A stretch of DNA of 64,000 bases from Hippopus hippopus (taxonomy: Eukaryota; Mollusca; Bivalvia; Cardiida; Cardiidae). The notes beneath the pieces are model-generated. The model was not told the DNA's origin. It was given only the letters and a program-made list of their open reading frames with translations, and ran no database searches. The first letter of the stretch is position 1. Each line of letters opens with the position of its first letter. The stretch lies in NCBI GenBank assembly GCA_946811185.2, contig OX328108.1:9134412-9198411 (forward strand), read 5' to 3'. Position numbers and translations under genes: made by a program. Of this stretch, positions 1-64,000 are shown piece by piece.

Positions 1-757
1 ATGACAAGGGTCGAGTAAAAAAGTCAAATTTGACTGCAACGTCAATTTCTAACGTCAAGGATGTCATTGATCGAGACCGGCGTCATTCTGTTCGAGATGT
101 GTATGACATCACCGGAATGGGTACAGGAACAGTCCATCACATATTAACTGATAATTTAAACATGAGAAAACTTAGATCATGATGGGTACCTAAGCTATTT
201 ACACCAGAACATAAGAAAAAGAGGGTGGCTGCATCTAGAACGTTCATCGCACAATATCGCAAGGAAGGAGACAAATATCTGGACCGTATGATTACTATCG
301 ACGAGACCTGGCTATTCTTGTCCGACCCTAAAACCAAGGAGCAATCTCGGCAATGGAAGACATGCGGCTCATCACCTCCACAGAAAGCGCGACAGGCTAA
401 GTCCGTCGGGAAACAAATGTTCATCTTCATGGACAGGGCCAGGATGATACTGCAGCATGCTGTACACCTTCACACCACTGTAAATGCTGAGTACTATTCA
501 AAGGTAAAGCATATTTTTTACTTCATTGAATTAAATATTAAACAATCTCGACTGACAGTTTATTAACAGTTTACTTATTACCATTATATGTCCGTTTATC
601 AGGTATTACGGCGAGTTCTAGTTCGAACCATACGCCGAAAACGACCATTACTCCAACTGGAAAGTGTATTGCTAAAACAGGATAAGGCATCTGCCCATTC
701 CGCCGCATTTACCCAGTTGGAGATTAGTCTGCTGGACTACAGGTTGTGGAAAAACAA
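1..757 (+). pseudogene. mariner-like transposase relic
   Basis: Degenerate mariner-family (IS630/Tc1/mariner) transposase, truncated at the left window edge. In one + frame the translation resembles the helix-turn-helix end (VKDVIDRDRRHSVRDVYDIT, then GTVHHIL), a WVPK linker and the DDE domain with IDETWL (first catalytic Asp) and QDKASAHSA near 678-705, matching the position of the family HDN(A/S)PH block. A TGA at 180-182 interrupts the frame. The frame is broken again between 504 and 602, where removing a GT...AG stretch of 99 bp rejoins the homology. It ends at a TGA near 756-758, short of the family C-terminus. It is a dead fossil; no inverted repeats were recognised. Confidence 0.75.
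504..602 (+). other. intron-like insertion in mariner relic
   Basis: A 99-bp AT-rich stretch begins gtaaag after AAG and ends ttatcag before GTATTACGG. Excising it restores continuous mariner homology (EYYSK followed by VLRRVLVRTI). It may be a decayed insertion that happens to have splice-like ends, or a spliced intron gained when the copy was captured in a transcript. Confidence 0.35.
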
Positions 758-1009
758 CACCCTGTGACGTATAATGTATATATATACATACGGATTGTTT
801 GAACGGATAAGCTGCACACAGTTACAAATATATATTTCAATTGAATGAAAATACAGTGTTGGTTTACATTCTATTAACAAACACATCAAAGAAAGAAATA
901 TCAATGATATTCAACATAACTTACCTAGCCTTCATTCTGACGTCTCCGTCCAGAAAACACTCGAACAAGAGCTTCGCAGAGCGGCGCATATACGCCCGAA
1001 GGGGCTTGA

Positions 1010-1212
1010 CACTAAGATGGGTTAAAATTGAGAACGAAATCCGATTTTTAGAGTCACATGCACAACTACACATCATAGAGATTCATTGTGGTAAGTTTGG
1101 AGTTATTCCGATGAAAACTGTAGGAGGAGTTGCGCATACAAGAAAATTGCTAACGGACGGACGGATAGACGGACGACCGGGGCCATAACATAATACGACC
1201 CTACGGGCGTAT
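1010..1212 (+). repeat. dispersed repeat ending in GGACGGACGG tract
   Basis: The stretch ends in ggacggacggatagacgg followed by accggggccataacataa. A comparable GGACGGACAG tract closes the minisatellite at 25330-26260 and recurs near 51140-51170. An open frame crosses it (841-1188) but has no recognisable protein features, so it is treated as repeat-derived noncoding DNA. Confidence 0.4.
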
Positions 1213-4189
1213 GAAAATGACAAACTCCTTACAACTCTCCCATTGGATAAACATTAAAATAATGAAATGTAGATTTGCGTACACCAATGTCATCTATGCA
1301 ATAATGATAAGAACAAGATAGACCAACAGTCATAGTAGGAATAATGGCATATTGACAATACCACCATAACAGCAGCTTATTATCGGTATTTTCCAGTATT
1401 GTTGTTGTTGTGGTGATGTTGATGTGATGGTGATGATGATATCATTAAAATCTGTTTAGATCTAATCAAAATTGTCACACGTGATAACCTTTTTCTCAGA
1501 GGTATACATGAAATAATGTTAGGCAAATGAAAATATGTTGTGTAAAGTGGTATAAATAAAATACACTTGTACAGAAGAAACTTGCTAGGTAAGGCGTGAA
1601 TGTACTTTTAACAATGGAATGTACTGGTCAAAGAGGGAGATGAACAAGAAATGTCGTCCGCTTTGCTAACTACATTTATCTTCATTGTATTTCATTTAGT
1701 TCTTTCTTTATGACAATTCTTGCCATTATAGTCGCTATACTTCACTATACTGTAACATTTATATAATCTAAATACACCCTAATTTAATAGCAAATATGTC
1801 TCTTAAATTCAACCTTCCAAAATTCTAACCGAAACACAATGGCTTTCAGCAATCTGAAACTTTTAAAGCATTTTCATTCGTAATGTAACAGCCTAAACTA
1901 CAGCGTTGTGAAGGGCCTACTGGCGATCTACAAACAGGTTCAAACCTAGGTTTGATAGTTATAGGACCTTTAAGGAGCCAATGCTGGCAGAACTTGGAAA
2001 TATAAGTGGCATCTTCTCTCGTAGGTTGCTCTCCTATCTGCCTGTGGGTGTGAAAATATAAAAACTGCGTTCTGATCGTATTGGTTGTTGGGTTCGTTAT
2101 GCTCTCTGTACTGACCTTCAATAACTAGTAATCTTCTACCGTTACATTAATATGGTGCATTCCTACGGCTTGAACACCTTCAATAATGACTTTCTTCACA
2201 ACCTGAGGAAAAAATACGGACACAATGTTTTGATTTTTTTTTTAAGGGAGAAAAATGAATTATAAAATAACAAGACAGTGTTTCTAAAATCTAATTGAAT
2301 AAAACTGTACAAACCAACTCCAGAGACTGCTTAAATACCGTGACCGTGTTTCCAGTGTCACTGAACAAAATCAATTTAAGCAGGAAAAGATCGTTGATAT
2401 GCCTTAATTCACTGACAATGCTGCGACAGTATATGATGTCTGATTTTTTCAATTAATAGCAAGTCATGGGACAATGTATCATGTGTCCTTATTCCGAGAA
2501 CAAACGGAATAATTAGGAAAACTATTTTTGGGCTGTTCGTAGTTTAGGACTAGAAAGATTATTTTAAATTATTGATCGAGTCTGAACATTTTTGGTGCGC
2601 GAATACAGTGGCGACTTAATTCTTAATCTTAAGATAAAGCGTTTATAAATTTGAAACATTGCTCCTCTTTGTATAATCAAAGCATTGAGAACGTTGACGT
2701 GATATTTGTCAAGGAAGCCATTGTGTGGAATTAATAATTTGAAAGAAAAAGAGAACTATTATTCAAAAAATTGGCTTGAAAGTCAACCTACTAAGCAAAT
2801 GGATATCTTTTTGGTTGAAGGGAGAGTACTCATGACAAAGTTAGGATTATTTGTGTATTGGTGGTCTCCCTTTGATCATTAGGAGGAGGCAGGAGTAACG
2901 TCCCTTGACAGTAGGATGCATGATGGATAGAGAGAGAAACCATGTGAATATATCGAATGAAATAAAGTTTGTACCTGAACACTATGATTTTGAAATATCT
3001 TTGGCCGTTAACATTTAATTCCCAACATTACAATCAATTATTTCGATCTATAAATATTGATGCCCAATCAAATAGAGTAGCGCGCAATCATGGGACGAAC
3101 AAGCCATGGGACAAACTGGTTTTGGAACGAAAAAGCCCAGGACCAAGCGATCAGTACACAAATTTTGTATATACAAGTTGGCTTCTTTACAAAAGAAGCC
3201 AGGAGAGGTCAGCATCAATGTTTTCAAACAGTTTATTGGCTTTTAATTTCAATATATTTTGGTACATGTAAACAAACAAGTAAAAAAGCCGCCGCGTAGA
3301 AACCTCAAATCCTTTACATGACGGTCATTTGACCTTCTTGCCGCCTTTTCAAGTCGCATGATCTTGTCTAGCGGTCTTTTTTCTCTTTTTTAACGAAATT
3401 CTTCTCATTTTTTTCTTCTGCTTAGATTTATTTGCATAATGAAAAATTACAATTATTTGAAAGGTCATTTGCAGCCATGGCAAATTGATATAACAAATCT
3501 TTTCTAAAATTCGTCATATAAAAATAAACTACGTCTATTTCCTGTTTCGGTTTTTTGATTTCGCCTTTTTTACAAAACCATGACAAAACAGACTGTGTAT
3601 CAGAACAATTTCGCAAGAAAAATGGACTTAGACAGCAAATTCTGTGGCAGTCTGCCTTTTAAACTCACCACTGTTGGAGAGGTCTGATGACCTATCCAAT
3701 CATTGCGCCAATAGAAAGATATGAGCGAGTGAAGCTATTTTCAATAAAAAATTAGTATTTCCACGATCGATGGCCTAACCTAGTGTATTTTAACATGCCA
3801 TTTCCAATTACATATCTGAGTGCTACCGAAAGACTCATTTGTCTGAGAAAAATTGAGTTTAATTGGGTTTATTTCCTTCGGCTTTGCACAAAATACGATA
3901 CATGGTCCTCAAAATTCAATATTGAACTCATAGTGGTATTGTCTTCAACAATACCACAAAAACCAAAAATGAAGATATATATAATATCATTTAGACATTA
4001 AGCCACGTAAAACTGACATAATTACTTTACAACAAACTGTCTCCTGTCTAAAAAAAGTAAAAAAAAAAGTAATTTAATAAACGCGTAATTAATCCCAGGG
4101 AGATCCAATAGTCTAAAAGACTCATCAGAAACTTCACGACTGTGGCATTTATTACATAATTAGCGCTGTTATTTCCAAAAATCTACACT
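1213..4189. other. no gene recognised
   Basis: AT-rich DNA with only short open frames and no family resemblance. It holds a GTT/GAT-rich simple stretch near 1396-1442 and homopolymer runs. Nothing else could be supported. Confidence 0.5.
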
Positions 4190-5060
4190 TCACAATGTCC
4201 AGATCTTTGGCTACGAAGAATACCTTTGTAGCGTTAATCAATGAATCTGCATTTGTTTGCTTTACATTTACGATTCCAAACGGTCTACTGGTTTGGTTGA
4301 TGTACTTATGCACCTGGCATAAATCCTAAGTTGCTCACGATTTTGAACATCTGTACTTTCATCTGCTAACAGTTTGAAGTAGCTGGCATTTTTCAGTGAA
4401 TGAAGCAAATTATTCTCAATGGTTTAGCTATGATATTTATGATCCCTCTTACTCTTGTGCTGGAAAAGTAGGTTGGGTCTTCAGGGGCATTTTCAATGTG
4501 ACATTTCAGGTCCTCAATACCTAAAGAGGCTACAAAAACCAACAGCGTCTTCGAAATTTCGCTGTGCCATGTACTTTTGTGCTATGAAATAGGCTATCGT
4601 AAAGAGTTTTCTGAGAATTTCTCTGTTTCGTGCATCACCGATAGAATCCAATATCTGCTAATATGTAGGTTTCCGTTTGTTCTTTGCTACGAAGGATGCA
4701 TTTACTTCAGCATATATTTTGCTGCAAATTTAGTGTACCGTTCACTTTTACAGTATTTCTCTATCCTTCAACTTGGTTGTGTTCCCAACTTAACACCGAA
4801 ATCTGCTCACATTTTTTCTGACCCAGACGCAAACAACTCACAAAATTTACACATGCAACCATCTTTATGTGCACTCAAGTAAATCCATGGATAATTCCAT
4901 GGAAACTTAAATCTTGTCGCAGGTCAACTTTCATTTGCTTTTTAATGGACTTAATACTGAACTTCCGTCAGACTCTGAGTCATTGTTTGACTCTGGGGCA
5001 GTATCAGATAAACTGTCCCCCACAACTTGTTTGAATTTGGTCATTGACTAGGTTTCAATG
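4190..5060 (-). pseudogene. hAT-like (ZNF862/KIAA1586-type) transposase relic
   Basis: Read on the minus strand, conceptual translation gives broken segments resembling the N-terminal zinc-binding part of hAT-derived proteins. A segment PWIYLSAHKDGCMCKFCELF lies near 4838-4890, with the CxxC typical of these TTF/BED-like modules, followed by ADFGVKLGTQPS after a stop. Further downstream are segments such as SKTLLVFVASLGIEDLKCHI (near 4500-4560). Several stops and shifts break the frame, so it is not functional. The assignment rests on remembered family pattern, not a search. Confidence 0.4.
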
Positions 5061-5225
5061 AAACTTTCATTCGTTTCTGATCGCGGAGATTCGGTTGGCG
5101 ATGCTATGTCTGTAGCAGCGGAGTTGCACTAGTGCAAGTACATTTATAGTGCTTGAAAAATTATCAGGCTATCGGTGGTATGAATCTTACTTGATAGAAA
5201 CCAAAAAAAATGAACCTTAGTTTAA

Positions 5226-5432
5226 ACATTTATTTTACATCGATTGATAAACAAGTTCTTACAACTTATACTAATCTCTCTCGATTCTGCTTCCTGGGAA
5301 CTACACCAGTACTCGCGCCGAATGTGTGGGCCAATGAAAAATCCAAAAGTTGACACCCGCCCCCGGGTCTCGAACTCGGGACCTTTTGGTTACGAGGCCG
5401 ACGCTCTACCTCACAAACACGGACACAACACA
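5226..5432 (-). repeat. tRNA-derived SINE, family 1
   Basis: Reverse complement of the element at 18505-18712. Read on the minus strand it has a tRNA-like head with box A-like sequence (GGTAGAGCGTCGGCCTCGTA), a box B-like GAGTTCGAGACCCGGG, a shared middle (TCATTGGCCCACACATTCGG, GCGCGAGTACTG) and a tail ending near ACTTGTTTATCAATCGATG. Confidence 0.8.
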
Positions 5433-5439
5433 AGCTTCA

Positions 5440-7584
5440 AGCCAGGCACTGCTGTCCTTCTGTTGTAGCTTTTTCGCATTTTGAGTGCGATATTTTCGTT
5501 AAGTGACAACAGAAACGTGACGTCTGACTTCCAATTAATGGATAAATCGAAACAAGCAAAGCTAGTTAGACAACTGCATTGTTCAATCTTTTACAAAACG
5601 CACGCATCATCTCGCCTCCAAGTTTACACATTCACCGACAGAGTATCGAGGGGTATATGAGAACCAGTCATTTTTTTTTTTCTATGTTTACTAGTACACG
5701 TTAGCAGACGAAGGTAAATAACCGATAAATTAGATTTCCGAGGCGATCTTTAAGTCTCCATGGGGGAGGGGAAATCGCGTAAATAACCGATACACTAGAT
5801 GTCCGAGGCGACTTAGATAGTGTCTTTTTGGGTGAAAAATCGAATGGAGAAAAAAGTATACTTTTTCCGATTAGGAATAAGGCCGAAAGTCGGCCCTGCA
5901 GGATATTAAGATAATCTCCTACTATTCGTTGTTTTGTTCGTTTGCCTGTCTGCCTGTGACACACTCTTTGTCGCATGTATCTTTGAAATACAACAGTACG
6001 GGTAGTTAAATTTCACAGGAATATTCATCATTATGTGTTATGTTTGTTGTTTGAAATCAGTCCCAGATAACCCCGGATTAATTGTCCCTTAAAACTTTAT
6101 ATGAAACTAACTTTGTGTCGTGTATTTATCTCTCACTCGTCACATTTCGGTAGATTCCGTAAGTACTCGTACAACTTACCTCGTCCGTATCATAAGGTTT
6201 CTATTCGATTTCTTTCAGTCACATGGTCTTAGACATGGCTGCGTCCTTGAAAACAACAACTTACCAGAAAATACAAATTTTCCATTGAACTCGAGAAATA
6301 GTTTGCAAAAACTGAAATGAAAGAAAAGCTATTAATTTTGTCAAAGGAAATGATTTCGAACGAAAACTTTTATCTTTTCTAAGGGTCTTTTGAATTTTAA
6401 AGCAGTTAAACTATTTTTGGCTATAACATGTTTAGAATGAATAGTATAGGTACATGTACATAATTATCACACAACGCTGTACAGCCGAAGCATTTAGCCC
6501 GAGGTCTATCGAATGGCATGTCTCTAAACCCCTTAAAATTACTCGTTTAATTTTCAACATCAAAGTTCTTAATTTGACAAACTTGAGCTTCATTAGGTTT
6601 CTTTTCTATTCGTTGTCACGCCCCACTGAGCGCCATCCGGTAATATATATATATATTGCTCGGGAGACAGGTTGGAGGCCTAAGAAAGTAAATAGAAGAT
6701 TATCTGAATATCCTATAAATCTAATTTCATAAAATCAAGGTAGGCTCAAGCGGGAAGTAAATTGTTATCTCTTTTTCTAAGAGGACATTTTTCAAACTAA
6801 TCTGTCCGTTTCCTTCATTTTAGCGCTTTTCGATGTATTCAAATGCCACAAAGTCAAAATAATAGTCTGTATTTGATTTTGTTTAGAATTTGGTGTCTCA
6901 TATTTTCGGTTACATAGTGTAATTTTTTTTGTGGCATCACTTTTGCAGATATTTTGAATTTTGAAATACCAGACCAGACATCCTGTACAAGTACACGTGA
7001 AAAAGATGAAATATCATATGAGCAGTTTAAGACTTTGAACAACCTTGATTAAAAATAAGTTTAATCAGATAAGCAAAAAACTGCCCCGATTTAGTTTTCT
7101 TAACATATTACATGAGGTAAGTCATAAACTACTCACTTTTTGTACATATGTATGTATGGGTTTGAACTGCTTTCGTTGTTGAGGAAAACTAAAATTGCTT
7201 TTGGATGTTTAGTTTAGGAACTGACAGCAGAAAAAACAGTATATTCTTTAATCCTTTCTGCCCATTTTTTTTTTTTTGGGAGGGGGGTGGGGTGTCATTC
7301 TGGTTGTAAGGGCACTGAATGATGTCGACAGAAATTTTACTTCAGACTCGTACTGATTTGGAAGCAAATTACCGCGACGCAGCAAAAAATCATAACACAT
7401 TGCGGCATTTTCTTTTCAAACAAGCTTTTCATTACTGTGATGTTTTTCCCATCATACTTCTTATTAATTACCGCAAAGTTGGAAAAAGACTGAATAGAAG
7501 GTAAAGCTGGCCTCTATAATTTTTTTTTAGAGAAGTATAATTCGCTGTGATGGCTCAGAAAGACTGTCCTATCTAATTGTACCG
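5440..7584. other. no gene recognised
   Basis: Contains only short frames without family features. Two similar segments containing aaataaccgata and gtccgaggcga occur at 5715-5810. A short (AT)n run lies near 6643-6657, and a T-run followed by a G-rich run at 7267-7294. Confidence 0.5.
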
Positions 7585-9440
7585 CCCACAAACTTTGTTT
7601 TGGGGGGTATATAGGAGTCACTGTGTCGGTCGGTCGGTCTTTAGCTTTTTTTGTCCGCTCTATTTCTCAGTAACTACTGGACAGATTTCAGTCAAACTTC
7701 ATGGGAAGCTACAATATGAAGCCAAGATGTGCATATTTTAATGTGGTTGTGGTTGAATGATTTTCAAAGGAGTTATGGCCCTTTAATGTATATAGGAGTC
7801 ACTGTGTCGTTTGGTCTTTCGGTCGGTCGGTCTGTAGCTTTTTTTTGTCCGCTCTATTTCTCAGTAACTACTGGACAGATTTCAGTAAAACTTCATGGGA
7901 AGCTACAATATGAAGCCAAGATGTGCATAATATAATTTGGTTATGGTTGAATGATTTTCAAAGGAGTAATGGCCCTTTAATGAATTTTTTTGTCGACTCT
8001 ATGTCTTAATTTCTACTAGATGGATTTCATGGGAAGTTTTAATATGAAGCCAAGATGTGCATATTATAATTTGGTTATGGTTGAATGATTTTCAAAGGAG
8101 TTGTGGCCCTTTCATGATTTTTTTTGTCTGCTCTATTTCTCAATATCTGTTGGATGGATTTCAGTCAAACTTAATGGGAAGTTTTTAGTATGAAGCAAAG
8201 ATATGCATATCATAATTTGGTTATGGTTGAATGATTTTCAAAGAAGCTATGGCCCTTTCATAATTTTTTTTTTTTCCACTCTATTTCTCATTATCTGCTC
8301 GATGGATTTCAGTCGAACTTCATGGGAAGTTTTAGTATCAAGCAAAGATGTGCATATTATAATTTAGTTGTGGTTGAATAATTTTCAAAGGAGTTATGGC
8401 CCTTTCATGAATATTTTTGTCCGCTCTATTTATCAATAACTACTGGACTGATTTCAGTCAAACTTCATAGGAAGTTTCAGTATGAAGCCAATATATTATC
8501 ATTTGGTTATGGTTGAATGATTTTTCCAATGAGTTACGGCCCTTTCATATATTTTAATGTCCGCTGTATTTCACAATAACTATCTGACTAATTTCAGTCA
8601 AACTTCATCGGAAGTTTTAATATGAAGCCAAGATGTGCACAAAATAATTTTGTTATGGTTGAATGATTTTCAAAGGACTTGTGGTCCTTTCATGAGTTTT
8701 CTTGTCCACTCTATTTCTTAGTAACTGCATGATGGATCATTCAAAGGAGTTATGGCCCTTTCAGGAATTTTTTGTCTGCTCTTTTTCTGAATATCTGCTT
8801 AATGGCTTTCAGTCAAACTTAATGGGAAGTTTTTAGTATGGAGCAAAGATGTGCATCTCATAATTTGGTTACGGTTGAATGATTTTCAAAGGAGTTATGG
8901 CCCTTTTATGATTTTTTTTTTTTTTTTTTTTTTTTCCGCTCTGTTTCTCAATATCTGCTGGATGGATTTCAGTCAAACTACATGAAGGATTTCAGTCAGA
9001 CTTCATAGGAAGTTTCAATATGAAGCAAAATGTGCATATTATTATTATTTGATTATGGTTGAATGATTCTCAAATGAGTTATGGTCTTTTCATGAATTTT
9101 TTGTCCACTCTATTTTTCAATAACTACACGATGGATTCAGTCAAACTCCATAGTAAGTTTCAGAACAAAGCAAAGATGTGCATGTTGTAATTTGATTATG
9201 GCTGATTGATTTTCCAATGAGTTTTTGCTTGTAAATTTTTTTACTCCAAGCTATTTCTCCATAACAATAGTGACAGGTTTCTATCAAACCTCATAGTAAG
9301 TTTCAATACAAAGTTAAGATATGCATATTATAATTTGGTTATGGTTGAATGATTTTTCCAATGAGTTATGACCCTGTGGTGAAGGGTTTTGTTTCAGCTT
9401 TTTCTCAATAACTACAGGACAGATTTCAATTAAACTTCAC
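7585..9440 (+). repeat. degenerate minisatellite, about 10-11 units
   Basis: Repeated blocks share CTCTATTTCTCA, GGATTTCAGTCAAACTTCAT, GGGAAGTTT, ATGAAGCCAAGATGTGCATA, GGTTGAATGATTTTCAAAGG and TATGGCCCTTTCATGA. The GGTTGAATGATTTTC block recurs near 7752, 7945, 8079, 8227, 8370, 8507, 8658, 8876, 9057 and 9335, giving spacings of about 135-220 bp. The first two units are longer, carry TATAGGAGTCACTGTGTCG and CGGTCGGTCGGTC, and are the best conserved. Units decay to the right. No coding function is apparent. Confidence 0.85.
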
Positions 9441-9718
9441 ATCCCATTTCAGGTTCCATTTTAAAGTTTCTTTATTTTGTTACTTATTTAGCTGTGTAAT
9501 AGTCTCTTAACACTTTGGACTAAAGCATGGCGCATTTCTGTGACAAAAAGTTATTTCTTAACATTGAGCCATTGGGGGGTATTCATCACCTTTAGTGATA
9601 GCTCTAGTTACTTATGAAGTAGAGAAAGCCTGTACCAATGCACTTGTATCACAGGATATCACATTAATCACAGGATATCACATTAGTCAATGTAGAGACA
9701 GACACGAAGCGAAGAAGA

Positions 9719-9917
9719 TGTTCGTGCATGCCTTCGTCCCGATTTAAATACAATACCTAACAACTGCGTTAGGGAGATACCTATTTAGCTCAGTGGTTAT
9801 GGTATTGGTCTTTTGAACCTCGAAAAGAACAAGGATCTTGTCCGCATGGGTTCGATCCCGCCAGATGCGGTTTGATTTTCAGCTATGCATTTGTTGCGAA
9901 CCTTCATATTCGTAAGA
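9719..9917 (+). repeat. TRIM 5' LTR
   Basis: 199 bp, sharing CTTCGTCCCGATTTAAATAC, AACAACTGCGTTAGG and the tail ATGCATTTGTTGCGAAC with the copy at 10034-10250. Internal box A TAGCTCAGTGG at 9786-9796 and box B GGTTCGATCCC at 9849-9859. A deletion has removed most of the ACGGGAGACCACTCC segment near its start. Confidence 0.65.
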
Positions 9918-9935
9918 TGGGGGCTCGTCCGGGAT
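9918..9935 (+). promoter_or_regulatory. tRNA-Pro-type primer-binding site
   Basis: TGGGGGCTCGTCCGGGAT lies directly after the LTR end. It is identical to the 18-base site complementary to the 3' end of tRNA-Pro used to prime reverse transcription by many LTR retroelements (established knowledge). Its position between LTR and interior is the main argument for a retroelement here. Confidence 0.75.
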
Positions 9936-10033
9936 TGGCCATTGAGCCATTAATCCCATTTGTTGTCCAAAAATGGACTTTCTGCCTAATAAGACTTCGA
10001 GTCATCAATAAATGATGACTTTAAGAGGAGGTG

Positions 10034-10250
10034 TGTTACGGGAGACCACTCCTTCATGCATGGCTTCGTCCCGATTTAAATACAATACTTAACAACTGCG
10101 TTAGGAAGATATCTTTTTAGCTCAGCGGTTATGGTATTGGTCTTTTGAACCTCGAAAAGAACGAGGATCTTGTCCTCATGGGTTCGAATCCCGCCAGATG
10201 CCGTTTGCTTTTCAGCTATGCATTTGTTGCGAACTTTCATGTTCGTAAGA
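10034..10250 (+). repeat. TRIM 3' LTR
   Basis: 217 bp, TGTTACG...CGTAAGA. It follows the purine tract 10023-10031. Box A TAGCTCAGCGG (10118-10128) and box B GGTTCGAATCC (10181-10191) both fit the Pol III consensus; box B is an exact match. The surrounding sequence does not fold into a proper tRNA (D stem incomplete, long insert between the boxes). Confidence 0.65.
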
Positions 10251-10558
10251 AAGAGAAAAAGACAAGATAACCTTTCAAGAATGAAAACAATTGAAATACA
10301 TACATTAATGGAATATGAATTCAAATCAAGGAGTGGAGAAGACAAAAAATATTGTATAGCAGTAAAACTTTTAGGGAAGGAGTAGTATGCTTTCAAAAAG
10401 TTTAACATAGAATTATTAGTACAAAACAGTGTTAACATTATGGTGATGAGACATTGAAATGTTGTGCCAAATTTTGCTATCACTTATAAATACTCTTTAT
10501 GCTTTCCAGAACAAACAGGGTGCACTACGTGCGTTCGGGTCAGTAATGTGTACTTATA

Positions 10559-10666
10559 ATTGTCGCGACAATGTATGCTATGTCGTCACTCTAATTTGCA
10601 CATATATTATAAATTGTCGCGACAATGTATTCCATGTTGTCTCTATGTTTTATATGTCGCGATAAT
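10559..10666. repeat. repeated TCGCGA palindromes
   Basis: The 14-bp perfect palindrome ATTGTCGCGACAAT occurs at 10559-10572 and again at 10613-10626. A related ATGTCGCGATAAT lies at 10654-10666. Spacing is 54 and about 41 bp. Short extended similarity (AATTGTCGCGACAATGTAT) suggests tandem duplication of one unit. Confidence 0.6.
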
Positions 10667-10865
10667 TACTATTTTCAAAATGTCGAGGCAAAATATTTCA
10701 CCCCGACCGATCATAAACCTATCAATCTCAAGATATATGATCAAGATCACGATTCGTTTTTCACTGTTGATTGGTTGAACTGCTACAGGTTGGTTAGCCT
10801 TTTTTGGCTCTGTTTTTTAATATGCTAAAGAAGTAAACTGAACAAACACAATCAGTCAATAACTC

Positions 10866-10898
<33 letters not shown>
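10866..10898. repeat. (AAT)n microsatellite
   Basis: About eleven AAT units. Confidence 0.9.
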
Positions 10899-10899
<1 letters not shown>

Positions 10900-11220
10900 C
10901 ATAAGTTTAAGGAGGGATCTGTCGGAATATCTCACGGAATATCTGATTTGCCAATATAGATCTAAGATTTGTCTGCACAAATTATGTTGTCTATTCGTAA
11001 TTTACACTGCCAACAGGCACACCAAGAGTTGAGCTCCTCCATCAATATGTTTAAGGAATGAAAAAAGCACCTTTTCTACCCAAAGTCGTATATTCTGAAT
11101 GACTGTTTGTTTCATATGTAGGTGTTGGGTGATGCTTTCATATTTTCGAACTAGAGCACCGGTGCTTATAAAACAACTGTTTGTGCCCATTAAGGCAGGG
11201 CATAACTTATAATTGAGCAG

Positions 11221-11480
11221 GCCCGGCCGGGTAGCTTAGTGGTAAGCGTATCCGACTCGTGACCTGGTGGTTGTGAGTTTGATACCCGGTTGAGGCGAAG
11301 TTTCTTTCCGGCGATTTTTCGCCTCTCACCTCTGATGCATGTGAGAAAAGTAGTTGGTGACTAGGAGAGAAAGTTGTGTCAGTACTTGTGTGAGAACGCC
11401 AAAAAACACATGTGTAGGTGCACTGACCGCTGTGATATGAAATAAGCTGTTAAAACGGCGTTAAACCTCTATACGACCAA
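11221..11480 (+). repeat. tRNA-derived SINE, family 2
   Basis: Head GCCCGGCCGGGTAGCTTAGT with box A (TAGCTTAGTGGTAAGCG) and box B-like GTGAGTTTGATACCCGG about 40 bp later, followed by a tRNA-unrelated body with CGGCGATTTTTCGCCTCTCA and a tail near AAACGGCGTTAAACC. A 23-bp segment containing TATACGACCAACTATAATTG is duplicated at its 3' end. Confidence 0.75.
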
Positions 11481-11517
11481 CTATAATTGAGCTATACGAC
11501 CAACTATAATTGAGCTG

Positions 11518-11740
11518 CGTCCTGGGAAAAGGGGGGTTTAATGCATCGCAATGCATTACACTAAGCAGGTCGTCGCAGGGTATGGAACCCTATGTCTAAA
11601 ATCCGGCCGAATCATGTGGTACAGCAGTCCTTTGACATGTAGAAAATTGACCTAAAACAAAGAAATTCGACCCACGTTAGATTGCTCGGAGTGCGCAGGC
11701 TGTTATCGGTCGATGCTTTGTGCGGGTGAATAGTACTCCT
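11518..11740 (+). repeat. dispersed repeat family F2 copy
   Basis: Opens with GGGAAAAGGGGGGTTTAATG and includes TTTGACATGTAGAAAATTGA. Relatives occur at 14875-15135, 17360-17620, 44343-44600, 58472-58990, 61345-61540, 62695-62890 and 63565-63660. The family has inverted ends of the type AAAGGGG...CCCCTTTT and is probably a MITE. Confidence 0.6.
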
Positions 11741-13993
11741 TTTTGCATCAATTGTTGACAAAAGAAAAACAAAACCTTTCCTCTCATTACTCAATGTCTT
11801 GATCTCGATTTTCTTATTTTGAAGAATAACTGTTACTAGAGTTGAGCACGAATTCTTCATGAACGTATACGTGTACGGTGAAAGTACGATAACAAGCTGT
11901 CGTTGATTGTTGCAGCAAAAACTAGGTCAAGGTATTCGCAAAGGGGATGTAATTTGCATGTCCTTTTTCAGACTACTTTATCGTGTTTCATCTTGATGAA
12001 TCGTATTTGTCAAATGAAAAACGCTCGGCAAAACTGGACCGATTCAGTAACTACATCTTTCCTCTTGCGTATCAAGGAGCTCGACATTGAAGCTACTTTC
12101 AATTATATGATCTTAATCATGACAGCGCTCTTAAAATTCTTCTTATCAACGACAACGACAGTCAATCGGTCGACAAAACTGCCATCAAAATTGACAAGCA
12201 ACATTCAACAAACGAAACATCAAACTATCTGTCAAAGGAAGGGCTTTTTACTGTGATTTAGAACTATTGAAAATTGTGACTGGTACATGTGTCTTACGAG
12301 TGTAGTCTTTTAATTCGTGGTCTATATTCAGCGAAAAAATGTAAGGTATAGGTTCCTGTACACCCATTGTAATATTTACAGCCGAGAATTTTGATCAACA
12401 GATCACCTGTTGGCTAATGGGCATGGGAAATAAACCGCCTAAAAACCTTTGGCAATTATACACGTAGTTAAATCATTGTATATTTACCTTTAGAGTTATA
12501 TTTCCAGTTTTCATTCGCCCCACCAGACGAATCCCCGATAAGCTATCACTATCCACGACATTATGAGTTTACAACAGATACTCTTATCTAGGCTGATACA
12601 TGTAGTTAAAGAAAACATCCACCTTATTTTTTTTCTTGCAGTGTTAAATGAAGTAATGCTAACGACTCCAGTAGATCTACACCTATCTTTTTTTCCAGTT
12701 TGACTTGACCTTCAACAGTGTGAGTTATGTAACGCATTTAAACCCTCGGTATGATCTACGTGTTCGTCTTATATTAAAGCCGCAGTAAAGCCAAAGAATA
12801 GGTAATTTTCTTTGTTTGTAACTCGAAAATATAACGGATGACCCATCACAACACACATATATAAGATCGGAGAAACGTGTCAGTTACTGCATTGGTTGCC
12901 ATGATTTACACGTGCGAAAATGCATGGAGAAGCCCGTCGATTTCAGGGTCGCCATTGATCGAGACAACCTTCGTTATCGTTCGTGTATATTCGAACTAGG
13001 TCTTCGAGAACGTCACGTGATAACATTGCATCTCATCAATGCTATGACGTAGTACACAGGACTACTGTTTACACTTCCAATATTATGCCATCGGAGAGTA
13101 AGATTGCTCATTCTGAACCTGTTTTCTTACTTAGATGTAGTAAACTCTTCCTGTATTGATGATAAATGAATGAACGAATCAGCCTGTGTCGTTGTTTCTG
13201 TTTACGATGTCGATAAACTTATGTTTTTTCAAGCCTAGAATTGGGACAAAACGATCAAGTTAATGAAGAGTTTGTTTCGAGGCTTGGAATGATCACGTGG
13301 TGCTTACGTCACTAACACTTCACTGCGGACATTTACGACGAAAAGTCGGCTAATCGTCGGCGATCATCGATGTAAACAAACAGATAATGCGGCATGGTAG
13401 GATCTGTTCTAGTTTCAAAATTCTTTTTTCTGCCACTGACTGGAACTTTTGCGAACTGCACCTTTACATATCGTGAAAGTCATAATAATAGCCATACTTT
13501 TACATGGTAAAAATGAAATTTACTTTTATTTTATAAACAGTTTGTTTATTCAGTTGGACGCTACTGAGACTTTAAGGCCATTATACCTACAGTGGTTTTA
13601 GAGAAGTTCTTCGCCACAGATTAAACCAAAATATCGAATAGTTTACGAGAGACACTAACCTTTCTAAATGCCAGACCACTTCTTATCCTCAAACGTTCGC
13701 TTAATTTCTAGGGCACGCCATTTCTTATTGGTTTGACGAAATGGTGTAGGCAGTCAGAAATGGTGTATCTTTCAATATCTAAACTTGGACTAGTCTAAGT
13801 GGTGCCTCTGTAAGTATGGTAAGGATGAAAAGCGTTCATTTAAGAAGAAGGAGGAAAACGAATTTTGAAAAGTTTAAAATAGCTCTGTGAAATATATCAA
13901 ATCAGTTCTGAATAATTTTTAAATTTAATGGTCAGCCGAGTTGAGCTTGAAAACAGTTTGTTTCATCTTCCCAGAACTCGTGTATATTTTCAG
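11741..13993. other. no gene recognised; upstream of gene 1
   Basis: No exon with homology was recognised. A 117-codon open frame (11903-12256) has no family features. A 5' untranslated exon and promoter of gene 1 may lie here: a good splice acceptor (tatattttcag) ends at 13993. Confidence 0.45.
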
Positions 13994-14029
13994 GAACAAT
14001 AGCCTCTGTTCAAAAGAAATACTGCTATC

Positions 14030-16992
14030 ATGGGTTCTTCGGGTGATGTCTGTGGCTGGGTGATACTAGGCGTGATCCTTAGTCCTCTAGTTCTACAATG
14101 TATTGGTGTGATTAAATCGGAATGGCTAGAAAGCACAAGTTGCTTGGAGCTGCACAATAAACCACCCTGCTGCAATGCATCAAACCCTGATAGTTACCAT
14201 CACGACTGTGGCGGTTCTTTATATTTATCAGGTGAGTTTGGATGTAAACTTTTGTTATGAAAGGAAGAGTAGTGTCTTCTTTATCTGTATCAAGTGAATA
14301 TCGTGTAAACAGTAATTAAAGTTAAGACATACAGACGCAATGTTCAATTCAACGTGCATTTGACCGGGTAACCCTTCAATAAACAATCCCGACTTTTAAC
14401 AACTCAGGGAAAGACTGCTTTTTTAACATTGTGGGAAAGGAGAAAATACCGGTAACCAGCAATGTTTTCTACCCTGTCGGAGACAAGTTTGGCTACATCT
14501 ATTTTGTTGTCTGCAAATCCTTTCAATTTAGACTAATCAAAAATTTTGCCGCGTTTTATTGAGTTCAGAGAAATTGTTTAAGGGCCATGGTTTCGATTAA
14601 GCAAATCCCAGTGGTAATATTGGTGGGTCTTAATCATTACTGAATGAGTATAGAGTTTATGAAGGGAAAGTCAGAAGGAAGATAAAAAAGAATTTTATAA
14701 TACATCGACGATTCTATAATTTCATCACATATCGTGAGTTTTTACCATGTATCACTGTATTGTTTCAGTTATTTAAAATAACTAGTATCATAGCCCATGG
14801 GGCCAATGTGGGAAGCCACGACTACTAGTTTTGAAGCCTTTACTCTTCTGTGCCGTCAGGCAATAGGCCAGTATATTTGAGCGGCGCTGTGGCAAAAGAG
14901 GATTAAATATATCTCTGTGATGTGTTATACCGAGCAAGTCGTCACATAATCATGGACCCTAAAAATGCATTTTGTCTAACAATCGACTGAATCATTGAAT
15001 AGAATGGACTTGCAGAAAATTCTCAAAAAGCAAAAAGTTTTGACTCGGGTCAGCATGTGGGGACTGTGCAGGCTGACCTGAGTATATACTTTTGCAGATG
15101 CATTAAGTCCCCTTTTCACAGAGCATAGCTCAAATGCAATGGTTTTCATTAAACTGAAGAGTTTAAGCTAATTCGAACACCGTGCATCTGCATCAAAGTT
15201 CCTATGCGCCAATAGATTACTAGTCCTCGTCCTATACCTAGTCCTCCACTCTGTAAATGATCTTATTTTAGGAATAATATGATGTAATATTGCGTATACA
15301 GCACATGCATGTACCTTTTTTTTATGAATCAATGAAGAACAATCGCTGATCAGAGATAAATACACAACGGTGAGACAATTCCTGAAAAAGATCTACTATT
15401 GAACATAACTGGTTAATGTGCCTCATTGCAGACCTAAGCACACCACTATATAGCCTTCAAACTGCGGCAGCCGTCCTGATCTCTGTACCAATCGTATGTT
15501 TCTTCTCCATGGCATACTGTGACAGTGACAATGAGTGCTGGGCCTGTATCGGAGGGGCGTTCATGCTATTTTACCCAGTTGCTGGTACGTAGGGTTTTAT
15601 TCGTTTTTTTAAACGATTATTTCAAACGGAAGAAAATAATAATATTATTATTTTTCATGTTCGGGATGGTACAACCTCCTTTTCACACAGTATGACTTAT
15701 TTATATATATTTGAGAACAGCAGATCTAGTATGTCCATAGAGAATTATAAGCAATGATTGGGTAATTTCGTTAGGCTCGTCCAATTTATACTGTTAGTTT
15801 GTCATGATACCGAGTTCCACGAGTACTTGCTTCATCCCTCTGGTTTGATATGCCCAATTTCGGTACGTTAAACACCCTCGACACATGTCGTACCCATTCG
15901 GCAAACCACGGGTGATCCATTGATCGAGTAGCTCGGCTGTATCACGTAGCTTGACATGCACCTTTACGGTACATTTCTTCGCCGGAAATACACTGCTTCA
16001 CCGTTCTTAGACTTGTAGCATCCAGTTTGAAAGCAAACACAGTCACAATTTTCCGTTCGAATTTTTTTCCGATGACTAACAGCGTTTACATCTATTTCCT
16101 AACTCGGTCTATCAGTTATGTTGGTATTTTCAGCGACAGGTTGCTTATCAGCGTGGCTGTTTGTACCGTTGCCAATCGATTTACAGGGTGCTACTATTTT
16201 CAAGACCATATGACTGGTAGTATTTCAAAAGGAAACCCTTTTAATATGAACGAGGTTTGAAGTAGGTTCAGAATCGGGATTGTTGAAACGCGTGATGTCA
16301 TACCTAAGGCGTGTGTGACGAAGTTAATTGACGCCAATAGAAATTTGAACTTCCAGTATCTATTCTTAAAAAATGACCAATTATGACGTTGGTCATTATG
16401 ATGCACATCATTGTTGAACGACTTCAAGTTAAATATAAAATAAATAAACTAAACCGCGCTTATTATTTGAGAAGCTAACATAATTGGTATATTTTCATGG
16501 CCCATGTGTCTGTATTAAAGTGTATGAGTACAGTATGAGGGTATGTTGGGAAGAGAACAAAAATGGTACATTTAAGCTTCAACAATAAGATACAAAATTT
16601 GACATTTTTTTTCCAATCATTTGAATGTATGAAAACTTGCAGTTGTATTTGCAGGGCTTCTGAGTTTGATTGGCTGTATAATCTTCGCTGCAATGTACCC
16701 GGGGCAAAAATATGGCGTTAGTTTCCGAACGTGCCTGGCTGCTGGTCTTATGGTAATTTTAGAGTCCTTGCTGATTATTGTCTACGGTTGCTGCAAGGGA
16801 AAACGCAGTGAAAATTCAGGACAGCGAGAGGTTGTAGTACCACCTCAAAATCAGCAAATTGATTGCTCCTCTGGCGGTCAAAATTTCACGGTTCAACATG
16901 TGACGGAAGAGGTTGTGTCACGTGAGACATCACATGGCAATTTTGTTTACGTAAGCCGCCGATTCAACGTGTTTTATATGTTACGGCATTAA
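14030..16992 (+). CDS. claudin-like four-helix membrane protein, gene 1
   Basis: Three exons: 14030-14231, 15432-15584 and 16655-16992 (230 residues, join phase 1 at both introns, consensus gtgagt and gtacgt donors, ttgcag and ttgcag-type acceptors). The start is the first ATG after a probable 5'UTR acceptor at 13993. Helix 1 covers about residues 10-28. The first extracellular loop has W32, C38, C47-C48, sequon N49-A-S and C60. Helix 2 is at 79-97 and helix 3 at 105-132. A short loop (YPGQKYGVSFR) precedes helix 4 at 144-163, and a hydrophilic tail follows. Layout and the W-x5-C-x8-C pattern recall claudin/PMP22 proteins of cell junctions, whose own signature is W-x2-C-x8-10-C. Family and function are therefore inferred. 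A gtaagc donor at 16951 leaves open an alternative 3' exon. Gene 2 is a paralogue. Confidence 0.75.
14365..14550 (+). repeat. foldback repeat family F1 copy (gene 1 intron 1)
   Basis: Contains AACCCTTCAATAAACAATCC, a GTGGGAAAGGAGAAAATACC / AGCAATGTTTTC central foldback, and TCTGCAAATCCTTTCAATTT. Other copies: 24240-24420, 38150-38355, 38480-38690, 43430-43620, 45165-45340, 51690-51890, 56000-56160 (minus), 60345-60510 and 63190-63385. Consensus about 200-220 bp; no coding capacity. Confidence 0.65.
14875..15135 (+). repeat. dispersed repeat family F2 copy (gene 1 intron 1)
   Basis: Opens GTGGCAAAAGAGGATTAAAT and closes AGATGCATTAAGTCCCCTTT followed by CACAGAGCATAGCTC. Lies wholly within intron 1 of gene 1. 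Confidence 0.65.
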
Positions 16993-17147
16993 TCTTTTGA
17001 TGTTTGAAAATGGTCAGATTCTTTTTTTTTTTGTATGTGTGTAAATGGGGTATTAACGAGATTTTGACCCCATTTTCAGTTGAGAGAGAAATTCGATATA
17101 TACTTTCTTAGGAAAAATCATAAAAACTGGTATATTTTTAAACTTAC

Positions 17148-17153
17148 AATAAA
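17148..17153 (+). terminator. candidate poly(A) signal of gene 1
   Basis: AATAAA about 155 bp downstream of the stop codon at 16990-16992; it would support exon 3 being terminal. Confidence 0.45.
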
Positions 17154-17359
17154 ATTGATCAGTTGTATTTCTGGATAGAACGTACAAATACTCTGATCTC
17201 ACTGACATATTATGAGATATAAAATAAAACAAAAATAAAAGAAAATAAATTTTAAAAAAAACCTTGAAATAAGCATATCTTGGTCATCTGCATATTTTTG
17301 ACGCATTGAAATTTTTAGTACAAAATGTATGTACTGAATCAAAATCATGTATCCAAAGT

Positions 17360-17620
17360 AGATGAGACATACTCTGTGAAAAGGGGATTCAGTGCATTGC
17401 AAAAAGTATCAAGGCAGGTCAGCCTGCGCAGTCTTTCAGACTGCCCTGTGTCGCAGCTTTTTACTGTTGGATTTTTTTCGGCATGTCCTTGGACCATTCT
17501 ACATGTTGAAGCCGGTTGTTAGACAACATGAATTTTATGGAATGATGACTATATGATGACTTGCTTGGTATAATACATCACGGAGATGCATTAAACCCCC
17601 TTTTCACATAACATGGCTCA
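17360..17620 (+). repeat. dispersed repeat family F2 copy
   Basis: Opens CTCTGTGAAAAGGGGATTCA and closes GGAGATGCATTAAACCCCCT. The interior is rearranged. Confidence 0.55.
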
Positions 17621-17684
17621 GATATTATTTCAGAAAAAAGGGTATCATATTTTAGCATAAGTAAACAGTCTGATTGTTATAATG

Positions 17685-17942
17685 TGGCCTGCAACATGCG
17701 AAAAGGGGCATTCGGACATTTGCGTAAAGTATCGTCACGAATCAGCCTGCGCAATCCCCGCAGGTTAATCCGAGACTGCACTTTACAACTACATAAAATT
17801 TTGTCACACAGTAGACTCGCACAAAGCAGAAAATTACATAAAAACGGAAAGTGTCGTTTCGGATTAGTCTGCTCGGATTAGGCTGATCCGAGACGACACT
17901 TTACGCAAATGTTCGAATAGCCTTTTCGTGTGTTGCAGGCCA
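17685..17942. mobile_element. foldback MITE (GGCCTGCAACATGCG ends)
   Basis: Long inverted arms: left begins TGGCCTGCAACATGCGAAAA, right ends TTTTCGTGTGTTGCAGGCCA. The arms each carry GGGCATTCGGACATTTGCGT-type sequence, then CAGCCTGCGCA...TGCG(C)AGG hairpins, around a short AT-rich core (ACATAAAAACGGAAAGTG). A better preserved relative is at 58596-58858. Noncoding. Confidence 0.8.
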
Positions 17943-18019
17943 TATCGTGTTTAGCATTTTCATAAACATTACACCTTCCTGTTGTTACCACAGCTAAAAA
18001 TCTAAACTTCCGACCATTG

Positions 18020-18127
18020 GGTTAACCCTTAGGCTGCTAAGTGCGACACACTGACCTTTCGCGGACAGTGTAGATCAAGATCAGACTGCACATTGGATCT
18101 ACACTGTCTAATAAGGAGATAAATTTT
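18020..18127 (+). repeat. hairpin repeat family F3 copy
   Basis: Family unit: TTAACCCTTAGGCTGC, then CGGACAGTGTAGATC, then AGATCAGACTGCAC, its inverted partner GTGCAGTCTGATCT, then GATCTACACTGTCCG and AAGGAGA. This copy lacks part of the second arm. Confidence 0.65.
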
Positions 18128-18360
18128 CCTAACAATACCTTTGAAAAAGCAAAATTTGGGTTTTTACTATCAGTTTGAAAGTTTTCTTTCGCTTATTCAG
18201 CATTATAAGGAGTAATCTTGTCGTGTAACCCTTTTTTATTGACATTTGAAAACAGGAGAATCTACCAATCCATTGATATTGATCATATTTATAGGCCTTT
18301 GACTTTCAACGTTCTAGTTTTTATCCCATATCCTCCTAAATAACTGAAACTAAATTTTCA

Positions 18361-18504
18361 GTTCGATAGTAAAATCCCGAAGATTGCTATTTCAAAGTTA
18401 TATTTTGAGGAATAATACCTCATTATCGGACAATGTATACCCAAGATCAGACTGCACGTTCTGTGCAGTCTGATCTTGATGTACACTGTCCGCAGAAGGT
18501 CAGT
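18361..18504 (-). repeat. hairpin repeat family F3 copy
   Basis: Perfect stem AGATCAGACTGCACGTTCTG / GTGCAGTCTGATCT at about 18445-18478, flanked by TCGGACAATGTAT and ATGTACACTGTCCGC. A SINE follows directly. Confidence 0.7.
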
Positions 18505-18712
18505 GATGTGGTGTTCGTGGTCGTGAGGTAGAGCGTCGGCCTCGTAACTATAAGGTCCTGAGTTCGATACCCAGGAGCAGGTGTTAACTCTGGGATCTTT
18601 CATTGGCCCACACATTCGGCGCGAGTACTGTTGTAGTTCCCAGGAAGCAGAATCGGGATTAGTATAAGTTGTAAAAACTTGTTTCTCAATCGATGTAAAA
18701 TAAATATATTTA
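18505..18712 (+). repeat. tRNA-derived SINE, family 1
   Basis: Head with box A (GAGGTAGAGCGTCGGCC) and box B (GAGTTCGATACCC), a body with TCATTGGCCCACACATTCGG, and a tail ending TCTCAATCGATGTAAAATAA. The same family lies inverted at 5226-5432, and a decayed copy at 42060-42290. Confidence 0.8.
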
Positions 18713-18999
18713 AGCTAAAAGGTCATTTAGTCGCGCTAAGCAGGCTAAGTGTTAATATTTCTATCAACAGCTTATTTTTCTTTCGTTCTGCTGCTCCATT
18801 ACATTACTTACATTTCGAACGATGCAAGTATAAAGTGTACAACGACTCGTTTCAGTGTTGCAGGCTTAGATATTGAATCTTGCGTTTGATATAAAATATC
18901 AAAAAATTATTTAATAACTGTTCTTTTCATCAATGTTGGTGAGTTGTGATTGCTTGTAAACATTTTTTCGTAGTTCCATGAGAAAAAAATCACGCTGTG

Positions 19000-19509
19000 C
19001 CGGTGTAATGCAGAGAAATGACCCGCTTCTACAAAATGTTCCATGGGTCATTTCACTACGTAGAGGAATGACCCAGGTCATTATTCTACGCAGAGAAATG
19101 ACCCCAGACTGTAGAGAAAGGACCCCCCCCCCCTAGTAGAAGTAGTTGCAGCAGCAGCAGCAGCTGTAGTAGTAGAAGTAGAAGTAGTAGTAGTAGAAAC
19201 ATCAGCAGCAACAACAATGTTAAGGCAAAAAGGGGGTAGTAGAAGTACGAGTAGTAGTAGTAGTAATGGTAGTAGTAGTAGTATCAGCATCAGCAGCAAC
19301 AACAAGGTTACAGGGGAAAAAAGGGGGGGGTCATTTCTCTACGGGGGTCCTTTCTTTTCATGAGGGGGTCATTCTACTGAGGGGGGTCCCTTCTCTACGG
19401 TCTGGGGTCATTTCTCTACGTAGAATAATGACCCGGGTCATTCCTCTACGTAGTGAAATTACCCATGGGTCATTTTGTAGGGGAGGGTCATTTCTCTGCA
19501 TTACACCGG
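19000..19509. mobile_element. foldback MITE with trinucleotide core
   Basis: Inverted arms of about 130 bp start CCGGTGTAATGCAGAGAAAT and end in its complement. Arms consist of repeated TCATTTCTCTACG / CGTAGAGAAATGA modules. The core (about 19132-19320) is two matching blocks of AGTAGT/GCAGCA trinucleotide repeats and AACAACAA. Open frames here are low-complexity artefacts. Confidence 0.8.
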
Positions 19510-19901
19510 AACTACTTTTGCTGTCAAACTAATGTAAACAATTATGTTTACATACGAGATATTTTTTTTTTATCGAATTCTATACAGAGTCCAAAGTTTA
19601 AAAACTAGCTAACGTAATGTTCTCTGAATATCATAGAATGAAAAAAGCAATAAAATAAAAAGAGGATAATCAACAGGCTGTGTGTGATATTTAAAATCTG
19701 TCATGAGAATTGGGTGTGTTGAAAAAACGAGTCCGAAGGACATTCTAAAACTTCATCGTCAGTAGTGATGATATCATAATTATCATCACTAGTGGTGTTA
19801 TTCACTGTGAAATCCCAGTAATTCACTGATTGGAATATAATAAAAATAATTACTAATTAATAGAATTAAAGAGAGAAAAAATACCGTCTGCTGTTTTCAT
19901 G

Positions 19902-20750
19902 GCGGACTCCAAATTTCTTACATTTGACATCGGAGAAATGGACCAAATTCTAGGGGACACGGACCTTTTGGATCCCGATTTCAATCTACGGTAAATAGCC
20001 CAGTATGACCAATAGGTTGTATCATCGATTTTGAACGATAAAGAAAACCAAGCAGTGGAAAACGACCAAAAATTGAACCTTGGTGATGAGGAAAAGCCTG
20101 GTGGGGAAGGTTTAAAAACTTGCACTCACAGCAGCTCGAAGAGATGGAGGTATAGAGATAGAGATGTCAACTAAACGGTATACTCAGTGGGACTGAAGAC
20201 ATTTCAATGTACAATGTATTCAATGTAGCACAATTTTTACCCTTTCAATAGGTAAAACACCAACAGTAAACAAGCCAGAAAGCCTGACTGGGATCCGAAC
20301 TCACGGTCTCCTCAGTAATAAGTAACAAAGGCGCTCTGGCCATTTTGGCTATCACTTTTTCTTAGAGAAAAAGAATTGAGTGTGATCCTTTTTTTTTTTT
20401 TTTTTTGATTCCACAACCGATTATCAAATGAATATTAAATAATGATGCCTGTCTCCTTTCTTTTGCAAATTGGAGCCTAGCTGCAAATGGGGAAATGGCG
20501 GACTTTCATTTACTTACAGCTAATGAATTGAAGCAACTGCTGAGACATTTTTATGTAGAAGCGGCACCAAAGCATGTCTACAAACGACACCAAAAGATGG
20601 GTGCTGTAGGCGGAGAGTACCACATTAATACGTACATGGAAAAACGCTAGAGGAGCCGTCAATACATGACACAGGGATAGATTTTTGATACAGTTCGCGA
20701 TAAACAATTCAAAAGTAGTAACAATATAATTTGATGCTAAATTTAAGTCA
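19902..20750 (+). pseudogene. Crypton-like (QRICH1/KIAA1958-type) domain relic
   Basis: Two short protein-like blocks. The first starts MADSKFLTFDIGEMDQILGD at 19902 and ends at a gtaaat donor-like site (about 19990). The second (about 20472-20750) reads MADFHLLTANELKQLLRHFY, then VYKRHQKMGAVGGEYHINTY and, after a stop and shifts, DTVRDKQFKSSNNI. The LxxFYxEA...EYHxNT...R.A(I/V)N...D..RD..F order resembles the N-terminal domain of Crypton-derived proteins such as QRICH1 and KIAA1958 (remembered pattern, no search). A TAG and frameshifts break it, and no tyrosine recombinase domain follows. Confidence 0.4.
20255..20370 (-). repeat. tRNA-like SINE fragment
   Basis: On the minus strand a tRNA-like block reads GATAGCCAAAATGGCCAGAG, ...GAGACCGTGAGTTCGGATCC. 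Box B is recognisable (GAGTTCGGATCCC) and box A is weak. Not a functional tRNA. Confidence 0.35.
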
Positions 20751-20929
20751 AATTTAGAGCAAGGTCTATCGGTACCAACAATTTACCAAGCAATTAATCT
20801 GCAACCCTTATCTAAATAAATTTTTCACCTACTTTAATGATAATCGATATCCTCAAGCCCTCCGTAACGATCTTCTTCCAAAGAATCAGGCGGTTTCAGA
20901 ACTATAGATCTCTGACATAGTCTATTACA

Positions 20930-21342
20930 GTGTTCTTATTTGCTGACGACCACATGGCAAATAAACGTTTTAATATACCATCACCAGCCGAAGAAGCCAG
21001 TGCAATTCAAGACCTTCAGAACTGTGTACTTCCCATAAACGATTGGATGAATAATAGCAAGTTCAAATGCTCTGCAGGAAATAAATCGTCTTATTTAAAC
21101 GAACTTTAATCTAATAAAGTGTCAAACGTATCTTATCAAGATCTTCTGATTTATCTGTTGGTTGTTATGCTGTTCTTTTCAATAAGAGGAAAACATTTAC
21201 CGACAGAAGTTTTAGCACAATCGATCCAAAACTGTGGAGTGAATTACCAGTTAGCCTGAGGCAATCTGAATCTGTAGACATTTTTAAATGTCAATTGAAA
21301 TGGTTTTATTTCAGAGACTATTTCAAACTAAAACAAAAATGA
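20930..21342 (+). pseudogene. non-LTR retrotransposon reverse transcriptase remnant
   Basis: Two decayed segments of a LINE ORF2. At 20930 a frame reads VFLFADDHMA; FADD (20939-20950) is the catalytic Y/F-A-D-D box, followed by LQNCVLPINDWMNNSKFKC, typical of the thumb-side helix (INDWMNxxxLKxN). At 21178-21342, in another frame, TFTDRSFSTIDPKLWSELP then VSLRQSESVDIFKCQLKWFY ends at TGA, resembling the C-terminal end of such polyproteins (F....P.LWN.LP..LR...S...FK..LK..LF). Frameshifts and missing middle make it inactive. Confidence 0.65.
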
Positions 21343-21654
21343 AACTTGGCTCATGATATTTATGTTTGTATATATTGCTTATATTATTTTTCACTGCACT
21401 TTGCCTTTGAGTATGTATTTTATCCGTAGAAATAGGAATCAATCATATTTTCAAGTTTCAAGTTAAACGGTATGGTATGATCTGGCCATAAACTTTATTT
21501 TCTGTGGCCTTGAATTTTATGCACAACTAACACCGAACTCATTTCACTTTCAATGAGACGACATGAAGAAGGAATTTGTCACACTTATTGACTAAACCAA
21601 GGAAGGACACGTCAGGGTGGTATGGAATCAGATGAAGGTCCTAGCGACAAATTC

Positions 21655-23345
21655 ATGCAAAAATTGATCAAGTCACGCCCAGTCCATGCTCTCAGATTTT
21701 TCCCCTGCAAAACACACCCTGGAAAGACCCTACGTTCTTGCTCCAGATCAACGTTACTGCTCATGTCAATTGAACGTACCCGCTTCAGGTAAAAACATGG
21801 CCGCGTCCATAAGATTTTGCAAGCTAAGCACAAAAACATAATATTTTGACTTGTTAATGAATAGATATGCAGTTGAAGGTTGTCACACAGAATGTCTGGG
21901 ATGTCAGTGCACGTTAATCTGTAGTTCTTTTGGTGGTTAATCGTTTGTTAAAGACGTTTAATCCGACAAACTACGATTTCTGAAAAATCAATACTTGGAG
22001 TCTCCAAAAACCTTTGTAAAACATATACACTCGAAATTCTGAAGTGTGCACCGTGTTAGATGACCTATATAATGATTATTCCTTACAACTATAAACCGAA
22101 AAAAATTACATTGCAAATATATAGCAATATTTTGCCATTATTGCATTACAACGTAACATGCTCCTAAATTCAATACGACGATCTAGCTCCTGAGTTGAAA
22201 TACGGTTGGCGTAAGTCTTCGTGTTACGGTAAACAACTTTGTCATTTTGTTCAAGATTCTATATTAATTATCGTGGTCACAATCATAGGTTCGTCGTCCT
22301 TGATAATAGCAATAATTATCATATGAACGGCCAACTATGTATTCTAAATCAGCTGAACATCTATAGACATCGGTTTATTTATTTAGTTAGAGGCTAAATA
22401 GTAAATTCTACAGGAATATAATACACCCCAAAAGAACAAGTACAGTGTTCAACACTGCACATGGCCTAGACAAATCTCTAAAGCCCCCGTCACACCAAAC
22501 TAGTTCTTAGAACGTCTTATCCCGTCCTGACATAATCGGAAAACGGGTTACGAACCGGGCTGAACGTGTAATTTTGGCCTGATAATACCTGAAGCCCCTG
22601 CCTGACCAAACCTGCTCCTAGAAAGTCTTACCCCTGTCAACAAAATCGAAAAACGGGCTGCGGTCGGGATAGGACGTGTAATTCTTGTCGGTAAAATGCA
22701 AACGCACCGCCAGTTGATGCCCGACTGCACCGCGTCTCTAATAGGATATAGTACGGCAGTTCCGTTTGTAGTCCATCCATCTTGTTTTAGGTACGTTATT
22801 ACTCCATCTAATTACAATACGGGATTGAAGGCACAAAATTTTGAGCAGGCTAAAAGTTCTGGAGCATACTTCCCGTCCTAACCCTTACATTAAGTTCGTA
22901 AAAAGATCGTAAAAGGTTGCTAATACGTCCACTTCGTCCAAAACCAGTCTAAGTCCGTTTGGCAAACATTTTCGGAACGGAGTGAGAACAACTTTGGTGT
23001 GACGGAGGTATAAGATTACATTGTCATCCTTATTTGATGTTGTGATAAGTGAACATATTTTACACAGCCTATTGTACAACCTGTATGTTTTAACCGTTTC
23101 CCAAATATTTCCTACTTTAAATAAGCTAATGTAGAATACTAAGCAAAACAATGGACTTTTTTTTCCTTTTCTCACATTGTTACAATCCAATGAGATGTCT
23201 TTCAGTTTAGTCACATTTTAAACTGTTTTCTGCAACTTGGTCCCTGTCGATATAGATCAGTTCAAATGTGTAGTTTGATAAATACTTGAACGGCACTATG
23301 TACAATACTACAACACGTTGAACCTTTTTTTTTCTATCAGACATA
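21655..23345 (+). repeat. foldback repeat FB, copy 1 (right arm)
   Basis: Starts within the hairpin region (TCTTGCTCCAGATCAACGTT, CAATTGAACGTACCCGC, CCATAAGATTTTGCAAG) and continues through GAATGTCTGGGATGTCAGTG, GACCTATATAATGATTATTC and ATTACATTGTCATCCTTATT to ACACGTTGAACC and a T-run. Collinear with 26815-27915. It is interrupted by the MITE at 22482-23010. Confidence 0.8.
22482..23010. mobile_element. MITE with TAA target duplication
   Basis: Ends AGCCCCCGTCACACCAAACT and (complement of) TACCTCCGTCACACCAAAGT, flanked by TAA at 22479-22481 and 23011-23013. The sister repeat at about 27565-27580 reads ATCTCTAAGATTACATTG without insertion, so the empty site is seen directly. A 3-bp TWA duplication is characteristic of PIF/Harbinger elements (established); assignment is therefore probable. 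Confidence 0.75.
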
Positions 23346-23529
23346 TACGATCTTTGCCGATGACGAGCACGGATATCTTACAGCATAAAAATCCAAGGGG
23401 TTTTCTCAAAGTATTTATACAACTAAATAGGCCAAACAAACAATTACTATTGATTTTAATGTAAATGAAAGAAAGGAAACGTGAAACTTTAAAAAAAAAA
23501 TTCTTGAGATAGCTTAGTCATAATAAGAA

Positions 23530-24676
23530 GATTCTGAGCTACTTACACCTAACTGTCTCAACAATTTCGGTATTTTTTTTCTTAATAAACTCGTGCTCGA
23601 GTTGATTTTCTCTTATGTCAATTAGAGGTCTTTTTCTCTTCCTGTTTTGCTGTTCACCTCTGGGAAGATCGGCCTGATGACGGACCCCCTGATTCTTGTT
23701 TTGGTCTTCGGTAACAGACAGCTCAGCAGCAGCTTGATCTCTTAGATCAACATGTTGATCTTGTTGCAAAGGAGGTGAATGCTGTCTTCTAACCAGTGCC
23801 TTTCCATATCTACGATGTCTTGAACAACTGAACTGTAAAAAAACAGGAAAAAATAGTTTAAAATAGACAAATGATGTTACAATAATGTTAAACAGACCAT
23901 AAGACTGCAAAAAACACGTCCTAAAAAGACCATACTTTAACTTGAGATTTACGGAATTGTACCATTCGTATTCAAATTTAGCTTATATTTGTTAATATAT
24001 GTCTTTGAGAACTGAGACCTTGAAACTGAAACGTTCATTAATTAGTGACTTATCATTAAAATCCTTCGTAATGAGAAATAATGATTATTTTCGTTAATTT
24101 TCGTGTTTTATTTATCTTCATCATCATCTTCTTCTTCTTCATCATAATTATTTCCATTACGTTATCTCAATGAATATCATGGAATAAATGTTTCATCATA
24201 TTTGTCATTTATGGTCATCATTTGCATCAAAATCACTATTCTTTATCAACTTCATATACTAGTAGAGAGAAAATACTGGTTTCTCCTTTTCCCACAATGT
24301 TTTCTACCATTTCGGAGATAAATATCATCATTTTGGCTGTATTCAAGTTTCCGCCTGCAAACGCTTTCATTTTGGAGAAATCTAAAATTTTGTCGTTTGG
24401 TAAAGAGTTTAATTGTTACCTACCGAATATCTAAATCTTCGATATTCTCAGTTTGCTGACCAATCAGCTTTCCAAGTTTGGTTGACATCCTGTCTCGCAA
24501 CTGCTTTGGGTTAGCAGTCTGATATAGTTATTTTATTGATGCTGGCAGTTGGTCTAAATTCTGCTTCACATCCTCTAAAATATTTAGTAGGATGAGCTTA
24601 GTAAGATCGAAGGATAAGCAATGTTTCCTCCTTTCCGACTTTTACCGTTTTCTTTCGGCGTTGGAGGAGGGTTCCT
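23530..24676 (-). pseudogene. Myb/SANT-like protein relic (two exons)
   Basis: Minus-strand exon A (about 24676 to 24433) follows a tttgtttcag acceptor. It contains KEETLLILRSY and, after stops and a shift, NPKQLRDRMSTKLGKLIGQQ then TENIEDLDI, ending near a gtaggt donor. Exon B (about 23834 to 23540) follows tttttttacag and reads FSCSRHRRYGKALVRRQHSP..., a Gln-rich middle, then QQNRKRKRPLIDIRENQLEH and EFIKKKNTEIVETVR before a gtaagt donor. The layout (helical DNA-binding part, linker, basic coiled tail) resembles Myb/SANT-like partners of Harbinger transposases. Two or more stops in exon A suggest a relic; exon B alone is open. Function not assigned firmly. Confidence 0.4.
24240..24420 (+). 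repeat. foldback repeat family F1 copy
   Basis: Contains TTTCTCCTTTTCCCACAATG, CTGCAAACGCTTTCATTTTG and ATCTAAAATTTTGTCGTTTG. Confidence 0.6.
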
Positions 24677-24929
24677 GAAACAAAAATGTATAGGTTAGCC
24701 AGAGATAAAGCTCCGAGTAACAAATAAAAGAACAGTGTTGGCCTTTCGAAAGAAACCTAGTTCGCGTTGCTCTAGCTGTAAAGTAATCCGATGATAATTT
24801 GCATAAACAATTCATTTACAATAAGTGCAAAATTAAAAAACAAAAACAAAAAAAAAAAACATGTATTTGTTTTACTATTATATTTTTAGTCACTAATTCT
24901 ATTCTGATAGTATCAATTTTATTACATTT

Positions 24930-25230
24930 TATAGGTGTGAAGCTGAAAAGGCATATGGTTGGTTGTTCGTTGATGATCATTAATGATTTACATTAATGAA
25001 GAGGAGCTTTGTGATGACGATATCGATGATGATAGTTATAATAGTTATGGATCTTGTGCATGATAGTTATAATAGTTATGAATCTTGTGTATGATACTTA
25101 CTTTCATCAAGCTCTTCATGTATATAATGACATTCATTTCAAAAGCATCAAAAATCAGGACAAGAAAACTGACTGACAGAAAGACCGAAAAACGGACAGG
25201 GAGACAATTATACATACTAATCAAACTAGA
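24930..25230 (+). repeat. module shared with 28780-29040
   Basis: Shares GTGAAGCTGAAAAGGCATAT-type start, ATAGTTATAATAGTTATGAA, TTTCATCAAGCTCTTCATGT and GACAGAAAGACCG with 28780-29040. It is the left shoulder of the FB repeat module. Confidence 0.65.
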
Positions 25231-25329
25231 ACTTGTTTTTCTACAAAAAATACAGGTGTCTCCCCCCTTTTTGGTGTCAGAAGGATTGACATGTGACCAA
25301 GGAAAGTTCAAACTGAAATAATGGTCATG

Positions 25330-26260
25330 TTTCTCTAACAGTTTCCGAGTTATAGAGTGGACACAAAGTTGTAAACGTAAAATTTGTAAGGAAAATAATC
25401 AAAGGGAAATAACTCGAAAAAAATTATACAAGCCAGAGTTATGGTTCTTGTGCATGACACTTCATCCGATGGTGCTTTACAAATGTGTGAAGTTTTATCA
25501 AAATATCTGGAAAAGTTTTAGAGTTATAGAGCAGACATGATTTGTGATGGAAAATAATGAAAGGAAAATAACTCGAAAACTATGCAAGCCGGAGTTATGG
25601 TTCTTGTTCAAGACACTTTCTCTGATGGCGCTTTACAAATGTCTGAAGTTTTATCAAAATATCTGACAAGGTTTTCAAGTTATAGAGCGGACACGATTTG
25701 TGACGGAAAATAATCAAAGGGAAATAACTCGGAAAATATGAAAGCTGGAGTTATGGTTCTTGTGCATGACACTTTGTCTGATAGAGCTTTACAAATATGT
25801 GAAGTTTTATCAAAATATCTCAAAAAGTTTTCGAGTTATAGGGCACACACAATTTGTGACAGAAAATAATTAAAGAGAAATAACTCAAAAAATATGCAAG
25901 CCAGGGTTATGGTTCTTGTGCATGACACTTTGTCTGATGGAGCTTTATAAATGTGTGAAGTTTTATCAAAATATCTGAAAAGGTTTTCGAGTTACAGAGC
26001 GGACAGGGTTTGTGACGGAAAATAATAGAAGGGAAATAACTGGAAAAATATGCAAGCCCAAGGTTATGGTTCTTGTGCATGACACTTTGTCTGATGGAGC
26101 TTTAGAAATGTGTTAATTATTATCAAAACATCTCAAACAGTTTTGGAGTTATAGAGCGGACACGATTTGTGACGGACAGACGGACGGACAGACGAACGGA
26201 CGGACGGACGCACAGGGAAAAACAATATGTCTCCCAACCCTGAAGGGCGGGGGGGGGGAC
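25330..26260 (+). repeat. 157-bp minisatellite, about five units
   Basis: The block GAGTTATAGAGCGGACAC recurs near 25347, 25521, 25678, 25833, 25989 and 26146. Units include GGGAAATAACTCG, ATGCAAGCC, GGTTATGGTTCTTGTGCATG and ACACTTTGTCTGATGG. The array closes with a GGACAGACGGACGGACAG tract and CCCTGAAGGGCGGGGGG. The matching position in the next FB module (after 29040) lacks the array. Confidence 0.85.
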
Positions 26261-26269
26261 ATGAAAAAG

Positions 26270-28307
26270 ACAAATTAATTGATTAAACTCGTATACAATC
26301 GCTTATAATATCGTAATGCTGTTTCAACTTAGGAGTAAGATTGTTTTACTCAGTTTTGGAGCATGGAGCGTTGCCTATAAAAAATGACAGAAAGATGCTC
26401 AATAATGAAAATCGCATATTTTTTTGTATAGAACTGTGGTGAATAAAACATATGTGAATCACTTGGAAGAACACAAACTTCAGAATATCGTGTTTGTATG
26501 TTTAACAAAGCTCTTTGCTGACTTCCGCGTGTTGATTTTCCAGAAATCATAGTCGCTGACGGAAGTTTGTTGGATCAAACGTCTTCAACAACCAACCAAC
26601 CACCAAAAGAACAATACAGAAATATGCAATGACATCCCAGACATTCCGTGCGTCATCATCTATTACATATCTAATCATCTGATTGTCAAAAAAAGTACAT
26701 TTTTGTGCTTACCTAGCAAAATTCTTGGGCGCGGCCATGTTTTTACCTTGAGCGGGTACGTTCAATTGACAGGAGCAGGAACATTGATCTGCAGCAAGAG
26801 CATAAGGTCTCTCCAGGGTGCACGTTCTTGTTCCAGATCAACGTTGCTGCTCCTGTCAATTGAACGTACCCGCTCCAGGTAAAAACATAGCTGCGCCCAT
26901 AAGATTTTGCAAGGTAAGCACAAAATCATATTTTTTACATGTTAATAAATGGATATGCATTTGAAGGTTGTCGCACGGAATGTCTGGGATGTCAGTGCAC
27001 GTTAATCTGTAGTTCTTTTGGTGGTTAATAGTTTGTTGAAGACGTTTAATCCGGCAAACTTCCGTTGGCGACTACGATTTCTGGAAAATCAATACTTGGA
27101 GTCTCCAAAAATCTTTATAAAACATATACACTCGATATTCTGAAATGTGTGCCGCGTCAGTTGACCTATATAATGATTATTTCTCCCAACTATAAACCGG
27201 AAAAAAATTAAATTGCAATTATGAAGCAGTATTTTGCCATTTTTGCATTACAACGTAACATGCCCCTAAATTCAATATGACGATCCAGCTCCTGGGTTAA
27301 TACACGGTAAGTCTTCGTGTTAAAGTAAACAATTTTGTCATTTTGGTCAAGATTCTATTTTATTATCGTGGTCACAGTCACAGGTTCGCCATCGTTCATA
27401 ATAGCAATAATTATCATTATGAATGACCAACCATATATTCCAAATTAGTTGAACATCTACAGACATCGGTTAAGGCATTAGATTGAGGCTAAATAGTAAA
27501 TTGTACAGAAATACAATACACCCCAAAAGAACAGGTGCAGTGTTCCACACTGTGGCCTAGTCACATCTCTAAGATTACATTGTCATCCTTATTTGGTGTT
27601 GTGGTTGGTGAACATATTTTACACAGCCTACTGTAAAACCTGTATGTTTTAACCCTTTATCAAATATTTCCTAATTTAAATGAACTGATGTAGAATACTA
27701 AACAAAGCATTTGGGCTTTTTTTTTTTTCTCTTTTCTTTTCTCACACTGTATTCTATCAATGAGATAAGTATCTTTCAGTTTAGTCACATTTCAAGCTAT
27801 TTCTGCCACTTGATTCCTGTCGATATAGATCGATAGATCGGTTCAAATGTGTTGTTTAATGAATATTTAAATGGCAGTACAATCCTACAACACGTTGAAC
27901 CTTTTTTTTTTTTTTTTATTAGTAGGCCTGACTTTATTGAGCATGTATTCCGGCGATCTCGGGTTCTCTGTTTCTCTCCCCAGTTTTATTAAGCTGGAAA
28001 AATCAGATACTCATCGTCAAAAACAATGGAGAGAGAGAGATAGTGGAGCGGATTTGTCTGATAGGCCTTTGTGTCTTCTCAATTTGTTTCAGAAAGTAAC
28101 GATCCTAAGTTGTTTGTAACAATTTTATATACATTGTTGGTGAGTTTTTTTTTTTTTTTTTTTTAATGAAAGTGGTCAATGCTGAATACATATTTCATTC
28201 AAATATTAAATTCAAATTTTATCTGTTCAAAATAACAAATACATGATTTATAAGTGAGCGTTTTAAACGTACAAAGTATTAACCCTTTGGGTCTCAAAAA
28301 GAAAAAC

Positions 28308-28342
<35 letters not shown>

Positions 28343-28780
28343 CACACACAAAAGTCGCCTGCAACATTATTTCTTTTAGTATGAAAATATGAAAATACTT
28401 TTTAATAATCTGCCGTAGATAATCACATTAATTCGTTCTTTTTTCCCTTATCTATGCAAAGTAACACTACAGGCAAATATTGAAATGTCATGATCAGGCA
28501 CCGCCAGCTTCGGTAGCGGTTGATTCGGGACTGCATTATTTGTCTATGTCGTTTTCTGGTGCCAAAAGATTTAAGAATTTACCGGATCTGTTTTCGTGCA
28601 AAATATCAAAAACTATGCATCTATATAGCGTATTTCACACAAAAAATGGCTGGTTAATTTGAAACAAATTCGTCATCCGTCATTCGTAAGCTACATTAAG
28701 GTTTAAATAGGGTCTACTGTTTTGCAAAGGTGTAAAAAGATCTTTACATATCAAAATCGTAATATTAGATGTAACTACAT
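26270..28780. repeat. foldback repeat FB, copy 2
   Basis: Large imperfect palindrome centred near 26820. The left arm (about 26270-26815) carries CAGAAATCATAGTCGCTGAC, GACATCCCAGACATTCCGTG and GGGCGCGGCCATGTTTTTAC; the right arm carries their complements at about 26880-27130. The right arm continues to about 28780 and is repeated, inverted, at 34590-37380. Noncoding. Confidence 0.8.
28306..28351. repeat. (CA)n microsatellite
   Basis: ACACAC tract with two interruptions. Confidence 0.95.
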
Positions 28781-29497
28781 GCTTTTAGGTGTGCAGCTGA
28801 CAAGGCTTGTGGTTGGTTGCTCGTTGATATCATTATTATTAATTTACATTAAGGAAGAGAAGTCATGTAACGGCGATATCAAAGATAATAGTTATAATAG
28901 TTATGAATCTTGTGCATGATACTTTCATCAAGCTCTTCATGTATATAATGACATTTCATTTCAAAAGCACAAAAAAAAAATCAGGACGAGAAACCTGGCT
29001 GACAGAAAGACCGAAAGACGGACAGGCAGACAGTTATACATACTGATAAAAAACAAATTATATTTATTAAAATCGCAGACAATCGCTTATAATATCGTAC
29101 GCTGTTTCAGCTCAGGAGCTGGATCCTTTCATTGAGTTTTGGAGCATGAGCGTTGCCTATATTATTTGAGAGAAAGTTGCTCTATAATGAACATCGCATA
29201 TATTTTTGTTTAGAACTGTTGAATAAAGCATATATGAATCACTTGGTAGAGCACAAATTTCGGAATATCGTGTATGTATGTTTAACAAAATTTTTTGCTG
29301 ATTTCTTCGTGTTGATTATTCAGAAATCATAGTCGCTGACGAAAGTTTGTTGGATTAAACGTCTTCAACAACCAACCAACCACCAAAAGAACAATACAGA
29401 AATATGCACTGACACCCCAGACATTCCGTGCGACATCCGTCTACTGCATATCTATTCATCTGATTGATAAAGAAGCATGTTTTCAGGCTTACCTAGC
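28780..29497 (+). repeat. foldback repeat FB, copy 3 left arm
   Basis: Direct relative of 24930-25230 plus 26270-26720, ending TTTCAGGCTTACCTAGC. The matching sequence resumes at 34363 (AAATTCTAGGGCGCGG); the gap is the direct-repeat element. Confidence 0.75.
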
Positions 29498-30156
29498 TAA
29501 GGCAGCAGAACACAGTTTCGGTGTAAAATGTTGTAGGTACTTGGGACGTCACACCAAACTTTTCAGATTAGCGTCAAAATAATCAACCTGAAATTATAAA
29601 AAGCACTGAAATGCAACAGCACAATCCTATTTCTTTAGATTTTATCAATAAATCATGTTCAACTTGTGAAATAGTAAAATTACTGATCAATACAGGCAAA
29701 GTGGGATGGTCGGAAAAAAACTGACAAAATATGCCATTTTAGCCTATATTCCAAAATTCACAAAATGCAAACCCAGGAAGCTAGCCTGAAAATGCCAAGC
29801 TAAATTGAAACTCAAACCAACACATAATCTGGGGATAAAGTCCAAAATAACACGTTTCCATGCCGTTTTTTCGCAATCTTTCATGCCCTTACCCCACCCT
29901 TATATTTGCCGCTAAAAATGGCTGCTAGCTCCATGACCCCTCAGATTCGCATTTGGGGTCAAACCTATAGAACAAAGAAGGAAAGGTCATGACCTCCTCT
30001 TTCGTAGAAAAATTAAATGCTTCTTTTCCTTAATCTAACACAATTCATGGGTGTAATAACTCTTCTTCTTATCAAAATTGCACTGAAAACCTACCTTTCT
30101 CAATTATTTCTAATTTTGACCATGGCCAATTCGAAACAAACTGTTTACAGATGCCT
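29498..30156 (+). repeat. left terminal direct repeat
   Basis: 659 bp, begins TAAGGCAGCAGAACACAG and ends TTTACAGATGCCT. Differs from 33705-34362 at a GGCAAAGTGG/GGCAAGTGG indel and a TTTCTCAATT/TTTCTTAATT substitution. No open frame of note. Confidence 0.95.
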
Positions 30157-30973
30157 TAAGGCAAAAATGAAATTTTTCAAATATGCCAAAAAACACTTTA
30201 AACACTTTAAACAAGTACCTTGTCCTGTTACTGACTGATCTTAACCAGCAGAATGAGGCTCAGTTGCACAGAACTCATTTCACATGGATTCTTAACCCTT
30301 ATGCAAATAAGCATATTTTACCCCATTTTCCTGGCAATTTGAGCTCAAAGACAAGTCTAGGGAGAATCACTTGAACTTCACTTTTACAACCTCAAGCTAG
30401 TTTCTTTTCTCTTTCTGGACATAAATTTTACCTCAGGTACTTGTTCAGTTGCAAAAGCACTGGTTTTTCCCTGTCTTTGGTTCCGTTTCTGTTAAAATTG
30501 TCACTTTTTTTTTAACATACAATGCCAAATTGCCTGTCTGTTCCATAGAAAATTCTAATAATTAGAATTTTTAGAAACTGCTTCAACAAGTTTAAGATAT
30601 AAGCAACTTGCAAAACATATAAGAAACAAATAGAACACAAAAACTGAACCCTTTCCAAAAAATTTACCTTAGAAATTAAATTCTATCCAATTAAAGGGAG
30701 GTAATCCAAATGGTCAGAGTCAGAATTGAAGGCTGTTAATATAATGAGGCATCTGCTAATACTCCAATAGTGTGTAGAAGTAAATGTGTTTGTGAAATCT
30801 GATATTATTTCTGATAAATCCACATTTTTGAGAGCCTAATTGGTCAGTTTATCTCTTGTCCTATCAAGAAGACCAAGAAATATGCACAATCTCCCACTTT
30901 CTGAGTTGACTTTGTCAAGAAAGGAAGGTTTTTTTCCACAAGTTAGAGTGAAATCTCAGTGTTAAACAAGAAA
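30157..30973. other. element interior upstream of the transposase
   Basis: AT-rich, with no open frame of note. It starts TAAGGCAAAAATGAAATTT, weakly resembling the complement of the opposite interior end (TAAGGTAATTTTGAATTT). It presumably holds the transposase promoter; no motif was recognised. Confidence 0.4.
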
Positions 30974-32839
30974 ATGCCTAGAAATTACAGGAAATGTTGG
31001 ATTAGTTGCAACAAATCTACCAAAAAGAGAGCTACCCAGTTTAAAAAGGGTCATCGGGCAACTTGTAATGGAACGGTGAAAACTACATCAGATGTCATAC
31101 CGACGACACATGGCAGACCAATGGTACGCGTTTCCAGTCAGGAGGCTCAAGATCTTGAGTTAATGTCTTCTTCTTCTTCTTTTCTTCCTTTCACACTTAG
31201 ACCGCAGCATGACAAAGAACCAAATGAAAATGAAAATGTGGATTTAACAGAGAATGTGATTATGAATATGGGAAAACTAAGAGAGTTGATGAACCTTGTG
31301 CACGGGAATTCCTGCGAAAACCCTAGGGTTAATGTTAATATTGTTGACCGCACGGGCCTCTGTGTATCTGTTTACATGAAGTGCAGTGTGTGCCATTTCA
31401 GTCTACAGCCACTGCAGCTATCAGACACTGTGAAAAAGGCCTACGGACCACCGGCTGGTGAACTCAATGAATTGGCAGTATTGCCTGCAGTCAAGACAAA
31501 AATGGGCCTGGCAGACATTACCACAGTTCTGACATGTCTAAATATCAAAGCTCCTAGCAGAACAGTGCTTCAGAGAAAATTCAGCACATTGTGTGATAAG
31601 ATGGTTGACCTGAATGAGCAACAAATGGAAAAAAATCAAAAATATTTGCGACACGTGACTTCGCTGATACCGAATGAACCACGGGTCGATGCACAATACG
31701 ACGTGTCATACTCAAGCAGGCCTCAAGGTGGCAGCGAAAAGGCCCAACAGAGTTTTGCCGCAATTATAGAACATACGACCACCAGAAAATTACCAATTGC
31801 AGCAGCTGTGGCCAATAAACATTGCGGAATTAGAGGCTGTGACCACAGAGAGGCAAAGTGTAAGAAGACATATAGTTCCAATAAGTCAATTGCAGCGAGT
31901 GAGCGCTCACTTCTGCATGGTATGTTAAACAATGTGGAAAGAGCAGGACTTGTAACACTTCGTTCAATCACGACTGATGCCAGCGCACAGCTTGCTAAAG
32001 CGATGACAGATTATAATTCTAAAAGTGGTTCAAGACTTTCCCACTACAAATGTTTTGTGCACAGACTAAGGACACTCGAACGACATGTCAGAGCACTTCC
32101 TCTGTACAGCATTCCAAAAGCGTACAACAAAAAAGGGTATATTCAGAAGCTGGCCAGCTGTATAAGAACTCGCGTAAGAATGGAGCTGAAAAATGCACGA
32201 ACACTGAAAAAATATGACCAATCATTTATCGAAAGTGGCACGGCAGCAGTTCTTAACATTACGAATTGTTTATCAGGTGACCATCGACAGTGCCGACAGA
32301 AGTCATCAGTATGTAAAAGCCACCTTTCCCCATACAGTACAAGCATGCTGCCTTATGGAGTTCACTTAGAACTTAGTCAAAGAGATCTGAATTTAATCCA
32401 AAATGAAATCAACAGAATGTTTGATGAAGATGGCCTGTAGAGTATGGGCAAACTTTATAATACAAACATGTGTGAGAGCCTGCACTCCACAGTATATCGA
32501 CTTGCTCCGAAGTCCATTTGTTGGAGCCGGAATTTTCCAGCCCTTTGCCATTCGGCTGTGCATTCGACTTCGCTCGGACCAAGTCAGTCTACGATACAAT
32601 TGGCGCAAGCTGCTGGCATCAGTGTGCGGAGGAATTCTCAATTCTACAGGCAACTTAAACTTAAAGACCGTTGCAGGAGGTATGACTCTAAACGAAGATC
32701 TTCACCTGAGCACAAACAGAAGAGATACTTTTTGCGGAAAAAAAAATCAAATCAATCCCTATTTGGCGATTCCCTGTACAGTGTTGAAAATGCAGCCTCT
32801 ACATCAGCTCAAGATCATAACTATGGCCTCTCTTCATGA
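30974..32839 (+). pseudogene. Mutator-like transposase, one in-frame stop
   Basis: Frame of 622 codons from ATG 30974 (MPRNYRKCWI) to the stop at 32837-32839, interrupted only by TAG at 32438-32440 (codon 489). It resembles Mutator-like transposase-domain proteins common in marine invertebrate genomes: TGLCVSVYMKCSVCHF (about 127-142), GELNELAVLP, GLADITTVLTCLNI (178-191), VDAQYDVSYSSRPQGG (238-253, first acidic residue D243), SITTDASAQ (D335), HYKCFVHRLRTL (358-368) and, past the stop, NTNMCESLHS (probable catalytic Glu) and APKSICWSRNF. The N-terminus is basic; no zinc finger was recognised. The stop would remove the catalytic Glu, so the copy is inactive unless read through. The lack of other damage points to a young lesion. 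Confidence 0.8.
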
Positions 32840-32869
32840 TAAAAAAATTAACTATCTACATGATAGCCT

Positions 32870-33382
32870 TTAACCCCCCTTCCCCCCCCCCACAAACTTT
32901 GAACCCCCCCCCCCACACACAAACTTTGAACCATGAACTTTCATCAAAATACAACAATAACTAAACCAACCAGCAACATGGTTTGAAGCCAAATAACATT
33001 TACCAAAGATGCAGTTCTGGAAACCTCTGTGGCCAGTACATTCTCCATTACTGTGACAAATTTTACGTGCATTGTTAATGGATATGTTTTCATATGATAA
33101 GTGATCAACATTGATACATAATTTGTTGTGACACAAATGTGACACATGCTTGTCACTACAAAGCTGAATTGGACTTTTCTCGATAAAGTATGCAAGTCGA
33201 TGAACCAGCAGTTTCAACCTTTTACCATCAACCGAGACTCGGTATACACCATAGCCATATATATCGGTTGGGCCGGTCCAAACTACACATTCATCATGGG
33301 CCAGAGACTTGTCGGATAAAGCATTTCGGAACATGACGACTCTTTCCGGACACAATGGAGTCTTGAAGAATGCACTGGCCAT
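32870..33382 (-). CDS. His-Cys box (His-Me finger) endonuclease
   Basis: An open frame of 170 residues on the minus strand, from ATG at 33382. CVVWTGPTDIYGYGVYRV (about 33-50) and LLVHRLAYF lead into HVSHLCHNKLCINVDHLSYE, SINNARKICHSNGECTGH and then C. This matches the zinc-binding loop domain of His-Cys box homing endonucleases: first-site ligands C, C, C, H; second-site C, C, H, C; the catalytic His of SHLC and the Asn of SINN as in I-PpoI-type enzymes. All expected residues are present. The C-terminus runs into glycine-rich low complexity from a C-run (32879-32920). It is convergent with the transposase and inside the same direct repeats. Family members cut specific DNA sites; the role here is unknown. 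Confidence 0.7.
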   Translation of the reverse strand: MASAFFKTPLCPERVVMFRNALSDKSLAHDECVVWTGPTDIYGYGVYRVSVDGKRLKLLVHRLAYFIEKSPIQLCSDKHVSHLCHNKLCINVDHLSYENISINNARKICHSNGECTGHRGFQNCIFGKCYLASNHVAGWFSYCCILMKVHGSKFVCGGGGSKFVGGGKGG

Positions 33383-33704
33383 AATAGGTATGTGGGTTTG
33401 TTGCTGTAATATCAGAAATGGTCTATATTTACCAGAATTGCCTAAATCAAACTGCTTTCAAGGAAAACGTCGCCGGAAAAGTCCAAAAATAGCAAAATAA
33501 GGCGACATGACGTCGAGCGCCAAATTCGCCAAATTTGCCTTTTTCCGCATTTTGAGTTACCTCTCTTTTTTAAATCAATATCAGCCAAAATTTACAGTCT
33601 TAGAATCATCTTAAGTACTATTTCCAGATTAGAAATTGATAGAATTACTAGAATAAATGCAATCTGCGATCAAAATACAAACTTCATAAAATTCAAAATT
33701 ACCT
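33383..33704. other. element interior upstream of the endonuclease
   Basis: No open frame. Contains a CRE-like ATGACGTCG near 33507 and ends AAATTCAAAATTACCT. Probably holds the endonuclease promoter. Confidence 0.35.
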
Positions 33705-34362
33705 TAAGGCAGCAGAACACAGTTTCGGTGTAAAATGTTGTAGGTACTTGGGACGTCACACCAAACTTTTCAGATTAGCGTCAAAATAATCAACCTGAAA
33801 TTATAAAAAGCACTGAAATGCAACAGCACAATCCTATTTCTTTAGATTTTATCAATAAATCATGTTCAACTTGTGAAATAGTAAAATTACTGATCAATAC
33901 AGGCAAGTGGGATGGTCGGAAAAAAACTGACAAAATATGCCATTTTAGCCTATATTCCAAAATTCACAAAATGCAAACCCAGGAAGCTAGCCTGAAAATG
34001 CCAAGCTAAATTGAAACTCAAACCAACACATAATCTGGGGATAAAGTCCAAAATAACACGTTTCCATGCCGTTTTTTCGCAATCTTTCATGCCCTTACCC
34101 CACCCTTATATTTGCCGCTAAAAATGGCTGCTAGCTCCATGACCCCTCAGATTCGCATTTGGGGTCAAACCTATAGAACAAAGAAGGAAAGGTCATGACC
34201 TCCTCTTTCGTAGAAAAATTAAATGCTTCTTTTCCTTAATCTAACACAATTCATGGGTGTAATAACTCTTCTTCTTATCAAAATTGCACTGAAAACCTAC
34301 CTTTCTTAATTATTTCTAATTTTGACCATGGCCAATTCGAAACAAACTGTTTACAGATGCCT
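33705..34362 (+). repeat. right terminal direct repeat
   Basis: 658 bp, nearly identical to 29498-30156. Followed directly by FB repeat sequence (AAATTCTAGGGCGCGG). Confidence 0.95.
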
Positions 34363-34590
34363 AAATTCTAGGGCGCGGCCATATTTTTACCTTGAGCGGT
34401 TACGTTCAAGTGACAAGAGCAGTAAGGTTGACCTGGAACAAGAACGTAAGGTCTCTCCAGGGTGCACCCTGGAGAGACCTTACGTTCTTGCTCCAGATCA
34501 ATGTTACTGCTCCTGTCAATTGAACGTAACCCCGCCCCCCCGATAAAAAGATGGCTGCGCCTAGAATTTTTCTAGATAAGCACCAAAACA
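34363..34590. repeat. FB central hairpin
   Basis: Long hairpin with arms of about 95 bp around GGGTGCACCC (34460-34469). The left arm has AAGAACGTAAGGTCTCTCCA; the right has its complement. Equivalent hairpin or half-hairpins: 21660-21820, 26715-26910 and 37265-37380. Confidence 0.85.
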
Positions 34591-35426
34591 TACACATTTG
34601 ACAATCGTAACAGACTATTCTTCGTTAATGTAAATGAATAATAATTAACATCAACGAACAACCAACCATATGCCTTGTCAGCTGCACACCTATAAGCATC
34701 TACTTATGTCTAAACTATGATTTAAATATGTATAGATTTTTATTTTTTCACTCGTCACACCTTTGCAAAACAGTAGACCCTAATTAGACCTTAAAGTAGC
34801 TTACGAATGACAGATTTGTTTCAAATTAACAAGCAATTTTTTTTTATTGTGAAATATACTATATAGATGCATAGTTTGTGATTTTTTGCACAAAAACAGA
34901 TCAGGTAAATTCTTAAATCTTTTGGCACCAGAAAACGACGTAGGCAAAGAATGCAGTCCCAGATCAGCCGCTACTAAAGCTGGCGGTGCCTGATCATGAG
35001 ATCTTACTATTTGCGTGTAGTGTTACTATAGATAAGGGGTGAAAAAAGGAATTAATGTGATTATCTACGGCAGGTTCTTTAAAGGTATTTTCATATTTTC
35101 ATACTGAAAGAAATCATGTCGCAGACGACTTTCTTTTATTGTACACCTAAAGGGTTTATACTCGTATATTTTAAATGCTCACTTACAAGTCATGTATGTT
35201 TTATTTTCAGATAAAATGTGAAAACGATATGGAAAAGGAAGAAGAAAAATCTTTGCCTTAATAATTCAAAAAGGCGACCAAAATCAAGTTGCAGAAAACA
35301 GTTTAAAATGTAATTAAACAGAAAGATACTTATCTCAATGGATAAATACAATGTGAGAAAAGGGAAAAAAATGCCCAATGTTTTGCTTAGTATTCTACAT
35401 CAGTTTATTTGAATTAGGAAATATAT

Positions 35427-36031
35427 TGTTACGACCCAAGCGTAACGAGAAAGAAAACCAGCAACAAGCCTTTAACAATTAACAATATTTATTAATGAAT
35501 AAAGACAAAATAGTACAACAAGAGTTAAGTTTGAATGAAATTTTGACAATTCTTAATCTTAGAACAAGAAATAGAATAAGTGCCTCAAAATTAAGAATTA
35601 CGTTCAGACTACAAAAAGTATGAAATTTCTGGTTCCTAAAACCTCAATTAACAGTAGTTTCAACTTGCAAATAGATATGAGCAACCTGTTTAAAAATTAA
35701 GCAATTCTAACTTACAGTTCTATATCCCAAGTTAAATCCAACACTTTTCACTAGTTCTGTATCCTCAAAGCCACAAGTCTAACTTCAAAATCCTATCACC
35801 AAGTAAGTCTCTCCTATTTATATCAGCTTGGAAAATTCTAGATTAGTCTTTTCTAGAAAGATGACAACAAGCTATTTATAGAAATGGATTGATAAACAAC
35901 TTGTTTACTAACAATCCTGTTTCTAAAAATAACCACAATGAAAAACCAATCAATGTTCTTTATGTATCTAGAATATTCTGTATTCAGAGTGATAATGAAA
36001 ACAGATTACATGTATATCCTATTACATAACA
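35427..36031. mobile_element. solo LTR, 605 bp
   Basis: Begins TGTTACGACCCAAGCG and ends TTACATAACA, flanked by ATAT on both sides (35423-35426, 36032-36035). The related uninterrupted repeat reads (complement) AGGAAATATTTGATAAAGGG near 27655. TG...CA ends, a 4-bp duplication and no internal genes point to a solo LTR left by recombination. Confidence 0.65.
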
Positions 36032-36376
36032 ATATGGTAAAGGGTTCAAGCATATAGGTTTTACAGTAGGCTGTGTAAAACATGTTCACTAACCTCAACA
36101 CCAAATAAGGATGACAATGTAATCTTACAGATGTGGCTATGCCACAGTGTTGAACACTTTTTTTTTTGGGGGGGGGGGTGTATTATATTCCTGCAGAACT
36201 TACTACATGTATTTAGCCTCAAACTATACATAAACCGTTGTCTATAGATGTTCAGCTGATTTGAAATATATAGTTAGTCGTTCATAATGACAGTTATTGC
36301 AAATTAGCAACGATGGCAAACCTATGACTGTGACGACGATTACCAATATAGAATCTTGACCTAAATGACGAAATTG

Positions 36377-36860
36377 TGTAACGTTATGAGTGAAAACTCC
36401 GTTACCACAAACTCTATGGCTGACTGAGGAGACGTGTTTTTTGAGAATCATATTTTCTTAGATTTTGGCTATTGATGCCTTATTTGCCTGTCTCGCCATA
36501 TGAATATTGATATTGGTAGTGGGAGTGTTTTGGTTTCCTATAAATGTGGTGTAAGATGCGCGATCGAGAGAGAGATGAGAAGACAGAGAGTGAATATCTC
36601 TGTATAGAGAAGGTTAAGATCAGGACAGAATGTTGTGGTACCATCTAAATGAAGTGATAAGATCTGGAATGAGAGAACAATTGGTTTTAGTATCTATGAA
36701 GAGTTTTACCTACGTAACTGATTCATGTTTGAATATCATGTTTGAGTAGTTTACTTGTGTCGTAATCAATAAACACGTAGAATAGCAGATTCGTGTTTAT
36801 GTTATATTTGATGAACTGAAATCCACTATACGATCGAGACATTAGACGCATAATGTTACA
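36377..36860. mobile_element. solo LTR, 484 bp
   Basis: Begins TGTAACGTTATGAG and ends CATAATGTTACA, flanked by ATTG on both sides (36373-36376, 36861-36864). The uninterrupted relative near 27325-27340 carries a single ATTG. No open frame. An AATAAA lies at about 36769. Confidence 0.65.
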
Positions 36861-37429
36861 ATTGTTTACTGTAACACGAAGACTTACGCTTCCCGTGTTT
36901 CAACTCAGGAGCTGGATCGTCGTACTGAACAGAGGAGCATCTTACGTTGTAATGCAAATGGCAAAATATCGCTTTATAATTGCAATGTAGGCCTATTTTT
37001 TTTTTATAATTGTGGGGAACAATCATTACATAGGTCATCTGAGATGGTACACACTTCAGAATACCGAGTATATATGTTTTACAAAGGTTTTTGGAGACTC
37101 CAAGTATTGATTTTCCAGAAATCGTAGTTTGTCGGATTAAACGTCTTCAACAAACGATTAACCACCAAAAAAACTACAGATTAACGTGCACTGACATCCC
37201 AGACATTCCGTGCGACAACCTTCAACCGAATATCTATTTACTTGCATGTCAAAGAATTATGATTTTGTGTATACCTTGCAAAATCTTATGGGCGCTGCCA
37301 TGTTTTTACCTGGAGAGTGTACGTTCAATTGACATGAGCAGTAACGTTGATCTGGAGCAAGAACGTAAGGTTTCCCCAGGGAGTAAATGTGCGAAATATT
37401 GCAATACGTGTGAGGCTCTGCAACCAACT

Positions 37430-37560
37430 GGAACACACAATCCCCATCTAGATTAAGACTAAAACCAACAATAAAGTCAGAATTTTATTTTTTAAAAGAT
37501 CTAGAACGGCATAACCGCAAAACGAGCTTCGCTCGTTATTATGCTGGGAACAAGGCAAGT
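37430..37560 (-). repeat. repeat shared with 50330-50480
   Basis: CTAGAACGGCATAACCGCAA, AACGAGCTTCGCTCGTTAT and an AGACTAAAACC segment match the complement of the copy at 50330-50480. Confidence 0.55.
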
Positions 37561-37800
37561 TGTGATTAAATTGTATTTCTATGAGAATAAGATAAATAGT
37601 AAAACAACGTACGTGGCGTCAGAATAACTTCAGGTTTACGCTGTGTAGTGGGAATACGGATTTATTGCTTGCTCCGGCGGGTTATGAAATTGAAGTAAAA
37701 AAAAATAGAAACAAACCATCGGTTTGAATAGTTGTGATGTTTATCACGGTGTGAAGATACTGAGAAGCATCATAATTATCTTCCCTCCCCCTTCTCTCTT

Positions 37801-37850
37801 TGTATCTGTCTGTCTGTCTCTCGCTCTCTCTCTCTCTCTCTCCCTCAAAT
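37801..37850. repeat. (TCTG)/(CT)n microsatellite
   Basis: TCTGTCTGTC followed by a CT tract. Confidence 0.85.
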
Positions 37851-38149
37851 GACTTAAAAGAAAATGACTTAAAAAATCTTATTCATTGACTTGCTACACG
37901 GATGTATCACGAGGCGATACAGATGTAATAACGCAATAAAAAACACACGAGACTTAATCAATGAAAAACCATGTCAAGGTCTTCTTAAAGGGGAAGTAAA
38001 ATGTCATGACCTTTTGCACGAGGACATTCGCTCTACAATTTTATCAGTGTTTGTATTGCAGGTTTGGTCTTGACGCACATCAAAGAGGCTCTAGATAACT
38101 GAGCCTTATACTCAGTTTGCAACTAGATATTTATAAAACTGTAAAACAT

Positions 38150-38355
38150 GTTAACCCTTTACCAAGCAATCCAGACCCTGACCCTGAAGACGGGTACATT
38201 TGAAAACGTGGTCGGAAAAAAAGAAAATACAGGTAAACAACATTTTCTCCTTTCTCTACAATGTTTTCTATCCTTCAAAATGCGACTTTATTTATTTTAC
38301 CAACGTTTAAGTGGTCGTCTTCAAATGCTTTCAATTAGGATTAGTCTAAAATAAT
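38150..38355 (+). repeat. foldback repeat family F1 copy
   Basis: AACCCTTTACCAAGCAATCC start; TCAAATGCTTTCAATTAGGA near the end. A second copy follows at 38480. Confidence 0.6.
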
Positions 38356-38479
38356 GACGTCTGATGAAGAATAAATATTCGGCCTGGACACACACCAAAC
38401 TGGCTCTATGTACATTTATATGAGCATAATTCTCAATCTGTTACAAGATTTTCTTAAAACCGTAATAAACAAGTCAACC

Positions 38480-38690
38480 CTCTACCAAGTAATTCCGAGT
38501 TCTAATTTTCCTGAAGAAGGGTACTTTTGAAAACATTGTGGGAAAAGGGGAAATGCTGGTAACCAGTAATTTCTGCTTTACCCACAGGATTTCCTACCCT
38601 TTCAAAAACAGATTTGAATTTTTGACCAACATTTATATTGTCGCGTGCAAATGCTTTCAATGTGGACAAGTTTAGAACTTTGTCGTTTGT
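38480..38690 (+). repeat. foldback repeat family F1 copy
   Basis: ACATTGTGGGAAAAGGGGAA foldback with ACCCACAGGATTTCCTACCC, then GCAAATGCTTTCAATGTGGA. Confidence 0.65.
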
Positions 38691-38780
38691 TCAAGAGTGA
38701 AGAAAATATAGCTGTTATCGTTGCCAATAGATTTAAGCTGCGTGCCTGTTGTATTGCATAGTAGTTGCAAATGTTTCTTA

Positions 38781-39110
38781 AAGGCCCAGTAAAGGCCAAA
38801 ATATCAAAGCAGGTTTCATGATAGATCTACATTTTAATTTAAATCATACCATTTAAAAGTATGGAAAATATTATGGAGATGAGTCTGTTATCGTGTGGTC
38901 AGGCCATATGTTAGTCGCTTGCAGAAAACAAAATAAAATTAAGCAAAACTAGTCTTGAAATTAATTTCTCTGTCAGGAACTAACGCTTGGACCGATCGTA
39001 CATTGACAGATTGTCAACTGCACAATGATTTCCATACTTTTAAATGATATGATATAAATACAAATGCATTTAAACACCCGCTTTGTTTACTTTTGGCCTT
39101 TATTGTCACT
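38781..39110. mobile_element. 330-bp MITE flanked by TTAA
   Basis: Left end AGGCCCAGTAAAGGCCAAAA, right end complement of AGTGACAATAAAGGCCAAAA, flanked by TTAA at 38777-38780 and 39111-39114. Internal arms carry ATTTAAAAGTATGGAAA and its inverse. TSD could be TTAA or TAA. Confidence 0.65.
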
Positions 39111-39617
39111 TTAAGAAAGGTACTGTTGAACGTTTCAAACGAGCCATTTGGCTAAGGTAAGAGTTCAAAAATTAATGAGCAAACTGATTAAGATTTTAGT
39201 CGTGATAACGACCGAGCTAATTCAGTTGCTGATATACCTTTGATATTGAGTGTTCTTCACAACATGGATGAGAATAAGGTAAGTCATCAGTTACAGGCGG
39301 CGTTATTTGTCAGCTTGCAAATTTGCTTATTTCCTTGCGAAACGACAACATTATTGGCCAGACCGAATTCAAAGCACCTGCAGACAAGAAATTAAATGTG
39401 ACTCAAAAATGAAATTATGTGTTTGGAAGGGTTTGAAAACAGTTTGGAAAAAAACTAGTTACCAACATTTTCTCCTTGTCTCACAGTGTTTTCAGAAGAA
39501 TTTTCTGCCAGGGTCGTTAAAACTAGGAATTGTGTGAAAGGCCTTCTAGCAGTCAGAAGTGAACAATTCCGGCGTTGAAATGCAGGTAATTTGAAATCAG
39601 TAAATCTATTTTAAATA

Positions 39618-39941
39618 GTGAATACTATCATGAGTCTGTCAATGCGCTACATCACTGACCCCTTAAAGTTCCAATCGCTGGCAGAAGGTGGATCTTGTAG
39701 TTGGCAACTTCAGTCAGTGATTACTCTTAAAAACTCAAACTCTGATTACAATTTCTGGTACTCGAAGATCCCAAATTTCAAAACAAAAAAGTATAGCAAG
39801 AATACATTTAGGTTTGCTTCCACCAGAATGTGGAACAGCCTGTCAGAAGATATGCGCAAGATTTACAGGTGTAAAGATTTAGCCAGGCTGATCATCACCT
39901 GGACAGGCCCAAAATTTAAATTTGCTATGCGTCATAGTTAA
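39618..39941 (+). pseudogene. non-LTR retrotransposon ORF2 C-terminal fragment
   Basis: 107-codon open frame ending TTAACC...: IPNFKTKKYSKNTFRFASTR, then MWNSLSEDMRKIYRCKDLAR and LIITWTGPKFKF. The pattern (K.Y...FRF.....WNSL......S...F...I..W.GP) is that of the C-terminal tail of LINE polyproteins. Upstream catalytic domains are absent, as expected of a 5'-truncated copy. Not a host gene. Confidence 0.6.
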
Positions 39942-41134
39942 CCCTTGCCAAAACAAATCACTCTTTAACCACGATGATGAACAGGGCTTCTGAGATATTG
40001 CAAAAGAGGGAAGAACGGATCATAACCAACATGTTCTCCTTTGCTGCATTTTTTCCCGACCTTCACCTATTGCTGCTTTTTTCCCCACCACTCCAAAGAC
40101 TAAACAACTATTGAACTACTGTGTACTTTTCAATCATCTGCACATCTGCAATTGTCTATAGCTGCTTGAGTTCATTTTTTTGCTGATTGGTTGTTTGGTA
40201 ACGGTTAGTACTCTATGTCCCTTAATCCTTGTTCGTCTGCTTACAATTCTACAGTTGCTTCCATAGTGCTATTTGTGCTTGTACGAGTACTGGTATGTAT
40301 CTACTTTAGTTGCTTTGTTCTTCCATTAAGCATGACTTTTTTTACCCATTAAAAGAATCTTCAGAAAAGAGTTATTTGGGTGAGGTGATGGATGCATTGT
40401 AGAGAAGATAGATGCCGCTTGTAAATGGGAATTTCTCTTTCTCCTGTATTGTTGAGACTTATTACCTACAGATGCTTTTCTGTTTTGAAAGACTGAAGTC
40501 TCGCCTGTTGGTCAAGGGTCAATGCCTCTCGTGATCTCATGTATGTATCTCTATTCCTATATCAAACCCCATTTTGTCTTCTCTGTAATTGCTTTTTAAT
40601 GTAATTTTTGTTTGTGATATGTTGTTTCGCTTTTGTATTTTTTTGCTTGATATTTTAAACAGAATCATATCAATGTATAAATGAATGCTGTAAGTCTAAA
40701 TACAATTCTATTTATCTTACAACTGTCATTCAATACTATTATTTGTTCGGCTTTGAACAGCTAATGTTCATCTGTTGATCTAGTCCGATCTATCTTGTAT
40801 ACTGCATGTATAATCTTGTACGATCGGGCCGAAGTATTGACTCAGATTGGCTTATAATTTTAGAGAACTAAAAACGGACTGCTCAGGAATATTACTTACT
40901 TTAACTAGCTGGTCCTTATACCTGCACATGTGTGCACTTTGGTTCAAATATTTTGACCTTTAAGAAACATCAACAAATAAAAATGGTAAACATCTGTCAT
41001 AAAGAAAACAAGACATATTTCCTCAGCGAAGAAATCAAATATGGTGACGCTGCTACTGCAGAGATACAACAGTGATTTCCGTAGCATTCATTATCTTCAA
41101 ACCTTTGAAAGAATGTCGGCGGAGCTGGATTTAA
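39942..41134. other. no gene recognised
   Basis: T-rich DNA; short frames only. Nothing further supported. Confidence 0.5.
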
Positions 41135-41740
41135 AGGCTTGGTCAGACCGGCTAACGGATATGTAACGAGGGGGAAACGGACAAAAACATGCAGAATTTG
41201 GTTATCCGGTGACAAAATTCATCTCCTCTGCCGCTCGAGGCTCACGCGATCGGTGTGTGGAGCGAGGAAGCCACACAATGACCGCACGAGTACTGCACAT
41301 GTAACGGAAAAAAACGCACGTTTAACGGATATGTACAGGATAATAAACGGTCTATTAACGGATATCACCGTACGAGTAAGGGACTTGTACCGGATAAAAC
41401 GGAAGTGCAACGCATGAGAACCGGACAAAACGTACGATAAACGGAAATGTACCGAACACCAACGTACGAGGAACGTACCGGTCACGTGACATGCCGAGGG
41501 TATAAATTGTCAGATGCATCCAAAGTCTATCATTTGCATGTCTCTGTCCGTTTTGTCCGGTGGAAAGTTTTGAACATGCTCAAAACTTTCCACCGGACGG
41601 AACGGACATCGCCGGACATCGCCGGACAAGTAGCGGATTCACCGGATAAGAAACGGACAAAAAACGGATACGAACGGACACGAACGGATGAAATGATTTT
41701 TTATCCGTTACTCGTCCGTTAGCTCGGTGTGACCAAGGCT
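41135..41740. mobile_element. 606-bp MITE with TAA duplication
   Basis: Ends AGGCTTGGTCAGACCGGCTA and complement of AGCCTTGGTCACACCGAGCT, flanked by TAA (41132-41134, 41741-41743). Interior rich in ACGGA/TCCGT with a strong hairpin (TCCGGTGGAAAGTTTTGA and its complement, 41558-41600). PIF/Harbinger-type target duplication. Open frames inside are shadows of the repeats. Confidence 0.75.
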
Positions 41741-41841
41741 TAAGCTCGCAACCTCTCGATCTTAATTTAAGTTGTATGTTATCGTATCCACTGAGGTACC
41801 GAGGAGTTGGAATATATATATATTTATTACTTACTTCTTAG

Positions 41842-44800
41842 AAAAAAGCTTGTTATAAATGGATTATAAGCCAAATTTTGTTGACGGTATTGGCGCTATC
41901 GATTGCGATACTTCAAATCACTGGTGTGTCCACTACTGGCTGGCTGACGGCTACAAACTGCACGGAGCTGAACAACATACCGCTGTGTTGTAATGCATCA
42001 AATCCAGATAGTTATGACGATGACTGTGGTGGGTCGTTATCTTTGACAAGTGAGTATTATTTACATGAACAATACAGAAGTGCAGCGGTTGAGTGTCGCC
42101 CCCTCACACCATAGGTTACTGGTTCCAAGCCCATGATAAGCGGGATCAGTCTTTGAAAAAAACCCACATCGCGGCTCGACTACTGGTTAAGGTTTCTAGG
42201 GAGCAAAATCGAGACTGATTATCAGTGATAAGGGCTGTAAGAACCTGTTTCACAATCCATGTGAAATAAATACAAACTAAACCTAGAATAGAGACACGAA
42301 CAATATGGGGATACTGGTGTACATTGTAATTATGTACATTATTATACATATATCATTTTTTTTCCTCAATCACCCTTAATCTACAATTAATTGAAAGCAG
42401 ATTAACAGTCAATATAAAGATCAAAATATGCGATTTTATGGCTCTTTGTCGTTAAAAATCTCGACGTATCGGACGGTGTAGATCTAAGGTTCACTGCATA
42501 CTTTGTGCAGTCTGATCTTGACCTACCCTTTCCAAAAAAGTGCATGGAGATGAGTTTTGGTCGCCTTTCAATTAATTCGTTTAAAAAAGAAAGGCGACGG
42601 TTTGAATATTTCGATGTCTACCCTAAGACATTCTTACAAGACCTGTTGTTGATAGATGCCACGTTTATGACACCAAAAGCCTTGCGTCATCAACATTTCT
42701 TTGCCCAGTATTATTTCTAGGTACAAAAATGTTGTGACAAATTCTGGCAAAATATTCATGACATTAAAGTCTCTTTTTTACTGGCAAAACATCCATGACA
42801 TACACGGTTTTTGTCTTCTTTCCTGTACTGGAAAAGTCCATTATGGTTACATGTATGTAGTACTCTGAGGTTTATAGTAATGATGACAAAGGTGTGACAG
42901 TTTGACTTTATTAAATCGTTTTATTTTCTTTCTTTATTATTATTATTATTTAGTGGGTAAAGAATCATGCGGCTTTTTTCTCCGTTTTCATTTCATTCCA
43001 CCTAGTTTTGTGCAAAGGGCAGCCAAACTCTTGGAAAGAATTTTGTGTGTGTTATGGGTAACGATTTGTAATAACTGATTGATTGTTATTTTACGCGGCT
43101 TTAAAAATTATTCCAGTGATGCCACGACAATGGCTCACATGTACATGTATGTCCTGAGTTTAACCAGTACTAGGCTAGGGCTCCTAAGTGACTTGTTTAA
43201 AGACACTCCCTTGAAAAACCCAGTGCTTCGTGTAAGGTTCGAACCCGAAACATCTAGGTTACCAGTCCTTCTCATCACCACTGAGCCACGCAGGACCCCT
43301 AACAAGTCAAAAGAAATGCTTTGTAAGGTAATGCTATTTTCTAGGGTGTTTAAGCAATATAACGGCGGCAGTGCGTCTCGTTCCTGAAGTACACAAAATA
43401 AATCTACCCCACTTAAAACCAAAGTAACTGTTTTAACCCTGTGAAAGAGGACAAAAATTTAGACGTGTACAACTTAAAAATTTTTTAGACGACAAAGTTA
43501 ATGGAGAAGGAGTCGTCTTTGAAAAGGTAGAAAATTTTGGAAAAGGAGAAAATGCTAGTTATCATTTACCCACAATGCCTAAAAGGTCATTTCCTCAGAG
43601 TCGTTAAAGATCGGAATTCAGTGATAAGAGTTAATGACTTACATGTATATCATATTAAATGAGACCCAATGTCATAACTTTCTCTTAATTGCTCTTCGTT
43701 GCAGAACTGGGCTCAGACTTGTACCAATATCAAGCTTTGTCTCTCGTCATATTAATCTGGTCATTCATCGTCTTCTTTTCCGGTTGGGCATTTTCTGACA
43801 GAGACAATTGCATCTTTTGTTGTCGTTGTTGCACCTGTAGGTGTATTTGCGGGTTTTTGTTTACAGTTGGTTATTTGGTTGCTGGTAAGTGATCAACTGT
43901 TGTTCTCTATTGAACGTTACTAATTTACGAGTATGTCACACCTAGGTGTACCTTACTGCACACCTTACTCTTTTCTTGGCACTTGCTGCCTTCCAAAGTA
44001 AAAAGATCTACGTTATGGCCCAATAGCTGCCAAAAGAAAACAATAAAGATGTTTAAAAGATGCACAATAACTTCAATATTTCTGCATGGTATGAATTAGA
44101 TTTAAATGCATTTTACCACTCCGATGTTTACTTTGGGTAGCTACTGGGACTTTAGGTTATACTTTTCATTAGAGGTGAGGTACAGCAGAATCAGATAAAG
44201 AGAATGGGTTGATTCAGTAATGATTGTTAACAAACGAGGTATAGGTATACCACAAACTCTGAAAAACGAATGCGCTTTAAAATAAAAACCAAATTGACTC
44301 ATACACAGTGAAAGGGCGTATGTACAGCATAATAACTGAACCATGCTCTAGCAAAAGGGAGGTAATTGCATCTCTCTGATCCATTATACCAAGCAAATCA
44401 TCATATAACTGTGGATCCATAACATCCATTTTGTCAAGCAACCGACTGAACTATGTGGTAGAATTATCCTTTGACATGCAGAAAATTTGAAGAAAGCGAA
44501 ACGTTTCGGTCCAAGTCCGCGCAGGCTGGCATAGGTCGATACTTTTCGCAAATGTATTAAGCCCCCTAATCATAGAACGTGGCTCAATTACATGGTGTGT
44601 CACAGAATTTGAGGTTCTTTATCTAAAGCACAGAGATGTATTAAGACCCCATATGGTACAGCGTGGCTCATTTATATACGTAGCCCACGCAGGAATACTT
44701 TTGTTGATCAAACGTCTGCCGACGATGCTAGATCTAGTCTGTTGAACAACATTGTTGTTGTTGTTGTTGTTTTTAGATACGTGATAACGTTAGGTTTTCA

Positions 44801-47800
44801 TCTCTTGCAACGAAAAAAAGTAGCAAAGTGAGGCATCATTTTTTTTACCATCTTGTCTTGGTCTAAAAACAACTGGGGTACCTTTGACTAAACTGCGTAC
44901 GCACGAAATTTTCGTACGCAGTTTTTTGCAAGCAAGCATCAAGTCTGAAAACAAATTTCACTGAAATGCATGTAACTTTAAGATTTGGCTATATATTTGC
45001 GTTACTTTACGCCAGGGCATGTCTTTGGTAAAGCAGGGATTGTACATGTGTATATTCAATTATAAACAAAAATGAGTATATCTACGCAGATTAGTGAAAG
45101 GTACCCCTGGTCTTAAACTGGGAGGGTATTCAAAAACATGTAGTCTTTATGCCAAAAGGGTTTTAAAATAACCCTTTACCACACAATCCCGAGTTTTAAC
45201 GAGCCTAAGAAGGAAATCCTTTGAAAAAATGTGTAAATGTTTCCTACCCTGTCAATGACACAAGTCATCTTTTGATCTACATATGATTTTTCGTTTTCAA
45301 CGGCTTCAATTTGGTCGAATCTAAAACTTTGTCATGTAGCAAAGATGTAATAACAAGATAGACTACGATTCAAAGTGAGCCAGTCTTCAAATATTACTAT
45401 CCTTTTGAAGTGAAGCCCGAAGACACAGTCAAGTCACTACAAGTGACAGTGGGGTGTGTTTCTTTTATGCTTTTCAGAAGTTTATAAAAATCTAAAAGTG
45501 AATTATATCCTTAAAATTCACCAGTGACTTTTATACAGTGAATTTGATAACTTTTATTTTTGACATACCACGGATATTTATAGAACATCGTTGAATTTTT
45601 AGTGGGTGAACGTCACGTTTTATTACGTAGTCAACATCACTATTGACGCCATTATTACAGCTAGTCCATCATTCGGCATACCTCGGGTGATGGTAGCCAT
45701 CATGTAGGTACGGAATCGGCCGAGTTGTGACGAGTGCTAGTCCATATCCGACTACATTGAACAGATCTATTTCGCTTGAAAAACGCACACATATTTCTCG
45801 ATGAGCAAAAAGTAGACGTAAAAAGAAAAGTTAGAGTGAAGAGCAAAAAAGTAGGATAATTTTTTATGTATGATCGAAATTTCTTTCATCTCTTCAAAAG
45901 CAAAGGCCATATTTTCACTCGTAGCTACCGCCACTCGTGAAAATATAGCCCTCGCATTTCACTCGACGAAAGAAATTTCAACCATACACCGATCACAGAC
46001 AGTTATCCTCTTTATATTATATCTATCATAGTACAGACGTATGGAATCACGTGCAAACAGAAGGAAAATGTGAGGCCCTTCCTGAGATATCGAAAGGGGG
46101 GACTGACATGCAAGAAGAGTAACTGATGAGGGTTTGATCGATGAATATCATAGTTTTTAACGCCTTTTCCAACATTATTTCAGTTGTACCAAACCTAGTG
46201 CTATCAACTACTGTTCAAGGACTACGTAGACCTGTTCACGTGTAGTCCTTGAACAGTAGTTGATAGATTTCTTGAATGGTGTTTTACGCCGCTTTCAACA
46301 TTATTTCAGTCATATGACGGAGACAGCTCACATACTCATGCATTTTCTGGGTTTTACCAGCAAGAGGCTAGAAATCTGAGGTTTTTTGCCCAAGGACACT
46401 CCCACGAAAGACCCAGTGTATCTAGTGCGGCTCGAACCCAGGGCCTCCAGGTTACTAGTCCCACACTTTACCACTGAGCCACGCAGGGCCCCTACCAGTA
46501 GTTGAGTCAAGGCATTATTGCACGCCACTGGCTGCTTTCCCACATAAACAGCGATCGAAGCAATGTTCAACATTGAGAAAAGAATAGATCCTGACAAATG
46601 ACTTTTACAAATCCCCGTAAAGATGTTGGCGCAGCTGCGATTCGAATTAACGGCCGCAGGATCAACAGCTATGTACATAATTCACTGAGCTCACCTAGCT
46701 AGGTAATGAACCAATCGCTCATTAAATTGTAAGCAAGCATAAAAAAAAAAATCAAGCCGATAGTTAAATACCAAGTATTGCTATTTCAAAGTTATTTTTT
46801 GCAGGGAAACTACATGTTTCTCCTTATCGGACAGTGTACACCTAAGATCAGACTGCACGTTCTGTGCAGTCTGATCTTGATCTACATTGTCCGCAAAAGG
46901 TCCTCGGGTCGCGCGTAGCAGCCTAAGGGTTAAAATAGAGGAAGGACGGAGAAGGGATGGACTCAGTGATTTTTTTAGAGCCAAATGTATCGGGTTTATC
47001 AGTTACGACAGTTGAAAACACAAACCCTCAAACTCAGAAGGATATTTATCATATAGCTTTGACTAAACAGGATCAGATTGAGCGTTGTGCGCAGTCTGAT
47101 CCTGATCTATGTCGTTCGCAAACGCTCCTATTTTCGTTTATAGCGTCAATAAATTTATACAGGTCTAGCCCTTAGGTTGTTACGCGCGACTCACTGAACT
47201 TTTACGGACAGTGTAGATCAGGATCAGACTGCACAGAACGTGCAGTCTGATCTTGGACCTACACTCTCCGTTTCAAAGGGATTTACCCCGCAACCTCCAC
47301 CTTCCCCCCTCCCCCCTCCCCCAAAAAAAAAAAAATAGATAAAAAAAATATACTGAACCAAAAAAGAAACTTCCCCTGTGTTTAAGTGCAGATATACACA
47401 AATATGAAAATCAGGATTAAACTAGATTTATATGCATTGAAAGAGTATTTTATTGCGACTTTGTGTGAAAAAAATTATTGCTGAGGGTTTATCCAAAAGT
47501 AGTGAAATGGTAGTTAAAATGCGGAAGGGGTCGCTCACCAAAATCACAAATTAATACCGGGTATGACCACCTTCAGCATGAAGGACTGCCTGGCATCGTT
47601 GGCGCATAGAACGGATAAGTGTATTGATTTCGGCGCGTGGAATGTTGTTCCATTCCTGAATTAAGGCTTGTCTTAGCTGAATGACGTTTGACGTTGGAAT
47701 AGGGCGACGTCTAACACGCTGGTCCAAATTATCCCAAAGGTGTTCAATGGGATTCAGATCAGGGCTTTTGGCAGGCCAGTCATTAATAAATGCAATGTTA

Positions 47801-49244
47801 TTCGCCCTGAGGAAATTCACATTGTCCCTAGCTGTATGGCTTGTGGCATTATCACGTTGAAAAAGAGTGATATTGGCATTATTTTGAAACAGTGGGATAA
47901 CGTGCCTCGCAAGAATTTCATCTCGGTAGCGTTGGGCATTTAAATTCCCTTCGATAACGACGAGATTAGTGCGAAAGCCATGTACAATGCCCGCCCAGAC
48001 CGAGACAGAACCGCCACCCCCAAAACGATCTCGTTCAAGTACGCAACAGTCGGCACAACGTTCATTTCTCCTACGGTATACTCGAACCCTGCCATCACCT
48101 CGATGAATGGAAAACCTCGACTCGTCAGAGAAAAGAACGCTATTCCATTGTTGTCTAAGCCAGTGTTGGTGTGTACGTGCCCAATTAACACGATTTACGC
48201 GGTGACGTCGCGTCAAAACGCAACCAACGTATGGACTACGTGCACGTGGCCCACCCTCGCGCAAGCGATTGCGCACAGTTTTGGCAGATATACGCTTGTT
48301 ATGTGTACCAGGGGTGTTAGCAGCAGTGGCGGTGGCAGTTTGGAAGCGATTGCGCAGGTGGGTGTTCCGAATATAGCGGTCTTGGCAGTGCGTCGTGACG
48401 CGAGGACGTCCACTACGTGGTCGATCTTCCGTACGCCTTGATGCTTGAAAACGTTGCCTAAGGTGTCGAATAGCACGAGTAGAACATCCAATATTCATAG
48501 CAACAGCATTCATCGTCATACCAGCATTAAGCATGCCAATGGCACGTTCGCGTAAATTTTGCGGAATTCTAGGCATATCAAAAATAAAGAAAACTAAAAA
48601 GAATTTAATTTTTTTTCAACGTCTTTTTCTTATTGACATGAAAGTCTATAAAATTAGACTGAAAGGTTTCAAAAAATATATACGAATTATACTGGTCCGT
48701 GCATGCACGTGAAAATCGCTTTCAGCCGGTTTCTTCTGCAAAATGCTTTCAATCGAGTTAAAATTTGTTTTATCGGACACATAATCGTTCGCCCGAATAT
48801 ATGTAGGTCATCTGACATTTTGATTTTTTTTAATAACATTGCATTTGCACTTAAACACAGGGGAAGTTTCTTTTTTGGTTCAGTATATAAGTTTAAAATA
48901 GCAACGTTCTGGTTTTTAATATCGGCTTGAGAATTTCATTTTAACTCATTTAGCAGGTCAAGAGTTAAAGCATAATTTCCTTATCGAGTGAAAATACCAG
49001 TGTTACATATTTGTGAAAACTTGTCATTTTTACAGGGGTGTTCAGTCTTTTTGGATGTGGAGAGGTCTCTAAAAAGTACCCAGGACAAGAACAAGGCAAT
49101 AGTTTCCGGTTATGCTTTGCGGCCGGCTGTCTAGCCTGTGCTGAAGTCCTGTTTTTTATTATATTCAACTGGAGCCAAGGTTGGCAAGCAAATCGAAATG
49201 CTGCGGAGCGGCAACCGTTTAAAAACGCAGGAAGACCTATGTAA
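41842..49244 (+). CDS. claudin-like four-helix membrane protein, gene 2
   Basis: Exons: 41842(or earlier)-42049, 43705-43884 and 49036-49244; donors gtgagt and gtaagt, acceptors ttgcag and tacag; phase 1 at both junctions, exactly as in gene 1. Exon 1 encodes helix 1 (LLTVLALSIAILQITGV) and the loop with W-x5-C-x8-CC, sequon NAS and DCGGSL. Exon 2 encodes helix 2, a Cys-rich cytoplasmic turn (CIFCCRCCTCRCIC) and helix 3. Exon 3 has YPGQEQGNSFRLCFAAG, helix 4 and a short basic tail ending GRPM. No in-frame ATG exists after the TAG at 41839, so the start lies in an unseen upstream exon (cttcttag at 41841 is a possible acceptor) or has been lost. Intron 2 holds a Tc1 element. Probable membrane/junction protein. 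Confidence 0.65.
42060..42290 (+). repeat. decayed SINE family 1 (gene 2 intron 1)
   Basis: Tail GTAAGAACCTGTTTCACAAT, CCATGTGAAATAAATAC and a middle TTTCTAGGGAGCAAAATCGA match family 1 loosely; the head is degraded. Confidence 0.45.
42455..42530 (+). repeat. hairpin repeat family F3 fragment
   Basis: CGGACGGTGTAGATC, ACTTTGTGCAGTCTGATCTT, GACCTACCCTTTCC; first arm degraded. Confidence 0.45.
43080..43310 (-). repeat. tRNA-derived SINE, family 3 (gene 2 intron 1)
   Basis: On the minus strand: GGGGTCCTGCGTGGCTCAGT (box A), GGGTTCGAACC (box B), AGTGTCTTTAAACAAGTCAC and a tail with AATAATTTTTAAAGCCGCGT. Relatives at 46267-46495 (minus) and 52496-52690 (plus). Confidence 0.75.
43430..43620 (+). 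repeat. foldback repeat family F1 copy
   Basis: TTTTGGAAAAGGAGAAAATG and ACCCACAATGCC; diverged. In intron 1 of gene 2. Confidence 0.45.
44343..44600 (+). repeat. dispersed repeat family F2 copy (gene 2 intron 2)
   Basis: GCAAAAGGGAGGTAATTGCA start, GTGGATCCATAACATCCATT, TTTGACATGCAGAAAATTTG, AAATGTATTAAGCCCCCTAA end. Confidence 0.6.
44752..44773. repeat. (TTG)n microsatellite
   Basis: Seven TTG-type units. Confidence 0.85.
44866..45115. mobile_element. MITE-like element with GGGGTACCTTT ends
   Basis: Left AACTGGGGTACCTTTGAC and right GTGAAAGGTACCCCTGGTC are inverted. Interior has an AAACTGCGTACG / CGTACGCAGTTT palindrome at 44890-44925. Target duplication not clear. Confidence 0.45.
45165..45340 (+). 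repeat. foldback repeat family F1 copy
   Basis: AACCCTTTACCACACAATCC, TTTCCTACCCTGTCAATGAC, CGGCTTCAATTTGGTCGAAT. Confidence 0.6.
45870..45985. repeat. GAAAATAT(A/G)GCC foldback
   Basis: CGAAATTTCTTTCAT...GGCCATATTTTCACTCG and CGTGAAAATATAGCC...GAAAGAAATTTCA are inverted around a short centre (GTAGCTACCGCC). A related hairpin is at 60600-60720. Confidence 0.6.
46201..46266. repeat. perfect 25-bp stem hairpin
   Basis: 46201-46225 and 46242-46266 are perfect complements (CTATCAACTACTG... / ...CAGTAGTTGATAG) around a 16-base loop. It sits between two fragments ending CAACATTATTTCAG that belong to SINE family 3. Confidence 0.85.
46267..46495 (-). repeat. tRNA-derived SINE, family 3 (gene 2 intron 2)
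   Basis: Minus strand: GGGGCCCTGCGTGGCTCAGT, GCCCTGGGTTCGAGCCGC (box B), AGTGTCCTTGGGCAAAAAAC, AGCCTCTTGCTGGTAAAACC and tail GACTGAAATAATGTTGAAAG then CGGCGTAAAACACC. Confidence 0.8.
46750..46935 (-). repeat. hairpin repeat family F3 copy
   Basis: Stem CAAGATCAGACTGCAC / GTGCAGTCTGATCTTG at 46845-46880, flanked by TCGGACAGTGTACACC and ATCTACATTGTCCGC, then GCAGCCTAAGGGTTAA. Confidence 0.75.
47060..47115 (+). repeat. hairpin repeat family F3 fragment
   Basis: AGGATCAGATTGAGCG / GCGCAGTCTGATCCTGATC. Confidence 0.5.
47165..47275 (+). repeat. hairpin repeat family F3 copy
   Basis: CCCTTAGGTTGTTACGCGCG, GGACAGTGTAGATCAGGATC, stem AGACTGCAC...GTGCAGTCT, CCTACACTCTCCG. Confidence 0.7.
47348..47389 (+). 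repeat. Tc1 terminal inverted repeat, left
   Basis: Begins TATACTGAACCAAAAAAG and ends TTTAAGTGCA; perfect complement of 48846-48887. Confidence 0.92.
47551..48576 (-). CDS. Tc1 family transposase (DD35E)
   Basis: 341 residues, full length for the family (about 340), no frameshift or stop. The N-terminal paired-like DNA-binding region has a first helix-turn-helix (about 7-45), a GRPR hook (SGRPR, 55-59) and a second helix-turn-helix (about 95-108). The catalytic domain has D151 (FSDESRF), a glycine-rich stretch 185-190 (FGGGGSVSVW), D242 (RDNATSH) and E278 (SPDLNPIEHLW). The D242-E278 gap is 35 residues, not the 34 of classical Tc1. It would cut at the TIRs and paste into TA sites in the nucleus. 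Start: the only ATG near the upstream end. With intact ends, this copy may be autonomous. Confidence 0.93.
   Translation of the reverse strand: MPRIPQNLRERAIGMLNAGMTMNAVAMNIGCSTRAIRHLRQRFQASRRTEDRPRSGRPRVTTHCQDRYIRNTHLRNRFQTATATAANTPGTHNKRISAKTVRNRLREGGPRARSPYVGCVLTRRHRVNRVNWARTHQHWLRQQWNSVLFSDESRFSIHRGDGRVRVYRRRNERCADCCVLERDRFGGGGSVSVWAGIVHGFRTNLVVIEGNLNAQRYRDEILARHVIPLFQNNANITLFQRDNATSHTARDNVNFLRANNIAFINDWPAKSPDLNPIEHLWDNLDQRVRRRPIPTSNVIQLRQALIQEWNNIPRAEINTLIRSMRQRCQAVLHAEGGHTRY
48846..48887 (-). repeat. Tc1 terminal inverted repeat, right
   Basis: Perfect complement of 47348-47389. Confidence 0.92.
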
Positions 49245-49329
49245 ACACCTTAAATTGCACAACCATTATCTTTGGGGAAAAAAAGGAATTAAGACGTTTA
49301 TTTGAAGTGAAATTCTGACCTCGTGACCA

Positions 49330-49562
49330 ACAAGCATGGCAATTTTACAGTGTGTTAATCCTTGTCCGAATAAATAAGTGAAATGAACTTTCAAACCGAT
49401 GTTAAAAACCAGAAAAATGCTATTTCAAACGTGTCTATGGAGAAAAATATCTCCTTATCGGACAGTGTAGATCCAAGATCAGACTGCACGTTTTGTGCAG
49501 TCTGATCTTGATCTACACTATCCGCAAAAGGTCATTGAGTCGTGCTTAGCAGCCTACGGGTT
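49330..49562 (-). repeat. hairpin repeat family F3 copy
   Basis: Stem AAGATCAGACTGCAC / GTGCAGTCTGATCTT at 49476-49510; TTATCGGACAGTGTAGATCC and GATCTACACTATCCGC flank it; ends GCAGCCTACGGGTTAA. Lies just beyond gene 2. Confidence 0.75.
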
Positions 49563-50269
49563 AATGTCTTTGTTTTTTTCTTTTCTGTACCATGGCCTGT
49601 AAATATCTGTGCCATCTCCCTTTTTCGATATATTAAGAAAAACAGCAAAAGAGCCCAGAAACATCAAGACAACGATAGGAAACGAACTAAAAAGGTAAAC
49701 AAAACAATGTATCTGTCATATGTTTTTATATCACATAACTTTCCTTGCTTTCATTTTAACGACGTATATCACAAATGTTCGTGCGCATCATGGATACTGA
49801 ATCAAAAGTGAACTTATGTATTTTTCGCACTTATGGTAATACAATTGGTGTACTGAAACAAGTAGCACTTTCTTCGGGTATTATTAGTGAAGAGAAAAAA
49901 ATGGTTCTGTGAACGGTCACCGTCACATAATTAAAACACTACTGACCCGGCGTTACACACCAAACAAGCAAACAAAAGCAGGAAATTTTCATGCTGCAGA
50001 AGTATAGCTGTTCCATTATGAAAATTATTTTGGGTAAAAGGAGAAATAGCCCCTATGAGCAATTTTTCATTTTCCCACAGTGTCTGCTGAGCTTTTATCC
50101 TTATTTTATTCCTTGAACTTCCACAGTGACCTTCATCCCTGTTTTCTGACGAACTAAGCATGGATAGGTGCCATTTTTATTTTTTCTCATGGTTTAGTAT
50201 TATAAATACTATATTTGTGGAAATTTCAAGAAAAATCTGTCCTTGGAAAGTTTGTATTTATTAAGGATT
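49563..50269. other. no gene recognised
   Basis: AT-rich. A GAGAAATAGCCCCTATGAGC / TTTTTCATTTTCCCACAGTG segment near 50040 may be a decayed F1 fragment. Confidence 0.4.
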
Positions 50270-50329
50270 AACCCTTAAAACGGTCAAGTTATCTCCCTTT
50301 TTAACTTAATGGTCTGTATATAACATGCA

Positions 50330-50480
50330 TATTTGTACATTTGCAAAACCAGCTTTATAACGAGCGACAGCGAGTTACGGGCGAAGCCCGTAACGAGCGA
50401 AGCTCGTTTTGCGGTAACACCGTTCTAGATTTTTAAAAATGAAATTCCGACTTCGTTCTGGGTTTTAGTCTAAATCTAAA
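50330..50480 (+). repeat. repeat with GAAGCCCGTAACGAGC palindrome
   Basis: TTATAACGAGCGACAGCGAG, GCCCGTAACGAGCGAAGCTC, CACCGTTCTAGATTTTTAAA; inverted relative at 37430-37560. Confidence 0.55.
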
Positions 50481-51049
50481 TAGGGATGACTAAAAAACTG
50501 AGTGTCTTCCGGTTAGTCGCACAGCGTCACACGTATGACAATTTTTCGCACAAGTACGTGATTGGTCAAAAATGACAATAAATATCTACCGATCGAATGA
50601 TTACTTAAAAATCATTATCAGTTTAATGAGTAAAAATTATCTAATTTCTTACTTACTTTCAGCGTATTAAACGTCTATTTGTGTATGAACATACGCAATG
50701 ATCTATGCTAGCAAATAATGACGTCATAAATCATACTATTCTTACGTCATGCACGAGCCGTTTTCTCGCGGAAAATATTGTGTCGTAGAAATCATGACTA
50801 AACCATAGGGGTCCGTAGTTTGACTCCTGTCACCCGTAGACTATATATTGTAAACAAGGGATTTAACTTTGTACAGACCGTTACTCGCCCCCCGATTACA
50901 AAAAACAATGTATCTTTTCTACGCTAACAGTTATTCTCCTTATTCTTTCGACAACTGAGAGCTAAAACATTTTTCTACCAGAAAAACACAACTGTTTGTC
51001 AGTGGCTAATGCAGTCTGGCTGCTACGGTCGCTCGAACTTGTAAGCTCG

Positions 51050-51205
51050 CTCAAAAATCTGCGCCATAAATAAACTGTGCAAGTTTCACGAAAATCTGAC
51101 CACAAATGCAGACTTTATCGCGTAAACAAGAAAAGACTAACGGACGGACTGACAGATGGACAGACGGGAGACAGAAACCACACCATGACATAAGCTCTGC
51201 TTGCC
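51050..51205 (+). repeat. GGACGG-type minisatellite fragment
   Basis: AACGGACGGACTGACAGATG then GACAGACGGG, preceded by AGTTTCACGAAAATCTGACC. Terminal unit of a minisatellite type related to 25330-26260. Confidence 0.4.
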
Positions 51206-51689
51206 ATATCATTCGCTCCACCTTAATCGAAATTTTACTCCAATGTACTCGTACGTATTGCAATTTTTTTTTTTTTTCTTTTCATAAGACTAGAAGACTA
51301 GAACCTGTAATAGCTTGGATCAAACAATATTTGTGTATGTCTCTGTTAAAATATGTAGGTATATAATAAAGGAATGTTATTTTTTAGTATCTTTTCTTGT
51401 AGTAGTATTTACTTCTCACTACCATAGGAAATTTTGACACCTCGCTCAGCCTTCGATTTCGTCAGCTGTCAGTTTTCCCACGCCGCATGTACAAGTAAAT
51501 GTCCCAAAAAGGCAACTGAAAACATAATATTCTGTGTGTCTACTATGTTGGAAAGTGTGTGAGACAATCCGGAGCAAGTGCCAATGAATTTGTGCGAATA
51601 TGATATTTTGCTTCTACTGAAAATCTCTTTTGCTTATAAAGTCTTAAAGCTAACATCTACCTAACAACTCCATGTCTTTAAGACGTTTA

Positions 51690-51890
51690 TAGCAAGGCGG
51701 TTGTTGAAAACATTATGGAAAAACAAAAAGCGGTTTACCAGCATTTTCTCCTTTTTCCAACAACGTTTTAAACTCTTTTACAGGTAAATCACCATCATTT
51801 GAACTGCATTTACAGGTAATGCCGTCTGCAAATGCTTTCAAAATAGACAAGTTTCTTATCTTACTGAGTGGTAGGAGAGCCTGAGGTGAT
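51690..51890 (+). repeat. foldback repeat family F1 copy
   Basis: TTGTTGAAAACATTATGGAA, CCAGCATTTTCTCCTTTTTC, CTGCAAATGCTTTCAAAATA. Confidence 0.6.
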
Positions 51891-52304
51891 AGAGAAAGAA
51901 AGAAATAACACATAATAATACATTGCCATAAATATGTATCCATCTTATGCGACAACTTGCTTGGTATATAACGTATTCGAGAAAGATTAAAAAAAAACAC
52001 TTTTCACAGAATACCGCTAATATAATTAGGCAATCAACCTACTTATCTTCTAAACCCTGACTCTGTTCTAATGTTGATTTGTTTGAATGTGCGGAGTCTG
52101 GTGCCGTTTTATATAATATCATCTCAATTATTCGCGGTGTCCAGTGCACCTATACATGCTATTCCGACGTTTCTTTTGTCAGTACTTAACTAAATATCCG
52201 TCCCAAGCCAATGACTGCTTACCACAGTTCGTAGAGGTGATGCATCCTGTCGTAATGACTATCATCGATCCTTAAAAAGATTTTTGGCTAAGTTCAAAAT
52301 CGAA

Positions 52305-52366
52305 CCAGCAACAAACTGGTTTTTTAAGCCACATTACGTTACCGAATGAGCTACCGGTCCTGACAC
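52305..52366 (-). repeat. tRNA-like sequence
   Basis: Minus strand GGACCGGTAGCTCATTCGGT, AACGTAATGTGGCTT and, after an insert, GCTGGTTCGATTTTGAAC: boxes A and B recognisable. The acceptor stem does not close (GGACCGG has no partner), so it is a tRNA pseudogene or SINE head, not a working tRNA. Confidence 0.4.
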
Positions 52367-52495
52367 ATGATCATTTAATTTGACGGGCAGTCTGTTAACC
52401 ATCTTCGTAGCAACGTCTGTCGAACGGTTATGGATAAAACAACGAGTGTCGGTTTAGTCATTAAAATTACAATATACAATATCTGAAAAGTTCCA

Positions 52496-52690
52496 AGGGG
52501 TCCTCCATGGCAAAGTCTTGGATTCGTAACTTCGAGGCCCCGGGTTCACTGGACGCACTTGGTTTTTCGTTGGAGTGCGCTTGGGCAAGACACTTTAGAG
52601 CTCCAACTTACTACTGGTTAAAACCAGAACAAAAATGAGTATGCGAGGTATAGCCGTGATATGACTGAAATAATGCACCATTCAATCCGT
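52496..52690 (+). repeat. tRNA-derived SINE, family 3
   Basis: AAGGGGTCCTCCATGGCAAA head, CCCCGGGTTCACTGG (box B), CGCTTGGGCAAGACACTTTA, then GGTTAAAACCAGAACAAAAA and tail GATATGACTGAAATAATG. Its 3' half is included in the tandem duplication. Confidence 0.7.
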
Positions 52691-54660
52691 CAACCGCGCA
52701 ATTTCAAACAAATAAGTAAAATAATTTGTAGTTTATTGTATAAATAAGAAAACAAAATGATCGCATTATATGATTTTAGTCAACTAGTTTAATACACATG
52801 AAAATACATAAACACGAATGCGATATTTTATTTATCACATGCAGGGATAGACTGCCATTAGTCCGTTACATAGAACATCTTCATAAAAAAAAGAAAACTC
52901 ATAAAATGAAACTGCAAAACAAATACACTAATATAATGTCCCAAAAGTCGGTTTAACGTGTATTTTTAGAGGAAGGGCAAATAAGTAGAGGTTATTACAT
53001 TCTGTTACTAATAATAGTAACATTTTCCACTGAAAATGGTGTAATATCAGTGTCATGCGAGGGCAAACATGGCGGGGTAACGGGCTGATATCTGATATCC
53101 TGCCCGTTGACAAGATATTTGTTCTAAATCTATAGCAACAGAACACTCGCTCGTAAACTTACATTCTCAAAACATCCATTTTGAAAAAAAAATGGCTGAA
53201 TCGGTCCGTCAATCGCTAGCGGACAAATCTTCAGAACTACAGTCAATGTTGAATCGTTAAACCAACAAAGACCCGATAAATAGAGAATAGATTGATGTTG
53301 TCTTGGATTGGGAAACTTGTCAGGCAATGCGTAGTGTCTATAGGCTAGTACTTCTACGAATTTTATCCATTGAGCCGGGTGAACCGAGCTTGATTAAGTT
53401 TCATAATTCGAAGCACCAACCATCTATTCTATTTATCCTGTTTCTCAGTTTTGATCTGTATCACACAAAATTGAATATTTAGATCGGAGAAACAATAATG
53501 GCAACACCTGTTCAACAATGAACAAACATGAAGAACTGTTTATTTAAAACGTCCTATACTGCACATATATGCAGCTCTACGACAGTGATGGTGAATGACG
53601 TCATGAACGTGACGTTTACCCGCGGAAAAAAGTTGTACTTGTTAAAACCAGAACAAAAATGAGTATGCGAGGTATAGCCGTGATATGACTGAAATAATGC
53701 ACCATTCAATCCGTCAACCGCGCAATTTCAAACAAATAAGTAAAATAATTTGTAGTTTATTGTATAAATAAGAAAACAAAATGATCGCATTATATGATTT
53801 TAGTCAACTAGTTTAATACACATGAAAATACATAAACACGAATGCGATATTCTATTTATCACATGCAGGGATAGACTGCCATTAGTCCGTTAAATAGAAC
53901 ATCTTCATAAAAAAAAGAAAACTCATAAAATGAAACTGCAAAACAAATACACTAATATAATGTCCCAAAAGTCGGTTTAACGTGTATTTTTAGAGGAAGG
54001 GCAAATAAGTAGAGGTTATTACATTCTGTTACTAATAATAGTAACATTTTCCACTGAAAATGGTGTAATATCAGTGTCATGCGAGGGCAAACATGGCGGG
54101 GTAACGGGCTGATATCTGATATCCTGCCCGTTGACAAGATATTTGTTCTAAATCTATAGCAACAAACACTCGCTCGTAAACTTACATTCTCAAAACATCC
54201 ATTTTGAAAAAAAAAATGGCTGAATCGGTCCGTCAATCGCTAGCGGACAAATCTTCAGAACTACAGTCAATGTTGAATCGTTAAACCAACAAAGACCCGA
54301 TAAATAGAGAATAGATTGATGTTGTCTTGGATTGGGAAACTTGTCAGGCAATGCGTAGTGTCTATAGGCTAGTACTTCTACGAATTTTATCCATTGAGCC
54401 GGGTGAACCGAGCTTGATTAAGTTTCATAATTCGAAGCACCAACCATCTATTCTATTTATCCTGTTTCTCAGTTTTGATCTGTATCACACAAAATTGAAT
54501 ATTTAGATCGGAGAAACAATAATGGCAACACCTGTTTAACAATGAACAAACATGAAGAACTGTTTATTTAAAACGTCCTATACTGCACATATATGCAGCT
54601 CTACGACAGTGATGGTGAATGACGTCATGAACGTGACGTTTACCCGCGGAAAAAAGTTGT
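52617..54660 (+). repeat. 1.02-kb tandem duplication
   Basis: Units 52617-53636 and 53641-54660, offset 1024 bp, separated by ACTT. Only about five differences were noticed (for example GATATTTTATT/GATATTCTATT, GTTACATAG/GTTAAATAG, CCTGTTCAAC/CCTGTTTAAC and two single-base indels). Each unit contains SINE family 3 tail, a 22-codon frame starting ATGGCTGAATCGGTC (53192), and a CRE-like TGACGTCA followed by TTTACCCGCGG at its end. No convincing gene. Confidence 0.92.
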
Positions 54661-54750
54661 GTCGAATGAAGACAAGAATGCTTTTGTTTTAAGTGTTTAA
54701 ACATGTTAGAAAACCAAAAAAAAATCGAGCAATTGATCCATGAATGTAAT

Positions 54751-54897
54751 AAACAGGTTATTACACGGCTGATAAGGGCCAGAGAGTGATATCGGCCCTC
54801 CACCTCGAAATCTGCCCTCGGGCTAAAGCCCTCGGGGCAGATATCAAGGTGGCGGGCCGATATCACTCTCCGGCCCTCATTGGCCGTGTAATAACCT
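54751..54897. repeat. GC-rich hairpin
   Basis: AGGTTATTACACGGC...GGGCCAGAGAGTGATATCGG and CCGATATCACTCTCCGGCCC...GCCGTGTAATAACCT are inverted around CCTCGGGCTAAAGCCCTCGG. Confidence 0.85.
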
Positions 54898-55354
54898 CTA
54901 CGTATTTTGTAGGGTTACTGTAGTTGTGTACCTTGTTTATGAGAATGACTCATATGCGGGGCCTGAATGCCAGGCTAATACAGGGAAAACAGTTGTGAAA
55001 GCTACGATTTTGTGATTGCATAAATAAGATATGTGATGTTATTATATGCCAGAAAATTTTCCAACTCAAATACATGCGTCTCAATAGGATAACATAAAAT
55101 ATGCGACAGAGAAAAATCCGTATCTACTCCCTGTGAAATACAGTTCCAAATATGGTATGATGACGCAACTCGCGCACGGACTAAAGATGTATTGATTTTC
55201 GATTTGATTAGTCAACAAAATGTTACGCTGTAATATTAATCCGCCATTTATAAAAACAGAGTTATTGCCTACTTTATTTAACTTGAACCTGACCTTTATG
55301 CTGATAACATAAGGAGGTATATAAAAAGAACTCGGAATATTATTCGGGTAGTTA

Positions 55355-55389
55355 TATATAAACGGGAAGGTAAAGGTAGCAATTCAGTT
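55355..55389 (+). promoter_or_regulatory. TATA + Inr core promoter-like site
   Basis: TATATAAA at 55355-55362 lies 31 bp before the A (55386) of TCAGTT, a match to the TCAKTY initiator. An ATG follows at 55402 and opens 25 codons, crossing a possible donor (AAGG/GTAAAA) at 55461. A second TATATAAAAAG lies at about 55317. No downstream exon was recognised; it could belong to a retroelement LTR. Confidence 0.35.
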
Positions 55390-55999
55390 CGTGCATACCG
55401 TATGGAATATTTCCATGACCATTCGGGACAAAACCGAAGGCAGCACCGTGTGATGCCAAGGGTAAAAATAAAATTTTAATTAATAAATGATGTTGACCTG
55501 GGTCAGGTTAAATGAAGTATGTAATACTACTTTCCACACTATTGTCTGATTTTGTTTACCATTTTCGAATAAAATGTCAATAATTGAAAAATGTTGTCGT
55601 TAAAAGTTGAAGGTATACAATATAAGGAATGTCATGTTGCAGTAACTTTCCTGGTTCTTGTATTTACATCTCGCTGCGTGAGAAAATTCTGACATCGCGC
55701 TCGACCTTTCGTCTCTCTAGGGCTAGATAAAGTTAGTAACACAATTTCTGAATGGCTAAACAAATGGTTAAGCCAATCAGAAATCGCTTTACGTTCAACT
55801 ATACCACATCTGCGAAGTAACCTTTCGTCCATTTTCAGGTTCATGTAAAACAGGTGTAGTCTAGCTTGAAAAGTATTCATACACTGCAGGGGTTAAGAGT
55901 CTTTAAAAAATGCTTAAATATTATCTCTGTCAAAAGTTCCAGACGTTTAAGGTTTGGAGCGTCTGCTTCGCTTATCCGGAGCCCAAAGGGAAGTAAATG

Positions 56000-56160
56000 C
56001 AGTTTATTAAGGATACAAAATAAGTACACAGTTGTCTCTTCATCAGACGACAAAATTTTACACATCTCCAAATTGAAAGCATTTGCACACGAAAAAGCAA
56101 TTTGAGACTCAAAAATTGAAATTAGTTTCTGGTACAGTAGAAAATATTGTGGAAAAAAAA
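56000..56160 (-). repeat. foldback repeat family F1 copy
   Basis: GACGACAAAATTTTACACAT, CCAAATTGAAAGCATTTGCA and, near the end, TAGAAAATATTGTGGAAAAA. Confidence 0.5.
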
Positions 56161-58320
56161 AGGAGAAAATACAATTCTTTAAAGAAGCACAAAATATTGA
56201 ATGGCGATTTCATTTTTCGACACGGTTTAACTAAATTTTATATATAGACATAATTGAAAGACACGTTTAAAAAAGTCATGGTGATGTAATATCTTTATCC
56301 GACTCAAAGTAGACAATTATGGAATAAATATATATCTGTTGTAAATCTTAATACATGTACATGTATTTCATATGTCTAATTATTGATATCAACCTGTATA
56401 CATAAAAGTCATGACTGAAATTCATGAATTTAGTTGAAACAAGTCTCAGTCGAAATGTTGAAAGTATCGTAGAGTCGAGAGCTGCAGGAGACTATTTGAT
56501 AATTATATATGCAGTGAAGTACTATATCAAGCAGACATAGAGATAAACTGTGTTGATGAGTGTCAAAAAAAGATACAGGTTTGATACTACTGGCCCATGC
56601 AAGAGGACAGAATTCGAATGAAAAGACTTTATCATGAAGAAAGTTGCAGCACCTGTTTCAAGTGGCAGAACCTAAAAGGTGCATATACATGGTCCTTCTT
56701 TGCGACAAAGAGCATTTACGGGACCAAAAAAAGAGTTATATAAAAAAAAAAAGCCTTTTCAAAATGTGTTACAGGAACATAACCATTTGCCGGTATTAAA
56801 AGTCTATTTGTTCGCTATCTTGTCAACTTTTAGGGAAGAACTACCTACAAAACAAGTTAATAACTTTTAGAAAATATTTGGGCAAAAAAGAAAAAAAGAT
56901 GTATAACTTAAATCGTCATAAATTCACGAATTAATGTCATTGAATTACAGATTTCAAGTTTAGGCAGTTATCATCAACCAGTTACGTTTAATTTGGCGTT
57001 AAGAAATTTTCTTTTCAAGCAAGATGTAAAAGAAACTTTGCAAGTCAGTTAGATTAAGATATTTGGACAATCCAACCTTTTAGCGGGACATTTTGTTGCC
57101 ATTTACAACTGTTAAAAGAATTAACTAAAATAGCATTAATATAATTATATGTTTTGTTTCACTGTTGAACTGAGTTTGTAGATATTAGGCAATGTTTTCT
57201 TTCCTTTGTGGTCGAATTACGTTCAATGCACTTCAAGTCGCACTCATTTATATTATTTTCAAAGTTTCAATTGTAATATTTAAGTTTTGATTTTCTTTTT
57301 TTTTTTTTTTTTGTATCTATTATAACAGCACTTTAAAACGTTAAAAAAATTCTCGATTCCTCCCCATTAAATCCGCGCAAGCAGATTTAACGATGAAAAG
57401 AGCGAACTTCTTATGTGTTACTGAATTTCGGCAATGCACACGAGCTCGTATTAAGTATTAATATATAAATAAATAAATAGATAGATAAATACTGAAACCA
57501 AGTAGTATTTAGTTAAAAGGCATAGAATTAATAAATACGATATATAGGTAGGATATATAACCCCGTATATAGGTTATGAAAAGTTGTAACATTTTAACTT
57601 TTATTGATGTTGTCAAGGAAGTTCTCCACGGCGACTTAACAACAAATAAACACTTACATATGCAATAGCAAATTCAAAACATGTATGCGTTTGAAGGAAA
57701 TCGATTAACTTATAATAAAGAAATGAAGAAGTAAAGAAAATGATTAATCAACTGATCAATCAATCAATAAATGAAAACGGTCAATAAACAGATAATATGT
57801 ATTTAGTTAAAGAACAGAAAAACAAAAGTCTCAATTACGACAAGCGCAAAATTTCTAATTGAAATTATACAAAAACAGTTCGATAAATTTGATAGATAGA
57901 AATAATACAAAATTATGTTTGGTTTGCTGAAGAAGTATCTGTATTCCACTTTTGGTAGAAATGAAAGATAAAATAATAATAATTCAATGTAATAATTGTT
58001 ATTAAATCTGAATATTTCATACATCTAATTATTCAAATAATTTGCTTACATTAAAGCTAGGGCTAAAAGAACGACCGTTTTCGAAAAATACCAGTAAACA
58101 ATAAGATAATTTTGCAATAACAAAATTAAAATCAGTATGTGTATGACTGAATAAGTAAGTAAATAAATAAATACCGGTAAATAGATAAATGGATAAATAA
58201 ATAAATCGATAAATAATGAAAGCAAATATTATTTTGTTCAAAGACATAGAAATGATAAATATGTCATATAGGTAGAATCTATAAATATAATAGCAAATGT
58301 CTATATTTGGCAACATAGAA

Positions 58321-58402
58321 TCAAAGTTAAACACTTAAACATCTTTAATCAAAGTTAAACACTTAAACATCTTTAATCAAAGTTAAACACTTAAACATCT
58401 TT
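58321..58402 (+). repeat. 28-bp tandem repeat, three units
   Basis: Unit TCAAAGTTAAACACTTAAAC plus ATCTTTAA, starting at 58321, 58349 and 58377; the third lacks its last two bases. No differences between units. Confidence 0.95.
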
Positions 58403-58471
58403 CTTTCAGTCGTTACTCCTAAGACAAATTAGCAGCAAACAAACTTAAAAACAGTCCTTGTAAAACAAAGC

Positions 58472-58990
58472 CATGCTCTGTGAAAAGGGGGCTTAATGAA
58501 TCTGAAAAAAGAACCGACACATGTCAGCCCACGCAGGCTGACCTGGGCCGAAAGTTTTTATAATTGATCAATTTTCTACAGCTGAAAGGACTATTTGGCT
58601 TGCAACACGCGAAAAGGGGCATTCGGACATTTGCTTAAAATGTCGTCTCGGATCAGCCTGCGCAGTCCGCGCAGGCTAATCCGAGACGACACTTTACGAC
58701 TACATTATAGTTTGTGCTACAGTAGACTTCCGCAAAACAGAAAATTACATAAAAACGGAAAGTGCCGTCTCGGATTAGCCTGCGCGGACTGCGCAGGCTG
58801 ATCCGAGACGACACTTTACGCAAATGTCCGAATGTCCCTTTTCGCATGTTGCCGGCCATTTGATTTCCAGATCCAATCGATTCTTAGATAAAATGGATTT
58901 TAAGGATCAGTAATTATGTTATAACTTGTTTGATAAAGACACACCACGGAGATGCATTATGTCCCCCTTTGCCAGCGCATGACTCATATT
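58472..58990 (+). repeat. dispersed repeat family F2 copy, split
   Basis: Starts GCTCTGTGAAAAGGGGGCTT and ends GAGATGCATTATGTCCCCCT...GCGCATGACTC; interrupted by the MITE at 58596-58858. Confidence 0.65.
58596..58858. mobile_element. foldback MITE nested in F2 repeat
   Basis: Arms of about 100 bp with GGCATTCGGACATTTGC, TGTCGTCTCGGATCAGCCTG, CGCAGTCCGCGCAGGCT and complements. ATTT precedes and follows the element (58593-58596 / 58858-58861), a possible target duplication. Related to 17685-17942. Confidence 0.8.
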
Positions 58991-59139
58991 CATAAAACAT
59001 TATGGTAAAAACAGAAATTAACTGTCTCTATAAAATTCTCCTTTGGCTAAACTTTCAGCCGTAGTTTGCACATGGTAATTTGCAAATATAACTTTTTCAA
59101 AAACTACTTCCCTCATTTTCAGGGTCCGTAATCACCAAC

Positions 59140-59265
59140 CAATCTTAAAAAGCTCCAAGATTTTCTGAATTTGAAAGTAACTGTTACAACGTCTGATCGG
59201 CTAAACCAAAACTTTAGCCAGTCAGACTTTGTGTTACTTTCAAATTCACAAAATTCTTGAGAATT
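59140..59265. repeat. inverted repeat, about 50-bp arms
   Basis: CCAAGATTTTCTGAATTTGA...TCTGATCGGCTAAA and TTTAGCCAGTCAGA...TCAAATTCACAAAATTCTTG. Confidence 0.7.
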
Positions 59266-59334
59266 AGACAAAGAACGTTTCTAAAGACTTCTTTGGGTAA
59301 ATACGGACTTAGGAGAGCTAAATAAACTTTAACC

Positions 59335-59540
59335 CTTAAACTGCTAAATGAGTGAAATGAAACTTTCAAGCCGATAGTAAAACCTATAATTTTTCTATTT
59401 CAAAGCTATTCCCAGGAGAAAAAATATCTCCTTGTAGAACAGTGTAGATCCAAGATCAGACTGCACGCTCTGTGCGATCTGATCTTTTTCTACACCGTCC
59501 GCACAAGGACTTTGAGTTGCTCTTAGTAGCTTAAGGGTTA
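59335..59540 (-). repeat. hairpin repeat family F3 copy
   Basis: CCAAGATCAGACTGCACGCT / GTGCGATCTGATCTT, with GTAGAACAGTGTAGATCC and TTCTACACCGTCCGC flanks. Confidence 0.65.
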
Positions 59541-59544
59541 CAGG

Positions 59545-60344
59545 AAATGTCCTTGAACTGAAAGGCAGGATAAATCAGTCACATTTCGTCAAATGAAACC
59601 TTCACTACAAGATACATTTTTACCAAACATTAACATATATTTTGGTTTGTCCAAATATGAAAAGATTTGCAAATGATGATTTGAAAGTGCCCAAATGATG
59701 AAACTTTTCTCTTAATTAGTGGGAAAATGTGGGAAAAAGAGAAAATACAAGTAACCAGTATGTTCTACTCTCTACACAATGTTTTCAGAAGCATTCCTCG
59801 TCGGGGTCGTTACAGCCGGGGTTGCTGGTATATCTACTAAATCTGCAATGTTCATTGCTATGACGATGTCATGAATTACGCATTTTTTACGTCATGAACG
59901 AGCAGTTTTACCGCACTATGAATTACTAATTATTTAATGAAATGGGCGTTCAAAACTGCAATATTGGATTTACAAAAAAAAAGCAGTTAGTATTATTTAT
60001 GTGCGTACTTTTGTCTTAGATATTGAATTATAAGAAATGAAGTTGATCTTGTTTTTTTTTTTTTCGTTTTCATAGAGGTATGAAAACAACAAAATACCGC
60101 TAAGAAAACAAACAGAATCTCTTTATTCCTTCAATAACATTTTGACAAGACAATGAGCAAATTAATATATTACGTCTGTCCAAGGTCATATAATCACATG
60201 ATACCCGCAGCAGTAAGTGGTGTCAGTCTTGCGGGCCGGATGTGACGTTCAATACAGGTTTTCGCTGAGCCCCAAGGCTGTCCCAGTTTACCCATGATAA
60301 CCGTGCTGTCAAATCTGAAATAAAGTACGAGATAGATCTAAGTC
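59545..60344. other. no gene recognised
   Basis: Contains a possible F1 fragment (59725-59820) and a TTACGTCATGAACGAGC segment (59888) resembling those at 50745 and 53600. Nothing coding supported. Confidence 0.4.
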
Positions 60345-60510
60345 TTTAACAAACGATCCCGTGTTTTGAAGTAAAAAGTATGAGACGTTTGACAAATTCA
60401 CTGGGAAAGGAATAACTGTCAAAAACCACCATTTTCCCTCATAACTTTCTTTCCTCTCAAGGGCTACTTCTATATGTAAAAGTCTAAAATTTTGTCTTCT
60501 ATCAAAAGGT
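60345..60510 (+). repeat. foldback repeat family F1 copy
   Basis: TTAACAAACGATCCCGTGTT, CACTGGGAAAGGAATAACTG, AGTCTAAAATTTTGTCTTCT. Confidence 0.55.
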
Positions 60511-60599
60511 CAAGTATTTTGTGCACTGAAAAAGTTCTATCGTAGATGAATTAAATAATTACATTATATAGAGGATCTTTATTTATTCATTTATTCATT

Positions 60600-60720
60600 T
60601 AAATGTATTTCATCGAGTAAAGATCATCGGTAATATTTTCACGAGTGGCACAGCCACGAGTGAAAATATTACTAATGATGTTCACGAGATGAAATAAATT
60701 TCGATCTTTCACCGAAAAAA
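60600..60720. repeat. GTAATATTTTCACGAGTGG hairpin
   Basis: GTAATATTTTCACGAGTGGC (about 60630-60649) and GCCACGAGTGAAAATATTAC (60652-60671) are inverted. Outer arms ATTTCATCGAG...GATC and CGAGATGAAATAAATTTCGATC also pair. Confidence 0.7.
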
Positions 60721-61344
60721 CTAATGTTCTATTCATGTTTCTAACTTTTTTTGTTGGGACTTTCATCAAAATCCAGTACATTTATTTTCGGTAATTCCCT
60801 GTGGCGTACCCTCCCATAAGAACGCATTACAATAAGAATGTATTTACCAGTTCACAAAGAAAACAGTTCGTTGGTAAAGACCTGAATTATGACGGAATTG
60901 TGTTTTGATCCATTTGAGAGAAAATTTGAGCAGTGAATTATTAAAAAAAATAAATAAAATTCCATTTTCACATTGATATTTTTTTCTAATGTTCAATCTT
61001 CCGAATGCCAAATACATGTATATCCTTCCACGTTAGTGTCATTTATTTATATTCGAAGTGATACATCAAACTAACAAAAATCAAAAACCTGAATTCAACA
61101 GGACTAATAAACATATTGAAAAGGTGGAATTAGTTTTAGATTATTGGATTTAATCACAGTCTAGAATAGATCTCGATGTGTTTTAAATGGCGAAGTTGTA
61201 AACATGATGCAAGAATCTATGTAGTTCCGTACCGGTTGCTTTGAAATCGGTTAATTTCACTGGACGTAAACATGAATTATCAAACCATATAATTTACCAT
61301 TATTTTCCGATAGATTACCGAAAAGCTTGCAATGAAATTATGTA

Positions 61345-61540
61345 ATGCCCTGTGAAAATGGGATTTTATCGACTTTTATACTGCATTATACCAAGAAAGT
61401 TGTTGCATAGGATAGAACCATTTTACCTAACAACCGGCTGAACCACAAAGAAAAATGAAGTAGAATGGCCCTTTAACATGCAGAAAAGTAACAAATGGCT
61501 AAAAGTTTTGATCCAGGTCAGCCTGCATTTACAACATGGT
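61345..61540 (+). repeat. dispersed repeat family F2 copy
   Basis: CCCTGTGAAAATGGGATTTT, TACCTAACAACCGGCTGAAC, TGATCCAGGTCAGCCTGC. Confidence 0.55.
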
Positions 61541-61750
61541 ATAAAGATGGAATACAAAAGCCGATTTAGTATATGATATAAAGGTGGAATACAAAAACTG
61601 ATTTACTATATGACATATTGATGGACTACAAAAACTGGTTTACTAGATGATATCAAGATGGAAAACTCAAGAATATATTATATGATATGAAGATGAAATT
61701 ACACAAGTCGGTTTACAATTTGATATAAAGATGGAATACAAAATTTCCAA
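61540..61750 (+). repeat. about 44-bp degenerate tandem repeat
   Basis: Units of TATGATATAAAGATGGAATA then CAAAAACTGATTTACTA; about five copies with decay. Confidence 0.65.
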
Positions 61751-61783
61751 ATGAATTTGTAGTATTTTTTTTTTTTTTACTTT

Positions 61784-61808
61784 ATTCTTTCTTTCTTTCT
61801 TTCTTTCT

Positions 61809-61855
<47 letters not shown>

Positions 61856-61866
61856 TCTATTTATTT
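61784..61866. repeat. (TTTC)n(TTTA)n microsatellite
   Basis: TTTC units followed by a long TTTA run. Confidence 0.95.
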
Positions 61867-61869
61867 ATT

Positions 61870-62690
61870 ATCTTTTATCTATTTAAGATATACATGAATA
61901 CTTGAAAAAAAAAAGTTTTTACTTTGACGAAATTGCAAATACAAAAGAAAAATACTCACACGGATATGGATACCACATGCATTTTAAATTAAGCAAGAAT
62001 ACGGAAATATTTCATTTGAATTAATAAAGGGTTGGAAATTTCTTTTTGTTTTCATTTTTGTTAGAAAGTATATTTGAAATAAAATATTAATGTCTAATGT
62101 TAGTGGTTATCATGTAAAATTCAAACTCAAATTAAAATGATTTCTTTATTATCATCAGATTTGGTTATTTCAACAAAATCGACATCCTATTTGAAAAAAA
62201 AAAATGAAAAAAAAAAAAAAAAAGAAACGCACAACTTTACCAACATTATATTTTTCAAACGAGTTTCACCATATAAACACAATGAATTTTTACTCAAAAA
62301 TTTTTAGAAAATCAAGTATTTTAAACCACTTTGCATAACTAACGCAAATACTTTCTTGTTTGCTTGCGATCATTGAGCACCATAATAAATTAATTGGTAT
62401 AGACCTATTAGTAAAGTTTCAGGATACATGCTAAAACTAAACTTTTACGTAAATTCAAGTTGGATTGCGTTGAAGTCAGCAATACAACATTTTCATGCAC
62501 TGCATTAAAAAGTACAATCATGCATTTGTCTTTAGTTAGTTTTATTTATTGTTGCACCCAGGAAGAATAGAAAGTATTATAAAGAGTATTAATTTCCAGA
62601 AATTCATTGTCTCACGCACCTGAGGTTTAAGTTCTCGAATGATACGGTTTTGTGAAGCGATAGCCTTTGTATTTAATTTGATACATATGT
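61870..62690. other. no gene recognised
   Basis: Very AT-rich, with an A-run near 62195-62223; no coding or repeat family recognised. Confidence 0.5.
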
Positions 62691-62694
62691 GGCG

Positions 62695-62890
62695 TCCCAG
62701 CAAGAGGGGGTTTAATGCATCACCGTGATTCATTTAGCCGAGCAAGTGATCACAAAATCATGGATCCGTAAAAGCTACTAGTATTTTGTCGAAGAATCGA
62801 CGGTTTAATGAGGTAGATAGTCCTTTTACACGCAGAAAATTGACCCATGACAAAAATTTTCGACCCAGGTTAGCTTGCTTTTTAAAGATG
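62695..62890 (+). repeat. dispersed repeat family F2 copy
   Basis: AGCAAGAGGGGGTTTAATGC, CATGGATCCGTAAAAGCTAC, AGATGCATTAAAGCCTCATG. Confidence 0.6.
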
Positions 62891-63050
62891 CATTAAAGCC
62901 TCATGACTCATATGTATTTGAATACATCAAAAATATATATATTTTGAATTAATGTCACAAGGAGAAAAGTCCGTTTATGTAAGCGAATGTGTAACCTAAG
63001 CGCCCTGAGGTAAAAGAGAAGCGACATTTGCATGGGTATCGAATATTTTA

Positions 63051-63068
63051 TAATAATAATAATAATAA
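63051..63068. repeat. (AAT)n microsatellite
   Basis: Six ATA/AAT units. Confidence 0.85.
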
Positions 63069-63189
63069 TAAGAGTTTATGAATAGATGAATATGACTTCC
63101 AGAAATTTTGAAAAAAAAAAACAAACAAATAAATGAGTAAGTGAATTAGTGAATACATGCTAGTGTACATTCCGCATTTAAAGTACCGA

Positions 63190-63385
63190 GTTTAACCCTT
63201 TATTAAACAATACCGAGGTTTAACAACCCTAAAGAAGGTATTTGGTAACATCTTGGGAAAAGAAGGAAATGCTGGCAACCTTTCAAAACTTATTTTCAAC
63301 ATTTCTGTCAAATTAATTTCCCATCTGCTAATGCTTTCAATTTGGACAAGTCTAGAATTTTGTCGTTTGAAAAAGAGATATAAAA
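63190..63385 (+). repeat. foldback repeat family F1 copy
   Basis: TTTAACCCTTTATTAAACAA, CATCTTGGGAAAAGAAGGAA, AATGCTTTCAATTTGGACAA, AATTTTGTCGTTTG. Confidence 0.65.
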
Positions 63386-63404
63386 TACGCATTCAAAGAC
63401 GATG

Positions 63405-63515
63405 TTAACCCTCAGGCTGCCAAGCTCGACTAACCGATCTTTTGCTGACAGTGTAGATTAAGATCAGGCTGCATAGAACGCACAGTCTGATCTTGGATGT
63501 ACACTGTCGGATTTT
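63405..63515 (+). repeat. hairpin repeat family F3 copy
   Basis: TTAACCCTCAGGCTGCCAAG, ACAGTGTAGATTAAGATCAG, GCACAGTCTGATCTTGGATG, TACACTGTCGG; followed by a T-run. Confidence 0.65.
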
Positions 63516-63564
63516 TTTTTTTTTTTTTTTTTTTTTAATTAAAAAATCACCCTTAAAAGAGCAA

Positions 63565-63660
63565 GGATTTTATGGATCCATAATTATGCGATAACTTGCT
63601 TGTTATCCTGCATTATGGAGATGCATTAAGCCCCATTTAGTCAGATCATGGCCCATATAA
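63565..63660 (+). repeat. dispersed repeat family F2 fragment
   Basis: TTTTATGGATCCATAATTAT, GAGATGCATTAAGCCCCATT. Confidence 0.5.
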
Positions 63661-63739
63661 ACTCGACCTTCTTCGAAGGCAAAATATACAATCCACTAAA
63701 ACGCAGAAAAATCTATACATGATAGGTTTGATTTAATAA

Positions 63740-63845
63740 GCTGACGGTAAAGATCAAAGATCACACTGCTCGTTCCGTGCAGTCTGATCTTGATCTCTGT
63801 CGTCTGCAACCGCCTTTCTTTTCGCCTATGGCACTGAAATGGTTA
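63740..63845 (+). repeat. hairpin repeat family F3 copy
   Basis: AGATCACACTGCTCGTTCCG / GTGCAGTCTGATCTTGATCT. Confidence 0.5.
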
Positions 63846-64000
63846 AGAAAAGTGAATAAGTGGGGCCCTTAGACAGTTAACTTTTACATTCTTAACCATA
63901 GTTTGAAGAATTAACACTTCACCGGGCGAAAGACTTTATTAGTTGTACGGTCAGGTGGCAGGGGACATGTAAACTTGTTCACGGCTGTGGTGAATCATGT

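What the first reader, a model, noticed from the sequence alone, without database searches (positions are those of the whole stretch)
29498..34364. Direct-repeat-bounded element pairing a Mutator-like transposase with a His-Cys box endonuclease
Seen: two 658/659-bp direct repeats, with two differences noticed, enclose exactly two reading frames: a Mutator-like transposase (+) and a His-Cys box endonuclease (-), tail-to-tail. Cut-and-paste elements normally end in inverted, not long direct, repeats, and I do not know of a described element that couples these two enzyme families. Inference: this may be an undescribed class in which the endonuclease has a role in target choice, excision or copy number. 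The host repeat it disrupts is present uninterrupted nearby, so borders are defined.
Basis: partly seen in the sequence, partly recalled or inferred. Interest (0 to 1): 0.87.

Follow-up and report, generated by a model that had tools for sequence, protein, structure and literature searches.

The report
KolobokP transposon with paired direct repeats
This is one copy of KolobokP, a group of animal jumping genes described in 2022 that pairs a transposase with a DNA-cutting homing enzyme between two long same-direction repeats; the copy's transposase is broken, and the kind is not new.

Summary
Two nearly identical direct repeats (655 and 654 bp without the flanking TAA; one substitution and one indel) enclose a transposase gene (+) and an I-PpoI-like His-Cys box endonuclease gene (-), tail to tail. 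That the class is undescribed does not hold: Kojima and Bao (2022, PMC9587614) described this architecture as KolobokP, 228 families in 7 animal phyla, especially rich in bivalves. The KolobokP features I could test are met: LTDR length (about 660 bp class), short inverted ends in each LTDR (14 of 18 positions), GG...CC termini, a 3-bp TAA duplication (related empty site nearby), DDE/CxxH/zinc-finger signatures, nuclease on the opposite strand. 'Mutator-like' is only the Pfam name. This copy's transposase has an in-frame stop before its last catalytic residue; the nuclease frame is open. One detail I did not find in the paper's main text: both LTDR/internal junctions read CCTTAAGG, containing the core of the I-PpoI target; the outer ends do not. 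This suggests where the nuclease cuts, but rests on one copy, is partly expected from Kolobok end rules, and a published family with TATA there speaks against a universal rule. No other copies were reached: the genome search did not complete (nine attempts).

The parts
29498..29500 (.). left TAA target-site duplication
   Evidence: TAA at both outer ends; empty relative has AAA at this place
29501..30155 (+). left long terminal direct repeat (LTDR), 655 bp, starts GGCAGC, ends GATGCC, ends inverted at 14 of 18 positions
30156..30159 (.). TTAA at the left LTDR/internal junction, inside the palindrome CCTTAAGG (30154-30161)
30160..33703 (+). internal region (INT), 3544 bp
30974..32839 (+). Kolobok-type DDE transposase frame, 621 codons plus stop, including one in-frame TAG at 32438-32440 that lies before the last catalytic Glu (CESLH from 32471)
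32870..33382 (-). I-PpoI-like His-Cys box (His-Me finger) endonuclease frame, open, 170 aa; the last ~46 aa are not conserved and run into a C-rich tandem repeat, so the true C-terminus is uncertain
33704..33707 (.). TTAA at the right internal/LTDR junction, inside CCTTAAGG (33702-33709)
33708..34361 (+). right LTDR, 654 bp, differs from the left one by one indel and one substitution
34362..34364 (.). right TAA target-site duplication
26265..26930 (+). related host repeat without insertion (empty-site relative)

Best explanation
It is a monomeric LTDR-INT-LTDR copy of a KolobokP DNA transposon of the ~660-bp LTDR class. Shown here: the anatomy, TAA at both outer ends with an empty relative, two conserved enzyme frames, and a transposase frame interrupted by an in-frame stop. 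Inferred from Kojima and Bao 2022 and from family knowledge: the DDE transposase acts at the short inverted ends of the LTDRs and moves the whole unit, or one LTDR alone. The I-PpoI-like nuclease (I-PpoI works as a homodimer and makes a staggered cut) cuts the element or its circular form, and repair against the other LTDR duplicates LTDR-INT units (multimers) or restores the paired structure. Since its own transposase frame stops before the third catalytic residue, this copy could now move only with transposase supplied from elsewhere, unless the stop is read through.
For: LTDR pair with 2 differences and inverted ends. TAA flanks and empty relative. Transposase PF20700 E 1.7e-36. In the alignment of the window frame with 21 homologues, D243, D335, C360, H363, C284/C289/C296 and C432/H437/C440/C447 are invariant and H291 is at least 90% conserved. 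The last catalytic Glu (CESLH in the window; always ES in the homologues that reach it, with neighbours that vary) is seen by eye in 19 of the 21 homologues; P0033 ends before it and P0043 diverges there. The window stop at codon 489 precedes this Glu, residue 501. Nuclease: PF05551 at E up to 0.001 in 31 of 31 members of the nuclease alignment, window included. The profile of that alignment finds 5 distinct PDB sequences at E up to 0.01, all I-PpoI, best E 1.1e-7; the window protein alone reaches I-PpoI at E 0.0013. Aligned to I-PpoI, the window protein keeps S97, H98, C100, C105, H110, E114, N119 and C125 as S81, H82, C84, C89, H94, E98, N103 and C109 (the conservation of S97, H98, H110, E114 and N119 in the group is from the paper). 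The published definition matches point by point.
Against: No second copy of the family was seen; within the window only this copy is found (the element matches nothing else but its own repeats; 58 tblastn segments from 57 proteins, 0 outside 30900-33500). The empty relative differs by one base from the inferred target. No cleavage or transposition has been measured for any KolobokP in the text that I read.
Confidence: 0.96

Rival explanations
1. Undescribed class of transposon.
For: Direct rather than inverted long ends and a homing-type nuclease are unusual among DNA transposons.
Against: The same combination with the same repeat length class, strand arrangement and end rules is published as KolobokP.
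Confidence: 0.01
2. Chance composite: two copies of a ~655-bp miniature element that inserted independently on both sides of an unrelated element carrying the two genes.
For: Each LTDR has its own inverted ends and flanking TAA/TTAA, so it looks like a complete small transposon; the paper reports solo LTDRs and their excision.
Against: Same orientation, only 2 differences, exact TTAA junctions on both inner sides, and the same structure recurs in published families.
Confidence: 0.02
3. Mutator (MuDR) superfamily element with acquired direct repeats.
For: Pfam name of PF20700; MuDR shares the C/DxxH signature with Kolobok (paper background).
Against: 3-bp TAA duplication and TTAA inner junctions rather than the 8-10 bp of MuDR (that number is recalled); GG...CC ends; a CCHC cluster after the first D, which the paper gives for KolobokP and a few other Kolobok lineages.
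Confidence: 0.02

Closest known systems
KolobokP (Kojima and Bao 2022, Mobile DNA 13:24, PMC9587614)
   Same: LTDR-INT-LTDR; LTDR about 660 bp with short inverted ends; RR...YY termini; short target duplication; DDE transposase on the direct strand and downstream His-Me finger nuclease on the complementary strand; total 4,861 bp against 4,022-4,748 bp for the published autonomous Pacific oyster families
   Different: Slightly longer than that oyster range; inner junctions read TTAA within CCTTAAGG, whereas the one family for which the main text gives them (KolobokP-1_MeMe) has TATA; this copy's transposase frame carries an in-frame stop
I-PpoI and other His-Cys box homing endonucleases of nuclear rDNA group I introns
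   Same: The catalytic and zinc residues covered by the alignment; the core CTTAAGG of the I-PpoI target (CTCTCTTAAGGTAGC) is present at both inner junctions
   Different: Encoded in a DNA transposon, not in an intron; its target is not known
Other Kolobok lineages (Kol0, KolobokD, E, H)
   Same: Transposase superfamily, RR...YY ends, TTAA
   Different: No long terminal direct repeats; other accessory proteins (from the paper)
Bacterial composite transposons
   Same: Mobile unit flanked by two copies of a smaller mobile unit (comparison made in the paper)
   Different: Here both enzymes lie in the internal part, and no gene was found in the flanking units

Membership tests
KolobokP | Two long terminal direct repeats, about 450 or about 660 bp | tested here: met
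   655 and 654 bp, 2 differences
KolobokP | Each LTDR has its own short inverted ends (up to 18 bp) | tested here: met
   14 of 18 positions; 0 of 20,000 random pairs within the LTDR reached that (the length 18 was taken after seeing the match)
KolobokP | Termini 5'-RR...YY-3' | tested here: met
   GG...CC on both LTDRs
KolobokP | Short target duplication (3-4 or 4-5 bp) | tested here: met
   TAA at both ends; empty relative has AAA, one base different
KolobokP | DDE transposase with C/DxxH and both zinc fingers | tested here: met
   D243, D335, CFVH 360-363, C284/C289/H291/C296, C432/H437/C440/C447; the last Glu lies behind the in-frame stop
KolobokP | I-PpoI-like nuclease downstream on the complementary strand | tested here: met
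   32870-33382 minus
KolobokP | Transposase falls in the KolobokP clade of the Kolobok tree | not tested
KolobokP | Family members as monomers, solo LTDRs and multimers | not testable with these tools
   Genome search did not complete
MuDR/Mutator | 8-10 bp duplication (recalled) | tested here: not met
   TAA, 3 bp
His-Cys box homing endonuclease | Catalytic His/Asn and zinc Cys/His residues of I-PpoI | tested here: met
His-Cys box homing endonuclease | Cuts a defined semi-palindromic site | not testable with these tools
   Needs purified enzyme; CCTTAAGG at the inner junctions is only a candidate

The most novel reading that the evidence does not exclude
The homing site of the KolobokP nuclease is the LTDR/INT junction itself. 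Kolobok end rules (GG...CC termini around a TTAA) build CC-TTAA-GG at both inner junctions here, and would on any LTDR-INT circle. That contains the core CTTAAGG of the I-PpoI rDNA target, whose cleavage leaves TTAA 3' overhangs. The outer borders (GCTAAGG and GCCTAAAT here) and the empty relative lack the core, so the enzyme would cut between LTDR and INT and spare host borders. This would explain why this nuclease family was captured by a TTAA-targeting transposon, and how multimers and paired ends are regenerated.
Probability: 0.17. Interest if true: 0.55.

Novelty: new member of a known kind. Interest (0 to 1): 0.22.

Why it matters
As a copy of a described element it adds little beyond one more well-bounded example with an empty relative site. 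The useful lead is that both inner junctions carry CCTTAAGG, which contains the I-PpoI core and gives a concrete, easily tested candidate for the unknown cutting site of the KolobokP nuclease; the paper leaves that site open, placing it inside the LTDR or at LTDR ends abutted on a circle.

Tried and rejected
Undescribed class: rejected after the literature search (the word 'KolobokP' is in 1 paper of the held library). Mutator membership: rejected on duplication length and ends.

Internal region as a transposon in its own right: its first and last 20 bases match inversely at 13 of 20. This looked strong against random positions (0.0004) but is weak once composition is controlled and the leading GG is held fixed (0.014 by shuffling, 0.038 against AT-rich 18-mers). 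I do not claim it.

I-PpoI-like site: scored over all 127,972 15-mers of both strands, 5 reach 11 of 15 and two of these five are the right junction read on each strand; 58 reach 10 or more; the left junction reaches 9 on + and 10 on -. CCTTAAGG occurs 2 times in the window, both at the junctions; 30 Markov-1 simulations gave a mean of 0.73, and 3 of the 30 gave 2. So the count alone is not remarkable; the position is. The GG/CC and TTAA parts are not independent of Kolobok end rules.

Relatives in other collections: viral contigs gave 0 relatives in 3 scans. Genome contigs gave 0 for the transposase and 1 for the nuclease (L001), whose frames, judged by eye only, look like an unrelated phage-type HNH gene on a bacterial contig. 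Protein homologues: 30 nucleases (95 candidates scored) and 26 transposases (only the 8000 candidates sharing most words were scored, so this is a part). I aligned 30 of 30 nucleases and 21 of 26 transposases; the 5 left out (P0040, P0049, P0051, P0055, P0056) cover 51-72% of the query. Two contig lengths, 4227 and 3924, occur in both lists, which hints at shared contigs but does not show it. The transposase profile found 0 PDB sequences at E up to 1. Rfam and tRNA scans of the window gave 0 matches.

Full report
What is there. The window holds two direct repeats of 655 and 654 bp (29501-30155 and 33708-34361) that differ by one indel and one substitution. Between them, TTAA excluded, lie 3544 bp (30160-33703) with two genes, tail to tail and 30 bp apart: a transposase on + and a small endonuclease on -. 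Outside, both ends carry TAA. A related host repeat at 26265-26930 reads through the same place without the insert (CTAGC-AAA-ATTC), and a second relative, the other arm of the palindrome that flanks the insertion on the right (34548-34578, reverse strand), reads CTAG-AAAAATTC.

The enzymes. The transposase frame 30974-32440 matches PF20700 (E 1.7e-36) and aligns with 21 database proteins. In that alignment D243, D335 and the C and H of the CxxH at 360-363 are invariant, as are the Cys of two zinc-type clusters. The final catalytic Glu (CESLH in the window) is seen by eye as ES in 19 of the 21 homologues; P0033 ends before it and P0043 diverges there. In the window the frame meets TAG at 32438-32440 and goes on in frame to 32839 with that Glu and the rest of the C-terminus. 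This copy's transposase frame is therefore cut off before its third catalytic residue. The endonuclease frame 32870-33382 is open, matches PF05551 (E 2.1e-11), reaches I-PpoI in the PDB on its own (E 0.0013), and its alignment profile finds 5 distinct PDB sequences at E up to 0.01, all I-PpoI (best 1.1e-7). The catalytic and zinc residues covered by that alignment are kept. PF05551 is found in 31 of 31 members of the nuclease alignment. The last ~46 residues of the window protein are not conserved and run into a C-rich tandem repeat at 32882-32932, so the true C-terminus is open; an intron there is possible but untested.

What it is. Literature searches led at once to Kojima and Bao 2022 (PMC9587614), whose main text I read (parts 1-5 of 6; outline and passages; the supplements not at all). 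[quoted passage not shown] They report 228 families in 7 animal phyla, and almost all bivalve genomes analysed have at least one. They also report solo LTDRs, multimers and LTDR excision, and they propose transposition plus nuclease-induced unequal crossover. The element here meets each structural point that I could test. Its name in Pfam, 'Mutator', is a label only.

How it probably works. Shown by sequence: boundaries, TAA at both ends, enzyme signatures and an interrupted transposase frame. Inferred: the transposase recognises the short inverted LTDR ends (14 of 18 positions). Because each LTDR has such ends at both sides, it can move the whole unit or one LTDR. The nuclease makes a staggered cut in the element, and repair against the other LTDR changes the copy number of LTDR-INT. 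These steps are the published model; I have no independent proof of them.

One added observation. Both inner junctions read CCTTAAGG: GATGCC-TTAA-GGCAAA on the left, ATTACC-TTAA-GGCAGC on the right. The I-PpoI target is CTCTCTTAAGGTAGC (passage of PMC6294500). The right junction matches it at 11 of 15, the left at 9 or 10 of 15 depending on strand. The outer borders lack the CTTAAGG core. The paper leaves the cutting site open, suggesting the inside of LTDRs or LTDR ends abutted on a circle. I did not find the junction idea in its main text. In the held library 'KolobokP' occurs in no other paper. 'Kolobok' with 'His-Me finger' occurs in 3, of which a 2025 bivalve paper cites KolobokP multimers as a possible source of long non-coding RNAs (passages) and the third was seen only as a listing; a broader search matched 43 papers, 20 of them seen as a listing. 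Against the idea: this is one copy; the match is partly forced by Kolobok end rules; 58 of 127,972 15-mers in the window score 10 or more; CCTTAAGG twice in 64 kb is not very rare (3 of 30 simulations); and the published KolobokP-1_MeMe has TATA, not TTAA, at both ends of its internal region.

Not done. Hence no second copy, no family-wide junction table and no tree.

Verdict. Real, well bounded and correctly seen, but already described: a KolobokP copy. Interest is low, with one modest, testable lead on the nuclease target.

Noticed in passing
window 47554-48615 (-): Open 354-codon stop-to-stop frame of a Tc1/mariner-type transposase (PF13358 DDE_3 E 1.6e-12, PF01498 E 1.2e-11).
   Followed up: partly
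window 52612-54660: Tandem duplication of about 1,025 bp at 99.4% identity, head to tail, origin not examined.
   Followed up: no
window 28351-28872 and 34606-35132; 26472-27151; 34363-34569: The host repeat around the insertion is built of large imperfect inverted repeats (83% between the outer arms) with several related pieces at 21714-22481, 24929-27572 and 36849-37384.
   Followed up: partly
window 7607-9439 and 25382-26176: Two satellite-like tandem arrays, periods about 134-293 and 156 bp.
   Followed up: no
window 32870-33010 (-): In the nuclease alignment about 10 of 31 rows, counted by eye, have a Val and then unrelated residues shortly after the last conserved Cys, as if reading into an intron; possible spliced C-terminus.
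   Followed up: no
protein hits: For 8 of 30 nuclease and 10 of 26 transposase hits the longest contig is 3.9-4.4 kb, near the size of one LTDR plus INT or one whole unit; two lengths (4227, 3924) are shared by the two lists.
   Followed up: no
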